From Flavonifractor plautii ATCC 29863 (GTDB lineage: Bacteria; Bacillota; Clostridia; Oscillospirales; Oscillospiraceae): DNA of 42,708 bases. The number at the start of each line of letters is the position of its first letter. Position 1 is the first letter of the stretch. The notes below the pieces were generated by a model. It searched no databases. It was not told where the DNA came from and was given only the letters and a program-made list of their open reading frames with translations. The translations under genes were made by a program, and so were the position numbers. The stretch is taken from assembly GCF_000239295.1 (NCBI RefSeq), contig NZ_JH417652.1, positions 41,157-83,864 on the forward strand, written 5' to 3'. This document shows positions 1-42,708 of this stretch, piece by piece.

Positions 1-33
1 GGCCGGCGTTCTAACCAACTGAACTACCGCGCC
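1..33 (-). tRNA. tRNA-Asp, 5' half (truncated by window edge)
   Basis: The reverse complement starts GGCGCGG, followed by a D-arm GTTC-AGTTGGTTA-GAAC and the first half of an anticodon stem (CCGGC). The sequence runs off the window just before the anticodon. The 5' half resembles clostridial tRNA-Asp(GTC), but the anticodon itself is not visible, so the amino acid is an inference. It lies downstream of tRNA-Val and probably shares its promoter. Confidence 0.75.
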
Positions 34-68
34 AGACGGTAGGGGGTACGGGAGCTCCCTCACGGGAG

Positions 69-144
69 TGGTGGGAACAACAGGGCTCGAACCTGTGACA
101 TCATGCTTGTAAGGCATGCGCTCTCCCAGCTGAGCTATGCTCCC
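69..144 (-). tRNA. tRNA-Val (anticodon TAC)
   Basis: The reverse complement folds as a full cloverleaf. The acceptor GGGAGCA pairs with TGTTCCC, the D-arm is GCTC...GAGC, the anticodon loop is CTTACAA giving TAC, and the T-loop is GGTTCGAGCCC. The CCA end is encoded. A near-consensus promoter lies 55 bp upstream, and the partial tRNA-Asp follows downstream in the same direction. Confidence 0.97.
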
Positions 145-198
145 TTGTCCTCGCCGCAGACCAGTTTGTAAATCACTCTTGGTCACGCGGCGAAGGTT

Positions 199-227
199 AT
201 TATACTAAAGCTTCCCCCAGTTGTCAA
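199..227 (-). promoter_or_regulatory. sigma-A promoter of the tRNA-Val/Asp unit
   Basis: Reading the minus strand, TTGACA (222-227) and TATAAT (199-204) are separated by 17 bp. Both hexamers are perfect consensus, as expected for a stable-RNA promoter. The start point would fall near 192. Confidence 0.9.
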
Positions 228-266
228 CCATTTCAGCCAAAATTTTTTGCTTTTTTTCTCTCAAAC

Positions 267-1145
267 CTACAGTGAGGCCAGAAGTCCTTCCAGCTCCTCG
301 TTTGTATAGTGATATACCTTGTCGCAGAACTGGCAGGTGAGCTCGGCCCTGCCCTGCTCCCGGATGAGGGAGTTCAGCTCCTCCCGCCCCATACTGATGA
401 GGGCGCGGGTGACCCGCTCCCGGCTGCAGTAGCAGCGGTACTCCACCGGCTCCTCAGAGAGTATCTCCAACTGAAATTCAGAAAGCACCTGCTCCACCAG
501 CTCCCTGGCGCTCAGGCCGCCCCGCAGCGCCTCGGTTACCGGGCCTACCCTGGCGATACCCTGCTCGATGGCGGAGATGGCGGCGTCATCTGCGCCGGGG
601 AGGAGCTGAATGAGGTATCCACCAGCGCACTGCACGCTCTGGTCCACGTCCACCAGCACGCCCAGGGCACAGGCGGTGGGGATCTGCTCACTCTCAGCAA
701 AGTAGGAGGTAATATCCTCGGCGATCTCGCCGGATACCAGGGGGACAGTGCCCACATAGGGCTCCTTCATGCACAGATCCTTGATGACAGTGAGGGAGCC
801 GTCCCGCCCCACGGCGCTGCCCACATCCAGCTTGGCGGGGCCCTTCAGGGGGAGGTCCACCAGGGGATTGACCACATAGCCCCGGGCGTTGCCCTGGCTG
901 TCGGACACCACGGTGATGCCGCCCAGCGGGCCGCCTCCCTTGATGCGCAGGGTTACCGAGCCATCCTTCTCCTTGAGCTGGTTGCCCATCATGGAGGCGG
1001 CCATCAGGCTGCGGCCCAGGGCCGCGGTGGCCACGGGCAGAGTCTTGTGAATCTGCCGCGAACGCTCCACCATCTCCTTGGCCGTGATCGCCGATGCCTT
1101 CACCGGCGCGTCCTTGGCCAAAACGCGAATGATCTTGTCTGCCAT
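267..1145 (-). CDS. hslO: Hsp33 redox-regulated chaperonin
   Basis: This 292-aa protein matches Hsp33 over its full length. The N-terminal chaperone domain begins MADKIIRVLAKDAPVKA and contains the typical stretch KGGGPLGG. The C-terminal zinc switch is intact, with Cys238 and Cys240 (CYC) and Cys271 and Cys274 (CQFC), i.e. CxC-x30-CxxC. Hsp33 is a cytosolic holdase activated when oxidation of these cysteines releases zinc. An in-frame extension upstream is open but lies inside the methyltransferase gene, so the ATG at 1145 is chosen. It is the last gene of a three-gene unit; only 5 bp separate it from the methyltransferase stop. Confidence 0.95.
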   Translation of the reverse strand: MADKIIRVLAKDAPVKASAITAKEMVERSRQIHKTLPVATAALGRSLMAASMMGNQLKEKDGSVTLRIKGGGPLGGITVVSDSQGNARGYVVNPLVDLPLKGPAKLDVGSAVGRDGSLTVIKDLCMKEPYVGTVPLVSGEIAEDITSYFAESEQIPTACALGVLVDVDQSVQCAGGYLIQLLPGADDAAISAIEQGIARVGPVTEALRGGLSARELVEQVLSEFQLEILSEEPVEYRCYCSRERVTRALISMGREELNSLIREQGRAELTCQFCDKVYHYTNEELEGLLASL

Positions 1146-1150
1146 GCTTG

Positions 1151-1897
1151 TCAAAATTCCTTTCGTGCGGCAAAGAAAATCCGCTGCTCCCCCTCCCTGG
1201 GGGCGCGGAACCTCAGCTCGCCGTATTGTCTGACCTGCCGGAAACCGGCCTGCCGGAGCAGCGCCTCCAGCTCCGCCGGTTCGTAGGCGTACTCCTCGTG
1301 AACCTCCTCCCAGCGGCTCCACAGCCCGCCTGGATCCAGCCGGAAGATGTCCATTCCATAGGTGCAGATGCGCCGGCGCTCCGACCAGTCGGCCCGCCAG
1401 ACGCAGTAGGCATCCTCGCTCTCGTCCAGAAACATCTGGCCGTCCAGGCCCCGGAGCTTTTGCGGGGTGTTGATGTCAAAGAGGAAGAGGCCGCCGGGCA
1501 TGAGGAAGGTGTGCACCCGCCGGAAGGCCCGGGCCAGCTTTTTGGGGCTGGTGACGTAGTTGATGCTGTCCAGGCAGCACACGCAGGCGTCGATAGTGCC
1601 GTAGAGATCCAGCTCCTCCATGGCCTGATGCAGAAAGATCGGCTCGATGGGGCCTGCGCCCCGGCATTTCTCCGCCGCCTGGGCCAGCATCTCCTGGGAC
1701 AGGTCGGCGCCGATCATCTCATAGCCCCGCTCCGCCAGGACGCGGGTCAGGCTCCCGGTGCCGCAGGCCAGATCCAGCACCGTGCGGATGGGCAGCCGGC
1801 TGCGGGCGAAGTGCTTCTCCAGATAGTCGGCCCAGCGGGCATAGTGCACGTCGGCGGTAAAGGCGTCGTAGCACCCCGCCAGGAATTCATATGCCAT
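1151..1897 (-). CDS. class I SAM-dependent methyltransferase
   Basis: The 248-aa protein has a Rossmann methyltransferase core. Motif I is VLDLACGTGSLT near residues 40-51, the acidic motif II is MIGADLSQEML, and a later motif reads FDINTP. These indicate SAM binding; the methyl acceptor cannot be told from sequence. The start overlaps the end of the yerC-like gene by 11 bp, which suggests translational coupling, and hslO follows after 5 bp. The same upstream promoter probably serves all three genes. Confidence 0.85.
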   Translation of the reverse strand: MAYEFLAGCYDAFTADVHYARWADYLEKHFARSRLPIRTVLDLACGTGSLTRVLAERGYEMIGADLSQEMLAQAAEKCRGAGPIEPIFLHQAMEELDLYGTIDACVCCLDSINYVTSPKKLARAFRRVHTFLMPGGLFLFDINTPQKLRGLDGQMFLDESEDAYCVWRADWSERRRICTYGMDIFRLDPGGLWSRWEEVHEEYAYEPAELEALLRQAGFRQVRQYGELRFRAPREGEQRIFFAARKEF

Positions 1898-2195
1898 CGC
1901 CGCCCAGCTTCTCCTTGATCCGCGGGAGCACCGCCTGATAACCGTCGGCCCCGTACTGGAGAGAACGGTTGACCCGGCTGATGGTGGCGCTGGACGCGCC
2001 GGTGCGCTCCAGAATGTCGTTGTAGATCATGCCGTCGGACAGGAGCATGGCCACCTCAAAGCGCTGTTCCATAGCCCTCAGCTCCGCCACGGTGCACAGG
2101 TCGGAAAAGAACTTCTTGCACTCATCCAGATCCTTCAGGGTAAGAATGGCCTCATAGAGCACATCCCCATGCTCCCGCTTTTCGTTTTTCGTCAT
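1887..2195 (-). CDS. YerC/YecD family TrpR-related regulator
   Basis: This is a 102-aa all-helical protein. The C-terminal half carries a TrpR-like helix-turn-helix, IYNDILERTGASSATISRVN, preceded by the family stretch LCTVAELRAMEQRFEVAMLL. YerC/YecD proteins are small Trp-repressor-fold DNA-binding proteins of poorly known role in Firmicutes. The ATG at 2195 is preferred. A TTG at 2204 is in frame, but GGAGG lies only 3 nt before it, against 12 nt before the ATG, so the start is not settled. It is first in an operon with a methyltransferase and hslO. Confidence 0.88.
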   Translation of the reverse strand: MTKNEKREHGDVLYEAILTLKDLDECKKFFSDLCTVAELRAMEQRFEVAMLLSDGMIYNDILERTGASSATISRVNRSLQYGADGYQAVLPRIKEKLGGDGI

Positions 2196-2239
2196 AGGTA
2201 TCAATGACCTCCTCGTCAGTCTCTGCGGAAATCGTATCT

Positions 2240-2268
2240 ATTTTACCAAAGTGAAGTATAGAAGTAAA
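2240..2268 (-). promoter_or_regulatory. sigma-A promoter of the yerC-methyltransferase-hslO operon
   Basis: On the minus strand, TTTACT (2263-2268) and TAAAAT (2240-2245) are spaced by exactly 17 bp. They lie about 40 bp upstream of the yerC-like start. Confidence 0.75.
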
Positions 2269-2339
2269 CCTCTTTTTCACCGATTTTACGGAGTTTCATA
2301 GGATGGAGCACCGGATTCTGAGAGAGGGAGGTGCCCGCG

Positions 2340-3029
2340 ATGAAGGGGCTGCACACAGGGACGGAGAAGGCCGCGCCGGCTTGGAAGGAGTGGAGGCGGG
2401 AATTCTGCTGGGAGGAGGAGCCGGTGCTCGCGGTCTCCGGTGTCCGTCTGGAGCTGCCGGAGGGAATACCCGGCCTGCGGCGGCTGGAACGCTGGTGCCG
2501 CCGCCTGGAGGGGGCGTGGGCGGCCCGCTGGGAGCGGGAGCTCTATCCCAGGGCCTGCACGGCCGCCCGGCAGGCCAGGGAGGTCTCCCACCCCTTCCGG
2601 CCGTGGGAGGCATCCCTCACCGGCGCCGTGACCCTCCACACCCCGGAGTGCCTGAGCCTGTATTATGACGCCGCGGAGCGGACCGGGGGCCCCCACGGCG
2701 TCACCCTGCGGCAGGGAAGCGCCTGGGCGCTGCCGGGGGGGAGCCCCCTGACGCTGGGGGAGCTGTTTCCGCCGGGATTCCGGTGGAGGGCATGGGCGCT
2801 GGCGGAGGTGGAGCGGCAGCTCCGGGCTCGGCTGTCCGCGGGGGAGTCCTGGTTTGCGCCCGACTGGGAGGCGCGGCTGCCCCGCAGCTTCGACCCGGAG
2901 CGTTTCTATTTGACGGAGGCGGGGCCTGTGATCTACTTTCCGCTTTACTCCATCGCGCCCTATGCGGAGGGGATTCCGGCCTTTTCTCTCGCAATCCCGG
3001 GGCAGAAAGAAAATACCCCGGAGGAATAG
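2340..3029 (+). CDS. DUF3298 (RsiV C-terminal-like) protein
   Basis: The 229-aa protein ends in a segment (about residues 182-218: FDPERFYLTEAGPVIYFPLY...) typical of DUF3298, the extracellular ligand-binding domain of RsiV-type anti-sigma factors. No signal peptide, membrane helix or anti-sigma domain is visible, so it is either cytosolic or a stand-alone relative. GGGAGG (2326-2331) lies 8 nt before the ATG at 2340, which fixes the start over an in-frame GTG at 2331. It is divergent from the yerC operon, and purA follows under its own promoter. The function is unknown. Confidence 0.78.
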   Translation: MKGLHTGTEKAAPAWKEWRREFCWEEEPVLAVSGVRLELPEGIPGLRRLERWCRRLEGAWAARWERELYPRACTAARQAREVSHPFRPWEASLTGAVTLHTPECLSLYYDAAERTGGPHGVTLRQGSAWALPGGSPLTLGELFPPGFRWRAWALAEVERQLRARLSAGESWFAPDWEARLPRSFDPERFYLTEAGPVIYFPLYSIAPYAEGIPAFSLAIPGQKENTPEE

Positions 3030-3051
3030 CTGTTTTTTTGCACTTTTTACC

Positions 3052-3081
3052 TTGTCAGCCCTGCCGCCGCGGCGTTATAAT
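3052..3081 (+). promoter_or_regulatory. sigma-A promoter of purA
   Basis: TTGTCA (3052-3057) and TATAAT (3076-3081) are spaced by 18 bp. They give an untranslated leader of about 100 nt before purA. Confidence 0.8.
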
Positions 3082-3187
3082 AAAGGGCGTTCCGGGAGAG
3101 ACTCCTTCATAAATGAAGGTGCCCTCCCGGGCGGTTGCGCGCGGGAAAAGGCCAATGCGCGAATCCCCGCGGCAGGAGGAACGAACT

Positions 3188-4471
3188 ATGGTCAAAGCAA
3201 TCGTTGGCGCAAACTGGGGCGACGAGGGCAAGGGAAAAATCACCGATCTCCTGGCCGAGGCGTCCGATGTGGTCATCCGCTTTCAGGGCGGGGCCAACGC
3301 CGGGCACACCATCATCTGTGACTACGGCAAATTTGCGCTCCACCAACTGCCCTCGGGTGTCTTTTACCCGCATACCACCAACATCATCGGCAACGGTGTG
3401 GCCCTGGACGTGAAGAAGTTTCTGGCCGAGCTGAAGCATCTGGCCGACGGCGGTGTGCCCGCCCCCCATATCATCGTGGATCAGCGTACCCAGCTTCTGA
3501 TGAGCTATCATGTGCTGCTGGACAGCTATGAGGAGGAGCGCCTGGCGGGGGCTGCTTTCGGCTCCACCAAGTCGGGCATCGCACCCTTCTATTCCGACAA
3601 GTACGCCAAAATCGGGATTCAGGTGGCCGACCTCTACAATGAGGAGCGGCTCATGGGTCAACTGGAGCACATCTGTACCCTGAAAAACGTCCTGCTGGAG
3701 CACCTCTACCACAAGCCTCTGCTGGAGCCAAAGGCGTTGTTTGACGAGCTGATGGGCTACCGCGCGGCGCTGGAGCCCTACGTGGGCGACGCGGTGGGCT
3801 TCGTTCACCGGGCCCTTAAGGAGGGCAGGCGGGTGCTGCTGGAGGGGCAGTTGGGCTCCATGAAGGATCCCAACCTGGGCATCTGCCCCATGACCACCTC
3901 CTCCCATACCCTGGCGGGCTTCGGCACCGTGGGCGGCGCGGTGCCTCCCACGGCCCTTACCGATATCATCACGGTCACTAAGGCATACTCCTCCGCCGTG
4001 GGTGCCGGCGCCTTCGTCAGCGAGCTGTTCGGCGCGGAGGCCGACGAACTGAGACGCCGGGGCGGCGACGCCGGTGAGTTCGGCGCCACCACCGGCCGGC
4101 CCCGCCGGGTGGGCTGGTTCGACGCCGTTGCCACGAAATACGGCTGCATGGTGCAGGGGGCGACACAGGTGGCGCTCACCGCCATCGACTGCCTGGGCTA
4201 CCTCGACGAGATCAAGGTGTGCACCGGCTATGAGATCGACGGCAAGGTGACCACCGACTTCCCTGTGCCCGCTCTGCTGGACCGGGCCAAGCCGGTGTAT
4301 GAAACCCTGCCGGGCTGGAAGTGCGACATCCGGGGCGTCACTGACTACGGCAAGCTGCCCCAGGCCGCCCGGGACTATGTGGACTTCATTGAAAAGCACA
4401 TCGAGGCCCCCATCACCATCGTCTCCACCGGCCCCAAGCGCCATGAGATCTGCCGGCGGGCCGGGAACTGA
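3188..4471 (+). CDS. purA: adenylosuccinate synthetase
   Basis: The 427-aa enzyme condenses IMP with aspartate using GTP to form adenylosuccinate, the first committed step to AMP. The N-terminus MVKAIVGANWGDEGKGK contains the GTP-binding loop GDEGKGK. Further family blocks follow: FQGGANAGHT, the segment STKSGIAPFYSDK, a mid-protein LLEGQLGS segment and the ATTGRPRRVGW block. AGGAGG sits 8 nt before the ATG at 3188, so the open frame further upstream is not part of the protein. The length is normal. A bidirectional hairpin terminator follows. Confidence 0.97.
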   Translation: MVKAIVGANWGDEGKGKITDLLAEASDVVIRFQGGANAGHTIICDYGKFALHQLPSGVFYPHTTNIIGNGVALDVKKFLAELKHLADGGVPAPHIIVDQRTQLLMSYHVLLDSYEEERLAGAAFGSTKSGIAPFYSDKYAKIGIQVADLYNEERLMGQLEHICTLKNVLLEHLYHKPLLEPKALFDELMGYRAALEPYVGDAVGFVHRALKEGRRVLLEGQLGSMKDPNLGICPMTTSSHTLAGFGTVGGAVPPTALTDIITVTKAYSSAVGAGAFVSELFGAEADELRRRGGDAGEFGATTGRPRRVGWFDAVATKYGCMVQGATQVALTAIDCLGYLDEIKVCTGYEIDGKVTTDFPVPALLDRAKPVYETLPGWKCDIRGVTDYGKLPQAARDYVDFIEKHIEAPITIVSTGPKRHEICRRAGN

Positions 4472-4496
4472 GAGCGTCCCTCTGTGCGGAAAGGCA

Positions 4497-4531
4497 AAGG
4501 AAAGCCTCCGGCTGTGCCGGAGGCTTTCCTT
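4497..4531. terminator. bidirectional hairpin terminator (purA / small ORF)
   Basis: A perfect 16-bp stem (AAGGAAAGCCTCCGGC with its complement) closes a 3-nt loop between the purA stop and the stop of a minus-strand small gene. The T-rich flank CTTTCCTTTGCCTTT is better on the minus strand. Confidence 0.75.
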
Positions 4532-4543
4532 GTGCACACCAGC

Positions 4544-4702
4544 TCAGCGGCTGTGGCGATAACAGTCCATGAGTGCCTTCCAAGAGTGCTTGGGCCAGAA
4601 GCGGCGCTTGGCCTCGGCGGACCAGCCCCTGTTTTCCAGAATTCCATCGCTGCGCTCGTCCAGCGCAGGAAGCTGTTTGCTCGTTCCATGAGCCTTCTTC
4701 AT
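4544..4702 (-). CDS. small protein (52 aa), first of a tandem pair
   Basis: The frame encodes 52 residues starting MKKAHGTSKQ. It is rich in Arg/Lys/Trp, with no signal peptide or membrane helix. AGAGG lies 8 nt before the ATG, a sigma-A-like promoter lies upstream (4751-4780) and a hairpin terminator follows, so the transcription unit looks complete. The C-terminal part KRRFWPKHSWKALMDCY aligns with MRAYWQGSPWRALRVLF of the neighbouring 48-aa ORF, sharing R-x-aromatic-W-x4-W-[RK]-A-L. I do not recognise the family. Confidence 0.55.
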   Translation of the reverse strand: MKKAHGTSKQLPALDERSDGILENRGWSAEAKRRFWPKHSWKALMDCYRHSR

Positions 4703-4750
4703 AAGACACACCTCTTTTGCGGTTTTCAGAGCATTTTTGCCCTGTGAGGC

Positions 4751-4780
4751 ATAGTATTTCCATTGTAGAGGGGAAAACAA
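4751..4780 (-). promoter_or_regulatory. promoter of the 52-aa small gene
   Basis: On the minus strand, TTGTTT (4775-4780) and TACTAT (4751-4756) are spaced by 18 bp, about 50 bp before the start codon. Confidence 0.6.
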
Positions 4781-4845
4781 GGATGGTTACACGCAAAATA
4801 GTTCCAAGGAACGTACGATGATTGTTTAACCGGCGCTTGAAACGC

Positions 4846-4880
4846 ACAGAAGGCCCCCCGCCGGGCGGGGGGCCTTCTGT
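4846..4880. terminator. GC-rich hairpin after the 48-aa small gene
   Basis: A 15-bp perfect stem, ACAGAAGGCCCCCCG with its complement, closes a 5-nt loop. It has no long T-run on either side. Its position downstream of the minus-strand 48-aa gene suggests it ends that transcript. Confidence 0.6.
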
Positions 4881-4978
4881 GGCTGGAGGGGGACAAATCC
4901 TTGTGCAGATCAAGGAGGGAGGCATGCCCGCCGCTCCATGAGGCGTGTTATATGGTGAAACCCTTGCAGGACAAGGTG

Positions 4979-5125
4979 TCAACCCCTGGGAAACAGCACT
5001 CGGAGGGCCCGCCAGGGGCTGCCCTGCCAGTAAGCACGCATAAGATCAACAGAGAAGGGCATGCTGCTCATTTCCCTGTAATGCTCCAGCGTACGGTGGT
5101 CGGTGGTCCAAATCGTCTTTTTCAT
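4979..5125 (-). CDS. small protein (48 aa), second of a tandem pair
   Basis: The frame encodes 48 residues starting MKKTIWTTDHRTLEHY. The C-terminal motif R-A-Y-W-x4-W-R-A-L matches that of the 52-aa gene downstream. AGGAG lies about 8 nt before the ATG. A near-consensus promoter (5173-5201) precedes it and a strong hairpin follows. It is divergent from the LysR-family gene, whose product may control it. No membrane helix is visible. I do not recognise the family; evidence for reality is the complete set of signals plus the paralogy. Confidence 0.62.
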   Translation of the reverse strand: MKKTIWTTDHRTLEHYREMSSMPFSVDLMRAYWQGSPWRALRVLFPRG

Positions 5126-5172
5126 TGTGATAACTCCTTTCTATCACAAGCTCTTGCCTTCCTTACGGTTTC

Positions 5173-5201
5173 AGTATACAATAATATAAGATATGAGACA
5201 A
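5173..5201 (-). promoter_or_regulatory. sigma-A promoter of the 48-aa small gene
   Basis: On the minus strand, TTGTCT (5196-5201) and TATACT (5173-5178) are spaced by 17 bp. It lies in the short divergent interval before the LysR-family gene. Confidence 0.78.
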
Positions 5202-5236
5202 GCGAATCTTTTTCATGCTGAATATGCGGAAATGGA

Positions 5237-6148
5237 ATGGTAATTGTGAATCTTAACAAGTATCAAATTCTGCTGAAAACTGTGGAGCTGGGGAGCATCA
5301 CCCGTGCGGCGGAGGCGCTGGGGTATACCCAGTCGGCGGTGAGCCGTGTGATTGCCGATCTGGAGCGGGAGTGGGACATGGAGCTTCTTACCCGCAGCCG
5401 GACGGGGGTGGTGCTCAGCAGCAGCGGGGCGGCGCTGCTGCCCTATGTTCAGGCGGTGTGCAATGCGGGCAGGGAGCTGGAGGAGCAGGTGGCGGAGCTC
5501 CACGGCCTGACCCGGGGAACCCTGCGGGTGGCCACCTTCGCCAGCGTGTCCATCCACTGGCTGCCCGCTATCATGAAGGAGTTCCTCGGCCGCTACCCGG
5601 GTATTCAGTTTGACCTGGTAAGCAACTGGGAGTTCGCGGAGGTGGAGGATCTGCTGCGGCAGGGTCAGGCAGACTGCGGCTTTTTGGGACTGCCCGCGGG
5701 GCCGGGGCTGGAAACCTACCCCCTTTTTCGAGACGAGCTGATGGCGGTACTTCCCCTGGATCACCCTTTGGCAAAGGCCCCCTACTATCCCATGGAGCGG
5801 TTCCGGGAGGATCCCTATATCAACACACCGGAGGAGCGGGATTTGGAGATCGGCCTCATTTTCCAGGAGGAGGGATTCCGGCCCAATCTCCGTTACACCG
5901 TCAATGATGACTTTGCCGCATTGGCCATGGTGGAACAGGGGCTTGGGGTGAGTATCCGTCCGGAGCTGGTGCTGCGTGCCTCCAGCTACGCCTTCGCCGC
6001 CATCCCGCTGGAGCGGAGACACTACCGGCGTATCGCCCTGGCGATACGCCGCGGCCGTTCCCCTTCGCCGTTAACTGCCCGCTTTTTGGAGTGCGTCCGC
6101 CAATGGGTGGGGGAGCATTTCCCGGCGGAGCAGGGAGACGGGGTGTGA
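5237..6148 (+). CDS. LysR-family transcriptional regulator
   Basis: The 303-aa protein has the LysR layout. An N-terminal winged helix-turn-helix, GSITRAAEALGYTQSAVSRV, lies around residues 18-37 and is followed by a periplasmic-binding-like effector domain. The effector is not predictable. The start is uncertain: ATG at 5237 has a weak SD, and a GTG at 5246 would give MNLNKYQ. LysR proteins usually control a divergent gene and themselves, and here the divergent gene is the 48-aa small protein. Confidence 0.92.
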   Translation: MVIVNLNKYQILLKTVELGSITRAAEALGYTQSAVSRVIADLEREWDMELLTRSRTGVVLSSSGAALLPYVQAVCNAGRELEEQVAELHGLTRGTLRVATFASVSIHWLPAIMKEFLGRYPGIQFDLVSNWEFAEVEDLLRQGQADCGFLGLPAGPGLETYPLFRDELMAVLPLDHPLAKAPYYPMERFREDPYINTPEERDLEIGLIFQEEGFRPNLRYTVNDDFAALAMVEQGLGVSIRPELVLRASSYAFAAIPLERRHYRRIALAIRRGRSPSPLTARFLECVRQWVGEHFPAEQGDGV

Positions 6149-6180
6149 GCCAAAAAAGGGACGGCTTGCAAAATTTTTGT

Positions 6181-6209
6181 TTTACAAGCTGTCTCCTTTA
6201 TAGTATAAT
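6181..6209 (+). promoter_or_regulatory. sigma-A promoter of the CofE-like gene
   Basis: TTTACA (6181-6186) and TATAAT (6204-6209) are spaced by 17 bp, 64 bp before the start codon. Confidence 0.82.
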
Positions 6210-6272
6210 ACATCCGTTGCGGCGGAAGTGCCGCACCGAAATGAAAGATAATAATAATAGGAGTGTTGTTGC

Positions 6273-7466
6273 ATGAGCCGCATGGTCGGCACCGTATCCA
6301 TGGGAATTCGTGCTCCCATCATCCGAAGTGGGGACGACCTGGTGGAGATCGTCACCAATTCCGTTCTGGAGACTGTCAAGGACGGAGCGCTCACCATCCG
6401 CGACCGGGACGTGATTGCCATGACCGAGGCCATTGTCGCCCGCGCCCAGGGGAACTACGCCTCGGTGGACGATATCGCCGCCGACGTGCGCGCCAAGCTG
6501 GGCGGGGAGACCGTGGGTGTCCTGTTCCCCATCCTCAGCCGCAATCGCTTTGCCATCTGCCTGCGGGGCATCGCCAAGGGGGCCAGAAAGGTCGTCCTGA
6601 TGCTGTCCTACCCCTCCGACGAGGTGGGCAATCACCTCATCGATGTGGATGCGATGGACGAGAAGGGGGTGGACCCCTATAAGGATGTCCTCACCCTGGA
6701 GCGTTACCGGGAGCTGTTCGGCTACACCGTCCACCCCTTCACGGGCGTGGACTATGTGGACTACTATTCCAACCTGATCCGGGAGAGCGGCGCGGAGGTG
6801 GAGGTCATCTTCGCCAATGACCCCCGGGCCATCCTGCCCTACACCAAGAACGTGCTGGCCTGTGACATCCACACCCGCGCCCGCACCAAGCGCCGCCTGC
6901 TGGCCGCCGGGGCGGAGAAGGTCTTCTGCCTGGACGAGATCATGACCGCCTCCATCGACGGCAGCGGCTACAACGGCAAGTACGGATTGCTGGGCTCCAA
7001 CAAGTCCACCGAGGACAAGGTGAAGCTCTTTCCCCGGGAGTGCCAGGATCTGGTGGAGGCCATTCAGGCCCGCATCCTGAAGGAGAGCGGCAAGCACGTG
7101 GAGGTCATGGTCTACGGCGACGGCGCCTTCAAGGACCCCGTGGGCAAGATCTGGGAGCTGGCTGATCCGGTGGTCTCTCCCGCCTACACCGCCGGCCTGG
7201 AGGGCACCCCCAACGAGCTCAAGCTCAAGTATCTGGCGGACAACGACTTTGCCGCCCTGTCCGGCGAGGCGCTGCGGGATGCCATCAAAGACGAGATCAA
7301 AAAGAAGGACGGCTCCCTGGTGGGCAAAATGGCCGCCCAGGGCACCACGCCCCGCCGCCTGACCGACCTGATCGGCTCCCTGTGCGACCTGACCTCCGGC
7401 TCTGGCGACAAGGGTACCCCCATCGTCTACATTCAGGGCTATTTCGACAATTATACCACCGAATAA
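6273..7466 (+). CDS. CofE-like (F420-0:gamma-glutamyl ligase family) protein
   Basis: This 397-aa protein resembles the CofE ligase fold (PF01996). It opens with GTVSMGIRAPIIRSGDDLVEI and carries RDRDVIAMTEAIVARAQG, where CofE binds GTP and metal. At 397 aa it is longer than archaeal CofE (about 250 aa). True CofE adds glutamate to coenzyme F420, but no other F420 gene is in the window and most Firmicutes lack F420. The substrate is therefore probably a different carboxylate/amino acid pair; this is an inference. It is monocistronic, with a good promoter before it and a terminator after it. Confidence 0.75.
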   Translation: MSRMVGTVSMGIRAPIIRSGDDLVEIVTNSVLETVKDGALTIRDRDVIAMTEAIVARAQGNYASVDDIAADVRAKLGGETVGVLFPILSRNRFAICLRGIAKGARKVVLMLSYPSDEVGNHLIDVDAMDEKGVDPYKDVLTLERYRELFGYTVHPFTGVDYVDYYSNLIRESGAEVEVIFANDPRAILPYTKNVLACDIHTRARTKRRLLAAGAEKVFCLDEIMTASIDGSGYNGKYGLLGSNKSTEDKVKLFPRECQDLVEAIQARILKESGKHVEVMVYGDGAFKDPVGKIWELADPVVSPAYTAGLEGTPNELKLKYLADNDFAALSGEALRDAIKDEIKKKDGSLVGKMAAQGTTPRRLTDLIGSLCDLTSGSGDKGTPIVYIQGYFDNYTTE

Positions 7467-7472
7467 GACAGC

Positions 7473-7503
7473 GGCCCGCCGGGAGACCGGCGGGCCATTT
7501 TTT
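7473..7503 (+). terminator. rho-independent terminator of the CofE-like gene
   Basis: A 10-bp stem, GGCCCGCCGG/CCGGCGGGCC, with loop GAGA is followed by A and six T. Confidence 0.92.
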
Positions 7504-7563
7504 CAACTTTTTTCAAGTTTCAAAAAGTCCCTCAGCCTGTCGAAAAGACTTCTTCCACAGGCT

Positions 7564-7601
7564 AAAGCGCGTGTACGAAAACTACGTACACGCGCTTTTT
7601 T
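7564..7601. terminator. bidirectional terminator between convergent genes
   Basis: A 14-bp stem, AAAGCGCGTGTACG/CGTACACGCGCTTT, encloses a 4-nt loop extended by A-rich bases. T-runs on both sides allow use by the radical SAM gene (minus) and as backup for the CofE-like gene (plus). Confidence 0.8.
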
Positions 7602-7611
7602 CTGACCGTTG

Positions 7612-8994
7612 TTACTGGCCGCAGCCGGTGCTGCCACAGCCTGCGCACCCGGCGCAGCCGGGATGGGACTCGGACCACAGCTTGTCGGCCATGGGAGTCC
7701 AGTTGTCGGCATAGGGGTGGGTTTTGGCCGTCAGATGCTCCACGCTCTCGGGAGACTGAGGATCGGTGGAGTGGGCGCCCGTCTCGTGAACCATCTTCTC
7801 AATGAACTCCGGGTTTTCCAACATGGGGCAGGGGCGGAGCATGTTCTCGTTGAAGGGCTGGTTGTCATGGTAGGCCATGAACATGGGGGATTGCAGGCAC
7901 TCCAGCAGGCTCTTCTCCCGGATGTTGGAGTCGGAGTAGTGGATGAACACGCAGGGATCCACGTCGCCATTGGCGTTGATGTGCAGGTAGCGGCGGCCGC
8001 CGGCGATGCACCCGCCCACATACTCGGCGTCGTTCTGGAAGTCCATGGCAAAGATGCCCTTGGTCTCCCGCATGGCGCGGATGCGGCGGTAGACCTCGGC
8101 CCGCTGCTCGGGGTTGGGCATCAGCTCGGGGGCGGCGTCGTTGCCCACGGGCATGTAGTGGAAGAACCACACGAAGTAAGCGCCCAGATCCATGATCAGA
8201 TCGTAAAACTTCTCGCTGGTGATGTCCTTGTAGTTGACGCTGGTGTAGCAGGCGGAGATGCCGAAGGGCAGGTGGTGCTGCTTCAGCAGGGCCATGGCGT
8301 GGGTGACCTTGTCGTACACACCCTCTCCGCGGCGGGAGTCGTTGGCCTCCTCGAAGCCCTCCAGGCTGATGGCGGGGATAAAGTTGCCCACACGCAGCAT
8401 GTCCTGGCAGAACTCCTCGTCGATCAGGGTGGCGTTGGTAAAGGAGAGGAAAGCCGCATCGCTGTGCTTCTCGCACAGGGCGATCAGGTCCTTCTTGCGC
8501 ACCAGCGGCTCGCCGCCGGTGTAGATGTACAGGTAGATGCCCAGCTCCTTGCCCTGAGTAATGATGGAGTCAATCTCATCAAAGGTCAGGTTGAGCTTGT
8601 TGCCGTACTCCGCCGCCCAACAGCCGGTGCAATGCAGATTACAGGCGGAGGTGGGATCCAGCAGGATGGCCCAGGGAATGTTGCAGCCGTACTTCTTGCG
8701 CAGTTCCTCCTGCTTGGGCCAGCCCACCAGGTTTGCATTGACAAAGAAGTTGTTGAATATCGTCTTGAGCACACTGGGGTCGGTCTGGGTCCAGACCTTC
8801 TCAATGAGCTGGTGCCAACAGGAGTCCTTGTCGTTAATTACCTTATCAAATGCCTCCCGCTGGAGGGACAGGGTGTCGCCGGCAAACTTGTTGACCAGAT
8901 CCATGACCTTGCCCATGTTGTTCATCGGGTCCTTGTCCAGATAATCATACACCTTGGCCAGGCCGTAGCGCTTCAAACTGTCAGGAATCTTCAT
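7612..8994 (-). CDS. radical SAM protein with cysteine-rich C-terminal tail
   Basis: The 460-aa protein has the radical SAM cluster motif C118-x3-C122-x2-C125 (CNLHCTGC), followed by the SAM-binding IYTGGEP. Later cysteines, in VGGCIAGG, DPCVFIH and LRPCPML, may hold an auxiliary cluster as in SPASM/twitch proteins. The extreme C-terminus is CAGCAGCGSTGCGQ, an unusual Cys/Gly tail. An N-terminal helical region of about 100 residues precedes the barrel. The substrate is unknown and no precursor peptide gene is evident next to it. AAGGGG precedes the ATG at a good distance. Confidence 0.88.
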   Translation of the reverse strand: MKIPDSLKRYGLAKVYDYLDKDPMNNMGKVMDLVNKFAGDTLSLQREAFDKVINDKDSCWHQLIEKVWTQTDPSVLKTIFNNFFVNANLVGWPKQEELRKKYGCNIPWAILLDPTSACNLHCTGCWAAEYGNKLNLTFDEIDSIITQGKELGIYLYIYTGGEPLVRKKDLIALCEKHSDAAFLSFTNATLIDEEFCQDMLRVGNFIPAISLEGFEEANDSRRGEGVYDKVTHAMALLKQHHLPFGISACYTSVNYKDITSEKFYDLIMDLGAYFVWFFHYMPVGNDAAPELMPNPEQRAEVYRRIRAMRETKGIFAMDFQNDAEYVGGCIAGGRRYLHINANGDVDPCVFIHYSDSNIREKSLLECLQSPMFMAYHDNQPFNENMLRPCPMLENPEFIEKMVHETGAHSTDPQSPESVEHLTAKTHPYADNWTPMADKLWSESHPGCAGCAGCGSTGCGQ

Positions 8995-9468
8995 CTTGGT
9001 TTTCCCCTTTCACGGCATGTCATACCATTCATCGTTGCTACTATACCGCCGTTTTTGCAAAAGGAAAATAGACAAAACCCGCATCCTGTCCAAACTCTAG
9101 ACAAAAATGGCAGTTTGCTTAAAAGCAGTTTGGCTTTTGAAGTTTCTTTATTGCGTTTTGACAACCGTTTTTTATAATATTTAAAACCATAAAAAACGAT
9201 AGAGAATATTTTGAGGTGCACAGAAGGGACGGGAGGGAAATTCATTTCTCTGAATCAGAGGTCAATTAAGCAGTAAAGTTACAAAAAACTCTCAAGTTGT
9301 TATAAAAGTGTCTTAAAAGATTTGTGCTGTTTGTTTATTTTGTACTATAAATTTCGGCTATGTTTACATACTGACGAAACTTTGTTACTCAAATACAATT
9401 CACTTAACAAACAAAACAGTACCAGATGACACCGCAGGGCAGGGCCCCTGTATGGAAGGACCGCATAC
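8995..9468. other. AT-rich divergent intergenic region
   Basis: This 474-bp gap is much richer in AT than its surroundings. It holds a perfect inverted repeat CTCTGA-A-TCAGAG (9248-9260), a TTGACA box at 9158-9163 with a poor -10 element 16 bp on, and a better plus-strand promoter at 9322-9351. On the minus strand only a weak TATAGT -10 is seen before the radical SAM gene. I see no credible gene in it. It probably carries the control sites of the LacI-led cluster. Confidence 0.6.
9322..9351 (+). promoter_or_regulatory. candidate promoter of the LacI-led cluster
   Basis: TTGTGC (9322-9327) and TATAAA (9346-9351) are spaced by 18 bp. The first codon is 118 bp downstream. Other promoter-like boxes exist in the same AT-rich gap, so the choice is tentative. 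Confidence 0.45.
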
Positions 9469-10494
9469 ATGAGAGTTACGATGGAAGACATCGCAAGAAT
9501 GGCCGGAGTATCAAAAGCGACAGTTTCCAGAGTCGTAAACGGAATTGAACAGGGAGTCGGCCCTGAAACACGCAGACGCGTATTGCAAATTGTGAAGGAG
9601 ACGAACTACCGCTCCTACAGCCTGCCGAGCCAGAACCAGTCCAAGACTCTTGGGCTGATTATCCCGGATATCATAAACCCCTTTTTCGGTGAGCTGGTCA
9701 AGGCAATCGAGGGGGAGGCCACAGAGCAAGGGTACACCGTTCTGCTGGGAAACACAGATTTCTCCATGGAAAAGGAGGAGCGTTACCTCTCCATCTTCCT
9801 GGCCAAGCGGGTAGACGGCATTATTTTAGTGACAACAGCCCAGACCGCCGGAGAGCACTACCAGAGGCTGAAGAAGTACAGCGTGCCCTGTGTGCTGGTG
9901 GACCGTATGCTGGCGGGCGCCGAGTATACGGCGGGAATCTTTGTGGACAACTCCTACGCCCTTTTCATGGCGTGCAGCCTGCTCATTCAGCATCGTAACG
10001 AGAAAATCGCTTTGATCTCCGGTCCGCGAAACATCTCCACCTCGGTGGAGCGGATTCAGGGCTACCGGGATGCACTGGAGCAGTACCGTCTGCCGTTTGA
10101 GGAGCGGCTCATTAAATATGGCGACTACACCTTTGAAAGCGGATACCGGGCCATCATGGAGCTGGAGCGAGAGGGCACCCGCTTTACCGGAGTCCTAGCG
10201 GCCAATGATACCATGGCGCTGGGCGCCATTAAGGCGCTCAAGGAGCTGACTTACGCTATCCCGGAGGATGTGGAAATCATCGGCTTTGACAACATCGGCT
10301 TTTCTCAGCTATGTGACCCGCCTCTGGCCACCATTCAGCAGCCGACCATCGAAATGGGACGCCGGGCGGCGGATACGCTGATCCGGGCAATCGTGGGTAA
10401 GCCCATTGAAACCAAAAATATCCACCTCCAGCCCAAGCTGGTGGTGAGAGGCTCAGTCAAGACCATCTATGGCGAACGGATTCTATATGTATAA
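9469..10494 (+). CDS. LacI-family transcriptional regulator
   Basis: The 341-aa protein begins with the LacI helix-turn-helix MEDIARMAGVSKATVSRVVN. A periplasmic-binding-protein-like sensor domain follows, with the usual blocks GLIIPDIINPFF, DGIILVTT and TGVLAANDTMALGAI. LacI proteins bind palindromic operators and are released or recruited by a sugar, nucleoside or similar ligand. It heads a same-strand run of 13 genes and is the likely local regulator. GGAAGG precedes the ATG at 9469; an ATG at 9481 is also in frame. Confidence 0.95.
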   Translation: MRVTMEDIARMAGVSKATVSRVVNGIEQGVGPETRRRVLQIVKETNYRSYSLPSQNQSKTLGLIIPDIINPFFGELVKAIEGEATEQGYTVLLGNTDFSMEKEERYLSIFLAKRVDGIILVTTAQTAGEHYQRLKKYSVPCVLVDRMLAGAEYTAGIFVDNSYALFMACSLLIQHRNEKIALISGPRNISTSVERIQGYRDALEQYRLPFEERLIKYGDYTFESGYRAIMELEREGTRFTGVLAANDTMALGAIKALKELTYAIPEDVEIIGFDNIGFSQLCDPPLATIQQPTIEMGRRAADTLIRAIVGKPIETKNIHLQPKLVVRGSVKTIYGERILYV

Positions 10495-10564
10495 GCACAG
10501 CGGATCATCCGGCATCGGTGCCCCGGCGGGGGAAAGAATCTAGGAAGACGTAGGGGTGTTCTCA

Positions 10565-11488
10565 TTGAAAAAGATTTTGGTGGTAGGAAGCGCGAACGTC
10601 GACTTTGTGATCGGAGTACGGCAGGCCCCGGAGTTGGGCGAAACCATCCTGTGCCGCTCCTTCCGAAAGACCTGCGGCGGGAAGGGGGCCAACCAGGCGT
10701 ATGCCTGCGGGCGCCTGGGCGGGAACACCGCGTTCCTCAATGCGGTGGGAGATGACCCCCTGGGCGGTGAGCTGGTGCGAAATCTGCAACAGGCCAATGT
10801 GGACACCCGCGCAATAAGGACGGTGGACGGGGTATCCACCGGCATGGCGGTGGTCTGTGTGGATGAGAAGGGAAACAACTCCATAATTGTCATTCCCGGC
10901 GCCAATAACCTCTGCGATGTGGACTATCTGAGGCGGAACCGGGCGCGGTTTGAGGAGAGCGACATTGTGCTGCTCCAGATGGAGATCCCCTTTGAGAGCG
11001 TCTGCTATGCGGTGGAGCTGGCCAGTGGGCTGCACAAAACCGTCATTCTCAACCCGGCCCCCGCACCGGACAGCCTGCCTGATGAAGTATATGCGGGACT
11101 GGACTATCTGACCCCCAATGAGAGCGAATTCAAGCGCCTGACCGGCTGCCCGACCGATGAAGTGGAGGAGCTTGCGGTTCACTGCAAACCCCTGCTGGAG
11201 AAAGGGACGCGGAATATCATCATTACGCTGGGAAGCCGCGGTGCCCTGCATGTCAACCGGGAGGGGCATACGCTCTACCGCCCGCCCGAGGTACAGGCGG
11301 TGGATACCACAGCGGCAGGAGACACCTTTAACGCGGCGCTGGCCCGGGAGCTGGCGGACGGCCGCTCCACAGGGGAGGCGATCGTCTTCGCCAATATGGC
11401 GTCCGCCCTGGCAGTGTCCAGGGTAGGGGCACAGGATTCCATCCCATCGTATGAAGAAGTATTGGATTTTAAGAAGCGCATGGAGTGA
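10565..11488 (+). CDS. PfkB/ribokinase-family carbohydrate kinase
   Basis: The 307-aa protein has both PfkB signatures: GGKGANQAYACGRLGG (about 38-53) and DTTAAGDTFNAAL (247-259) with the catalytic Asp at 253. Such kinases phosphorylate sugars, nucleosides or Amadori products at a hydroxymethyl group; the substrate here is unknown. I choose the TTG start at 10565 because AGGGG ends 8 nt before it; an in-frame GTG at 10556 overlaps that SD. The stop lies a few bases before the ABC ATPase start, so the genes are tightly coupled. Confidence 0.92.
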   Translation: MKKILVVGSANVDFVIGVRQAPELGETILCRSFRKTCGGKGANQAYACGRLGGNTAFLNAVGDDPLGGELVRNLQQANVDTRAIRTVDGVSTGMAVVCVDEKGNNSIIVIPGANNLCDVDYLRRNRARFEESDIVLLQMEIPFESVCYAVELASGLHKTVILNPAPAPDSLPDEVYAGLDYLTPNESEFKRLTGCPTDEVEELAVHCKPLLEKGTRNIIITLGSRGALHVNREGHTLYRPPEVQAVDTTAAGDTFNAALARELADGRSTGEAIVFANMASALAVSRVGAQDSIPSYEEVLDFKKRME

Positions 11489-11494
11489 ATGCGG

Positions 11495-12472
11495 ATGAGC
11501 GACATCATTGTTAAGACCACCGGGCTGTGTGCAGATTTCAAGATCAAGGATCGGATGGTTCGGGCGGTGAACCGGGTTTCCCTGAGCCTGGAGCGGGGCA
11601 AGACGCTGGTGATATTGGGGGAGTCCGGCTCTGGAAAGAGCACCTATATGAAGGCGCTGCTCCGGATTCTGCCCAAGACAGCCGCCGTAGAGGGACAGGC
11701 GGAGTTTCTGGGAAATGACCTGTTCCGAATGAGTGAGAAGGAATTCCGGGATATCCGGGGCAACCGGATGGCCATGATCTATCAGGACTCTCTGTCCGCG
11801 CTGGACCCGATGTATAAGGTGGGCTATCAGATTGTAGAGACCATCCGGGCGCACTCCAGCCTGACAAAGGCAGAGGCCAGGGAGCGGGTAGAAGAGCTCT
11901 TCGTCAAGGTGGGTATCCCTTCGCCCAGGGAGCGGATGAACGCCTACCCACACGAGATGAGCGGCGGCATGCGCCAGCGGGCGGTCATCGCTATGGCGCT
12001 GTGCTGCAATCCCTGCCTGCTGCTGGCGGACGAGCCCACAACGGCCCTGGATGTCACCATCCAAAAACAGATTCTCAACCTGTTCTTGGAGCTGCAGGAG
12101 AGCGACCGCATGTCCATCATGATGGTGACCCACGACATCGGTGTGGCGGCCCAGGTGGCGGATCAGATCGCCATCATGTACGGCGGTATCATTCTGGAGT
12201 GCGGCGCCACCAGGCAGGTGCTGGAGACGCCGGCGAACCCCTATACCAAGGCGCTGATCGCCGCGCTCCCCAAGAGCGGCAACCGGGAGCGGCTGGTTGC
12301 CATCGAGGGACAGCCGCCCACCATTGTCCATATGCCGCCTGGATGCCCCTTTTCCAACCGCTGCGCCTACGCAACCGAGGCGTGCCGGCAGAGCGTTCCA
12401 GAGCTCAAGCCCATCGATGAGCACCATATGACGGCGTGTCATATGAATTTAGTAACGTCTGGAGGTAAATGA
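11495..12472 (+). CDS. Opp/Dpp-type ABC importer ATPase (OppD-like)
   Basis: The 325-aa protein has Walker [10 protein letters not shown], a Q-loop at [12 protein letters not shown], signature MSGGM, Walker B LLLADEP and the H-loop MVTHD. The C-terminal oligopeptide-transporter domain is present, with [17 protein letters not shown] and its clustered cysteines. It would energise uptake together with the OppF-like ATPase encoded four genes later. The ATG at 11495 fits the GGAG 9 nt upstream better than the ATG at 11489. The transporter genes are in the order D-A-B-C-F. Confidence 0.95.
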
Positions 12473-12476
12473 GGAC

Positions 12477-14099
12477 ATGAAACACGTGAAAAGATTCCTG
12501 GCGCTCTCTCTGGCGGCAGCCCTGTTGGCGGGCTGTGTCTCCTGCGGCAATTCGGATGAGAAAACCTCGCCCACCGGCGGCGGTTCCGGTGTGGACAGTA
12601 CCGGCGACGGCGGCACTCTGCGGATTGCGATGACCTGCGCGGCCCTGCCCAATACCGATTCCGAGCCCACGGAGGGGCAGGAGGGTTACCGCTTCGTCAG
12701 CTTCCAGCTCTATGATGCCCTGGTGAAGTGGGATGCGAGCTCGGAAACTGAGGCCGGCAAGATTATCCCAGGCCTGGCCACCTCCTGGGAGCAGAACCCG
12801 GAAAACCCCAAGCGGTGGACGTTCCATCTACGGGAGGGAGTCAAGTTCCACGACGGAACGGATTTCAATGCGGACTGTGTGATCTTTGCTCTGGACCGCG
12901 TGATGAATCCTGACTTTGAGTACTACAGCACCACCTGCGCCGCATCGGTGGGCAGCTTCTTGGCCAATATCGAATCCTATGCCAAGGTGGACGACTACAC
13001 GATCACCATTGACACTGTGCAGGACAACAACGCCTATCTGATCTACGATCTGCCCTATATCATGATTCCCTCCATGGGGGCGGTGAAGGAGAAGGGCGAC
13101 GGCTTTGCCGACGCCCCCGTAGGCTCCGGTCCCTTCCGGTTTGTCAGCAAGATCGCGGGCCAGGAGCTCGTCATGGAGCGAAACGAGAACTACTGGGGGA
13201 ACGTGCCGCAGATCAAGACACTGATCCTCAAGCCCATCTCCGACGCGTCGGCCCGCCTGGCGGCCCTCCAGTCCGGCGAGGTGGACTGGGCCGAGGTCGT
13301 TCCCGTGGAGTCCCTGGAGTCTCTGAAGTCCCAGGGCTATCAGGTCAAGCTGAACGACTACCCCCATGCGTGGCTTTACATCATGAACACGGAGTCCGGC
13401 CCCTTTGCAGATGCCCGCGTCCGGCAGGCTTTCAGCATGTCCATTGACCGGGAGGGACTGTGCAATGACATCCTTCAGGGTGTGGGCACACCACTGGCGC
13501 AGTTGATGTATCCAGGTTCTCCGTGGTATGCGGAGGGTGTGGAGGAGTATACCTATAACCCGGAGAGGGCGAAAGAACTGCTGGCCGAGGCCGGCTATCC
13601 CGACGGCTTTACCACGACCTTTGTCTGCCCCACCAGCGGCTCCGGCAACATGTTCCCCCAGATTATGAATGAGTACATCCAGAAGTGCGCCGAGGAGGTC
13701 GGTATCCACATTGAGCTGGATATGTCGGAATCCGAGCGGGTGTGGGACGTAATGAAGGTGGGCTTCAAGGATGAGTACGCCGATGTGGGCGCGCTCAACA
13801 CCTCCTTCTATACCATGTTCCCCAATGTGTTCCAGAAGTTTGCGGGCACGGGCGGCTCCTTCAACACCGGCAAGTACAGCAACCCGGAGTACGATGCCTG
13901 TATCGAGGCGGCCTATGCGGCCACGGACGAGGCGGAGTCCACCCAGCAGTTCATTGAAGCCGAGAAGATTTTTACCGAGGAGCTGCCCTGGGTGATCGTC
14001 TGCAACGACCGGAACCTGCGGGTCCTGGCCCCCAATGTGCAGAATTTTGCCCAGTCCCAGACCTGGTATGTCGATTTGACGACGGTTACCGTCGAGTAA
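12477..14099 (+). CDS. ABC transporter substrate-binding lipoprotein (SBP family 5)
   Basis: The 540-aa protein has a lipoprotein signal peptide with lipobox LLAGC (Cys20). A family 5 extracellular solute-binding domain follows, with the blocks WTFHLREGVKFHDGTDF and YNPERAKELLAEAGYPDGF. Family 5 proteins bind oligopeptides, but also nickel, glutathione, cello-oligosaccharides and opines, so the name does not fix the substrate. GGAGG precedes the start, 4 bp after the OppD-like stop. A strong hairpin follows its stop and may protect this part of the mRNA. Confidence 0.95.
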   Translation: MKHVKRFLALSLAAALLAGCVSCGNSDEKTSPTGGGSGVDSTGDGGTLRIAMTCAALPNTDSEPTEGQEGYRFVSFQLYDALVKWDASSETEAGKIIPGLATSWEQNPENPKRWTFHLREGVKFHDGTDFNADCVIFALDRVMNPDFEYYSTTCAASVGSFLANIESYAKVDDYTITIDTVQDNNAYLIYDLPYIMIPSMGAVKEKGDGFADAPVGSGPFRFVSKIAGQELVMERNENYWGNVPQIKTLILKPISDASARLAALQSGEVDWAEVVPVESLESLKSQGYQVKLNDYPHAWLYIMNTESGPFADARVRQAFSMSIDREGLCNDILQGVGTPLAQLMYPGSPWYAEGVEEYTYNPERAKELLAEAGYPDGFTTTFVCPTSGSGNMFPQIMNEYIQKCAEEVGIHIELDMSESERVWDVMKVGFKDEYADVGALNTSFYTMFPNVFQKFAGTGGSFNTGKYSNPEYDACIEAAYAATDEAESTQQFIEAEKIFTEELPWVIVCNDRNLRVLAPNVQNFAQSQTWYVDLTTVTVE

Positions 14100-14144
14100 G
14101 AGAACCCCGTCTCATAAGCGCTGTCATTTCCGGCAAAAGACTCT

Positions 14145-14176
14145 GGCCTGCGGCCAGTGAAACCTGGCCGCAGGCC
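14145..14176 (+). promoter_or_regulatory. intra-operon hairpin downstream of the binding-protein gene
   Basis: A perfect 13-bp stem (GGCCTGCGGCCAG/CTGGCCGCAGGCC) with a 6-nt loop lies between the binding protein and the permeases, without a T-run. Such hairpins often stabilise the upstream mRNA so that the binding protein is made in excess over the permeases; this role is inferred. Confidence 0.6.
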
Positions 14177-14198
14177 GCAGTATACAAGGGGAGTTAGT

Positions 14199-15140
14199 AT
14201 GGTCCGAGTTATCTTGAAACGAATAGGCCTGGCGTTCCTCACGCTCTTCGGTGTGACGGTTATTGTATTCGCCCTGCTGCAGATGATGCCGGGAGAACCC
14301 ATTGACAGCATTGTGCCTCTGGATGCTTCGGAGGAGCTCCGGCAGGTGATCATCGACCAGTATGGTTTTGACCAGCCACTCTATATGCAGTATTTCATGT
14401 GGCTGGGCAACGCGGTGCGCGGCAATTTTGGGAACTCTGTCAGCGACAACCGGCTCGTGCTCAGCGTGGTCAGCGAGGCCCTCCACAATACCCTGATTCT
14501 GGCGCTGGGGGCCAGCATCTTCGCGTTCCTGCTCAGTATCCTGATCGGTGTCTACAGCTCGTACCGGCCGAATTCCATCTTCTCCTGGATCGGCACGGTA
14601 TTCGGCATCGGCGGTATCAGTATTCCAAACTACTGCCTGTCATTGATCCTGATCGGTATCTTCTCCGTCACCCTGCGCCTGCTGCCGTCTACAGGCATGT
14701 ATACCAGTGGGGACTATACCTTCTCCTCCCTCATACAGCACCTGATTCTTCCCGCTATCGCGGCCGGCGCCATGACACTGGGGATTATGACGCGGATGGT
14801 GCGCAGCTCAGTCTCCGAGATGCGCAGCCGGAGCTTTGTCACTACCCTGCGGGCGAAGGGACTCAGTGAGCCGGCCATCATGCGGCATGTGCTGCGCAAC
14901 AGCTTTCCCACGCTGCTGACCGTGGCGGGCCTGCAGTTCGGCTACCTGATGGGCGGCTCCACGATGGTGGAAACCATTTTTTCCTGGCCGGGAATCGGCC
15001 TGATCATCTATCAGAGCATCTTCACCAGCGACTTTCCCGTGACCCAGGCGGCCATCCTGATTGTGGCGGCGATCTTTGTCAGCATCAACCTGCTCATTGA
15101 TCTGCTCCGCATTGTGGCAGATCCGCGCCTGAGAAAATAA
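14199..15140 (+). CDS. ABC transporter permease (OppB/DppB-like)
   Basis: The 313-aa membrane protein has the DppB layout: an N-terminal helix (IGLAFLTLFGVTVIVFALLQMMPG), a short external region, then about five further helices. The EAA-type loop reads TTLRAKGLSEPAIMRHVLRNS. It would form the membrane channel with the next permease. AAGGGGAG lies just before the ATG at 14199. An open frame reaching further upstream covers the hairpin and is not coding. Confidence 0.95.
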   Translation: MVRVILKRIGLAFLTLFGVTVIVFALLQMMPGEPIDSIVPLDASEELRQVIIDQYGFDQPLYMQYFMWLGNAVRGNFGNSVSDNRLVLSVVSEALHNTLILALGASIFAFLLSILIGVYSSYRPNSIFSWIGTVFGIGGISIPNYCLSLILIGIFSVTLRLLPSTGMYTSGDYTFSSLIQHLILPAIAAGAMTLGIMTRMVRSSVSEMRSRSFVTTLRAKGLSEPAIMRHVLRNSFPTLLTVAGLQFGYLMGGSTMVETIFSWPGIGLIIYQSIFTSDFPVTQAAILIVAAIFVSINLLIDLLRIVADPRLRK

Positions 15141-15170
15141 AGACCTGCGGGATACAAAGGAGTGATTGTT

Positions 15171-16064
15171 TTGCTGTCATCCATTGGCTCCAGAGCTGCG
15201 GCGGATCCGGAGGAGCTCCATTTCCGCAGGGAGGCGCGCAGCCGCTTTGTGCGGACCTTTCTCCGTTACCCGGCGGCCCTTCCCGCGCTGATCCTGTTCG
15301 TGATCGTGGTGCTGTGCGCCCTCGGCGCGCCGCTGCTCACCCAGTATACCCCCTTTGAGGGCAATGCGGCGGAGCGGCTGCAGGGCATCGGCACGGCCGG
15401 CCATCTGCTGGGAACAGACGAGCAGGGGCGCGACATCCTGACCCGCTGCCTGTACGGCGGGCGCCTGAGCCTGCTGATGGGCTTCCTGCCGGTGGCGCTG
15501 GCCACCATCGTGGGCAGTATCCTGGGGATCATTTCCGGCTATTTCGGCAAGGCCTATGCCCAGATCATCATGCGCACCCTGGATATTTTCTATGCGTTCC
15601 CCTCCATTCTGCTGGCCATCGCGCTGTCCTCGGTTCTGGGCTCGGGCCTGTCCAGCATCATCATTCCAATCGCCGTCATTCTGGTTCCGCCCATCGCCCG
15701 GGTGGCCGAATCTACCGTGCAGGATATCATGCCGGAGGACTTTATTGAGGCGGCGCAGACCTCCGGGGCCAGCCCACTGAAGGTTATCGTGTTTTTCATC
15801 ATACCGAACACCTTTGGGCGGATCTTCATCTACTGTACCACGCAATTCAGCGTCAGCATCCTGTCGGCCTCTGGCTTGAGCTTTCTGGGATTGGGCATTT
15901 CTCCCCCCACGCCGGAATGGGGCTCCATGCTGAACGCCCTGCGGCAGCAGATCTACATCAATCCCCTGATTACCATTATTCCGGGCCTGTTCATTTTTGT
16001 CACAGCCCTGAGTGTCAATATCATCTCAGACGGCCTGAAGGACGCCATGGAGGCCAACAGCTAA
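15171..16064 (+). CDS. ABC transporter permease (OppC/DppC-like)
   Basis: The 297-aa membrane protein carries the DppC features: a long first helix (ALPALILFVIVVLCALGAPLL), the block LLGTDEQGRDILTRCLYGGRLSL and the coupling loop EAAQTSGASPLKVIVFFIIPN. I choose the TTG start at 15171 because AAGGAG (15157-15162) ends 8 nt before it. The GTG at 15162 overlaps the SD. It pairs with the preceding permease. Confidence 0.94.
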   Translation: MLSSIGSRAAADPEELHFRREARSRFVRTFLRYPAALPALILFVIVVLCALGAPLLTQYTPFEGNAAERLQGIGTAGHLLGTDEQGRDILTRCLYGGRLSLLMGFLPVALATIVGSILGIISGYFGKAYAQIIMRTLDIFYAFPSILLAIALSSVLGSGLSSIIIPIAVILVPPIARVAESTVQDIMPEDFIEAAQTSGASPLKVIVFFIIPNTFGRIFIYCTTQFSVSILSASGLSFLGLGISPPTPEWGSMLNALRQQIYINPLITIIPGLFIFVTALSVNIISDGLKDAMEANS

Positions 16065-16106
16065 GCCCGCGCGGTATGACGGCGCGCCGTGATTGGAGAG
16101 CGTACA

Positions 16107-17120
16107 ATGAGCAAGATTTTAGAGGTCAACGACCTGTGCAAGTCCTTTGTGGTAAAAAAGCGCCTGCTGGGTGAAAACGACGTGGTTTCAGCAGTAAATC
16201 ACGTTTCCCTCGGCCTGGAGGAGGGGGAGGTGCTGGGCATCGTCGGTGAGTCCGGCTGCGGAAAATCCACGGTTGCGCGGCTGCTCCTTCACAGCATCCG
16301 GCCGGACAGCGGCACAATGAAGCTCTGCGGGAAGGAGTACGACATGGCCCATGCCACGGGGCAGGATGTGCAGACCTTTCGGAAGAATATGCAGATGGTC
16401 TTTCAGAACCCCTACTCCTCCCTGAACCCCAAGATGAATGTACTGCAGAACATCACCTTCGGCCTGACGGCCAATCAGGTGCCCAGAGATGAGGCATGCC
16501 GGCGGGCATACCGCTACCTGGACGCGGTTGGAATGCAGAAGTCCTTCCTCAACAAATACCCCAACAGCCTGAGCGGCGGGCAGCGGCAGCGCGTGGCGGT
16601 GGCGCGGGCCCTGGCAATGGAGCCTAAAATCATCCTGGCCGACGAGCCGGTGTCCGCACTGGACAAGTCGGTGCAGGCGCAGGTACTCAACCTGTTCCAC
16701 GACCTGCAGAAGGAGTTCGGCATTTCGATTATTTTTATCTCCCATGATCTGAGCGTAGTGGAGTACATGAGCGACCATATTGCGGTGCTCTACCTGGGCG
16801 AGGTCATTGAGTACAGCACCTCCGAGGAGCTCTATCACAACCCCAGGCACCCCTATACCAAGGAGCTGCTGCGCTCCATTCCCCAGATCAGCGGAGACGC
16901 CCGCCTAAGTACGGCCAACAGGGAGCCGCCGATCGAGCTGCCCAGCCCGATCAGGCCGCCCTCCGGATGCCGGTATCACCCCCGCTGCCCGTACCGGACG
17001 GAGAACTGCTCCAAGCATATTCCGGCGCCTGCCTTGGTGGGACGGGACCACATCGTGAAGTGTCACCGCTGCGCCGCACAGAATCAACCGATTGAACCGA
17101 TGGAAGGGAGCTTGATATGA
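16107..17120 (+). CDS. Opp/Dpp-type ABC importer ATPase (OppF-like)
   Basis: The 337-aa protein has Walker A GESGCGKST, Q-loop MVFQNPYSSLNPKM, signature LSGGQRQR, Walker B IILADEP and H-loop ISHDLSVVEYM. The C-terminal oligopeptide module ends PSGCRYHPRCPYRTENC. The ATG at 16107 follows TTGGAGAG. Its last codons overlap the next gene by 4 bp (ATGA), which couples the transporter to the first enzyme-like gene of the cluster. Confidence 0.95.
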   Translation: MSKILEVNDLCKSFVVKKRLLGENDVVSAVNHVSLGLEEGEVLGIVGESGCGKSTVARLLLHSIRPDSGTMKLCGKEYDMAHATGQDVQTFRKNMQMVFQNPYSSLNPKMNVLQNITFGLTANQVPRDEACRRAYRYLDAVGMQKSFLNKYPNSLSGGQRQRVAVARALAMEPKIILADEPVSALDKSVQAQVLNLFHDLQKEFGISIIFISHDLSVVEYMSDHIAVLYLGEVIEYSTSEELYHNPRHPYTKELLRSIPQISGDARLSTANREPPIELPSPIRPPSGCRYHPRCPYRTENCSKHIPAPALVGRDHIVKCHRCAAQNQPIEPMEGSLI

Positions 17121-17866
17121 AAAAGTACAAGATGCTGTTTGCCGGGGAGTCCTGGCTGACCCATAACATGGAGGTAAAGGGGTGGGACGACTTCTCGGTT
17201 GGCGGGTATGGAACGGAGATCGACCGAATCCATGCCGCGATGGACGAGTTTGCAGAGATCACCCACCTGCCCTCCCATCTGGTGGGAGAGAAATTCCCCT
17301 CTACGATGGAGGAGCTGAAGACGTATGATGTGGTGATTCTCAGCGATGTGGGGGCCAATACCCTGTTGCTCCACCCCCTGGTGTTTACCCAAAGCGTCCG
17401 TTTCCCCAACCGCCTACAGCTCCTGGCGGACTATGTAGAGCAGGGCGGCGCCCTGGGGATGATGGGAGGCTACATGACCTTCCAGGGCATCGGCGGCAAG
17501 GGCTGCTACCACGGTTCGCCCATCGAGAAGGCACTCCCGGTCGATTTTCTCCCCTATGACGACCGGCAGGAGCACCCGGAAGGCATTGATCTGAAGGTGG
17601 ACCCCCAGCGCCATCCGGCACTGAAGGGGCTGCCCGAGGAATGGCCCTATCTGCTTGGCTACAACAAGGCCGTAGCCAAGCCGGGGGCACAGGTGGCGGT
17701 GGAATACCAGGGAGACCCCATCCTGTCCTTCTATGAGTACGGAAAGGGCAGAAGCTTCGCTTGGGCCTCGGACTGCGCGCCCCACTGGATGCCCCCCGCT
17801 TTCTGTGAATGGGAGTATATCCACCTGTTCTGGAAGAACATGATCGACTGGGTGGTGCAGAGATGA
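17117..17866 (+). CDS. ThuA/class I glutamine-amidotransferase-like protein (PF07090-type)
   Basis: The 249-aa protein resembles the GATase1-like family PF07090. It starts with KMLFAGESWLTH, has YDVVILSDVGANTLL mid-way, and an elbow region EQGGALGMMGGYMTFQG. At that elbow, true class I amidotransferases have a nucleophilic Cys; here it is Gly, so glutamine hydrolysis is unlikely. Related ThuA-like proteins take part in sugar (trehalose, 3-keto-glycoside) use. A 4-bp overlap with the ATPase gene suggests co-translation. The reaction is unknown. Confidence 0.82.
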   Translation: MKKYKMLFAGESWLTHNMEVKGWDDFSVGGYGTEIDRIHAAMDEFAEITHLPSHLVGEKFPSTMEELKTYDVVILSDVGANTLLLHPLVFTQSVRFPNRLQLLADYVEQGGALGMMGGYMTFQGIGGKGCYHGSPIEKALPVDFLPYDDRQEHPEGIDLKVDPQRHPALKGLPEEWPYLLGYNKAVAKPGAQVAVEYQGDPILSFYEYGKGRSFAWASDCAPHWMPPAFCEWEYIHLFWKNMIDWVVQR

Positions 17867-17891
17867 CCGGCCGGAGAGAAGGGGCGGAACA

Positions 17892-18713
17892 ATGAAGGTA
17901 AAGGTTGCCGCCATACAGATGTCGGCGGACATCGGAGGGCGGGAGGCAAACGTGGAGCGCGCGGAGCGGCTGCTGATTCAGGCGGCCAGGCAGGGGGCCG
18001 ATCTCTGCGTGCTGCCGGAGCTGGCGCTGGATGAGTTTTTCCCGCTGTATAAGGACACCCGCTACTTTGCCTACGCGGAGGAGTTGGACGGGCCAACCGT
18101 CCGGCGCTTTCGTTCCCTGGCGGGGGAGCTGGGGATCTACTTGGCCCTTCCGCTGTTTGAAAAGAGTCTGATTGGTACCTACTATAATTCCCTGGTTCTG
18201 CTGACGCCGGAGGGGACGATCGGTGCGGTCTATCGGAAGGTACATGTACCCTGTACGCGCAGCTATGAGCGATACTATTTCACACCCGGACCGGAGTTTG
18301 TGGTGGCGGATACCCGGTACGGGAAGGTGGGATTGGCCATTTGCTACGACCGGCGCTACCCGGAGACCTGCCGTGAGCTGATGAAGAAGGGGGCCAGGCT
18401 GATTCTGATCTCCATCTCCAGCAGCATTATGCCGGGGGGCTTTTCCGAGCTGCCCGTCTTCGAGACGGAACTCAAGACCAGGGCCTTTGAAAACCAGCTC
18501 TTTCTCGCGGCCTGCAACCGCTCCGGGCAGGAGGGAGAATACACGTTCTTCGGCCACAGCATGCTCTTGGGGCCGGACGGCTCCGTACTGGCCCAGGCAG
18601 ATGAGGCGGAGAACGTGGTGGTGCTGGCAGAGATGGAGCTGGAGGACGCGGATAGGGCCCGGATCAACGGCCCGCTCCTGCGGGACCGCCGCCCGGAGCT
18701 CTATACCTGCTGA
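17892..18713 (+). CDS. carbon-nitrogen hydrolase (nitrilase superfamily)
   Basis: The 273-aa protein keeps the complete nitrilase-superfamily triad. Glu43 lies in LPELALDEF, Lys116 in YRKVHVP and Cys151 in AICYDRRYPE. These enzymes hydrolyse amides, N-carbamoyl groups or nitriles via a thioester. The sequence looks more like amidases/N-carbamoyl hydrolases than true nitrilases, but the substrate is not predictable. It is 25 bp after the ThuA-like gene and probably removes or opens an amide on the imported solute. Confidence 0.93.
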   Translation: MKVKVAAIQMSADIGGREANVERAERLLIQAARQGADLCVLPELALDEFFPLYKDTRYFAYAEELDGPTVRRFRSLAGELGIYLALPLFEKSLIGTYYNSLVLLTPEGTIGAVYRKVHVPCTRSYERYYFTPGPEFVVADTRYGKVGLAICYDRRYPETCRELMKKGARLILISISSSIMPGGFSELPVFETELKTRAFENQLFLAACNRSGQEGEYTFFGHSMLLGPDGSVLAQADEAENVVVLAEMELEDADRARINGPLLRDRRPELYTC

Positions 18714-18740
18714 TATAAATCAAAGAAATGAGGTAATCGT

Positions 18741-19871
18741 ATGGAATTCTCTTACTTTATGCCGGTCCGTCTGCTGTTTGGCGCCAATGTGATCGACCAA
18801 CTGGGCGCCACGGCCAAGAGCTATGGCACCCACGCCCTGATCGTGACGGGCCGCAGCAGCACGAAACGCTCCGGTCTGCTGGACCGCTCCATCGCCCTGC
18901 TGGAGGCCGCGGGCGTCCGCGCCACGGTATTCAATAAGGTGGAGCCCAACCCCCTGACCACCACGGTTATGGAGGGCGCGGCCCTGGCCAGGGAGCAGGG
19001 GTGCGACCTAGTCATCGGCATGGGCGGCGGCTCCATGATGGATGCGGCCAAGGCGGTGGCCTTCTGCGCGGTGAACGGCGGTGACGTGAATGACTATATC
19101 TCCGGTGGAAAGCAGGGTACCGGCTGCCTGCCCATTCTGGAGGTACCCACCACCTGCGGCACAGGGAGCGAGGCCAACCCCTTTGCGGTGCTGACCAACC
19201 CCGAGACCAAGGACAAGAAGTCCCTGTGGGGAGACCTGATCTATCCTAAAGTGTCCTTTATCGACCCTGAGCTGATGAAGACCATGCCCAAGGAGGTGCT
19301 GGCCTCGGTGGGCTTCGATGCCCTCTCCCACAACATGGAGGGCTACCTGGCCACCCGAAGCCAGCCCATTACCGACCAGCTTGCCCTGCACGCCATCCGC
19401 CTGACAGCCGGGAGCCTGCCCAAGGTGTACCACGGTGAGGGCACACAGGAGGACTGGGAGAACATCACCCTGGCCAGCCTGCTGGGCGGCATTGTCATCA
19501 ACACCGCCGGCGTGGGCGGCGGCCACGGGATGGAGCATCCGGTCAGCGGCATGTATAACGTGGTCCATGGAAAGGGACTGGCGGCCCTGACACCCCCCCT
19601 CTTCCGCCACTCTTACAACACCAAGCCGGAGCGTTACGCGGCCATCTCCCGTCTGCTGGGCGGCAAGGACGAGACCGACTGCGCGGAGGCGGTGGAGCGC
19701 TTCCTCAAGTCCATTGATCTGAACTGCAAGCTCCGGGAGCTGGGGGTGGAGGAGTCCGGAATCGACTGGATGACGGACAACTGCATCAACGTCTTTGCCG
19801 GAAGCATGCGGAATCATACCAAGGCGCTTACCCGGGACGAGGTAAAGCAGATCTATCTGGAGGCGTTTTAA
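18741..19871 (+). CDS. iron-containing alcohol dehydrogenase
   Basis: The 376-aa protein belongs to the group III iron-dependent dehydrogenases. The NAD(P)-binding block GMGGGSMMDAAKA lies near residue 95. Metal ligands are expected in FDALSHNMEGYL and the two His blocks GHGMEHPVSGMYNVVHGKGLA. Family members reduce aldehydes or keto groups, or oxidise alcohols such as propanediol or 4-hydroxybutyrate. Position in the cluster suggests oxidoreduction of a pathway intermediate. An SD-like AAATGAGG precedes the ATG. Confidence 0.93.
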   Translation: MEFSYFMPVRLLFGANVIDQLGATAKSYGTHALIVTGRSSTKRSGLLDRSIALLEAAGVRATVFNKVEPNPLTTTVMEGAALAREQGCDLVIGMGGGSMMDAAKAVAFCAVNGGDVNDYISGGKQGTGCLPILEVPTTCGTGSEANPFAVLTNPETKDKKSLWGDLIYPKVSFIDPELMKTMPKEVLASVGFDALSHNMEGYLATRSQPITDQLALHAIRLTAGSLPKVYHGEGTQEDWENITLASLLGGIVINTAGVGGGHGMEHPVSGMYNVVHGKGLAALTPPLFRHSYNTKPERYAAISRLLGGKDETDCAEAVERFLKSIDLNCKLRELGVEESGIDWMTDNCINVFAGSMRNHTKALTRDEVKQIYLEAF

Positions 19872-19932
19872 TCCGGCGGCCAGAGAAGGGGACCGCCCTT
19901 GCTGATAAATGATTGGAATGGAGGATACGGAC

Positions 19933-20268
19933 ATGCCCTGTATTGTTATGTATACCAATGTGGAGGTGCCCAAGGAGAAGGCCGAGGAGCTGAAAAAAGC
20001 CCTGGTGGTTTCCTGGGAGAAGCTTCCGGGCAAGAGTGAGCGGTGGCTCATGACCACCATCCGGGACAACACCACCATGTTCTTCGGCGGCAAAGATACC
20101 CCTGCGGCCTTTGTCAACTTCAAGATTCTAGGCAGCCTTGGCAGGGAGAACTGCGAGATCCTGAACGAGGAGTTCCTGACCGATGTCAGTCAGGTACTGG
20201 GTATTCAGAAGGAGCGGATCTTTGTGGCTCACGATGAATGTCCCTCCTGGGGCTGGGTCAAGAACTGA
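19933..20268 (+). CDS. MIF-family tautomerase homologue, copy 1
   Basis: The 111-aa protein aligns end to end with macrophage migration inhibitory factor. It has Pro as second residue (MPCIVMYTNVEVP), a Lys at the place of MIF Lys32 (LPGKSERWL), FFGGKDTPAAFVNFK for MIF AFGGSSEPCALCSL, and a Trp-Gly-Trp end. MIF Tyr95 and Asn97 correspond to Phe and Ala (ERIFVAHD), and the CxxC is missing. Removal of Met would expose the catalytic Pro1, so keto-enol tautomerisation is plausible, with an altered pocket. GGAGG precedes the ATG. Confidence 0.9.
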   Translation: MPCIVMYTNVEVPKEKAEELKKALVVSWEKLPGKSERWLMTTIRDNTTMFFGGKDTPAAFVNFKILGSLGRENCEILNEEFLTDVSQVLGIQKERIFVAHDECPSWGWVKN

Positions 20269-20294
20269 ACATTGCAGAAAGGAAGGTATTGCAT

Positions 20295-20669
20295 ATGCCC
20301 TGTATCATCATCAGGACCAATGTGGAGATTCCCAGCGACAGAGCAAAGGAGCTGAAAACTGCCCTGGCCGTATCATGGGAGAAGGTGCCCACCAAGCGGG
20401 AGCGCTGGCTCATGATCGTCATGGAGGACAAGCAGCAGATGTTCTTCAGCGGCAGGGATACCCCCGCGGCCTTTGTGAATTTTAAAATTCATGGGGACTA
20501 TGACATCGGCCCCAAGAACTGCGAGATGCTCTCCGAGGAGTTCATGAATGATCTGAGTCAGGTGCTGGGCATCCAGAAGGAGCGGATCTTCGTGGCCCAC
20601 GATGTGTGCCCCTCCTGGGGCTGGGTGGACGACCCGGATCCCAGAGCCTACGGCCCCGCGCCGGTCTGA
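20295..20669 (+). CDS. MIF-family tautomerase homologue, copy 2
   Basis: The 124-aa protein is clearly a duplicate of copy 1: PAAFVNFK, SQVLGIQKERIFVAHD and CPSWGWV are shared, and about two thirds of residues look identical by eye. Pro1 (MPCIIIRTNVEIP) and the Lys equivalent to MIF Lys32 are kept. It differs by a 2-residue insertion (DYDIG) and a Pro-rich C-terminal tail. MIF proteins are trimers, so the two could form a heterotrimer or act on successive intermediates. GGAAGG precedes the ATG, 26 bp after copy 1. Confidence 0.9.
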   Translation: MPCIIIRTNVEIPSDRAKELKTALAVSWEKVPTKRERWLMIVMEDKQQMFFSGRDTPAAFVNFKIHGDYDIGPKNCEMLSEEFMNDLSQVLGIQKERIFVAHDVCPSWGWVDDPDPRAYGPAPV

Positions 20670-20713
20670 GTGAACTGCAACAAACAATTACAATAGAAAG
20701 TGAGTGGATCAAT

Positions 20714-21094
20714 ATGGAGTACAAGTACAAGTGGTATATTCCCGACGCCTACCTTCATTCCCGCGGCACCGGCTACTTCACCAGCCATGAGGGCTGCGCC
20801 TTCATCAACGAGACCGACCGGGACGCCCATGTGCGCTTCACCTTCTACTTCCAGGATCGTGAGCCCATGACCGGCTATACCAGCGTGGTGCCTGCCCGCC
20901 GGACCAAGCATGCCCGGTTCGACCTGATGGAGAACGACAAGGGTGAGCCCGTTCCCATGAATGTCGGTTATGCCGTGGTTGTGGAGAGCGACATGGATAT
21001 GCCGGTACAGTTCAGCCACTGTGACACCTCCCAGCCTGAGCTGACCTTTACCACCACCATGGTCCCCCACATCACCCTGGACCGGGAGGACTAA
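20714..21094 (+). CDS. ASRT-family (Anabaena sensory rhodopsin transducer-like) protein
   Basis: The 126-aa protein matches the PF07100 fold. It begins with a Trp-Tyr-Ile-Pro segment, then FTSHEGCAFINETDRDAHVRFTFYFQDREP, the hallmark VPARRTKHARFD, and VVESDMDMPVQFSHCDT. Anabaena ASRT is a soluble beta-sandwich tetramer that couples to a rhodopsin. Most family members occur without rhodopsin and have been proposed to bind small sugar-like metabolites. None of the neighbours is a rhodopsin. It is the last gene before the terminator and may sense or carry a pathway intermediate. Confidence 0.88.
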   Translation: MEYKYKWYIPDAYLHSRGTGYFTSHEGCAFINETDRDAHVRFTFYFQDREPMTGYTSVVPARRTKHARFDLMENDKGEPVPMNVGYAVVVESDMDMPVQFSHCDTSQPELTFTTTMVPHITLDRED

Positions 21095-21105
21095 CCCCCA
21101 AAATA

Positions 21106-21157
21106 CATAGAAGAAGCGCACCGGCCGCCGGCTGGTGCGCTTCTTCTATGCATGCTT
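21106..21157 (+). terminator. rho-independent terminator of the 13-gene cluster
   Basis: A 17-bp perfect stem (CATAGAAGAAGCGCACC and its complement) with an 11-nt GC-rich loop is followed by CATGCTTTTT. It marks the end of the cluster. Confidence 0.88.
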
Positions 21158-21483
21158 TTTGATAGAAGAGGGCAGAGCTGATATATTGATCATTAGACTG
21201 CGATAATTAAATCATCAATATGGGAAAGAAGTGGTAAGGGCAGACCGGTTCATCGGTTCCCGCATTGCCGAGAGTGAGAACGAGAAATTCCTGTGGTGGG
21301 CGGAGGGGACGAAGTTCTCCAACGTTCAGTGCGACTGGTGGGCGCGTGCCCTGGGGAATATGGACCTGCTACCGGGAGTTTGTCATTGTACGGGCAAACA
21401 GCCGGGGCTGGAGCCGCCCGCTGAGGCGTATCATACCATGCAAAGCGCCCTCCCGGAGCAGTCCGGCGGGTGCTTTGGAGTAG
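21158..21483. other. unassigned segment, possible gene remnant
   Basis: Between the cluster terminator and the DGQHR gene lie an AT-rich stretch (21175-21225) and then about 250 bp of GC-rich sequence. An open plus-strand frame from a GTG at 21231 reads DRFIGSRIAESENEKFLWWAEGT and on. A second frame also stays open from 21265 and the two could be joined by a frameshift. No SD is seen. I do not recognise the product. Its bias looks coding, so a decayed or truncated gene is possible, but weakly supported. Confidence 0.3.
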
Positions 21484-22773
21484 TCAGTGTACGGGGAAGC
21501 TGTGCCGTGTGAGGGCGATCATCTCGCGTAGCTTTCCCTTCAGGAAGTGGATTCCCTTGCCGCTGGACAGTCCACCGAAGGTGGAGCTCTCCCAGGTCAG
21601 AGGGATAGATTCGCCGCTCTGGGCATCGAGCTCGAGCCGCTTGGGAAGATAGAAGGCCGTGCCGTCCTGCTCCTGAAGGTCGAAAAAGCACCTGTGAATG
21701 GCGGTAATGAAGTCCTCCCGTTCCGGAAGAGCGCCGGGGGCGAGAATGGAGGAACGCATGAACTCCGACAGCAGTCCGTATAGATCAAACAGGATGTCGA
21801 TTCCCATTGTTTTGGTCAGAACGTGCGCGGAACTGTCCCAGGCCTGCGGGTAACATGCCTTCCAGGCGGAAAAATAAGTCTCGATGGCCTCCACCCGGGC
21901 GGAAAAAGTGGTGTAGTTAAAGCCGTTCTGCAGGTTGATCTCGAGCCAATGCTCCAGCAGCTTCTGCATTTTGCTGGAGTTGACATAAGCCCGGGGCAGA
22001 GAGCGGGCACGGGGGCCGTCGAACATCTTGATCCGGTCATGAAAGAGGCCGGCCCGGCCATTGAGCTCGTCCATCAGGTCAAAGGCGGTGTTCTCCCGGT
22101 CGGACATCAGGCCGGAGAGGTTGCGGATGGCGTTGGTATGTATGGCGGAGGGCTTCTCCTGGTTGCAGTTGATCTCAGCAAAGGAGGCCGCCATCTTGCG
22201 CAGATCCAGATCCAAGTAGACGCCGGTGAGGAAGGGGTAGTCCAGCTTGCCCGCCGCATAAGCCCCTTCGGTGCGGTGATGGCCGTCGATCATATAGCCC
22301 AGCAGTTCCTGCTCTGGGGCTAGAAGATAGCCCGCCTCGTCTGCCGCACAGGCTGCGATGTGCTCACGGTAACGGTGGAGAGCGACGGTCAAAAGGACAA
22401 TGCCGGAGGAGTCGCTGGTGCGGCTCTCCAGAGGGGCAACAGTTATATAGGGGCTGTCCTGGCATCTGAGGATGATAACAATGGCGTTGGGAAAGCCATA
22501 CGGGCCGCTGGAGAGGCGCTCCTCAATTTCAGAGACCTTTTTCATGACCAGAGCGCGCTGAATGCCCTCTGGGTTTTCCAGGCTGCGGGGGAGGCGGCAG
22601 ATCATAGCCTGTAGGAAGCCGGTGGTGAGAGCGCAGGTGTAGAGTTTGAGGTGGTCGCTCTGATCCACACGGAGCATGGGAATGGACATTGCATCCCCGT
22701 GCTGCGCAATCATCCTGTCCAGCATGGACAGGATATCTGCCTTGGTCTTGCTCTTTGTAAACATCCGCTTCAT
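21484..22773 (-). CDS. orphan DGQHR-domain (DndB-like) protein
   Basis: The 429-aa protein has the DGQHR core in variant form, DGHHR (163-167) in GYMIDGHHRTEGA. The companion motif INCNQEKPS (201-209) follows VYLDLDLRKMAASFAE. The fold is shared by DndB, the regulator of DNA phosphorothioation clusters, and by stand-alone proteins in mobile or defence contexts. No dndA, C, D or E gene is present here. It has its own promoter with repeated elements, and sits between the cluster terminator and tRNA-Leu. The function is unknown; DNA binding or defence is an inference. Confidence 0.78.
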   Translation of the reverse strand: MKRMFTKSKTKADILSMLDRMIAQHGDAMSIPMLRVDQSDHLKLYTCALTTGFLQAMICRLPRSLENPEGIQRALVMKKVSEIEERLSSGPYGFPNAIVIILRCQDSPYITVAPLESRTSDSSGIVLLTVALHRYREHIAACAADEAGYLLAPEQELLGYMIDGHHRTEGAYAAGKLDYPFLTGVYLDLDLRKMAASFAEINCNQEKPSAIHTNAIRNLSGLMSDRENTAFDLMDELNGRAGLFHDRIKMFDGPRARSLPRAYVNSSKMQKLLEHWLEINLQNGFNYTTFSARVEAIETYFSAWKACYPQAWDSSAHVLTKTMGIDILFDLYGLLSEFMRSSILAPGALPEREDFITAIHRCFFDLQEQDGTAFYLPKRLELDAQSGESIPLTWESSTFGGLSSGKGIHFLKGKLREMIALTRHSFPVH

Positions 22774-22788
22774 TTCGATCCTCCACTC

Positions 22789-22821
22789 TTGAGAATAATA
22801 TATTGAGAATTTTTATCTCAA
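22789..22821. repeat. repeated TTGAGAAT boxes, candidate operator
   Basis: TTGAGAAT occurs at 22789-22796 and 22803-22810 (14-bp period), and the inverse TCTCAA at 22816-22821. All lie between the -10 box and the start codon of the DGQHR gene, a position where a bound protein would block transcription. Confidence 0.45.
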
Positions 22822-22825
22822 AAGC

Positions 22826-22854
22826 ATTATATCAAAGACGGAAAAAAGAATCAA
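22826..22854 (-). promoter_or_regulatory. sigma-A promoter of the DGQHR gene
   Basis: On the minus strand, TTGATT (22849-22854) and TATAAT (22826-22831) are spaced by 17 bp. Confidence 0.8.
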
Positions 22855-22924
22855 GCTAAAAAGAGAATCGCTGCACAGATTTTGAAATAAGAAAAAATAG
22901 AGGTCATAAATTTGATGAAAGGGG

Positions 22925-22953
22925 TTGACAAGGTGGGGAGAAGATGGTAAAAT
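22925..22953 (+). promoter_or_regulatory. sigma-A promoter of tRNA-Leu
   Basis: TTGACA (22925-22930) and TAAAAT (22948-22953) are spaced by 17 bp, 27 bp before the tRNA. Confidence 0.9.
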
Positions 22954-22979
22954 ACAACCTGTTCTGAACAAAGGGACAT

Positions 22980-23067
22980 GCGCGAGTGGTGGAATTGGCA
23001 GACTCGCTAGATTCAGGTTCTAGTGTGCATTACGCACGTGCGGGTTCAAGTCCCGCCTCGCGCACCA
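22980..23067 (+). tRNA. tRNA-Leu (anticodon CAG)
   Basis: An 88-nt class II tRNA with encoded CCA. The acceptor GCGCGAG pairs with CTCGCGC. The anticodon stem CTAGA/TCTAG encloses loop TTCAGGT (CAG). The variable arm is TGTGCATTACGCAC and the T-arm GCGGGTTCAAGTCCCGC. A strong promoter precedes it and a terminator follows. Confidence 0.97.
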
Positions 23068-23074
23068 ACGGAAG

Positions 23075-23106
23075 AGCACCTGTGTTACACAGGTGCTTTT
23101 CTTTTT
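23075..23106 (+). terminator. rho-independent terminator of tRNA-Leu
   Basis: A 10-bp stem, AGCACCTGTG/CACAGGTGCT, with loop TTA is followed by TTTCTTTTT. Confidence 0.92.
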
Positions 23107-23129
23107 ATGCCGAGAGGAGATGTAGCCGG

Positions 23130-23543
23130 ATGACAGCAATTGTCTGCGTGGACGAGGCTTGGGGGATGGCGTTCCACGGGCGGCGGCAGAGCAGGGACCG
23201 GGCGGTGTGCGCCCGCATCCTGGAGGATGCGGCGGGCCGCCGGCTGTGGATGAGTCGGGACACGCTCCGGCTGTTTGAGGCGCCGTATCCGGAGTATCTG
23301 ACCGCGGCGGAGGATTTCCTGGCCCAGGCCGGGCCGGGGGAGCTCTGCTTTGTGGAGGAGCCGCCCCTGTTGCCCTGGCTGGACCGGCTGGAGGGGCTGG
23401 TGCTCTACCGCTGGAACCGGCGCTACCCCGCCGACGCCTGGCTGGATGTGCGGCCCGGCCCTCCGGGATGGACTCTGGCCCGCCGGGAGGAGTTTTCCGG
23501 CCACTCCCACGAGCGCATTACAAAGGAGGTCTACACCCGATGA
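23130..23543 (+). CDS. conserved hypothetical protein (137 aa)
   Basis: The protein begins MTAIVCVDEAWGMAFHGRRQSRDRA and ends SGHSHERITKEVYTR. It has no signal peptide or membrane helix. Similar small Clostridia proteins are, as far as I recall, sometimes labelled ribonuclease Z, but the HxHxDH metal motif of that enzyme is absent, so I do not use the name. AGAGGAGA precedes the ATG at 23130. Its stop overlaps the start of the nuclease gene (ATGA), so the two are co-translated. The open frame further upstream runs into tRNA-Leu and is not coding. Confidence 0.82.
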   Translation: MTAIVCVDEAWGMAFHGRRQSRDRAVCARILEDAAGRRLWMSRDTLRLFEAPYPEYLTAAEDFLAQAGPGELCFVEEPPLLPWLDRLEGLVLYRWNRRYPADAWLDVRPGPPGWTLARREEFSGHSHERITKEVYTR

Positions 23544-24394
23544 GACGCGTCTTTCCGCTCCTGCTGCTCCTGGCCCTGCTGCTGGCCGGCTGCCAGGGGG
23601 AGGCCGCCCCGGCGGTCAGCTACGATCTGGACCAGGTGCCCGCCTATGCGGGCGAGCCCTATGTGGTCATCAATGACAACCAGCCCTTCTTTGGGGAGGA
23701 GGAATATACCACCGAGGCCTTTGAGACCTACAGTGCGCTGGACGGGCTGGGCCGCTGCGGCACGGCCTACGCCTGCGTGGGGGAGGAGCTGATGCCCACC
23801 GAGGCGCGGGAGAGCATCAGCTCGGTGAAGCCCTCCGGCTGGATCAACGTGGAGTACGGCGGTCAGTACCTTTATAACCGCTGCCACCTCATCGGGTTCC
23901 AGCTCACCGGCGAGAACGCCAACGAGCGCAACCTGATCACCGGGACCCGCTACATGAATGTGGAGGGCATGCTGCCCTTTGAGAACCTGGTGGCCGACTA
24001 TGTGAAGGAGACCTCCAACCACGTCCTCTACCGGGTCACCCCGCTCTATGAGGGGGACAATCTGGTGGCCAGCGGAGTGCTGATGGAGGCCGGGAGCGTG
24101 GAGGACGAGAGGGAGGGCATCTGCTTCAACGTCTATGTCTACAACGTCCAGCCGGGCATCGGCATCGACTACGCCACCGGCGCGAGCTGGGCGGAAGGGG
24201 AACAGGGGGAGATCCAGTCCAGCCCAACCCCCGCAGGTACCGCCTACGTGCTGAATACCAACACGAAGAAATTCCACCTGCCCACCTGCGCCAGCGTGGA
24301 GGACATGAAGCCGGAGAACCGGACGGACTACACCGGAAGCCGGGAGGCCCTGCTGGACGAGGGCTATTCCCCCTGCGGCCAGTGCAAGCCGTAA
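23540..24394 (+). CDS. secreted DNA/RNA non-specific endonuclease lipoprotein
   Basis: The 284-aa protein has a lipoprotein signal with lipobox LLAGC (Cys18). It has a nuclease core with YNRCHLIGFQLTGENANERN (His116 as general base) and LITGTRYMN, as in the beta-beta-alpha-metal DNases such as EndA/Sda1. The usual D/N-R-G-H is N-R-C-H here. A C-terminal module (about 238-284: YVLNTNTKKFHLPTC...CGQCKP) has three Cys and one His like an Ada-type zinc-binding repeat. It would act at the cell surface. AAAGGAGGT precedes the start, which overlaps the upstream gene by 4 bp. Confidence 0.9.
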   Translation: MRRVFPLLLLLALLLAGCQGEAAPAVSYDLDQVPAYAGEPYVVINDNQPFFGEEEYTTEAFETYSALDGLGRCGTAYACVGEELMPTEARESISSVKPSGWINVEYGGQYLYNRCHLIGFQLTGENANERNLITGTRYMNVEGMLPFENLVADYVKETSNHVLYRVTPLYEGDNLVASGVLMEAGSVEDEREGICFNVYVYNVQPGIGIDYATGASWAEGEQGEIQSSPTPAGTAYVLNTNTKKFHLPTCASVEDMKPENRTDYTGSREALLDEGYSPCGQCKP

Positions 24395-24401
24395 AGCAAA
24401 A

Positions 24402-24433
24402 CCGCCGCGGAGCCTCGCTCCGCGGCGGTTTTT
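24402..24433. terminator. bidirectional terminator
   Basis: An 11-bp stem, CCGCCGCGGAG/CTCCGCGGCGG, with loop CCTCG is flanked by AAAA and TTTTT. It serves the nuclease gene and, on the other strand, the convergent T-component gene. Confidence 0.88.
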
Positions 24434-25140
24434 CAGCGTCCCAGCAGGAAGAACAGGGCCAGAAACAGGGCGCAGGACAGGATGGGGAAGAGGACGTCCA
24501 CCGGCCGCAGGCGCAGGGGCTGGCTGCACGTGCGGGGGACGCGGCCGTCGAAGCCCCTGGACTCCATGGCGATGGACAGCTCCTCCGACCAGCGCACCGA
24601 CTTGACCAGCAGGGGCTTGAGCAGGGCGGGGGAGACGGGAAAAACCCGGATACCGCGGGCGGCAAAGGCGGCGCGGGTGCGCTTGTACTCCTCCATCATA
24701 TTGGGCAGGATGCCCCAGGCGGCCAGCAGGCCGTAGGCGAACACCGGGGGGAGGCGGAGCTGCTGCTGGAGGGAGCGCACTAGGAGGATGCGGTCGGTGG
24801 TGAGGACAAAGAGCAGGCCCAGCCCGGCGAAGGCCAGTACCCGGCTGCCCAGCACCAGCCCGTTCCACACCGCCGCCCCGGTGAGGGCCTGGGCGGCGGC
24901 GTTGATGGGCATGCCCGCCCCGGCGTGAAAGTGGTAGCCGGTGGAGAACATGCCCACCGCCACCAGAAGCACGGGGAGAAGGGCCCCGGCCAGCACCTTG
25001 ACGTTGGCGCGGGAGAGAAGCAGGGCGGCCAGACATACCGCAAATACTGCCAGGTTGACCGCCGGGTGATGGAGTCCGGCCAGCAGAAGGGTGGGCACCA
25101 CCAGCCCGATGAGCTTACAGGCGGGATTGAGCGACTTCAT
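24433..25140 (-). CDS. ykoC: ECF transporter T component (YkoC/CbiQ-like)
   Basis: The 235-aa membrane protein has about five hydrophobic helices and a cytosolic coupling helix region (EEYKRTRAAFAARGI) typical of EcfT/CbiQ proteins. The late motif SIAMESRGFDGR is the family's A-R-G box. It links the fused ATPase to the substrate-specific YkoE protein. GGAGGGG precedes the ATG. The start overlaps the ATPase gene by 26 bp. It is the last gene of the TPP-regulated operon. Confidence 0.9.
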   Translation of the reverse strand: MKSLNPACKLIGLVVPTLLLAGLHHPAVNLAVFAVCLAALLLSRANVKVLAGALLPVLLVAVGMFSTGYHFHAGAGMPINAAAQALTGAAVWNGLVLGSRVLAFAGLGLLFVLTTDRILLVRSLQQQLRLPPVFAYGLLAAWGILPNMMEEYKRTRAAFAARGIRVFPVSPALLKPLLVKSVRWSEELSIAMESRGFDGRVPRTCSQPLRLRPVDVLFPILSCALFLALFFLLGR

Positions 25141-26584
25141 ACAGGCTCCCCTCCTTCAGCTCGTAGAGAATGTCGGCGTAGTCCTGAGCCAGTGCCCGGT
25201 CGTGGGTGGACAGGATGAGGGTGAGGCCCCGCTCCACCACCTCCCGCTGGAGGGCGTCCATGATGGCGGCGGTGCGGCCGCGGTCCTGGGCGTAGGTGGG
25301 CTCGTCGCACACCAGCACCCGGCAGTCGTAGGCCAGCAGGGCGGCCACCCCCAGCCGCCGCTGCTGGCCCTGGCTGAGCATATAGGGGGACAGGCGGCGG
25401 AAGCGCCAGAGCTGGATCCGGCGGAGCACCTCTTCGGCCCCGGCGGCGGGATCGCCCGCCCCGGCGCTGTGGCGCAGGCTGACCGTCACCTCGTCCAGAA
25501 CGGTGTCCGCCACGAACTGGTCCTGGGGACTCTGGGTGACGAAGCCCATGCGGCCGGTCAGCCGGCGGCGGTGCCTGGACAGCTCCATCCCCTCCAGCCG
25601 GGCGGAGCCCTGATAGCGGTAAAGGCCGCTGAGGGCGCCGAACAGGGTGCTCTTGCCGCTGCCGCTGGGGCCCACGATGGCGTGGATGCGCCCCCGGAAG
25701 AAGTCGGCGTTCACGTCCCGCAGCACCTCGCGCCCATCCTGGGAGACCCGCAGGCCCCGCAGGGAGAGCACCACCTCCTCCGGCCCGGTCTTGACCGGCC
25801 GGGCGGCCTGGTAGGGGCAGCCGGGGACGCTGACGCCCCGCTCCGCCCACGCCTGAGGGGAGAGGGCGCTGGGGGCATAGGCGGCGCCGTCCAGCGTGCC
25901 GTCCTGGGCCATGAGGCGTATCTCGTCGGCGATGGGCAGCCAGTGATCCAGCCGGTGGTCGATGGCCAGAATGCCGGTGCCGCATTCCCGGTGGAGCCGG
26001 GCGAGCTGCCCGCAGAGAAGGGCGGCGGTATGGTCGTCCAGATTGGCGAAGGGCTCGTCCAGCAGGACCCAGGCCGGCCGCAGTGCGGCCAGACAGGCCA
26101 GCGCGGCCCGCTGCTTCTCCCCGCCGGACAGGGAGCGGAGGGGGCGGCGGCGCAGGTGGGCGATGCCGCAGAAGTCCAGGGCGGCGCTCAGCCGCTCCTC
26201 CATCTCCGCCCGGGGCACCCGCCGGTTCTCCAGACAGAAGAACAGCTCGTTCTCCACCGTGTCCATACAGAACTGGAGCTCCGGGTTTTGAAACAGCATG
26301 CCCACCAGGGCGCACCGCTCCCCCGGCCCCAGGGCGGCGGGCTCCTGTCCCTCCACCCGCACCGTGCCCTCCTGGAGGAACCCGGCGTTCTGGGGATAGA
26401 TCCCCGCCGCCAGATAGAGCAGGGTGCTCTTGCCGCAGCCGGAGGGGCCGGTGAGGACGGTGATGCGGCTCCGGTCAAAGGAGGCGCTGACCTCGTCCAG
26501 CACCGGGCGCTTGCTCTGCTCCAGGTAGCGGAAGGTGACGCGCTCCAGGGTGATGCGGCCCACCTCAGACGGGGAGGAAGTCAT
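25115..26584 (-). CDS. ykoD: ECF transporter fused double ATPase (YkoD-like)
   Basis: The 489-aa protein contains two ABC ATPase domains in tandem. The first has Walker A GPSGCGKST (46-54), signature LSGGEKQR and Walker B VLLDEP. The second has Walker A GPSGSGKST (roughly residue 300), signature LSQGQQRR and Walker B VLVCDEP. This fused layout is typical of YkoD in hydroxymethylpyrimidine (HMP)/thiamine ECF transporters. The start overlaps the binding-protein-like gene by 20 bp. Confidence 0.93.
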   Translation of the reverse strand: MTSSPSEVGRITLERVTFRYLEQSKRPVLDEVSASFDRSRITVLTGPSGCGKSTLLYLAAGIYPQNAGFLQEGTVRVEGQEPAALGPGERCALVGMLFQNPELQFCMDTVENELFFCLENRRVPRAEMEERLSAALDFCGIAHLRRRPLRSLSGGEKQRAALACLAALRPAWVLLDEPFANLDDHTAALLCGQLARLHRECGTGILAIDHRLDHWLPIADEIRLMAQDGTLDGAAYAPSALSPQAWAERGVSVPGCPYQAARPVKTGPEEVVLSLRGLRVSQDGREVLRDVNADFFRGRIHAIVGPSGSGKSTLFGALSGLYRYQGSARLEGMELSRHRRRLTGRMGFVTQSPQDQFVADTVLDEVTVSLRHSAGAGDPAAGAEEVLRRIQLWRFRRLSPYMLSQGQQRRLGVAALLAYDCRVLVCDEPTYAQDRGRTAAIMDALQREVVERGLTLILSTHDRALAQDYADILYELKEGSLYEVAQSRL

Positions 26585-27443
26585 TGGTGTACTCGGTGGG
26601 GCGGCGGCGGTCGTAGTAGCCGTTGGCCACCAGCCAGTCGGCCATCCGCTCCCAGCGCTCCGGGCGGATGGCGCCCCAGTGGCCCCGCTGATCCAGCAGC
26701 AGGGGGGCCAGGTGCCTCTGGCTGCGCACCAGCATGGCCTCGGACACGGCGGGCAGGCCGTCCTTCACCGCCAGGACGGCCCCCTCCGGATCGCGGGCCG
26801 CCTCCTGATAGCCCCGGTCCAGGGCGGCCAGGAAGGCCCGTACCTCGGCGGGGCGGTCCCGCAGAACCTGGTGCGTGGCGGCGATGGCGGGGGCGCAGAA
26901 GTCGAAGAGGGGATCCACGTCGGCCAGATTGATGAAGTTGATCTCTTTGCCCGCCGCGATAAGCTCCTCATTCTCCCAGTTGGCGTAGACCCAGGTGGCG
27001 TCGGCCGCGGCGCCCAGGGTGGATACGATGTCGCCCACGTCCATGGGCACCAGCTCCACCTTGCCGTAGTCGCCGCCGTCCAGGCGCACGGCCTCGCCGA
27101 TCACGCCGTGGAACCAGCGGGGGGCCCAGTGGGTAAGGCGCTTGCCCTCCAGATGCCGGGGGGAGGTGATGCCGCTCTCCTTCAGGGAGACGATGCCGGA
27201 GTCGGAACGCTGGGTGAGGACGGCCACGCCGGTGAGCTCCACCCCGCGGGACATGCAGTCCAGCATGGAAATCTGGGGGCCCAGCACGAAATCGGCGCCG
27301 TGGAGATCCATAACGCCGTGAACCTCGCCGTCGATGTGCACCTCCAGGCCCGCCTCCGCGAAGTAGCCCCGCTTCTCCGCCAGCAGAAAGCCGGTGTGAT
27401 TGGTATTTGCAAACCAGTCCAGAACCACATTCAGTTTACCCAT
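26565..27443 (-). CDS. NMT1/ThiY-like substrate-binding protein without signal peptide
   Basis: The 292-aa protein begins directly with the NMT1/THI5 fold (MGKLNVVLDWFANTNHTGFLLAEKRGYF), the pyrimidine-binding domain of ThiY proteins. It has no signal peptide or lipobox, so it is predicted to be cytosolic. The Cys-rich CCCFC iron motif of yeast THI5 is absent (here FDFCAPAI), which argues against HMP-P synthase activity. GAGGAA lies 8 nt before the ATG and only 3 bp separate it from ykoE. It may receive or buffer HMP inside the cell; this is an inference. Confidence 0.85.
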   Translation of the reverse strand: MGKLNVVLDWFANTNHTGFLLAEKRGYFAEAGLEVHIDGEVHGVMDLHGADFVLGPQISMLDCMSRGVELTGVAVLTQRSDSGIVSLKESGITSPRHLEGKRLTHWAPRWFHGVIGEAVRLDGGDYGKVELVPMDVGDIVSTLGAAADATWVYANWENEELIAAGKEINFINLADVDPLFDFCAPAIAATHQVLRDRPAEVRAFLAALDRGYQEAARDPEGAVLAVKDGLPAVSEAMLVRSQRHLAPLLLDQRGHWGAIRPERWERMADWLVANGYYDRRRPTEYTNDFLPV

Positions 27444-27446
27444 TGC

Positions 27447-28058
27447 TTATTCCTCCTCATCGTCGATGGATACCGGGGCAAGCCGGGCGCCCACGGCGTA
27501 GCTGCGCAGTACCCCCGTCCGGGCCAGGCCGTCGCAGGCCAGCTTGGCGATGACGCCGGAGAAGACCACGGCGCTGGCAAAGCGGACGGCCAACTGGGCG
27601 GCCAGCATGGTGGGGGCCAGCAGATAGTAGCTCAGGTAGTACAGCTCGTAGCAGAAGATGCACACGGCGGCAAAGACGCCGGACAGGGCCATGGAGAGCA
27701 GGTTGTACTTCCGGTAGCGGAATACGGCGAAGCCCAGCTCGCACCCGACGCCCTGGATGAGGCCGGTGAGCACCACGGTGGCGCCGCCGGAGTTGCCCAT
27801 GAGCAGCTCAATGGCGGAGGCCAGTACCTCGGTGATGAGGGCCGCGCCGGGCTTGCGGATGATGTAGGCGGCGATGGTGGCGGCCATAAACCACACGCCG
27901 TAGATGAGTTCAAAGCCGAAGGCCGACAGGCCCAGGGGGGTGAGGGCCACCGAAATGGCGGTGCCGCCGTAAAACACGGCCATGTAGACCACCGCGAACA
28001 GCACACCCAGTATGGCCATCATGACCACGTCCTTGAGTTTCCAGGGTTCTCGTCTCAT
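27447..28058 (-). CDS. ykoE: YkoE-family ECF substrate-specific component (HMP/thiamine)
   Basis: The 203-aa integral membrane protein shows about six hydrophobic helices. Family blocks are LKDVVMMAILGVLFAVVYM and GFELIYGVWFMAATIAAYIIRKPGAALITEV. YkoE binds thiamine or its pyrimidine precursor HMP. The ATG at 28058 is chosen because GGAGGT (28069-28074) precedes it; an upstream in-frame codon lies inside the attenuator hairpin. It is the first gene after a TPP riboswitch and is followed by the NMT1-like protein, YkoD and YkoC. Confidence 0.92.
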   Translation of the reverse strand: MRREPWKLKDVVMMAILGVLFAVVYMAVFYGGTAISVALTPLGLSAFGFELIYGVWFMAATIAAYIIRKPGAALITEVLASAIELLMGNSGGATVVLTGLIQGVGCELGFAVFRYRKYNLLSMALSGVFAAVCIFCYELYYLSYYLLAPTMLAAQLAVRFASAVVFSGVIAKLACDGLARTGVLRSYAVGARLAPVSIDDEEE

Positions 28059-28083
28059 TCTTGCAGATACCTCCGTTTTAGGC

Positions 28084-28119
28084 AAAAGTAAAAGCCGCAC
28101 AGCCTTCGCTGAGCGACTT
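28084..28119 (-). terminator. riboswitch-controlled attenuator hairpin
   Basis: On the minus strand, AAGTCGC-T-CAGC-gaag-GCTG-T-GCGGCTT forms an 11-bp interrupted stem followed by TTACTTTTG. It lies between the TPP aptamer and the ykoE SD, so it is the likely expression platform. Confidence 0.78.
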
Positions 28120-28147
28120 TGCAAAAAACGGCAAAACGGCGTGAACC

Positions 28148-28245
28148 GCGCTCCCTACGATGGCATTACCCAACAGGTTCCATGGGTCATAGGCAGAACA
28201 GCCTAACTCTCAGCCGGATTCCATCCGGCCCCCCAGCATTCAGTT
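28148..28245 (-). promoter_or_regulatory. TPP riboswitch (THI element)
   Basis: The minus strand carries the conserved TPP aptamer pieces in order. They are GGGG near the 5' end, CTGAGA (28208-28213) in the pyrimidine-sensing arm, ACCC-ATGGAACCTGTT-GGGTAATGCC, and CGTAGGGA (28152-28159) in the pyrophosphate arm. It precedes the YkoE transporter operon and an intrinsic terminator, so TPP would switch transcription off. Confidence 0.95.
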
Positions 28246-28265
28246 GTGCAGACTTTTCTGTGGCA

Positions 28266-28294
28266 ACTATAGCACGCCTTTCCGCAAATTGCAA
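28266..28294 (-). promoter_or_regulatory. sigma-A promoter of the TPP-regulated ykoE operon
   Basis: On the minus strand, TTGCAA (28289-28294) and TATAGT (28266-28271) are spaced by 17 bp, just before the riboswitch. Confidence 0.82.
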
Positions 28295-28303
28295 GGGCGG
28301 ATT

Positions 28304-28882
28304 TCAGACCCAGTGGCGGGGCCAGCAGTCCCAGTAGGCCCGGTAGGTGGGCCACGTGCCATTCAAATCCATCTGGTACATACGGAAGATGACCAGCCGG
28401 TTTTTCGGCTGCCACAGCTCCTCGTAGGAGTAGCGGTAGGTCATGCCGATGCGCTCCATGACCGCCCCGCTCTTGGGATTGTCCGCGTCGTGGGTGGCCG
28501 TGAGGAAGGGCAGGCCGTCGGCGTGCAGATGCTCCACCACCGCGGCGGCGGCCTCGGTCATGTAGCCGCGGCCCCAGGATGGCCGGGCCAGGGCGTAGCC
28601 CAGATCATGGCTCTCCCCGTCGTCCACATGGAGGTAGCCGATGGGGCTGTCGTTCTCCCGCAGGCAGACGGCGTAGCGGCAGCCGGAGGGGCGGCGGTAG
28701 TAGTCCAGGTAGTGCTCCTCCAGATATCTGGCGGCGTCCGCCTCGGTCTCCAGCGGGAACCAAGGCAGGAAGGTGTTAACCTCCCGGTCGCGCATCAGGG
28801 AAAACAGCGGCTCCACATCCGCCGGGGTAAACCGGCGGAGCACCAGGCGTTCGGTCTCCAGACGGGGGGTGTTGGCGGACAT
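28304..28882 (-). CDS. GNAT-family N-acetyltransferase (RimJ/RimL-like)
   Basis: The 192-aa protein starts LETERLVLRRFTPADVEPLFSLM, as RimJ/RimL-type acetyltransferases do. It has the acetyl-CoA loop region LARPSWGRGYMTEAAAAVVEH, and ends with DNPKSGAVMERIGMTYRYSYEELW. It transfers acetyl from acetyl-CoA to an unknown amine, possibly a protein N-terminus or a drug. AGGAGG lies 8 nt before the ATG at 28882. It is divergent from the helicase gene. Confidence 0.9.
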   Translation of the reverse strand: MSANTPRLETERLVLRRFTPADVEPLFSLMRDREVNTFLPWFPLETEADAARYLEEHYLDYYRRPSGCRYAVCLRENDSPIGYLHVDDGESHDLGYALARPSWGRGYMTEAAAAVVEHLHADGLPFLTATHDADNPKSGAVMERIGMTYRYSYEELWQPKNRLVIFRMYQMDLNGTWPTYRAYWDCWPRHWV

Positions 28883-28904
28883 GGGACATTCCTCCTTTTT
28901 ACCC

Positions 28905-28933
28905 AGTATAGCAAGCCCCAGACCATGCCGCAA
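28905..28933 (-). promoter_or_regulatory. promoter of the GNAT gene
   Basis: On the minus strand, TTGCGG (28928-28933) and TATACT (28905-28910) are spaced by 17 bp. Confidence 0.7.
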
Positions 28934-28940
28934 CTGCCGC

Positions 28941-28969
28941 TTGACTTTCCGCCGGGGCTGGGGTACTCT
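28941..28969 (+). promoter_or_regulatory. promoter of the helicase gene
   Basis: TTGACT (28941-28946) and TACTCT (28964-28969) are spaced by 17 bp. The box lies back to back with the GNAT promoter. Confidence 0.68.
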
Positions 28970-29000
28970 GAACAGTACGCACGGAAAGAGAGGACACGCC

Positions 29001-31124
29001 ATGACCTACCCCGAATTCAAAGCCAGATACGCCCTCACCCCCGATCCCCAGCAGGAGGCGGCCATCCTCCAGGCCGAGGGGCCCACCCTGCTGCTGGCGG
29101 TGCCGGGCAGCGGCAAGACCACCACCCTGGTGACCCGGCTGGGCTATCTCATCCACTGCCTGGGGGTGGAGCCGGGGCGCATCCTCACCGTCACCTACAC
29201 CGTGGCCGCCGCCGGGGACATGAAGCGGCGCTTCGCCGCCCTCTTTGGGGAGGAGCACGCCGGCGCGCTGGCCTTCCGCACCATCAACGGCATCTGCCAG
29301 TCCATCATCTCCTACTACGCCTGGGCCAAGGGGGCGGAGCCTTTCGCTTTGTGGACCAACGAGGGGGAGCTGAACGCCCTGGTGCGCTGGCTGATGCAGT
29401 CCCACGGGGCCGAGTGGCCGGGGGAGCAGGAGGTGAAGGAGGTGCGCACCCGCATCACCTGCTGCAAGAACGGGATGCTGCGGGACGAGGAGGTGCGGGC
29501 CATCGAGATGGACGGGGTGGATTTTCCCGCGGTCTATTTCGGCTACCGGGAGTACCTGGAGCGCAACCGCCGCATGGACTACGACGACCAGATGGTCTTT
29601 GCCCTGCGGATTCTCCGCCGGTATCCCGACATCCTGGCCCACTTCCAGAGCAAATACCCCTACCTCTGCGTGGACGAGGCCCAGGATACCTCCAAAATCC
29701 AGCACGCCATCCTCCGCCTGCTGGCCGCCCGGAGCCGCAACCTGTTCATGGTGGGGGACGAGGATCAGAGCATCTACGGCTTCCGGGCGGCCTGGCCCCA
29801 GGCGCTGATGGAGTTCCGGCAGATCTACCCGGAGGGGGAGGTGCTGCTGATGGAGACCAACTACCGCTCCGCCGGGGCCATCGTGGAGAAGGCGGACGCC
29901 TTCATCCAGCGCAACGGCAGCCGCCACCCCAAGCACATGCGGGCCAGCCGTCCCCAGGGGGAGCCGGTGCGCCACGTAAATCTCAACGACTTCGGGCAGC
30001 AGGCCCACTATCTGGCCCAGGCGGCGGCGGACTGCACGGAGTCCACCGCCGTGCTCTACCGCAACAACGACAGCGCCCTACCCCTCATCGACCTGCTGGA
30101 GCGCCGGGGCATCCCCTACGCCTGCCGCCAGCGGGAGAGCTTCTTCTTCACCAGCCCGGCGGTGCGGGATCTCACCGACGTGCTCCGCTTTGCCTTAGAT
30201 GGCACGGATCGGGAGCGGTTTCTGCGGATTTACTACAAGCTGGAGGTGCGCGTCAAGCGGAGCATCCTCCAGGAGAAGCTGCGCCGGGTGCCGGAGGGCG
30301 CGCCGGTGCTGGACGCCCTCATCGACGGGGGCGGCGTCGAGCCCTGGCAGACGGGGCGGCTCAAGGCCCTGCGCACCCACCTGTCCAAGCTGCCCCAGCT
30401 CTCCAGCTTTGCCGCCCTCCAGCGCATCGTCAAATACATGGGCTATGGGGACTACCTGTCCAGCCAGGGGGGCGACAAGAGCCGGGTGGAGCTGCTGCTG
30501 GCCCTGGCCCGGCAGGAGCCGGGGGTGGAGGGCTTTCTCTGCCGCCTGGAGGCGCTGCGGGACACGGTGGAGGCGGGGGGCGGCGACCCGGCCTGCCCCT
30601 TTGTGCTCTCCACCATCCACGCCAGCAAGGGCCTGGAGTATGACCGGGTGTTCCTCATCGACGCGGTGGACGGCATTTTCCCATCGGTGAACCCCCGGAA
30701 GGGAAACGACCTGTCCGACGAGGAGCGGGCGGCCCTGGAGGAGGAGCGGCGGCTCTTCTACGTGGGGGCCACCCGGGCCCGGCGGCAGCTTGTTCTGCTC
30801 ACCTGTGACAACCGCTTTGGCGAGCCGTCACCCCCGGCCTCCTTCGTGGGGCAGTTCCTGGGCACGCCGGAGTGGGCGTCCCAGAGACCCAGGACTCCGG
30901 GCAAGGCCCCGGCGGAGCCTGACGCCGCCGCGGTGGCGGCGTGGGAGAAGGACTACCTGCCCGGCACGGCGGTGGTGCACCGGGCCTTCGGGCCCGGCAT
31001 GGTGGTGAGCCGCTCCGGCGCGGTGGCGGTGATCGCCTTCGACGAGGTTGGCACCAAAAAGGTGGAGCTGACCGCCTGCCTGCGGAAGCGGTTGCTCCGG
31101 CTGGCCTCCGCCCCGGGCTTCTGA
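29001..31124 (+). CDS. UvrD/PcrA-family ATP-dependent DNA helicase
   Basis: The 707-aa superfamily 1A helicase has motif I AVPGSGKTT (33-41), motif II VDEAQDTS, motif III GDEDQSIYGFRAA, motif IV ETNYRS, motif V STIHASKGLEYDRVFLID and motif VI YVGATRARRQL. The C-terminus (AVVHRAFGPGMVVSRSGAVAVIAF) matches the Tudor-like domain by which PcrA meets RNA polymerase. PcrA-type enzymes unwind 3' to 5' in repair and rolling-circle replication. At 707 aa it is near normal size. It may be PcrA itself or a second paralogue. Confidence 0.93.
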   Translation: MTYPEFKARYALTPDPQQEAAILQAEGPTLLLAVPGSGKTTTLVTRLGYLIHCLGVEPGRILTVTYTVAAAGDMKRRFAALFGEEHAGALAFRTINGICQSIISYYAWAKGAEPFALWTNEGELNALVRWLMQSHGAEWPGEQEVKEVRTRITCCKNGMLRDEEVRAIEMDGVDFPAVYFGYREYLERNRRMDYDDQMVFALRILRRYPDILAHFQSKYPYLCVDEAQDTSKIQHAILRLLAARSRNLFMVGDEDQSIYGFRAAWPQALMEFRQIYPEGEVLLMETNYRSAGAIVEKADAFIQRNGSRHPKHMRASRPQGEPVRHVNLNDFGQQAHYLAQAAADCTESTAVLYRNNDSALPLIDLLERRGIPYACRQRESFFFTSPAVRDLTDVLRFALDGTDRERFLRIYYKLEVRVKRSILQEKLRRVPEGAPVLDALIDGGGVEPWQTGRLKALRTHLSKLPQLSSFAALQRIVKYMGYGDYLSSQGGDKSRVELLLALARQEPGVEGFLCRLEALRDTVEAGGGDPACPFVLSTIHASKGLEYDRVFLIDAVDGIFPSVNPRKGNDLSDEERAALEEERRLFYVGATRARRQLVLLTCDNRFGEPSPPASFVGQFLGTPEWASQRPRTPGKAPAEPDAAAVAAWEKDYLPGTAVVHRAFGPGMVVSRSGAVAVIAFDEVGTKKVELTACLRKRLLRLASAPGF

Positions 31125-31229
31125 GGGCCTGTTACCAAATTTTCACCATTTGAAACCGCGTAGGGGTTTCCCTTCGGGCTGTGGGGGTGTTATCATGACG
31201 GCATAACGGCCCGAAGGAGGAATACCGCT

Positions 31230-31967
31230 GTGAACCACACGTCCATAACGGGGCTGGCCTGTCTGCTGGCCGTTGCCCTTACCGCCTGCGCGGGAGGCGG
31301 AGAGCCGCCGGCACCGTCCAGCAGCCCCGCGTCCGCCCCCCTGGAAGCTCTGAAAGAACCCGCCAACTCCATGCCTGTTTCGCCTCCGTTGTCCCCCGCG
31401 CCTGTGTCGGCCGAGGCCCTGGCGGACTACCGGGCCCTGCTGGCAGGGGAGCCGGGGGCGCTGGATCGCCCGCCGGAGGGGCTGGAGCTGCACCAGGTCA
31501 CCCTGCCCCCGGCGGAGGAGCTGGAGTATGTGCTGCTGGATCTGGACGGGGACGGCGGGGCGGAGCTGGTGGTGCAGATGGTAGAGCAGCCCCAACAGTT
31601 CAACGCCGTGTTCCACTATGGGGACGGGGAGTTGAGCTGCTGGCAGTACGACATCGTGGAGATGAGCTGCCGGGACTACCCCCTGGAGGACGGCGCCATG
31701 GTACGGCAGTATGACACGGGCACCGGGCCCAATCGGTATTCCAACCTCTACACGGTGTTCCGCTATCTGCCCGATGGGGAGACGGAGGAGTGCGCCTCCC
31801 TGGCGGTACACCAGGATACGCAGGAGGATGGCACGGAGGTATTCACCTATCTGGTGGACGACGCGGAGGTGGATCAGGACACCTTTGCGGCGGAGTTTGA
31901 GGAACTGGTGGGGAGCCGGCTTCTGTCTCTGGAGGACTGGATTCCGGCTACGGAGCGGCCCGGCTGA
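31230..31967 (+). CDS. lipoprotein of unknown function
   Basis: The 245-aa protein starts at a GTG after GGAGG. The signal peptide has lipobox LTAC (Cys20), then a Pro/Ser/Ala-rich linker (about 25-60) and an acidic globular part. That part contains an EF-hand-like turn, LLDLDGDGGAELVV, seen in many Clostridial surface proteins with FG-GAP-like or VCBS-like strands. It would be anchored on the outer face of the membrane. The function is unknown. A terminator follows. Confidence 0.82.
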   Translation: MNHTSITGLACLLAVALTACAGGGEPPAPSSSPASAPLEALKEPANSMPVSPPLSPAPVSAEALADYRALLAGEPGALDRPPEGLELHQVTLPPAEELEYVLLDLDGDGGAELVVQMVEQPQQFNAVFHYGDGELSCWQYDIVEMSCRDYPLEDGAMVRQYDTGTGPNRYSNLYTVFRYLPDGETEECASLAVHQDTQEDGTEVFTYLVDDAEVDQDTFAAEFEELVGSRLLSLEDWIPATERPG

Positions 31968-31976
31968 AAAACGAAC

Positions 31977-32012
31977 GCGGCCCGTCGGTCATTGACCGAT
32001 GGGCCGCATTTT
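31977..32012. terminator. bidirectional terminator
   Basis: A 14-bp stem, GCGGCCCGTCGGTC/GACCGATGGGCCGC, with loop ATT is followed by ATTTTGT, between the convergent lipoprotein and flavodiiron genes. Confidence 0.82.
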
Positions 32013-32023
32013 GTCTGCTTGAC

Positions 32024-33229
32024 TTACCCGTTGAGAGAGTCCAGAATACGGTCTCTGAGCTGGAAGAGCGGTTCCAGAGAGCTGTCCTTGAGGGCGGACT
32101 TGAGGGAGACCACGGGCTCAAGCACCTGGAAACCCTTCAGCTCACCCAGCATCTCACGCATCAGCTTGCCGCTGACCGGAGCCCAGGAGCCGTTCTCCAC
32201 CAAGGCCACCGTGCGGTTTTGCAGGCCAAGGGCCTTCATGTCATGGAGGAAGGTGGCCATGGCGGGATAGACCCCGTTGTTATAGGTGGGGGCGGCCAGC
32301 ACCAGGTGGCTGCACCGGAAGACCTCGGAGATAAGGGTGGAGACATGGGTGGAGGAAATGTCGTGCATGGCGATGTTCTTTACCCCGCTGTCAGCCAGAC
32401 CCGCAGCCAGAAGGTTGACAGCGTTCTCGGTGTCGCCGTACATGGAGGCGTACAGCACCGCAACGGCCCGCTCCTCCGGCTCGTAGCGGCTCCACTTGTC
32501 GTACTTGTCCAGAAGGTAGTCCAGATTGCTGCGCCAGATGGGGCCGTGGAGGGGGCAGATCATGGCAATGTCCAGTCCGGAGAGCTTCTTCAGCGCGGCC
32601 TGCACCTGGAGGCCGTACTTGCCCACGATATTGCCGTAATAGCGGCGGGCGTCGTCCAGCCAGTCCCGGTCGAAGTTCAGCTCGTCGTTAAACAGATTGC
32701 CGCCCGTGGCGCCGAAGGAGCCGAAAGCGTCGGCGGAGAAGAGAAGCTTCTCGCTGGACTCATAGGTCATCATGACCTCCGGCCAGTGGACCATGGGAGT
32801 CATATGGAAGTGGAGGGTATGCCCGCCCAGGGAGAGGGTATCCCCCTCCTTGACGGTGACGGTGCGCCCGTCCAGGGGGAAATCGTAGAATTGCCCCATA
32901 AAGGCGAAGGTCTTGGCGTTGCCCACCAGCTTGAGAGTGGGGAAGCGGAGCAGCAGCGTCTCAATGCTGGCGCAGTGGTCGGGCTCCATGTGGTTGATCA
33001 CCAGGTAGTCCAGCGGGCGGCCGTCCAGGGTGTGGAGCACGTTCTCCAGGAACTGGCGGGAGATGGAGGAGTCCACGGTGTCCACCACGGCGGTCTGCTC
33101 GTCCAGGATCAAATAGGAGTTGTAAGAGACGCCGCGGGTGATGGGAAAGAGGTTCTCGAACAGGGCCAGCCGGCGGTCGCTTCCGCCCACCCACCAGACC
33201 TGCTCTGTCAGCTTGCGGGTACAATACAT
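32024..33229 (-). CDS. FprA-family flavodiiron protein
   Basis: The 401-aa protein has a beta-lactamase-like diiron domain with H80-x-E82-x-D84-H85 (NHMEPDH), then PMVHWPE, SADAFGSFG and CPLHGPIWR ligand regions. A flavodoxin domain follows from about residue 255 with FMN-binding LYASMYGDTENAV. These proteins reduce O2 to water (and/or NO) in anaerobes, using reduced rubredoxin or F420. The ATG at 33229 has GGAG 8 nt upstream. It is transcribed alone, from the promoter at 33315-33343. Confidence 0.93.
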   Translation of the reverse strand: MYCTRKLTEQVWWVGGSDRRLALFENLFPITRGVSYNSYLILDEQTAVVDTVDSSISRQFLENVLHTLDGRPLDYLVINHMEPDHCASIETLLLRFPTLKLVGNAKTFAFMGQFYDFPLDGRTVTVKEGDTLSLGGHTLHFHMTPMVHWPEVMMTYESSEKLLFSADAFGSFGATGGNLFNDELNFDRDWLDDARRYYGNIVGKYGLQVQAALKKLSGLDIAMICPLHGPIWRSNLDYLLDKYDKWSRYEPEERAVAVLYASMYGDTENAVNLLAAGLADSGVKNIAMHDISSTHVSTLISEVFRCSHLVLAAPTYNNGVYPAMATFLHDMKALGLQNRTVALVENGSWAPVSGKLMREMLGELKGFQVLEPVVSLKSALKDSSLEPLFQLRDRILDSLNG

Positions 33230-33314
33230 ATGGCATTCTCCTTTGAAACGGGGCCTGGCGCCAGTGCGGGAAAGCCCGGCGGGACCAGGCGAAATCTGTC
33301 TTTTCCAATCCATT

Positions 33315-33343
33315 ATCATAGCAGACCTGCGATACTCCGTCAA
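33315..33343 (-). promoter_or_regulatory. sigma-A promoter of the flavodiiron gene
   Basis: On the minus strand, TTGACG (33338-33343) and TATGAT (33315-33320) are spaced by 17 bp. The leader of about 80 nt contains a GC-rich dyad (GCCTGG...CCAGGC). Confidence 0.8.
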
Positions 33344-33406
33344 GGGTACAGACGGAGAGGAATGGCCGGAAAACACAAGATTTATGGGGGGTCTTCACAA
33401 AAAAAG

Positions 33407-34234
33407 TTAGATTCCTCTTTCCAAACAGGAATCAACCGTCACCGGGACCTCCAACCGTCCGAAATAGTCCCCCGTATCCTGGACGGAGAGCTCGTCCAGC
33501 AGCAGCTCTCCGTAGGCGCTGCCGGTGGGGCGCAGGCTCCGGCTCGCCAGAAAGGCGTGGAGTCCTGCCCAAGCCCGCTCGAAATCGTCTGGAATGCTTC
33601 GTCCATAGGCGACGGCGTACCGCCCAGCCGGCTTCCAGGCGTTACCCCGTCGGCCGCCGGTTTTAAAATAGAGGCGGTAGCGCCAAACGGGCTCTCCACT
33701 GGCGGTGCTGTCCGGTGTGATGAGTACTCCGGCCGGGTGGCCCAGATGGACGCCCTTCCCGGCGGCATACTCGTAGGCAAAGATTTCGCTCTCCTCGCCG
33801 CTGAGGCCGTCCGGGGCGGGGGGACACAAAAAGATGCGTTCCCGGGGCCGCTCCTCCAGCAGATAAGCGCCTTCCGCGTGGGCCAAGGCCTCCCGGGCCA
33901 GGGAGGCCCGCAGCTTCATGATTTCGCTGGTCTCCCGCAGGCGGGCGATCTCGGCCTGGATGCGCTCCTCCTGCCGGGCAAAGAGGGCGAGCATCCGCTC
34001 CGGCGTGCGGCCGGCGGAGTAGTGCCGGATATCCTCCAGCCCCACCTCCAGCAGCCGGAGGGAGCCGATCAGATAGGCGGAGTTGAGCTGGTGCCGGGCG
34101 TAATAGCGGTAGTTGTTCTCCCCCCGCTGCTCCGGGCAGAGCAGACCGATGCGGTCGTAGAAGCGCAGGTTGTCCCGGCTGATGCCCGTCAGGCGGGAGA
34201 ACTCCAGGATGGAGAGCTTTTTCTTCTGATTCAT
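33407..34234 (-). CDS. MerR-family regulator with C-terminal ligand-binding domain
   Basis: The 275-aa protein has an N-terminal MerR winged helix (SILEFSRLTGISRDNLRFYDRIGLL) with the second wing NNYRYYARHQLNSAYLIGSLRLLEVGL. A coiled-coil dimer helix spans about 80-115. A C-terminal domain of about 150 residues follows, like the GyrI-type ligand-binding domain of BmrR/BltR regulators. It is divergent from a two-gene ABC exporter whose promoter has the MerR-type long spacer. It probably activates that exporter in response to a drug-like ligand. Confidence 0.92.
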   Translation of the reverse strand: MNQKKKLSILEFSRLTGISRDNLRFYDRIGLLCPEQRGENNYRYYARHQLNSAYLIGSLRLLEVGLEDIRHYSAGRTPERMLALFARQEERIQAEIARLRETSEIMKLRASLAREALAHAEGAYLLEERPRERIFLCPPAPDGLSGEESEIFAYEYAAGKGVHLGHPAGVLITPDSTASGEPVWRYRLYFKTGGRRGNAWKPAGRYAVAYGRSIPDDFERAWAGLHAFLASRSLRPTGSAYGELLLDELSVQDTGDYFGRLEVPVTVDSCLERGI

Positions 34235-34263
34235 GGCGGGCCTCCGGCTCTCTTAATTTTTTC

Positions 34264-34294
34264 TTGACATTGAAGTCGCTCTAAAGTTTATGAT
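34264..34294 (+). promoter_or_regulatory. MerR-type promoter of the ABC exporter operon
   Basis: TTGACA (34264-34269) and TATGAT (34289-34294) are separated by 19 bp. This long spacer is the hallmark of MerR-activated promoters. Within the spacer region lies an imperfect dyad, ACATTGAAG-TCG-CTCTAAAGT. Confidence 0.85.
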
Positions 34295-34337
34295 ACCTCT
34301 TGCCGGTAAAAAAAGCAAGACGGCAAAGGAGGCCCTC

Positions 34338-36065
34338 ATGAAATACCTGCGATCCTTTTACAAGCGGCACCGGGGTATGGCGGCGCTGGCCCTGCTCCTT
34401 CTGCTGGGCCAGGTGGTGGGCACGCTGCTCATCCCGGCCCTGATTGCCAACGTGGTGGACCTGGGCATTTTGCCTGGGGATATGGACGCCATTCTCCGCA
34501 CGGGCGGGCAGATGCTGGCCGTGGCCCTGCTGTCGGCGGCGGTGGCCGCCGCCGGGAGCTGGGTGACCGCCGACCTGGGCGCCCGCTTCGGTTTTGAAAT
34601 GCGCCCCCTGCTCCTGCGCAAGAGCCAGGAGCTCTCCCTCCACCAGTTCGATGAGGTGGGCGTTTCATCTATGATCACCCGCACCACCTCCGACATCACC
34701 AACCTGCAGCAGACCATGGGGATGGTGCTCCAGATGGTGGTGCCCGCTCCCCTCATTGTAGGCGCGTCCATCGTGATGACGGCCATGGTCACCCCGGTCA
34801 TGGCCGTCATACAGGTGGGCTTTATGGCGGCGCTGGCGGCGGTGGCCGCCGTGGTGCTTCGAAAGTCCAACGCCCTCTCCCGCAGCATCCAGGTGCGCCT
34901 GGACCGCATCAACCGTGTGGTGCGGGAGGCGGTCACCGGCGTGCGGGTGATCCGGGCCTTCGGCAACGAGGCCTATGAGGAGGCCCGCTCCGGCGACGCC
35001 TACCGCTCCTACGCCGACAACATGATCCGCCTGAACCGGCTCTTTGCCGTGGCCATTCCGGTGGTGTGGATGCTCATGGGCGCCCTCATGGCCGTGGTGC
35101 TGTGGGCGGGCGGCGTGCTCACCCTGGGCGGCGGCATGGAGGTGGGGCAGATCACCGCCGTTACCGAGTACTCCATCCTGACCATGGGCTACCTGCTCAT
35201 GGCGGTGTCGGTGCTCACCACGCTGCCCAAGGCCAGGGCCTGCCTGGCCCGCCTCACCGCCCTGCTGGATACCCGGCCCGACGTGGAGGACGGGGCCGCT
35301 TCCGCCACTGTGGCCGGGCCCGGCCGCCCGGCGGTGGAGTTTGACCACGTGAGCTTCTCCTACCCAGGGGCGGAGGAGCCTGTGCTCCGGGATATCTCCT
35401 TCACCCTGTATCCAGGCCAGACCGCCGCCGTGATCGGCAGCACCGGCTCGGGCAAGAGCACCCTGGCCGATCTGCTGCTGCGGCTCCACGATGTGGGGGA
35501 GGGGGCCATCCGCGTGGACGGTGCCGACGTGCGCGCCCTCACCCAGCAGGAGCTGCGGGAGCGCATCGGCTGCGTCCCCCAGAAGGCGTTCCTGTTCAGC
35601 GGCACCATCGCGGAGAATCTGCGCATGGGCCGGCCGAACGCTACGGACGAGGCGCTGTGGCGGGCCCTGGGCATTGCCCAGGCCGCCGACTTTGTGGAGC
35701 GGCTCCCTTTAGGGCTGGATGCCCCGGTGGCCCAGGGGGGCACCAACTTCTCCGGCGGTCAGCGGCAGCGGCTGTCCATCGCCCGGGCGCTGGTGAAGGA
35801 TGCCGGGGTGCTCCTCTTTGACGACAGCTTTTCCGCCCTGGACGTGAAGACCGACGCCGCCCTCCGCCGCGCCCTGCGGGAGCAGGTGGTGCGCCCCGCC
35901 AAGCTCATCGTGGCCCAGCGGGTGAGCACCATCCTGGACGCCGACCTGATTCTAGTGCTGGACGAGGGGCGGCTGGTGGGTGCCGGCACCCACGGGGAGC
36001 TGCTGGAGACCTGCCCGGTCTACCGGGCCATCGCGGACAGTCAGATGCAGAGAGAGGGGGCGTGA
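34338..36065 (+). CDS. ABC exporter half-transporter 1 (multidrug-type)
   Basis: The 575-aa protein joins a six-helix exporter membrane domain (about 1-310) with an ATPase domain. The latter has Walker A GSTGSGKST, signature FSGGQRQRLS and Walker B VLLFDDSFSALD. In the usual active site the residue after Walker B is Glu; here it is Asp followed by Ser (FDDS), the pattern of the degenerate half of heterodimeric exporters such as BmrC/TM287. AAAGGAGG precedes the ATG at 34338. The partner gene follows after 2 bp. Confidence 0.93.
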   Translation: MKYLRSFYKRHRGMAALALLLLLGQVVGTLLIPALIANVVDLGILPGDMDAILRTGGQMLAVALLSAAVAAAGSWVTADLGARFGFEMRPLLLRKSQELSLHQFDEVGVSSMITRTTSDITNLQQTMGMVLQMVVPAPLIVGASIVMTAMVTPVMAVIQVGFMAALAAVAAVVLRKSNALSRSIQVRLDRINRVVREAVTGVRVIRAFGNEAYEEARSGDAYRSYADNMIRLNRLFAVAIPVVWMLMGALMAVVLWAGGVLTLGGGMEVGQITAVTEYSILTMGYLLMAVSVLTTLPKARACLARLTALLDTRPDVEDGAASATVAGPGRPAVEFDHVSFSYPGAEEPVLRDISFTLYPGQTAAVIGSTGSGKSTLADLLLRLHDVGEGAIRVDGADVRALTQQELRERIGCVPQKAFLFSGTIAENLRMGRPNATDEALWRALGIAQAADFVERLPLGLDAPVAQGGTNFSGGQRQRLSIARALVKDAGVLLFDDSFSALDVKTDAALRRALREQVVRPAKLIVAQRVSTILDADLILVLDEGRLVGAGTHGELLETCPVYRAIADSQMQREGA

Positions 36066-36067
36066 GC

Positions 36068-37888
36068 ATGGCACGCAAAAAGAAAACCGAAAAGCGGGAG
36101 CTCTCCCATGAGGACATTCCCCGCAACACCAGGGCCACCGCCCGGCGGCTGCTGGGCCGGATGGCCCGCCAGCGGGGGAAGCTGCTGCTGGTGGCCGGAG
36201 CGGCGCTGCTCAGCTCCGCCTCCTTCACCGCCATTCCCCTGGCGGTTGGAATGGGCATCGACCGGCTGGTGGACGCCATCCGGGCCTTTGACGGCTCCGC
36301 CGGCGTGGTGGAGACCGCCGCCGGAGCCCTGGGGCTGCCCGTGCTGCTGGTGGCCGCCGCGGCGCTGTTCAGCAGCCTGATGTCCTATGTGCAGCAGTAT
36401 ATCATCGCCACAGTGGGGGAGGAGCTGACCCTCTCCCTGCGCCAGGACGTCAGCGCCAAGCTCAACCGCCTGCCCCTGCGCTACTTTGACGGACACAAGA
36501 CCGGCGACATCATGAGCCGGGTCACCAACGATCTGGAAAAGGTGTCCTCCGTGATGCAGGTGGGACTGATGCAGCTGGTGTCGGCGGTGTTTACCATTGC
36601 TCTGGCTGCGGCTGCCATGGTGATGCTCAGTCCCAGGCTCTTTCTGGTGGTGCTGGTCTCCCTGGCCCTCAGCATGACGGCCACCGGCTACGTCTCCGCC
36701 CTGGCCCAGCGGGCCTACGGCGGCAATATGGCGGCCATGGGGGCGCTGACCGGCAAGGTGGAGGAGCTGTACGCGGGTAACCGGGTGGTCAAGGTGTTCA
36801 ACCGGCAGGCGGCCATGCTGGAGGAGGCGGAGGTTCTCAATGAGGCCCAGTTCCGCGCCCAGCGCCGGGCCCAGTTCGCCGACTACGCCATCTACCCCGC
36901 CATCCGCGTGCTGGGCCAGCTTGGCTTCATCGCCACCGCCGTCCTGGGCGGCGGCATGGCCCTGGGCGGGGCTATCACCCTGGGCGCCGTGCAGGCCTTT
37001 TTGCAGTATGTCAACCAGATCGCCGAGCCGGTGACCGAGGCCTCCTACGTCATCACCTCCCTCCAGGCCGCCATCGCGGGGGCCGAGCGGGTGTTCGCCC
37101 TGCTGGACGAGGAGGAGGAGCGGCCCGATGCGGCAGGGGATGCCTCCGTGATCACGCAGGGCCACGTGCAGTTTCGCCACGTGCGCTTCGGCTACACCCC
37201 GGAGCGCACCCTGATCCACGATCTGAATCTGGAGGTGCGCCCCAACGAGATGGTGGCCATCGTGGGCCCCACCGGCGGCGGCAAGACCACCCTGGTCAAC
37301 CTGCTGATGCGCTTCTATGAGCTGGACGGCGGCTCCATCTCCATCGACGGACAGGACATCACCGCCCTGCCCCGGGGGGAGCTGCGGCGGCGCATCGGCA
37401 TGGTGCTCCAGGACGCCTGGCTCTTTGAGGGCACCATCGCCGAGAACATCGCCTACGGCCGGCGGGACGCCACCCGGGAGGAGATCGTGGCGGCGGCCCG
37501 GGCGGCCTGCTGCGACCACTTCATCCGCACCCTGCCCCAGGGGTACGATACCCCGCTTTCCGGGGAGACCACCGGCGTGTCCCAGGGACAGATGCAGCTG
37601 CTGACCATCGCCCGGGCCATGCTCACCGACCCGGCCATCCTGGTGTTGGACGAGGCCACCTCCAGCGTGGATACCCGAACCGAGGTGGAGATCCAGAAGG
37701 CCATGGCACGTTTAATGGAGGGCAAGACCAGCTTTGTCATCGCCCACCGCCTGTCCACCATCCGCAGCGCGGATCTGATCCTGGTGGTGCGGGACGGCGA
37801 CATCGTGGAGCGGGGCACCCACAGGGAACTGATGGCCCGGAACGGCTTTTACGCCTCCCTCTACCGCAGCCAGTTCGAGGCGGCGTGA
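36068..37888 (+). CDS. ABC exporter half-transporter 2 (multidrug-type)
   Basis: The 606-aa protein starts with a charged N-terminus (MARKKKTEKRELSHED), then six membrane helices and an ATPase domain. The ATPase has Walker A GPTGGGKTT and Walker B ILVLDEATSSVD with the catalytic Glu. Its signature reads VSQGQMQLL instead of LSGGQ. So this half carries a competent Walker B but a changed signature, and the partner the reverse, as in asymmetric heterodimers (BmrCD). The ATG at 36068 fits the GGGGG SD better than the GTG at 36062, which overlaps the upstream stop. Confidence 0.93.
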   Translation: MARKKKTEKRELSHEDIPRNTRATARRLLGRMARQRGKLLLVAGAALLSSASFTAIPLAVGMGIDRLVDAIRAFDGSAGVVETAAGALGLPVLLVAAAALFSSLMSYVQQYIIATVGEELTLSLRQDVSAKLNRLPLRYFDGHKTGDIMSRVTNDLEKVSSVMQVGLMQLVSAVFTIALAAAAMVMLSPRLFLVVLVSLALSMTATGYVSALAQRAYGGNMAAMGALTGKVEELYAGNRVVKVFNRQAAMLEEAEVLNEAQFRAQRRAQFADYAIYPAIRVLGQLGFIATAVLGGGMALGGAITLGAVQAFLQYVNQIAEPVTEASYVITSLQAAIAGAERVFALLDEEEERPDAAGDASVITQGHVQFRHVRFGYTPERTLIHDLNLEVRPNEMVAIVGPTGGGKTTLVNLLMRFYELDGGSISIDGQDITALPRGELRRRIGMVLQDAWLFEGTIAENIAYGRRDATREEIVAAARAACCDHFIRTLPQGYDTPLSGETTGVSQGQMQLLTIARAMLTDPAILVLDEATSSVDTRTEVEIQKAMARLMEGKTSFVIAHRLSTIRSADLILVVRDGDIVERGTHRELMARNGFYASLYRSQFEAA

Positions 37889-38001
37889 CGGGAGAAGGTG
37901 GCCCGTCACTTGCCCCAGGGCCTGCGTTGCTGCCCCTTTTACCCTTCCTTTAAATATTTGCCCACAACTTTATAGCATTTTTTCATTTTGGTGTGAAAAG
38001 G

Positions 38002-38046
38002 AGCCCGTTGCAGAACCGTTTTATTCTGCAACGGGCTTCTTGTTTT
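38002..38046. terminator. bidirectional terminator (ABC exporter / magnesium island side)
   Basis: A 14-bp stem, AGCCCGTTGCAGAA/TTCTGCAACGGGCT, with an 8-nt loop is followed by TCTTGTTTT on the plus strand and CCTTTTC on the minus strand. Confidence 0.88.
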
Positions 38047-38049
38047 ACG

Positions 38050-38232
38050 TTATATGTGCAAGAATTTCATAATGATTTTTTGCTGGATCCCGCTACGGTT
38101 GACCCGCAGCCGGGTGTCTGCGGAGGGCGCCAGCTTTTCATAGTTATCGGAAATCACATCCAGGATTCTCCCGCCCTTGCTGTCAAAGCGCATGGCCTTG
38201 TGGATCAGGAAGGAGCTCTCCAGGGGGTTCAA
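38050..38232 (-). pseudogene. 3' remnant of a truncated gene at the island junction
   Basis: An open frame of 60 codons ends at 38050 just before the terminator. It reads SSFLIHKAMRFDSKGG and on to IIMKFLHI. Its codons (CTG GAG AGC TCC TTC CTG ATC CAC AAG GCC) have the GC-rich third positions of the genes to the left, unlike the AT-richer mgt genes to the right. No SD or ATG precedes it; only TTG at 38232, directly after the stop of the 56-aa gene in the same frame. It looks like the end of a resident gene whose front was lost when the island arrived. I do not recognise the family. Confidence 0.5.
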
Positions 38233-38235
38233 TAG

Positions 38236-38406
38236 CTATAAACTGTCTCCGTATGAATGAAATCTTTTCCGTGTCCAAAAGACCACATTCATCAGGATCA
38301 CAATAAGTCCCGTCACGGTTATCGCTGCCCAAAACCCCATATTGATTCCGAACAGCTCCGTTCTTCCGAACAAATTCATCCATATTGTGTTCCAATTGAT
38401 TGTCAT
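38236..38406 (-). CDS. MgtA-associated small membrane protein (56 aa)
   Basis: The frame encodes 56 residues: an N-terminal amphipathic part (MTINWNTIWMNLFGRTELFG), one membrane helix (MGFWAAITVTGLIVILMNVVFW), then a basic tail RKRFHSYGDSL. It starts 21 bp after the mgtA stop, with GGGAG 10 nt before the ATG. Similar short peptides follow mgtA in other Firmicutes, as I recall. It is likely a regulator or subunit of the Mg2+ ATPase; that role is an inference. Confidence 0.75.
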   Translation of the reverse strand: MTINWNTIWMNLFGRTELFGINMGFWAAITVTGLIVILMNVVFWTRKRFHSYGDSL

Positions 38407-38427
38407 ATCATGCACACTCCCTTCCTG

Positions 38428-41190
38428 TTACAGCAGCTCCCCAAAATGACGCACATAGGCTTTCTTAATACTGGTCGCCAACACCATATACAACAAAATG
38501 CAGGGGATCAGGTAAGCAAAATAAGCTGCGGGGAGGGCGACAAATCCGAGCATTTTTCCCAATGCGGTAAAGGGGATGACCGTCAGTACCGCGATGCCGG
38601 TAAAGGTCAGCAACGTCACCGGGGCCGAGGCGCGGCTCTGGATAAACGGCAGTTTCGGGGTTCGGATCATGTGGATCACCAGCGTCTGGCTCCACATGGA
38701 TTCCACAAACCACCCGGCATGGAACATGGCCGCATAAGTAGTCTGCATTTGTGCCAGTTCCGCTCCTCTGTAATGAGCAGACAGGTCATTATAAAGCACG
38801 CCGCCGGAAACGAATATCGGGCAGAAAACGAAGTACAGAAAGGCGTATGTTGTCCAGTCGAAGATAGAACTCGTAGGCCCGATCCAGATCATAAAATTCC
38901 CAATGCTGGATGCTTCCCACTTGCGTGGAACAGCGATAAATTCCTCATCCACGTTGTCCCAAGGGATGGCGGTACAGCTCAGATCATAGATGAGGTTCAG
39001 CAAGATTAGATGGACGCTCTCCATCGGCAGGAAGGGAAGGAGTGCCGAGGCTGCCAATACCGAAAACATATTTCCAAAGTTGGAGGAGGCCGTCATTTTG
39101 ATATACTTAATCATATTGGCATAGGTTTTGCGGCCCTCAATGATACCCTGCTCCAGTACCATCAGGTCTTTTTCCAGCAGGATAATGTCCGCCGACTCTT
39201 TTGCAATATCTACTGCAGTGTCCACGGAAATGCCAATATCCGCCGATTTCATCGCCGCAGCGTCATTGATGCCATCCCCCATAAAGCCTACGGTATGGCC
39301 GCCGCTCCGCAGGGCCGTCACAACACGTGCCTTCTGATCCGGCGAGAGCTTGGCAAATACATCCGTAGATTCTGCCACCTGGATCAGCTCGTCATCGCTC
39401 ATGCGTTCCACATCGGAGCCGAGCAGAAGATTGCTTACCTTGAGGCCCACCTGCTTGCAGATACAGCGGGTCACACGGTCGTTATCTCCGGTGAGGATTT
39501 TTGTGGTGACGCCATGGGCTTTCAATGCCCGAATCGCCTCCGCGGTGGATTCCTTGGGTGGATCAAGAAATGCAAGGTATCCCATCAGAACCATATCGCA
39601 CTCGTCCTTGACGCTGTATGTATCAGCGGCAGGAAGCGCCCGTTTTTGCGCAATGGCGATTACGCGCATCCCGTCCTCATTCAAATCGGCTACTGTTTTC
39701 AGAATCGCCTGCCGAATTTGATCGGTAAGTGGCTGCACCTCTCCCTGATATTCCGCATGAGAACAGATGGAGAGCATTTCTTCTATGGCACCCTTGGTAA
39801 TCATTTGCCGTTTCCCGCTGGTATCCTCTACAACCGTTGAAAGGCGGCGCCTGGTGAAGTCAAACGGAATCTCGTCTACCTTGTGGTAAACTGCGGAGAG
39901 ATCGGCCAACTGGGGATTGGCCGCTTCTTCCTCCTCTGTCCGCTCAATAATCGCTATATCCATCAAATTTTTATATCCGGTCTGGAAGTAGCTATTCAGG
40001 TACGCATGTCTTAAAACACGAATATCTTCCTTTCCGGTCACATCCATGTGGTACTCCAGAACCACTTTGTCCTGGGTCAATGTGCCGGTTTTATCCGTGC
40101 AGAGTACATCCATCGCCCCAAAGTTCTGAATAGAATTTAAGTTTTTCACGATGGTCTTTTTCTTTGACATGGACATCGCACCTTTGGCAAGGCAGGTGGT
40201 GACGATCATCGGCAGCATTTCAGGGGTGAGGCCCACTGCCACGGAAATGGCGAACAGAAACGCTTCCAGCCAGTCACCCTTGGTCAGACCATTGATGAAG
40301 AATACCACCGGTACCATCACCAGCATGAAGCGAATCAGGACCCAGGAAACTGCGTTTACGCCTTTCGTAAAATTGGTTTCCACTGCTTCTCCCGCGACAG
40401 ACACCGCCATGGAGCCGAAAAGGGTATCATCACCTACGGCTACCACGACCGCCGTTGCACTCCCGCTGATGACATTGCTTCCCATAAAGGCGATGTTCGG
40501 GTAATCTGTGATGGAATCGTATTCCTGCTCACAGACAACCGGAATCTTTTCGATGGGATCGCTCTCCCCTGTCAGGGCCGACTGGCTGATAAACAGGTCT
40601 TTGGCCTCCAGCACCCGTACATCCGCCGGAACCATATCGCCAGCGGAGAGATGAATAATATCACCGACTACCAAATCTTCCAGAGGGATCTCCTGCTTCC
40701 CGTTGTTCTTTCTTGTAACCGTGCAAGTGGTGGTAATCATCGCCAACAGCTTCTCCGCGGCATTCCCCGACCGGGATTCCTGGACAAACCGAAGTGTACC
40801 GGAAATAAATACCATCGTCAAAATTATGATGATGGTAAGCGGAGCCACATCCTCCGGTGCATGCTGAAGGATCGGTACAACAATATCGGTAAAAATAGAT
40901 ACGACTGCCAGGCAGAACAAAATTGCGGTAAATGGATTGATAAACGCCCCTGCCAATCTTGCAACAAGCGATTTTTTCTTTTCATGCGTTACTTTATTCC
41001 GCCCAAAAGCGATCCGATGGGAAATCACCGCCTTATCACCCAGTCCGGTCAGCGCAGTATCAAGCTGCTTCAAAACCGGTTTGATTTTATTGCCTGCTGC
41101 AAAGGCCAGCTTTTTGTTGGCCTCATCCCTGCGAACCATATCCGCAGCCGTTTTATGAACCGTGATTTGGTTCTTTTCCTTTTGATACAT
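38428..41190 (-). CDS. mgtA: magnesium-translocating P-type ATPase
   Basis: The 920-aa P3B-type ATPase has TGES (207-210) in the actuator domain, phosphorylated Asp366 in CTDKTGTLT, the hinge [10 protein letters not shown], and ten predicted helices. It imports Mg2+ across the membrane. AAGGAGGT precedes the ATG at 41190. A 28-codon leader ORF ends 24 bp before it, and mgtC lies upstream in the same direction. GC content is clearly lower than in the genes to the left, which suggests transfer of the whole block. Confidence 0.97.
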
Positions 41191-41214
41191 TGGGGTCGAT
41201 ACCTCCTTTACTTT

Positions 41215-41301
41215 TTAAATGAGCATCAGCCACCCCCAAAATCTATCCATAGTCTTACGGGTGCGGTTGCTCGATCTACTTCGAGAAGGGCCAGCATCCA
41301 T
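41215..41301 (-). CDS. mgtA leader peptide (28 aa)
   Basis: A 28-codon ORF lies immediately before mgtA, with a perfect AGGAGGT about 6 nt before its ATG. The peptide is MDAGPSRSRSSNRTRK in its first part: Ser/Arg-rich, then a hydrophobic aromatic end, FWGWLMLI. The mRNA inside it can form CTCGA/TCGAG. The ORF ends 24 bp before mgtA. Its place is that of leader peptides such as Salmonella MgtL, but the sequence is different. It might instead be a small functional membrane peptide. Confidence 0.62.
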   Translation of the reverse strand: MDAGPSRSRSSNRTRKTMDRFWGWLMLI

Positions 41302-41336
41302 AAAACCACCTCCTTTACCGTAAGGAACGCTGCCGG

Positions 41337-41654
41337 CTATTTTCCTGAACTCTGGTACCGGCCGGATTTTCCGATCCAGTACACATCCGCGCCGGATAGG
41401 ACCATCCAGCCGACCATACACCATAAAAACCCGCTTTTACGAAACGCGTACCATGCTCCGCTGAGTAAAAAAATGATACCGCTTGTGGCGATCATCATCC
41501 CCACATTTCGGCAAAGGGGACGAATGTGGATTTTTCTTTTTTCTTCCTCCGGCATTGTCTTCCATGCTGCAATATGATTAACCGCCTTACCGGAATAGAA
41601 GTAAATACCCGCAGCGAGAAAAAGAATGCCAAGGAAAAGGCAAGCGCGATTCAT
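41337..41654 (-). CDS. DUF3784-like small membrane protein (105 aa)
   Basis: Three hydrophobic helices are visible (about 3-22, 52-70, 75-92). The first and second are joined by a polar loop, AAWKTMPEEEKRKIHIRPLCRNVG, whose N-T/K-M-x-E-E-K pattern is typical of DUF3784. The function is unknown. It overlaps the upstream gene by 4 bp (ATGA), so it is co-translated in the mgtC-mgtA unit. Confidence 0.75.
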   Translation of the reverse strand: MNRACLFLGILFLAAGIYFYSGKAVNHIAAWKTMPEEEKRKIHIRPLCRNVGMMIATSGIIFLLSGAWYAFRKSGFLWCMVGWMVLSGADVYWIGKSGRYQSSGK

Positions 41655-41908
41655 AGGTTCTTCTCCTTCCTTTTTTCATTTCTCCACCCATTTCCAATCC
41701 TGTTCAACTGGGCTATTTTAGAGAGCAGTATAAAAAGCAGGATAATGAGAAAAAGCTGAAACACATCAGTTACAACCAGCCAGCTTTGAAAGAGAATCCT
41801 GCGGAATTCTGGAAAGGCAAGAACTGCCGCTAAAACACCGGAGGACAGCGCCGCATAAATAATATTTGTCACTCTAAGCCAATGCGATAAGAGCAATTCA
41901 AACTTCAT
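41651..41908 (-). CDS. small two-helix membrane protein (85 aa)
   Basis: The protein starts MKFELLLSHWLRVTNIIYAA and has two long hydrophobic segments (about 14-33 and 43-66) and a basic C-terminus (NEKRKEKNL). GGAGGG lies 6 nt before the ATG at 41908, which fixes the start over an upstream in-frame ATG. It lies 11 bp after mgtC and overlaps the DUF3784-like gene. I do not recognise the family. Confidence 0.72.
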   Translation of the reverse strand: MKFELLLSHWLRVTNIIYAALSSGVLAAVLAFPEFRRILFQSWLVVTDVFQLFLIILLFILLSKIAQLNRIGNGWRNEKRKEKNL

Positions 41909-41919
41909 ATCTGTCCCTC

Positions 41920-42588
41920 CTATACCAATTCCCATCCGGCGCTGACTACGCTGGAGAGCGTCAAAAGTCGGTTTACAATCGCCTCGGCCATCTGAGCCTT
42001 TGCTTTACCAACGGAAAGAAAATCCGCCTGAATCTCTACCTTGCCGCCAATTACATCACTGCTCTCCAAATTCGTAAGATACAATGTTTTACACGAATTG
42101 CTGTTGATCAGAAGCGCGCGTATTTCTGTTTCCGCATTTTCCTGACAGGTAACAGAAATGCGGTAGGTTCGTTCCGTTTCTTCACCGCAGGTAATGGGCT
42201 TGATCTTTACCGCCAGCGGCCGGAACAGCAGATTTGAAAGAATCAGAATAACCGCTGCGGCAACCGCAAAAAGACAGCTGCCGGAACTGGACAGTACACC
42301 GACAGCGGCCGTACACCAAAGAGTTGCTGCTGTATTTAGCCCACGGACGGTTCCGCCCTCCTTAAAAATCACCCCGCTGCACAGGAATCCAACGCCGGAT
42401 ACAATGTAACTGGCAATCCGGTACACCTCATCCGAGCCGGACATGAGCGGAAACATCAGGAACAGGCAGGCCCCCATTGAAATCAGAACATTGATACGGA
42501 TTCCGGCGGGATGGCCGGTAATCTGGCGCTCTAATCCGATCAAGAATCCCAATAGAACCGAAAGACCGATCCGGCCCATAAACTTCAA
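41920..42588 (-). CDS. mgtC: MgtC/SapB-family membrane protein
   Basis: The 222-aa protein has the MgtC signature at the N-terminus (LLGFLIGLERQITGHPAGIRINVLISMGACLF), four to five helices and a soluble C-terminal ACT-like part (about 145-222). MgtC proteins respond to Mg2+ shortage and modulate other membrane ATPases. The start is uncertain: TTG at 42588 or ATG at 42579, neither with a strong SD. It is the first gene of the magnesium island inside the window. Confidence 0.9.
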   Translation of the reverse strand: MKFMGRIGLSVLLGFLIGLERQITGHPAGIRINVLISMGACLFLMFPLMSGSDEVYRIASYIVSGVGFLCSGVIFKEGGTVRGLNTAATLWCTAAVGVLSSSGSCLFAVAAAVILILSNLLFRPLAVKIKPITCGEETERTYRISVTCQENAETEIRALLINSNSCKTLYLTNLESSDVIGGKVEIQADFLSVGKAKAQMAEAIVNRLLTLSSVVSAGWELV

Positions 42589-42634
42589 TACCCCATAGGG
42601 TCGCCCCCATTCTCAAATTTTTTTTACAGGGCAA

Positions 42635-42640
42635 AGTATA
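42635..42640 (-). promoter_or_regulatory. possible -10 box of the mgtC-mgtA unit
   Basis: TATACT on the minus strand lies 46 bp before mgtC. The bases 17 bp further upstream (TAGGCT) are a poor -35 box, so the promoter may need an activator. No M-box magnesium riboswitch pattern is visible in the 120 bp available. Confidence 0.35.
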
Positions 42641-42708
42641 ACTGTTTTTTACTGTTAAGCCTATGGCTAAATCCTTGATAAGGTACAATAATTTTCGCAA
42701 ATTGAAAA

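Follow-up and report, generated by a model that had tools for sequence, protein, structure and literature searches.

A thirteen-gene operon with a PF07090 protein, a predicted ribokinase and an Opp-type importer in Flavonifractor plautii

Operon architecture and gene products

The window analysed here comprises 42,708 nucleotides of the genome of Flavonifractor plautii ATCC 29863. Between positions 9469 and 21094, thirteen open frames without internal stops were detected, all on the + strand and spaced, in 5' to 3' direction, by 61, 0, 4, 99, 21, 42, -4, 25, 27, 61, 26 and 44 bp. The short gaps proposed by the first-pass annotation hold (spacings of at most 99 bp), and the several 4-bp overlaps it described reduce to a single one, between oppF and the PF07090 gene. 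An intrinsic terminator on the same strand (21106..21150; stem of at least 20 pairs, then a T-run; -40.1 kcal/mol, z -8.0) follows the last gene; frames, coordinates and terminator stem thus confirm the proposed unidirectional thirteen-gene set with its strong terminator, and the operon likely forms one transcript. Another strong + strand hairpin lies in the gap between oppA and oppB (14140..14181; -34.2 kcal/mol, z -6.3), lacks a T-run on this strand and is terminator-like on the - strand in the signal scan. Two promoter-like sites were located inside the operon on the + strand (15997-16024 and 18157-18185); the whole scan yielded 15 promoter-like sites vs 7.1 expected and 17 terminator-like ones vs 12.9 expected, which makes such sites weak evidence. 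A LacI-type operator (TGNAANCGNTTNCA) was rejected, its 14 matches in the window at up to two mismatches comparing with 12.6 expected and none of them lying within 8990-9469.

The first gene (9469..10494) encodes a LacI-family regulator with Pfam domains LacI and Peripla_BP above cut-off, which resembles CytR, PurR, RbsR and CcpA and scores below the curated equivalog cut-off of each. The adjacent PfkB-family kinase (10556..11488) reaches 334.1 bits vs a cut-off of 299.65 with the ribokinase model TIGR02152, so that the earlier PfkB label stands and can be narrowed to ribokinase; with a second ribokinase model, PRK11142, it scores 294.8, under the cut-off of 341. Its top match among solved structures is ribokinase 1gqt (8e-65), and three further kinase matches in the host genome share 25-36% identity, leaving it as the sole close ribokinase. 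Phosphorylation of ribose, predicted from homology above a curated cut-off, is the best supported step of the pathway proposed below.

The following genes code for an OppD-type ATPase (11489..12472; ABC_tran, oligo_HPY), a family 5 solute-binding protein (12477..14099; SBP_bac_5, 5.4e-85) with a signal sequence and a lipoprotein-like cysteine, OppB-type (14199..15140; BPD_transp_1) and OppC-type (15162..16064; BPD_transp_1, OppC_N) permeases, and an OppF-type ATPase (16107..17120; ABC_tran, oligo_HPY; Pfam run on the frame from 16089, start 16107 picked by inspection). With one family 5 binding protein, two permeases and two ATPases recognised by Pfam, the five-gene importer is complete, as had been claimed, and belongs to the Opp/Dpp type.

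The next product (17117..17866), previously labelled ThuA, is a GATase1-like protein of family PF07090 (5.5e-87; 291.9 bits vs a cut-off of 27). ThuA (PF06283) reaches 22.4 bits, under the Pfam cut-off of 33.4, and the label is therefore wrong. Nor is the protein a class I glutamine amidotransferase, because PF07090 lacks a conserved cysteine (no cysteine column at 92% among 38 homologues). It is a relative of STM3548 and STM1381 (3soz, 6.1e-62; 2gk3, 9.1e-59) from a family with solved structures that is spread over Clostridia, Proteobacteria, Actinomycetes and haloarchaea. The literature search retrieved no function for PF07090, including the statement on STM3548 in the accessible part of PMC13432705; STM1381 is tabulated among computationally predicted type III effectors in the accessible part of a 2009 paper (PMC2668754). 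In viral contigs, two peptide patterns per family found relatives of neither the PF07090 nor the MIF proteins.

A C-N hydrolase of the nitrilase superfamily (17892..18713; CN_hydrolase, 5.1e-58) follows. The hallmark of this superfamily is a Glu-Lys-Cys triad, and the nitrilase motifs PELALDE (residue 42), RKVHVP (115) and CYDRRYPE (151) are present. N-carbamoylputrescine amidase (TIGR03381) was ruled out (192.5 vs a cut-off of 410.25). The iron-type alcohol dehydrogenase (18741..19871) has Fe-ADH and ADH_Fe_C above cut-off and reaches the cut-off of none of the 17 NCBIfam models listed, lactaldehyde reductase included. Two MIF-family tautomerases are encoded at 19933..20268 (MIF, 29.7 bits vs 22) and 20295..20669 (22.8 bits vs 22, barely above). 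Proline directly after the initiator Met, as expected of MIF tautomerases, occurs in both, and all four MIF copies of the window and of the second genome described below (G033) start with MP. The last gene (20714..21094) codes for a small-molecule-binding protein of the ASRT family (PF07100, 110.1 bits vs 25; structure matches 2ii7, 5.8e-20, and 1nc7, 2e-13). In the published signature SHEshChhN, His and Cys contact the ligand (PMC2739507); the window protein reads SHEGCAFIN, retaining His, carrying Ala at the sixth position and thereby departing from that signature. Overall, the families read from the sequence at first pass (LacI, PfkB, CN_hydrolase, Fe-ADH, two MIF and ASRT) were all borne out by Pfam.

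Recurrence of the operon and of its parts

All 13 of the 13 genes were found in identical order in G033, an Oscillospiraceae genome of another genus (contig CANRFC010000010.1 by match), where DNA similarity to the window runs from the lacI start codon to 5 bp beyond the ASRT stop. Because a second genus has the same thirteen genes in this order, and DNA homology stops at the operon edges, the arrangement goes beyond chance, and the thirteen-gene set is supported as a single inherited unit. Between the two genomes, dN/dS values of 0.04-0.27 indicate purifying selection on all 13 genes, with ASRT (0.038) and MIF2 (0.045) the most constrained. G033 also carries a hairpin of -44.0 kcal/mol, different in sequence, at the same position between oppA and oppB; no same-sequence inverted repeat common to both upstream regions was found. 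That the enzyme genes accompany the importer in other genomes, on which the first-pass annotation had staked its reading, is true in the sole other genome found.

The full set was recovered from these two genomes only, the genome-contig scan having used two peptide patterns, with which diverged copies may have been missed; since it was found nowhere else, the set looks like a rare accessory operon. The neighbourhood is absent around MIF homologues elsewhere in the class (stretches inspected from 20 of the 44 other genomes with a match) and from 9 ASRT loci of the order, although Opp-ATPase or LacI is weakly matched at 2 of these loci. A few of the MIF stretches each hold one weak match, be it to nitrilase, LacI, Fe-ADH or OppF. 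A clean insertion site did not emerge, 7 of 9 same-genus genomes matching the window up to about 9124-9131 and then diverging; a neighbouring frame of 429 aa had no match in 10 genomes in a search run without positive control.

Parts of the operon are more widespread. With the window proteins as queries, a LacI gene was detected at 25 of 36 PF07090 loci (2 of 29 controls) and a ribokinase-like kinase at 20 (0 of 29 controls), the kinase being absent from the stretch at 16; these counts take in anything within the fetched stretch, up to 19.9 kb, and the kinase count within 8.5 kb with a wider reference set is 19 of 36. The controls (9 ASRT and 20 MIF loci) are unmatched for catabolic operons, several PF07090 loci end at contig ends, and the 19 plasmid loci include rhizobial near-duplicates; 21 of the 194 plasmid records with a PF07090 match were fetched, and two plasmid regions read after counting stand outside the counts. 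Unrelated C-N hydrolase families recur beside PF07090 (an 'AMID' class at 14 of 36 loci vs 1 of 29, biased as its references were drawn partly from the same loci), and importers vary too. The mix thus has kin, contrary to the initial impression, as other bacteria also combine LacI, an importer, a ribokinase-like kinase and PF07090, in many cases together with a C-N hydrolase. No characterised pathway with the gene set of the operon was found in a narrow literature search, in which a query for the mix as such gave no paper matching 4 or more of its 6 elements; this agrees with the first reading.

Nitrilase, Fe-ADH, MIF and ASRT fall outside this wider module (counterparts at 1 of 36 PF07090 loci vs 1 of 29 controls for nitrilase, 0 of 36 vs 2 of 29 for Fe-ADH, and 0 of 36 each for MIF and ASRT), and the module thus gives no direct information on the second half of the operon. 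Their near-absence would also suit an operon of two halves sharing only a promoter, one for ribose-type uptake (LacI, ribokinase, Opp, PF07090) and one for an unrelated detoxification (nitrilase, Fe-ADH, MIF, MIF, ASRT), as would the two internal promoter-like sites. Such a composite is very unlikely, however, as two genera keep both halves closely spaced and in one order, homology stops at the limits of the complete set, and the most strongly selected genes (ASRT, MIF2) belong to the second half.

Proposed catabolic pathway

Gene content, family assignments, inheritance as a unit, selection and the repeated pairing of PF07090 with ribokinase-like kinases are established by the analysis, whereas every reaction and the substrate class are inferred. 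We tentatively favour, at somewhat less than even confidence, an operon that is induced for the catabolism of a compound containing ribose, probably in N-linkage, either nucleoside-like or a ribosyl-amide. LacI would repress the operon as long as neither the compound nor one of its breakdown products is available, and uptake would proceed through the Opp-type ABC importer and its dedicated binding lipoprotein. The PF07090 protein would act at the sugar end, most likely cleaving ribose from the remainder; a search for IU-type nucleoside hydrolases found none in the genome, which makes this protein a candidate for the release step. Ribokinase would convert ribose to ribose 5-phosphate, destined for the pentose phosphate pathway, while the nitrilase-type enzyme may process what is left of the compound by hydrolysing an amide, formyl or carbamoyl group. 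Both MIF proteins could catalyse enol-keto or enamine-imine interconversion, the Fe-dehydrogenase may reduce (or oxidise) the resulting aldehyde, as would suit a fermenting gut bacterium, and ASRT may bind an intracellular pathway metabolite and tune an enzyme or the importer. The theme suggested at first pass, of phosphorylation, C-N hydrolysis, redox and tautomerisation, fits the predicted enzymes, with the sugar now narrowed to ribose and the chemistry still conjectural. A bolder version, which we consider unlikely, is that PF07090 represents an unrecognised family freeing ribose from N-ribosyl amides or ring-opened nucleosides, within a complete anaerobic pathway for one compound of this kind, comprising uptake, release and phosphorylation of ribose, deamidation, tautomerisation by the two MIF proteins, perhaps as mixed trimers, and aldehyde reduction, with ASRT as intracellular sensor.

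Ribose is not the sole partner of PF07090, as shown by its occurrence with L-rhamnose isomerase (loci L145 and L147) and by haloarchaeal and allose-type clusters, which are without PfkB kinase; the PfkB kinase of locus L118 scores 246.8, under the ribokinase cut-off of 299.65. The substrate could instead be a sugar or derivative without N-riboside bond (pentoside, deoxysugar conjugate, sugar lactam or aldonamide), PF07090 processing or binding the sugar and the nitrilase stripping a side-chain amide. Besides L-rhamnose isomerase and the allose-type operon, a xylose-isomerase-like TIM barrel next to PF07090 and the published association of ASRT with sugar operons (PMC2739507) point this way, as does the PF07090 structure model, which resembles GH42 and ThuA-like structures in Foldseek (mean pLDDT 66, at which fold matches beyond sequence relatives are weak). 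The recurring unrelated C-N hydrolases argue instead for nitrogen-bearing substrates, as do several clusters that contain nucleoside hydrolases or importers of the Bmp type: in one from Clostridia, PF07090 and a PfkB kinase are accompanied by a Bmp/PnrA-type importer and by a ribosylpyrimidine nucleosidase that exceeds its cut-off, and three plasmids carry annotated nucleoside hydrolases 6 to 8 kb from PF07090. A sugar substrate without N-riboside bond thus appears rather unlikely.

The nearest PF07090 homologues by tree (G518 and G727; fork 92/85, under the tool's star) lie in settings that speak for the ribose pathway, G727 with a Bmp/PnrA-type importer, LacI and amidohydrolase, and G518 with an Opp importer, LacI, PfkB kinase, SIS and M24. 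Fructoselysine kinase phosphorylates its sugar while this is still attached, and the joint presence of PF07090, PfkB and SIS in G518 would match the degradation of glycated amines or amides of the Amadori type, in which the kinase phosphorylates the attached sugar and PF07090 or another enzyme splits the product. In line with this, the surroundings of a distant PF07090 homologue on pTiChry5 include a fructoselysine-6-kinase-like gene, along with a hydantoinase/oxoprolinase pair and a SIS protein, and agrocinopine binders occur among family 5 binding proteins. The window kinase, however, scores 334.1 on ribokinase vs 56.7 on fructoselysine 6-kinase, the cluster has no SIS protein, and the pTiChry5 homologue, whose branch is the longest in the tree, has a LysR gene between itself and the genes named, which renders Amadori-type breakdown quite unlikely.

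The operon seems to tie the widespread PF07090 family to ribose metabolism and makes its role testable, and the recurring company of PF07090, namely ribokinase-like kinases, C-N hydrolases that can replace one another and dedicated importers, amounts to a concrete functional hypothesis. Since the operon has its own importer, screening ligands against a single binding protein could bring the substrate to light, and the roles that MIF tautomerases and ASRT play in an anaerobe of the gut could likewise be learned from the operon.

Relation to known systems

Seven clusters on alphaproteobacterial and Pantoea plasmids (L057, L059, L060, L114, L136, L138 and L142) share PF07090 and a PfkB-family kinase with the window in all cases and LacI in 5 of 7. 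Their importer (ribose-type ABC, 7 of 7) and hydrolase (M20 or 'Zn-dependent', 5 of 7) are of other types; they contain phosphotriesterase-like and BtpA/SgcQ proteins (7 of 7 each) and TenA (4 of 7), and are without Fe-ADH, MIF and ASRT. Plasmid clusters of Arthrobacter crystallopoietes and Rhodococcus pyridinivorans, which we take to be of the pyridine-degradation type, likewise have PF07090, LacI and a ribokinase or PfkB kinase, together with amidohydrolase, one or two tautomerases and aldehyde dehydrogenases. The tautomerases are 'tautomerase family' frames of 62-65 residues without match to MIF1 of the window, and these clusters additionally encode LLM-class flavin-dependent oxidoreductase, PRPP synthetase and nicotinate phosphoribosyltransferase. 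Thermotoga TM1070, for example, is, as in the window, a stand-alone ASRT domain in a sugar operon, with differing enzymes; the ligand-contacting Cys of the ASRT signature is Ala in the window.

Salmonella and relatives possess a related set. According to the accessible part of PMC13432705, STM3547 (RikA) phosphorylates ribose in vivo as well as in vitro, an activity that its authors consider possibly off-target, and is neighboured by the PF07090 protein STM3548; they propose that rikA (STM3547)-STM3548-STM3549-STM3550 may constitute a pathway for some unknown carbon source. As far as described there, a PfkB-family ribose kinase (activity predicted for the window) and PF07090 are common to both, whereas the DMT transporter and phosphotriesterase-like protein of the rikA set are absent from the thirteen genes, to which LacI, Opp importer, nitrilase, Fe-ADH, two MIF and ASRT are particular. 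The operon of F. plautii is thus a variation of a partly reported, unexplained module of the RikA-STM3548 kind.

Organization and conservation of the operon

The cluster is rare and inherited as a unit, and apparently constitutes a complete catabolic operon. Thirteen genes are located on the + strand at 9469–21094 with an intergenic spacing of -4 to 99 bp; according to family assignment they encode, in this order, a LacI regulator, a ribokinase, OppD, OppA, OppB, OppC, OppF, a PF07090 (GATase1-like) protein and, as second half, a nitrilase-superfamily hydrolase, an Fe-type alcohol dehydrogenase (Fe-ADH), two MIF-family proteins and an ASRT protein. The set is closed by a terminator whose stem comprises at least 20 pairs. 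The 13-gene, single-strand cluster described in the first-pass annotation is a sound observation. Since two promoter-like sites (15997–16024 and 18157–18185) lie within the operon, a single transcript for the 13 genes remains putative. A hairpin between oppA and oppB (14140–14181; -34.2 kcal/mol, z -6.3) has no T-run on the + strand, and a hairpin of different sequence (-44.0 kcal/mol) occupies the same position in G033, which belongs to a different genus of this bacterial family. In other importer operons, such hairpins adjust how much binding protein is made compared with the remaining gene products, and we read the oppA/oppB hairpin as probably acting likewise on the binding-protein level versus the rest of the operon.

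The enzyme and importer genes, grouped together in the first-pass annotation, were also found kept together in G033, with all 13 genes in identical order. Protein identities between the two genomes range from 64 % (kinase) to 94 % (ASRT). DNA similarity extends from the lacI start codon (9469) to 21099, 5 bases after the ASRT stop, in two pieces that leave 12376–12607 (oppD/oppA junction) unaligned; outside the operon, no DNA match to the window was detected in the 19.5-kb G033 stretch compared. All 13 genes are under purifying selection (dN/dS, window versus G033), with lowest values for ASRT (0.038), MIF2 (0.045), OppB (0.071), MIF1 (0.080) and PF07090 (0.095), and highest for the kinase (0.269) followed by Fe-ADH (0.202). 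MIF1 and MIF2 share 68 % identity and are thus less alike than each is to its G033 counterpart (87–93 %), indicating that the pair predates the split of the two operon copies; the proline after Met is kept in both. The operon may have been transferred between genomes; however, the radical-SAM protein encoded beside it shows 71 % identity between window and G033, so that the operon does not clearly exceed this one adjoining protein in similarity.

PF07090 matches were found in 12 of 400 genomes of the family, among which the window's own (100 %) and that of G033 (83 %) are set off from the third-ranking one (50 %). In the class, 57 of 391 genomes have a match: next to the window's own, seven are full-length at 42–48 %; the others are partial and nearly all belong to much longer frames. 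A search of 19 genomes of the same genus found no ASRT. When nine genomes of the genus were queried with the adjacent radical-SAM protein, seven matched the window only up to ~9124–9131 (~340 bp upstream of lacI) and then diverged, and beyond this break no same-genus stretch compared matches the window directly; the operon therefore sits at a variable genomic place. A tRNA-Leu (cag) gene at 22980–23067, ~1.9 kb downstream of the operon, is a possible integration point. The operon is adjoined by a 429-aa frame (21484–22773, - strand) without Pfam match, for which a search lacking a positive control yielded no match in 10 related genomes.

Predicted functions and proposed pathway

The protein previously labelled ThuA was reassigned to PF07090 (5.5e-87); its solved relatives are Salmonella STM1381 and STM3548. 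Cysteine is absent from the near-invariant columns of 38 PF07090 homologues, which rules out a glutamine amidotransferase. Residues D77, D149, E152, D219 and H223 are each invariant (38/38), and the acidic ones together with the motif D219...H223-W224 are candidates for the active site. The kinase scores above the cut-off of the curated model for ribokinase (334.1 versus 299.65). Its best solved relative is the E. coli ribokinase 1gqt, and the three further matches in the window's genome share 25–36 % identity with the window's kinase.

The importer would take up a ribose-bearing, probably N-linked compound, from which the ribose would be split off. For this step the PF07090 protein is a candidate, because no IU-type nucleoside hydrolase was found in the window's genome. 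The freed ribose would then be phosphorylated by the ribokinase, and the remainder may be processed by amidase, tautomerases and Fe-ADH. ASRT proteins have been proposed to sense small molecules inside the cell for sugar operons (PMC2739507). The window's ASRT keeps the signature histidine, and its ligand cysteine is replaced by alanine; it therefore likely binds a ligand other than that of the published signature.

PF07090 neighbourhoods

The operon is a version of a LacI-ribokinase-PF07090 module that has been reported in part. Besides the window, 36 PF07090 loci (17 Clostridia, 19 plasmids) were inspected together with 29 control loci (ASRT and MIF); the main count used the window's proteins only as queries and scored matches anywhere in the stretch. 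PfkB kinase was thereby detected in 20/36 PF07090 stretches versus 0/29 controls and LacI in 25/36 versus 2/29. The corresponding values were 1/36 and 1/29 for nitrilase and 0/36 versus 2/29 for Fe-ADH, and neither MIF1 nor ASRT was found at the 36 loci. None of the additional second-half genes (nitrilase, Fe-ADH, MIF pair, ASRT) was thus seen at the other PF07090 loci examined, except for one nitrilase. With a wider, partly circular reference set, C-N hydrolases were found within 8.5 kb of PF07090 at 14/36 loci (1/29 controls), their types varying between M20 deacylases, hydantoinase/carbamoylase-type enzymes, amidohydrolases, nitrilase and M24. Importers vary likewise (ribose-, Bmp/PnrA- and Opp-type).

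In the PF07090 tree, the window/G033 pair groups with the proteins of genomes G518 and G727 (support 92/85) inside a ten-row group (97/95). The G727 locus harbours a Bmp importer, LacI and an amidohydrolase; that of G518 an Opp importer, LacI, PfkB, SIS and M24. The binding proteins of G518 and the window are only 24 % identical, hence their Opp importers do not necessarily derive from a recent common ancestor. A phosphotriesterase-like/PF07090/PfkB/BtpA-SgcQ cluster recurs at L057, L059, L060, L114, L136, L138 and L142, with TenA in 4/7 and an M20 or Zn-dependent hydrolase in 5/7. CP125156.1, a 5.37-Mb Klebsiella record listed as plasmid, is probably a chromosome.

Comparison with known clusters

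In Salmonella, the gene for the ribose kinase STM3547 (RikA) adjoins that for the PF07090 protein STM3548 in a cluster that includes a DMT transporter; the authors of the report propose a pathway that would use an unknown carbon source, the ribose activity being perhaps off-target (PMC13432705). PF07090 also adjoins L-rhamnose isomerase, with L-rhamnose isomerase and sugar ABC clusters at L145 and L147 from the same bacterial family, and occurs in allose-type and haloarchaeal clusters, contexts which count against a pure N-riboside reading. A compact cluster in Clostridia (L118 of G237, 2489–12258) combines a Bmp/PnrA-type importer, M20 deacylase, PF07090, PfkB kinase and LacI with a ribosylpyrimidine nucleosidase (477.6, cut-off 459) and resembles a nucleoside pathway that includes PF07090. 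Plasmids of Arthrobacter, Palleronia and Rhodococcus carry annotated nucleoside hydrolases at a distance of 6 to 8 kb from PF07090. On Arthrobacter and Rhodococcus plasmids (L134/L139), a HAD phosphatase occurs with nicotinate phosphoribosyltransferase, PRPP synthetase, PF07090, LacI and PfkB-family kinase, a set that reads like a ribose phosphate cycle. The clusters of Arthrobacter crystallopoietes and Rhodococcus pyridinivorans, presumably for pyridine degradation, share PF07090, LacI and a PfkB-family kinase with the window and additionally contain PRPP synthetase, nicotinate phosphoribosyltransferase, amidohydrolase, tautomerases and aldehyde dehydrogenases. The slots of the window's operon (ribokinase, PF07090, amidase, tautomerase and dehydrogenase) are thus filled in these two clusters as well, partly by other families.
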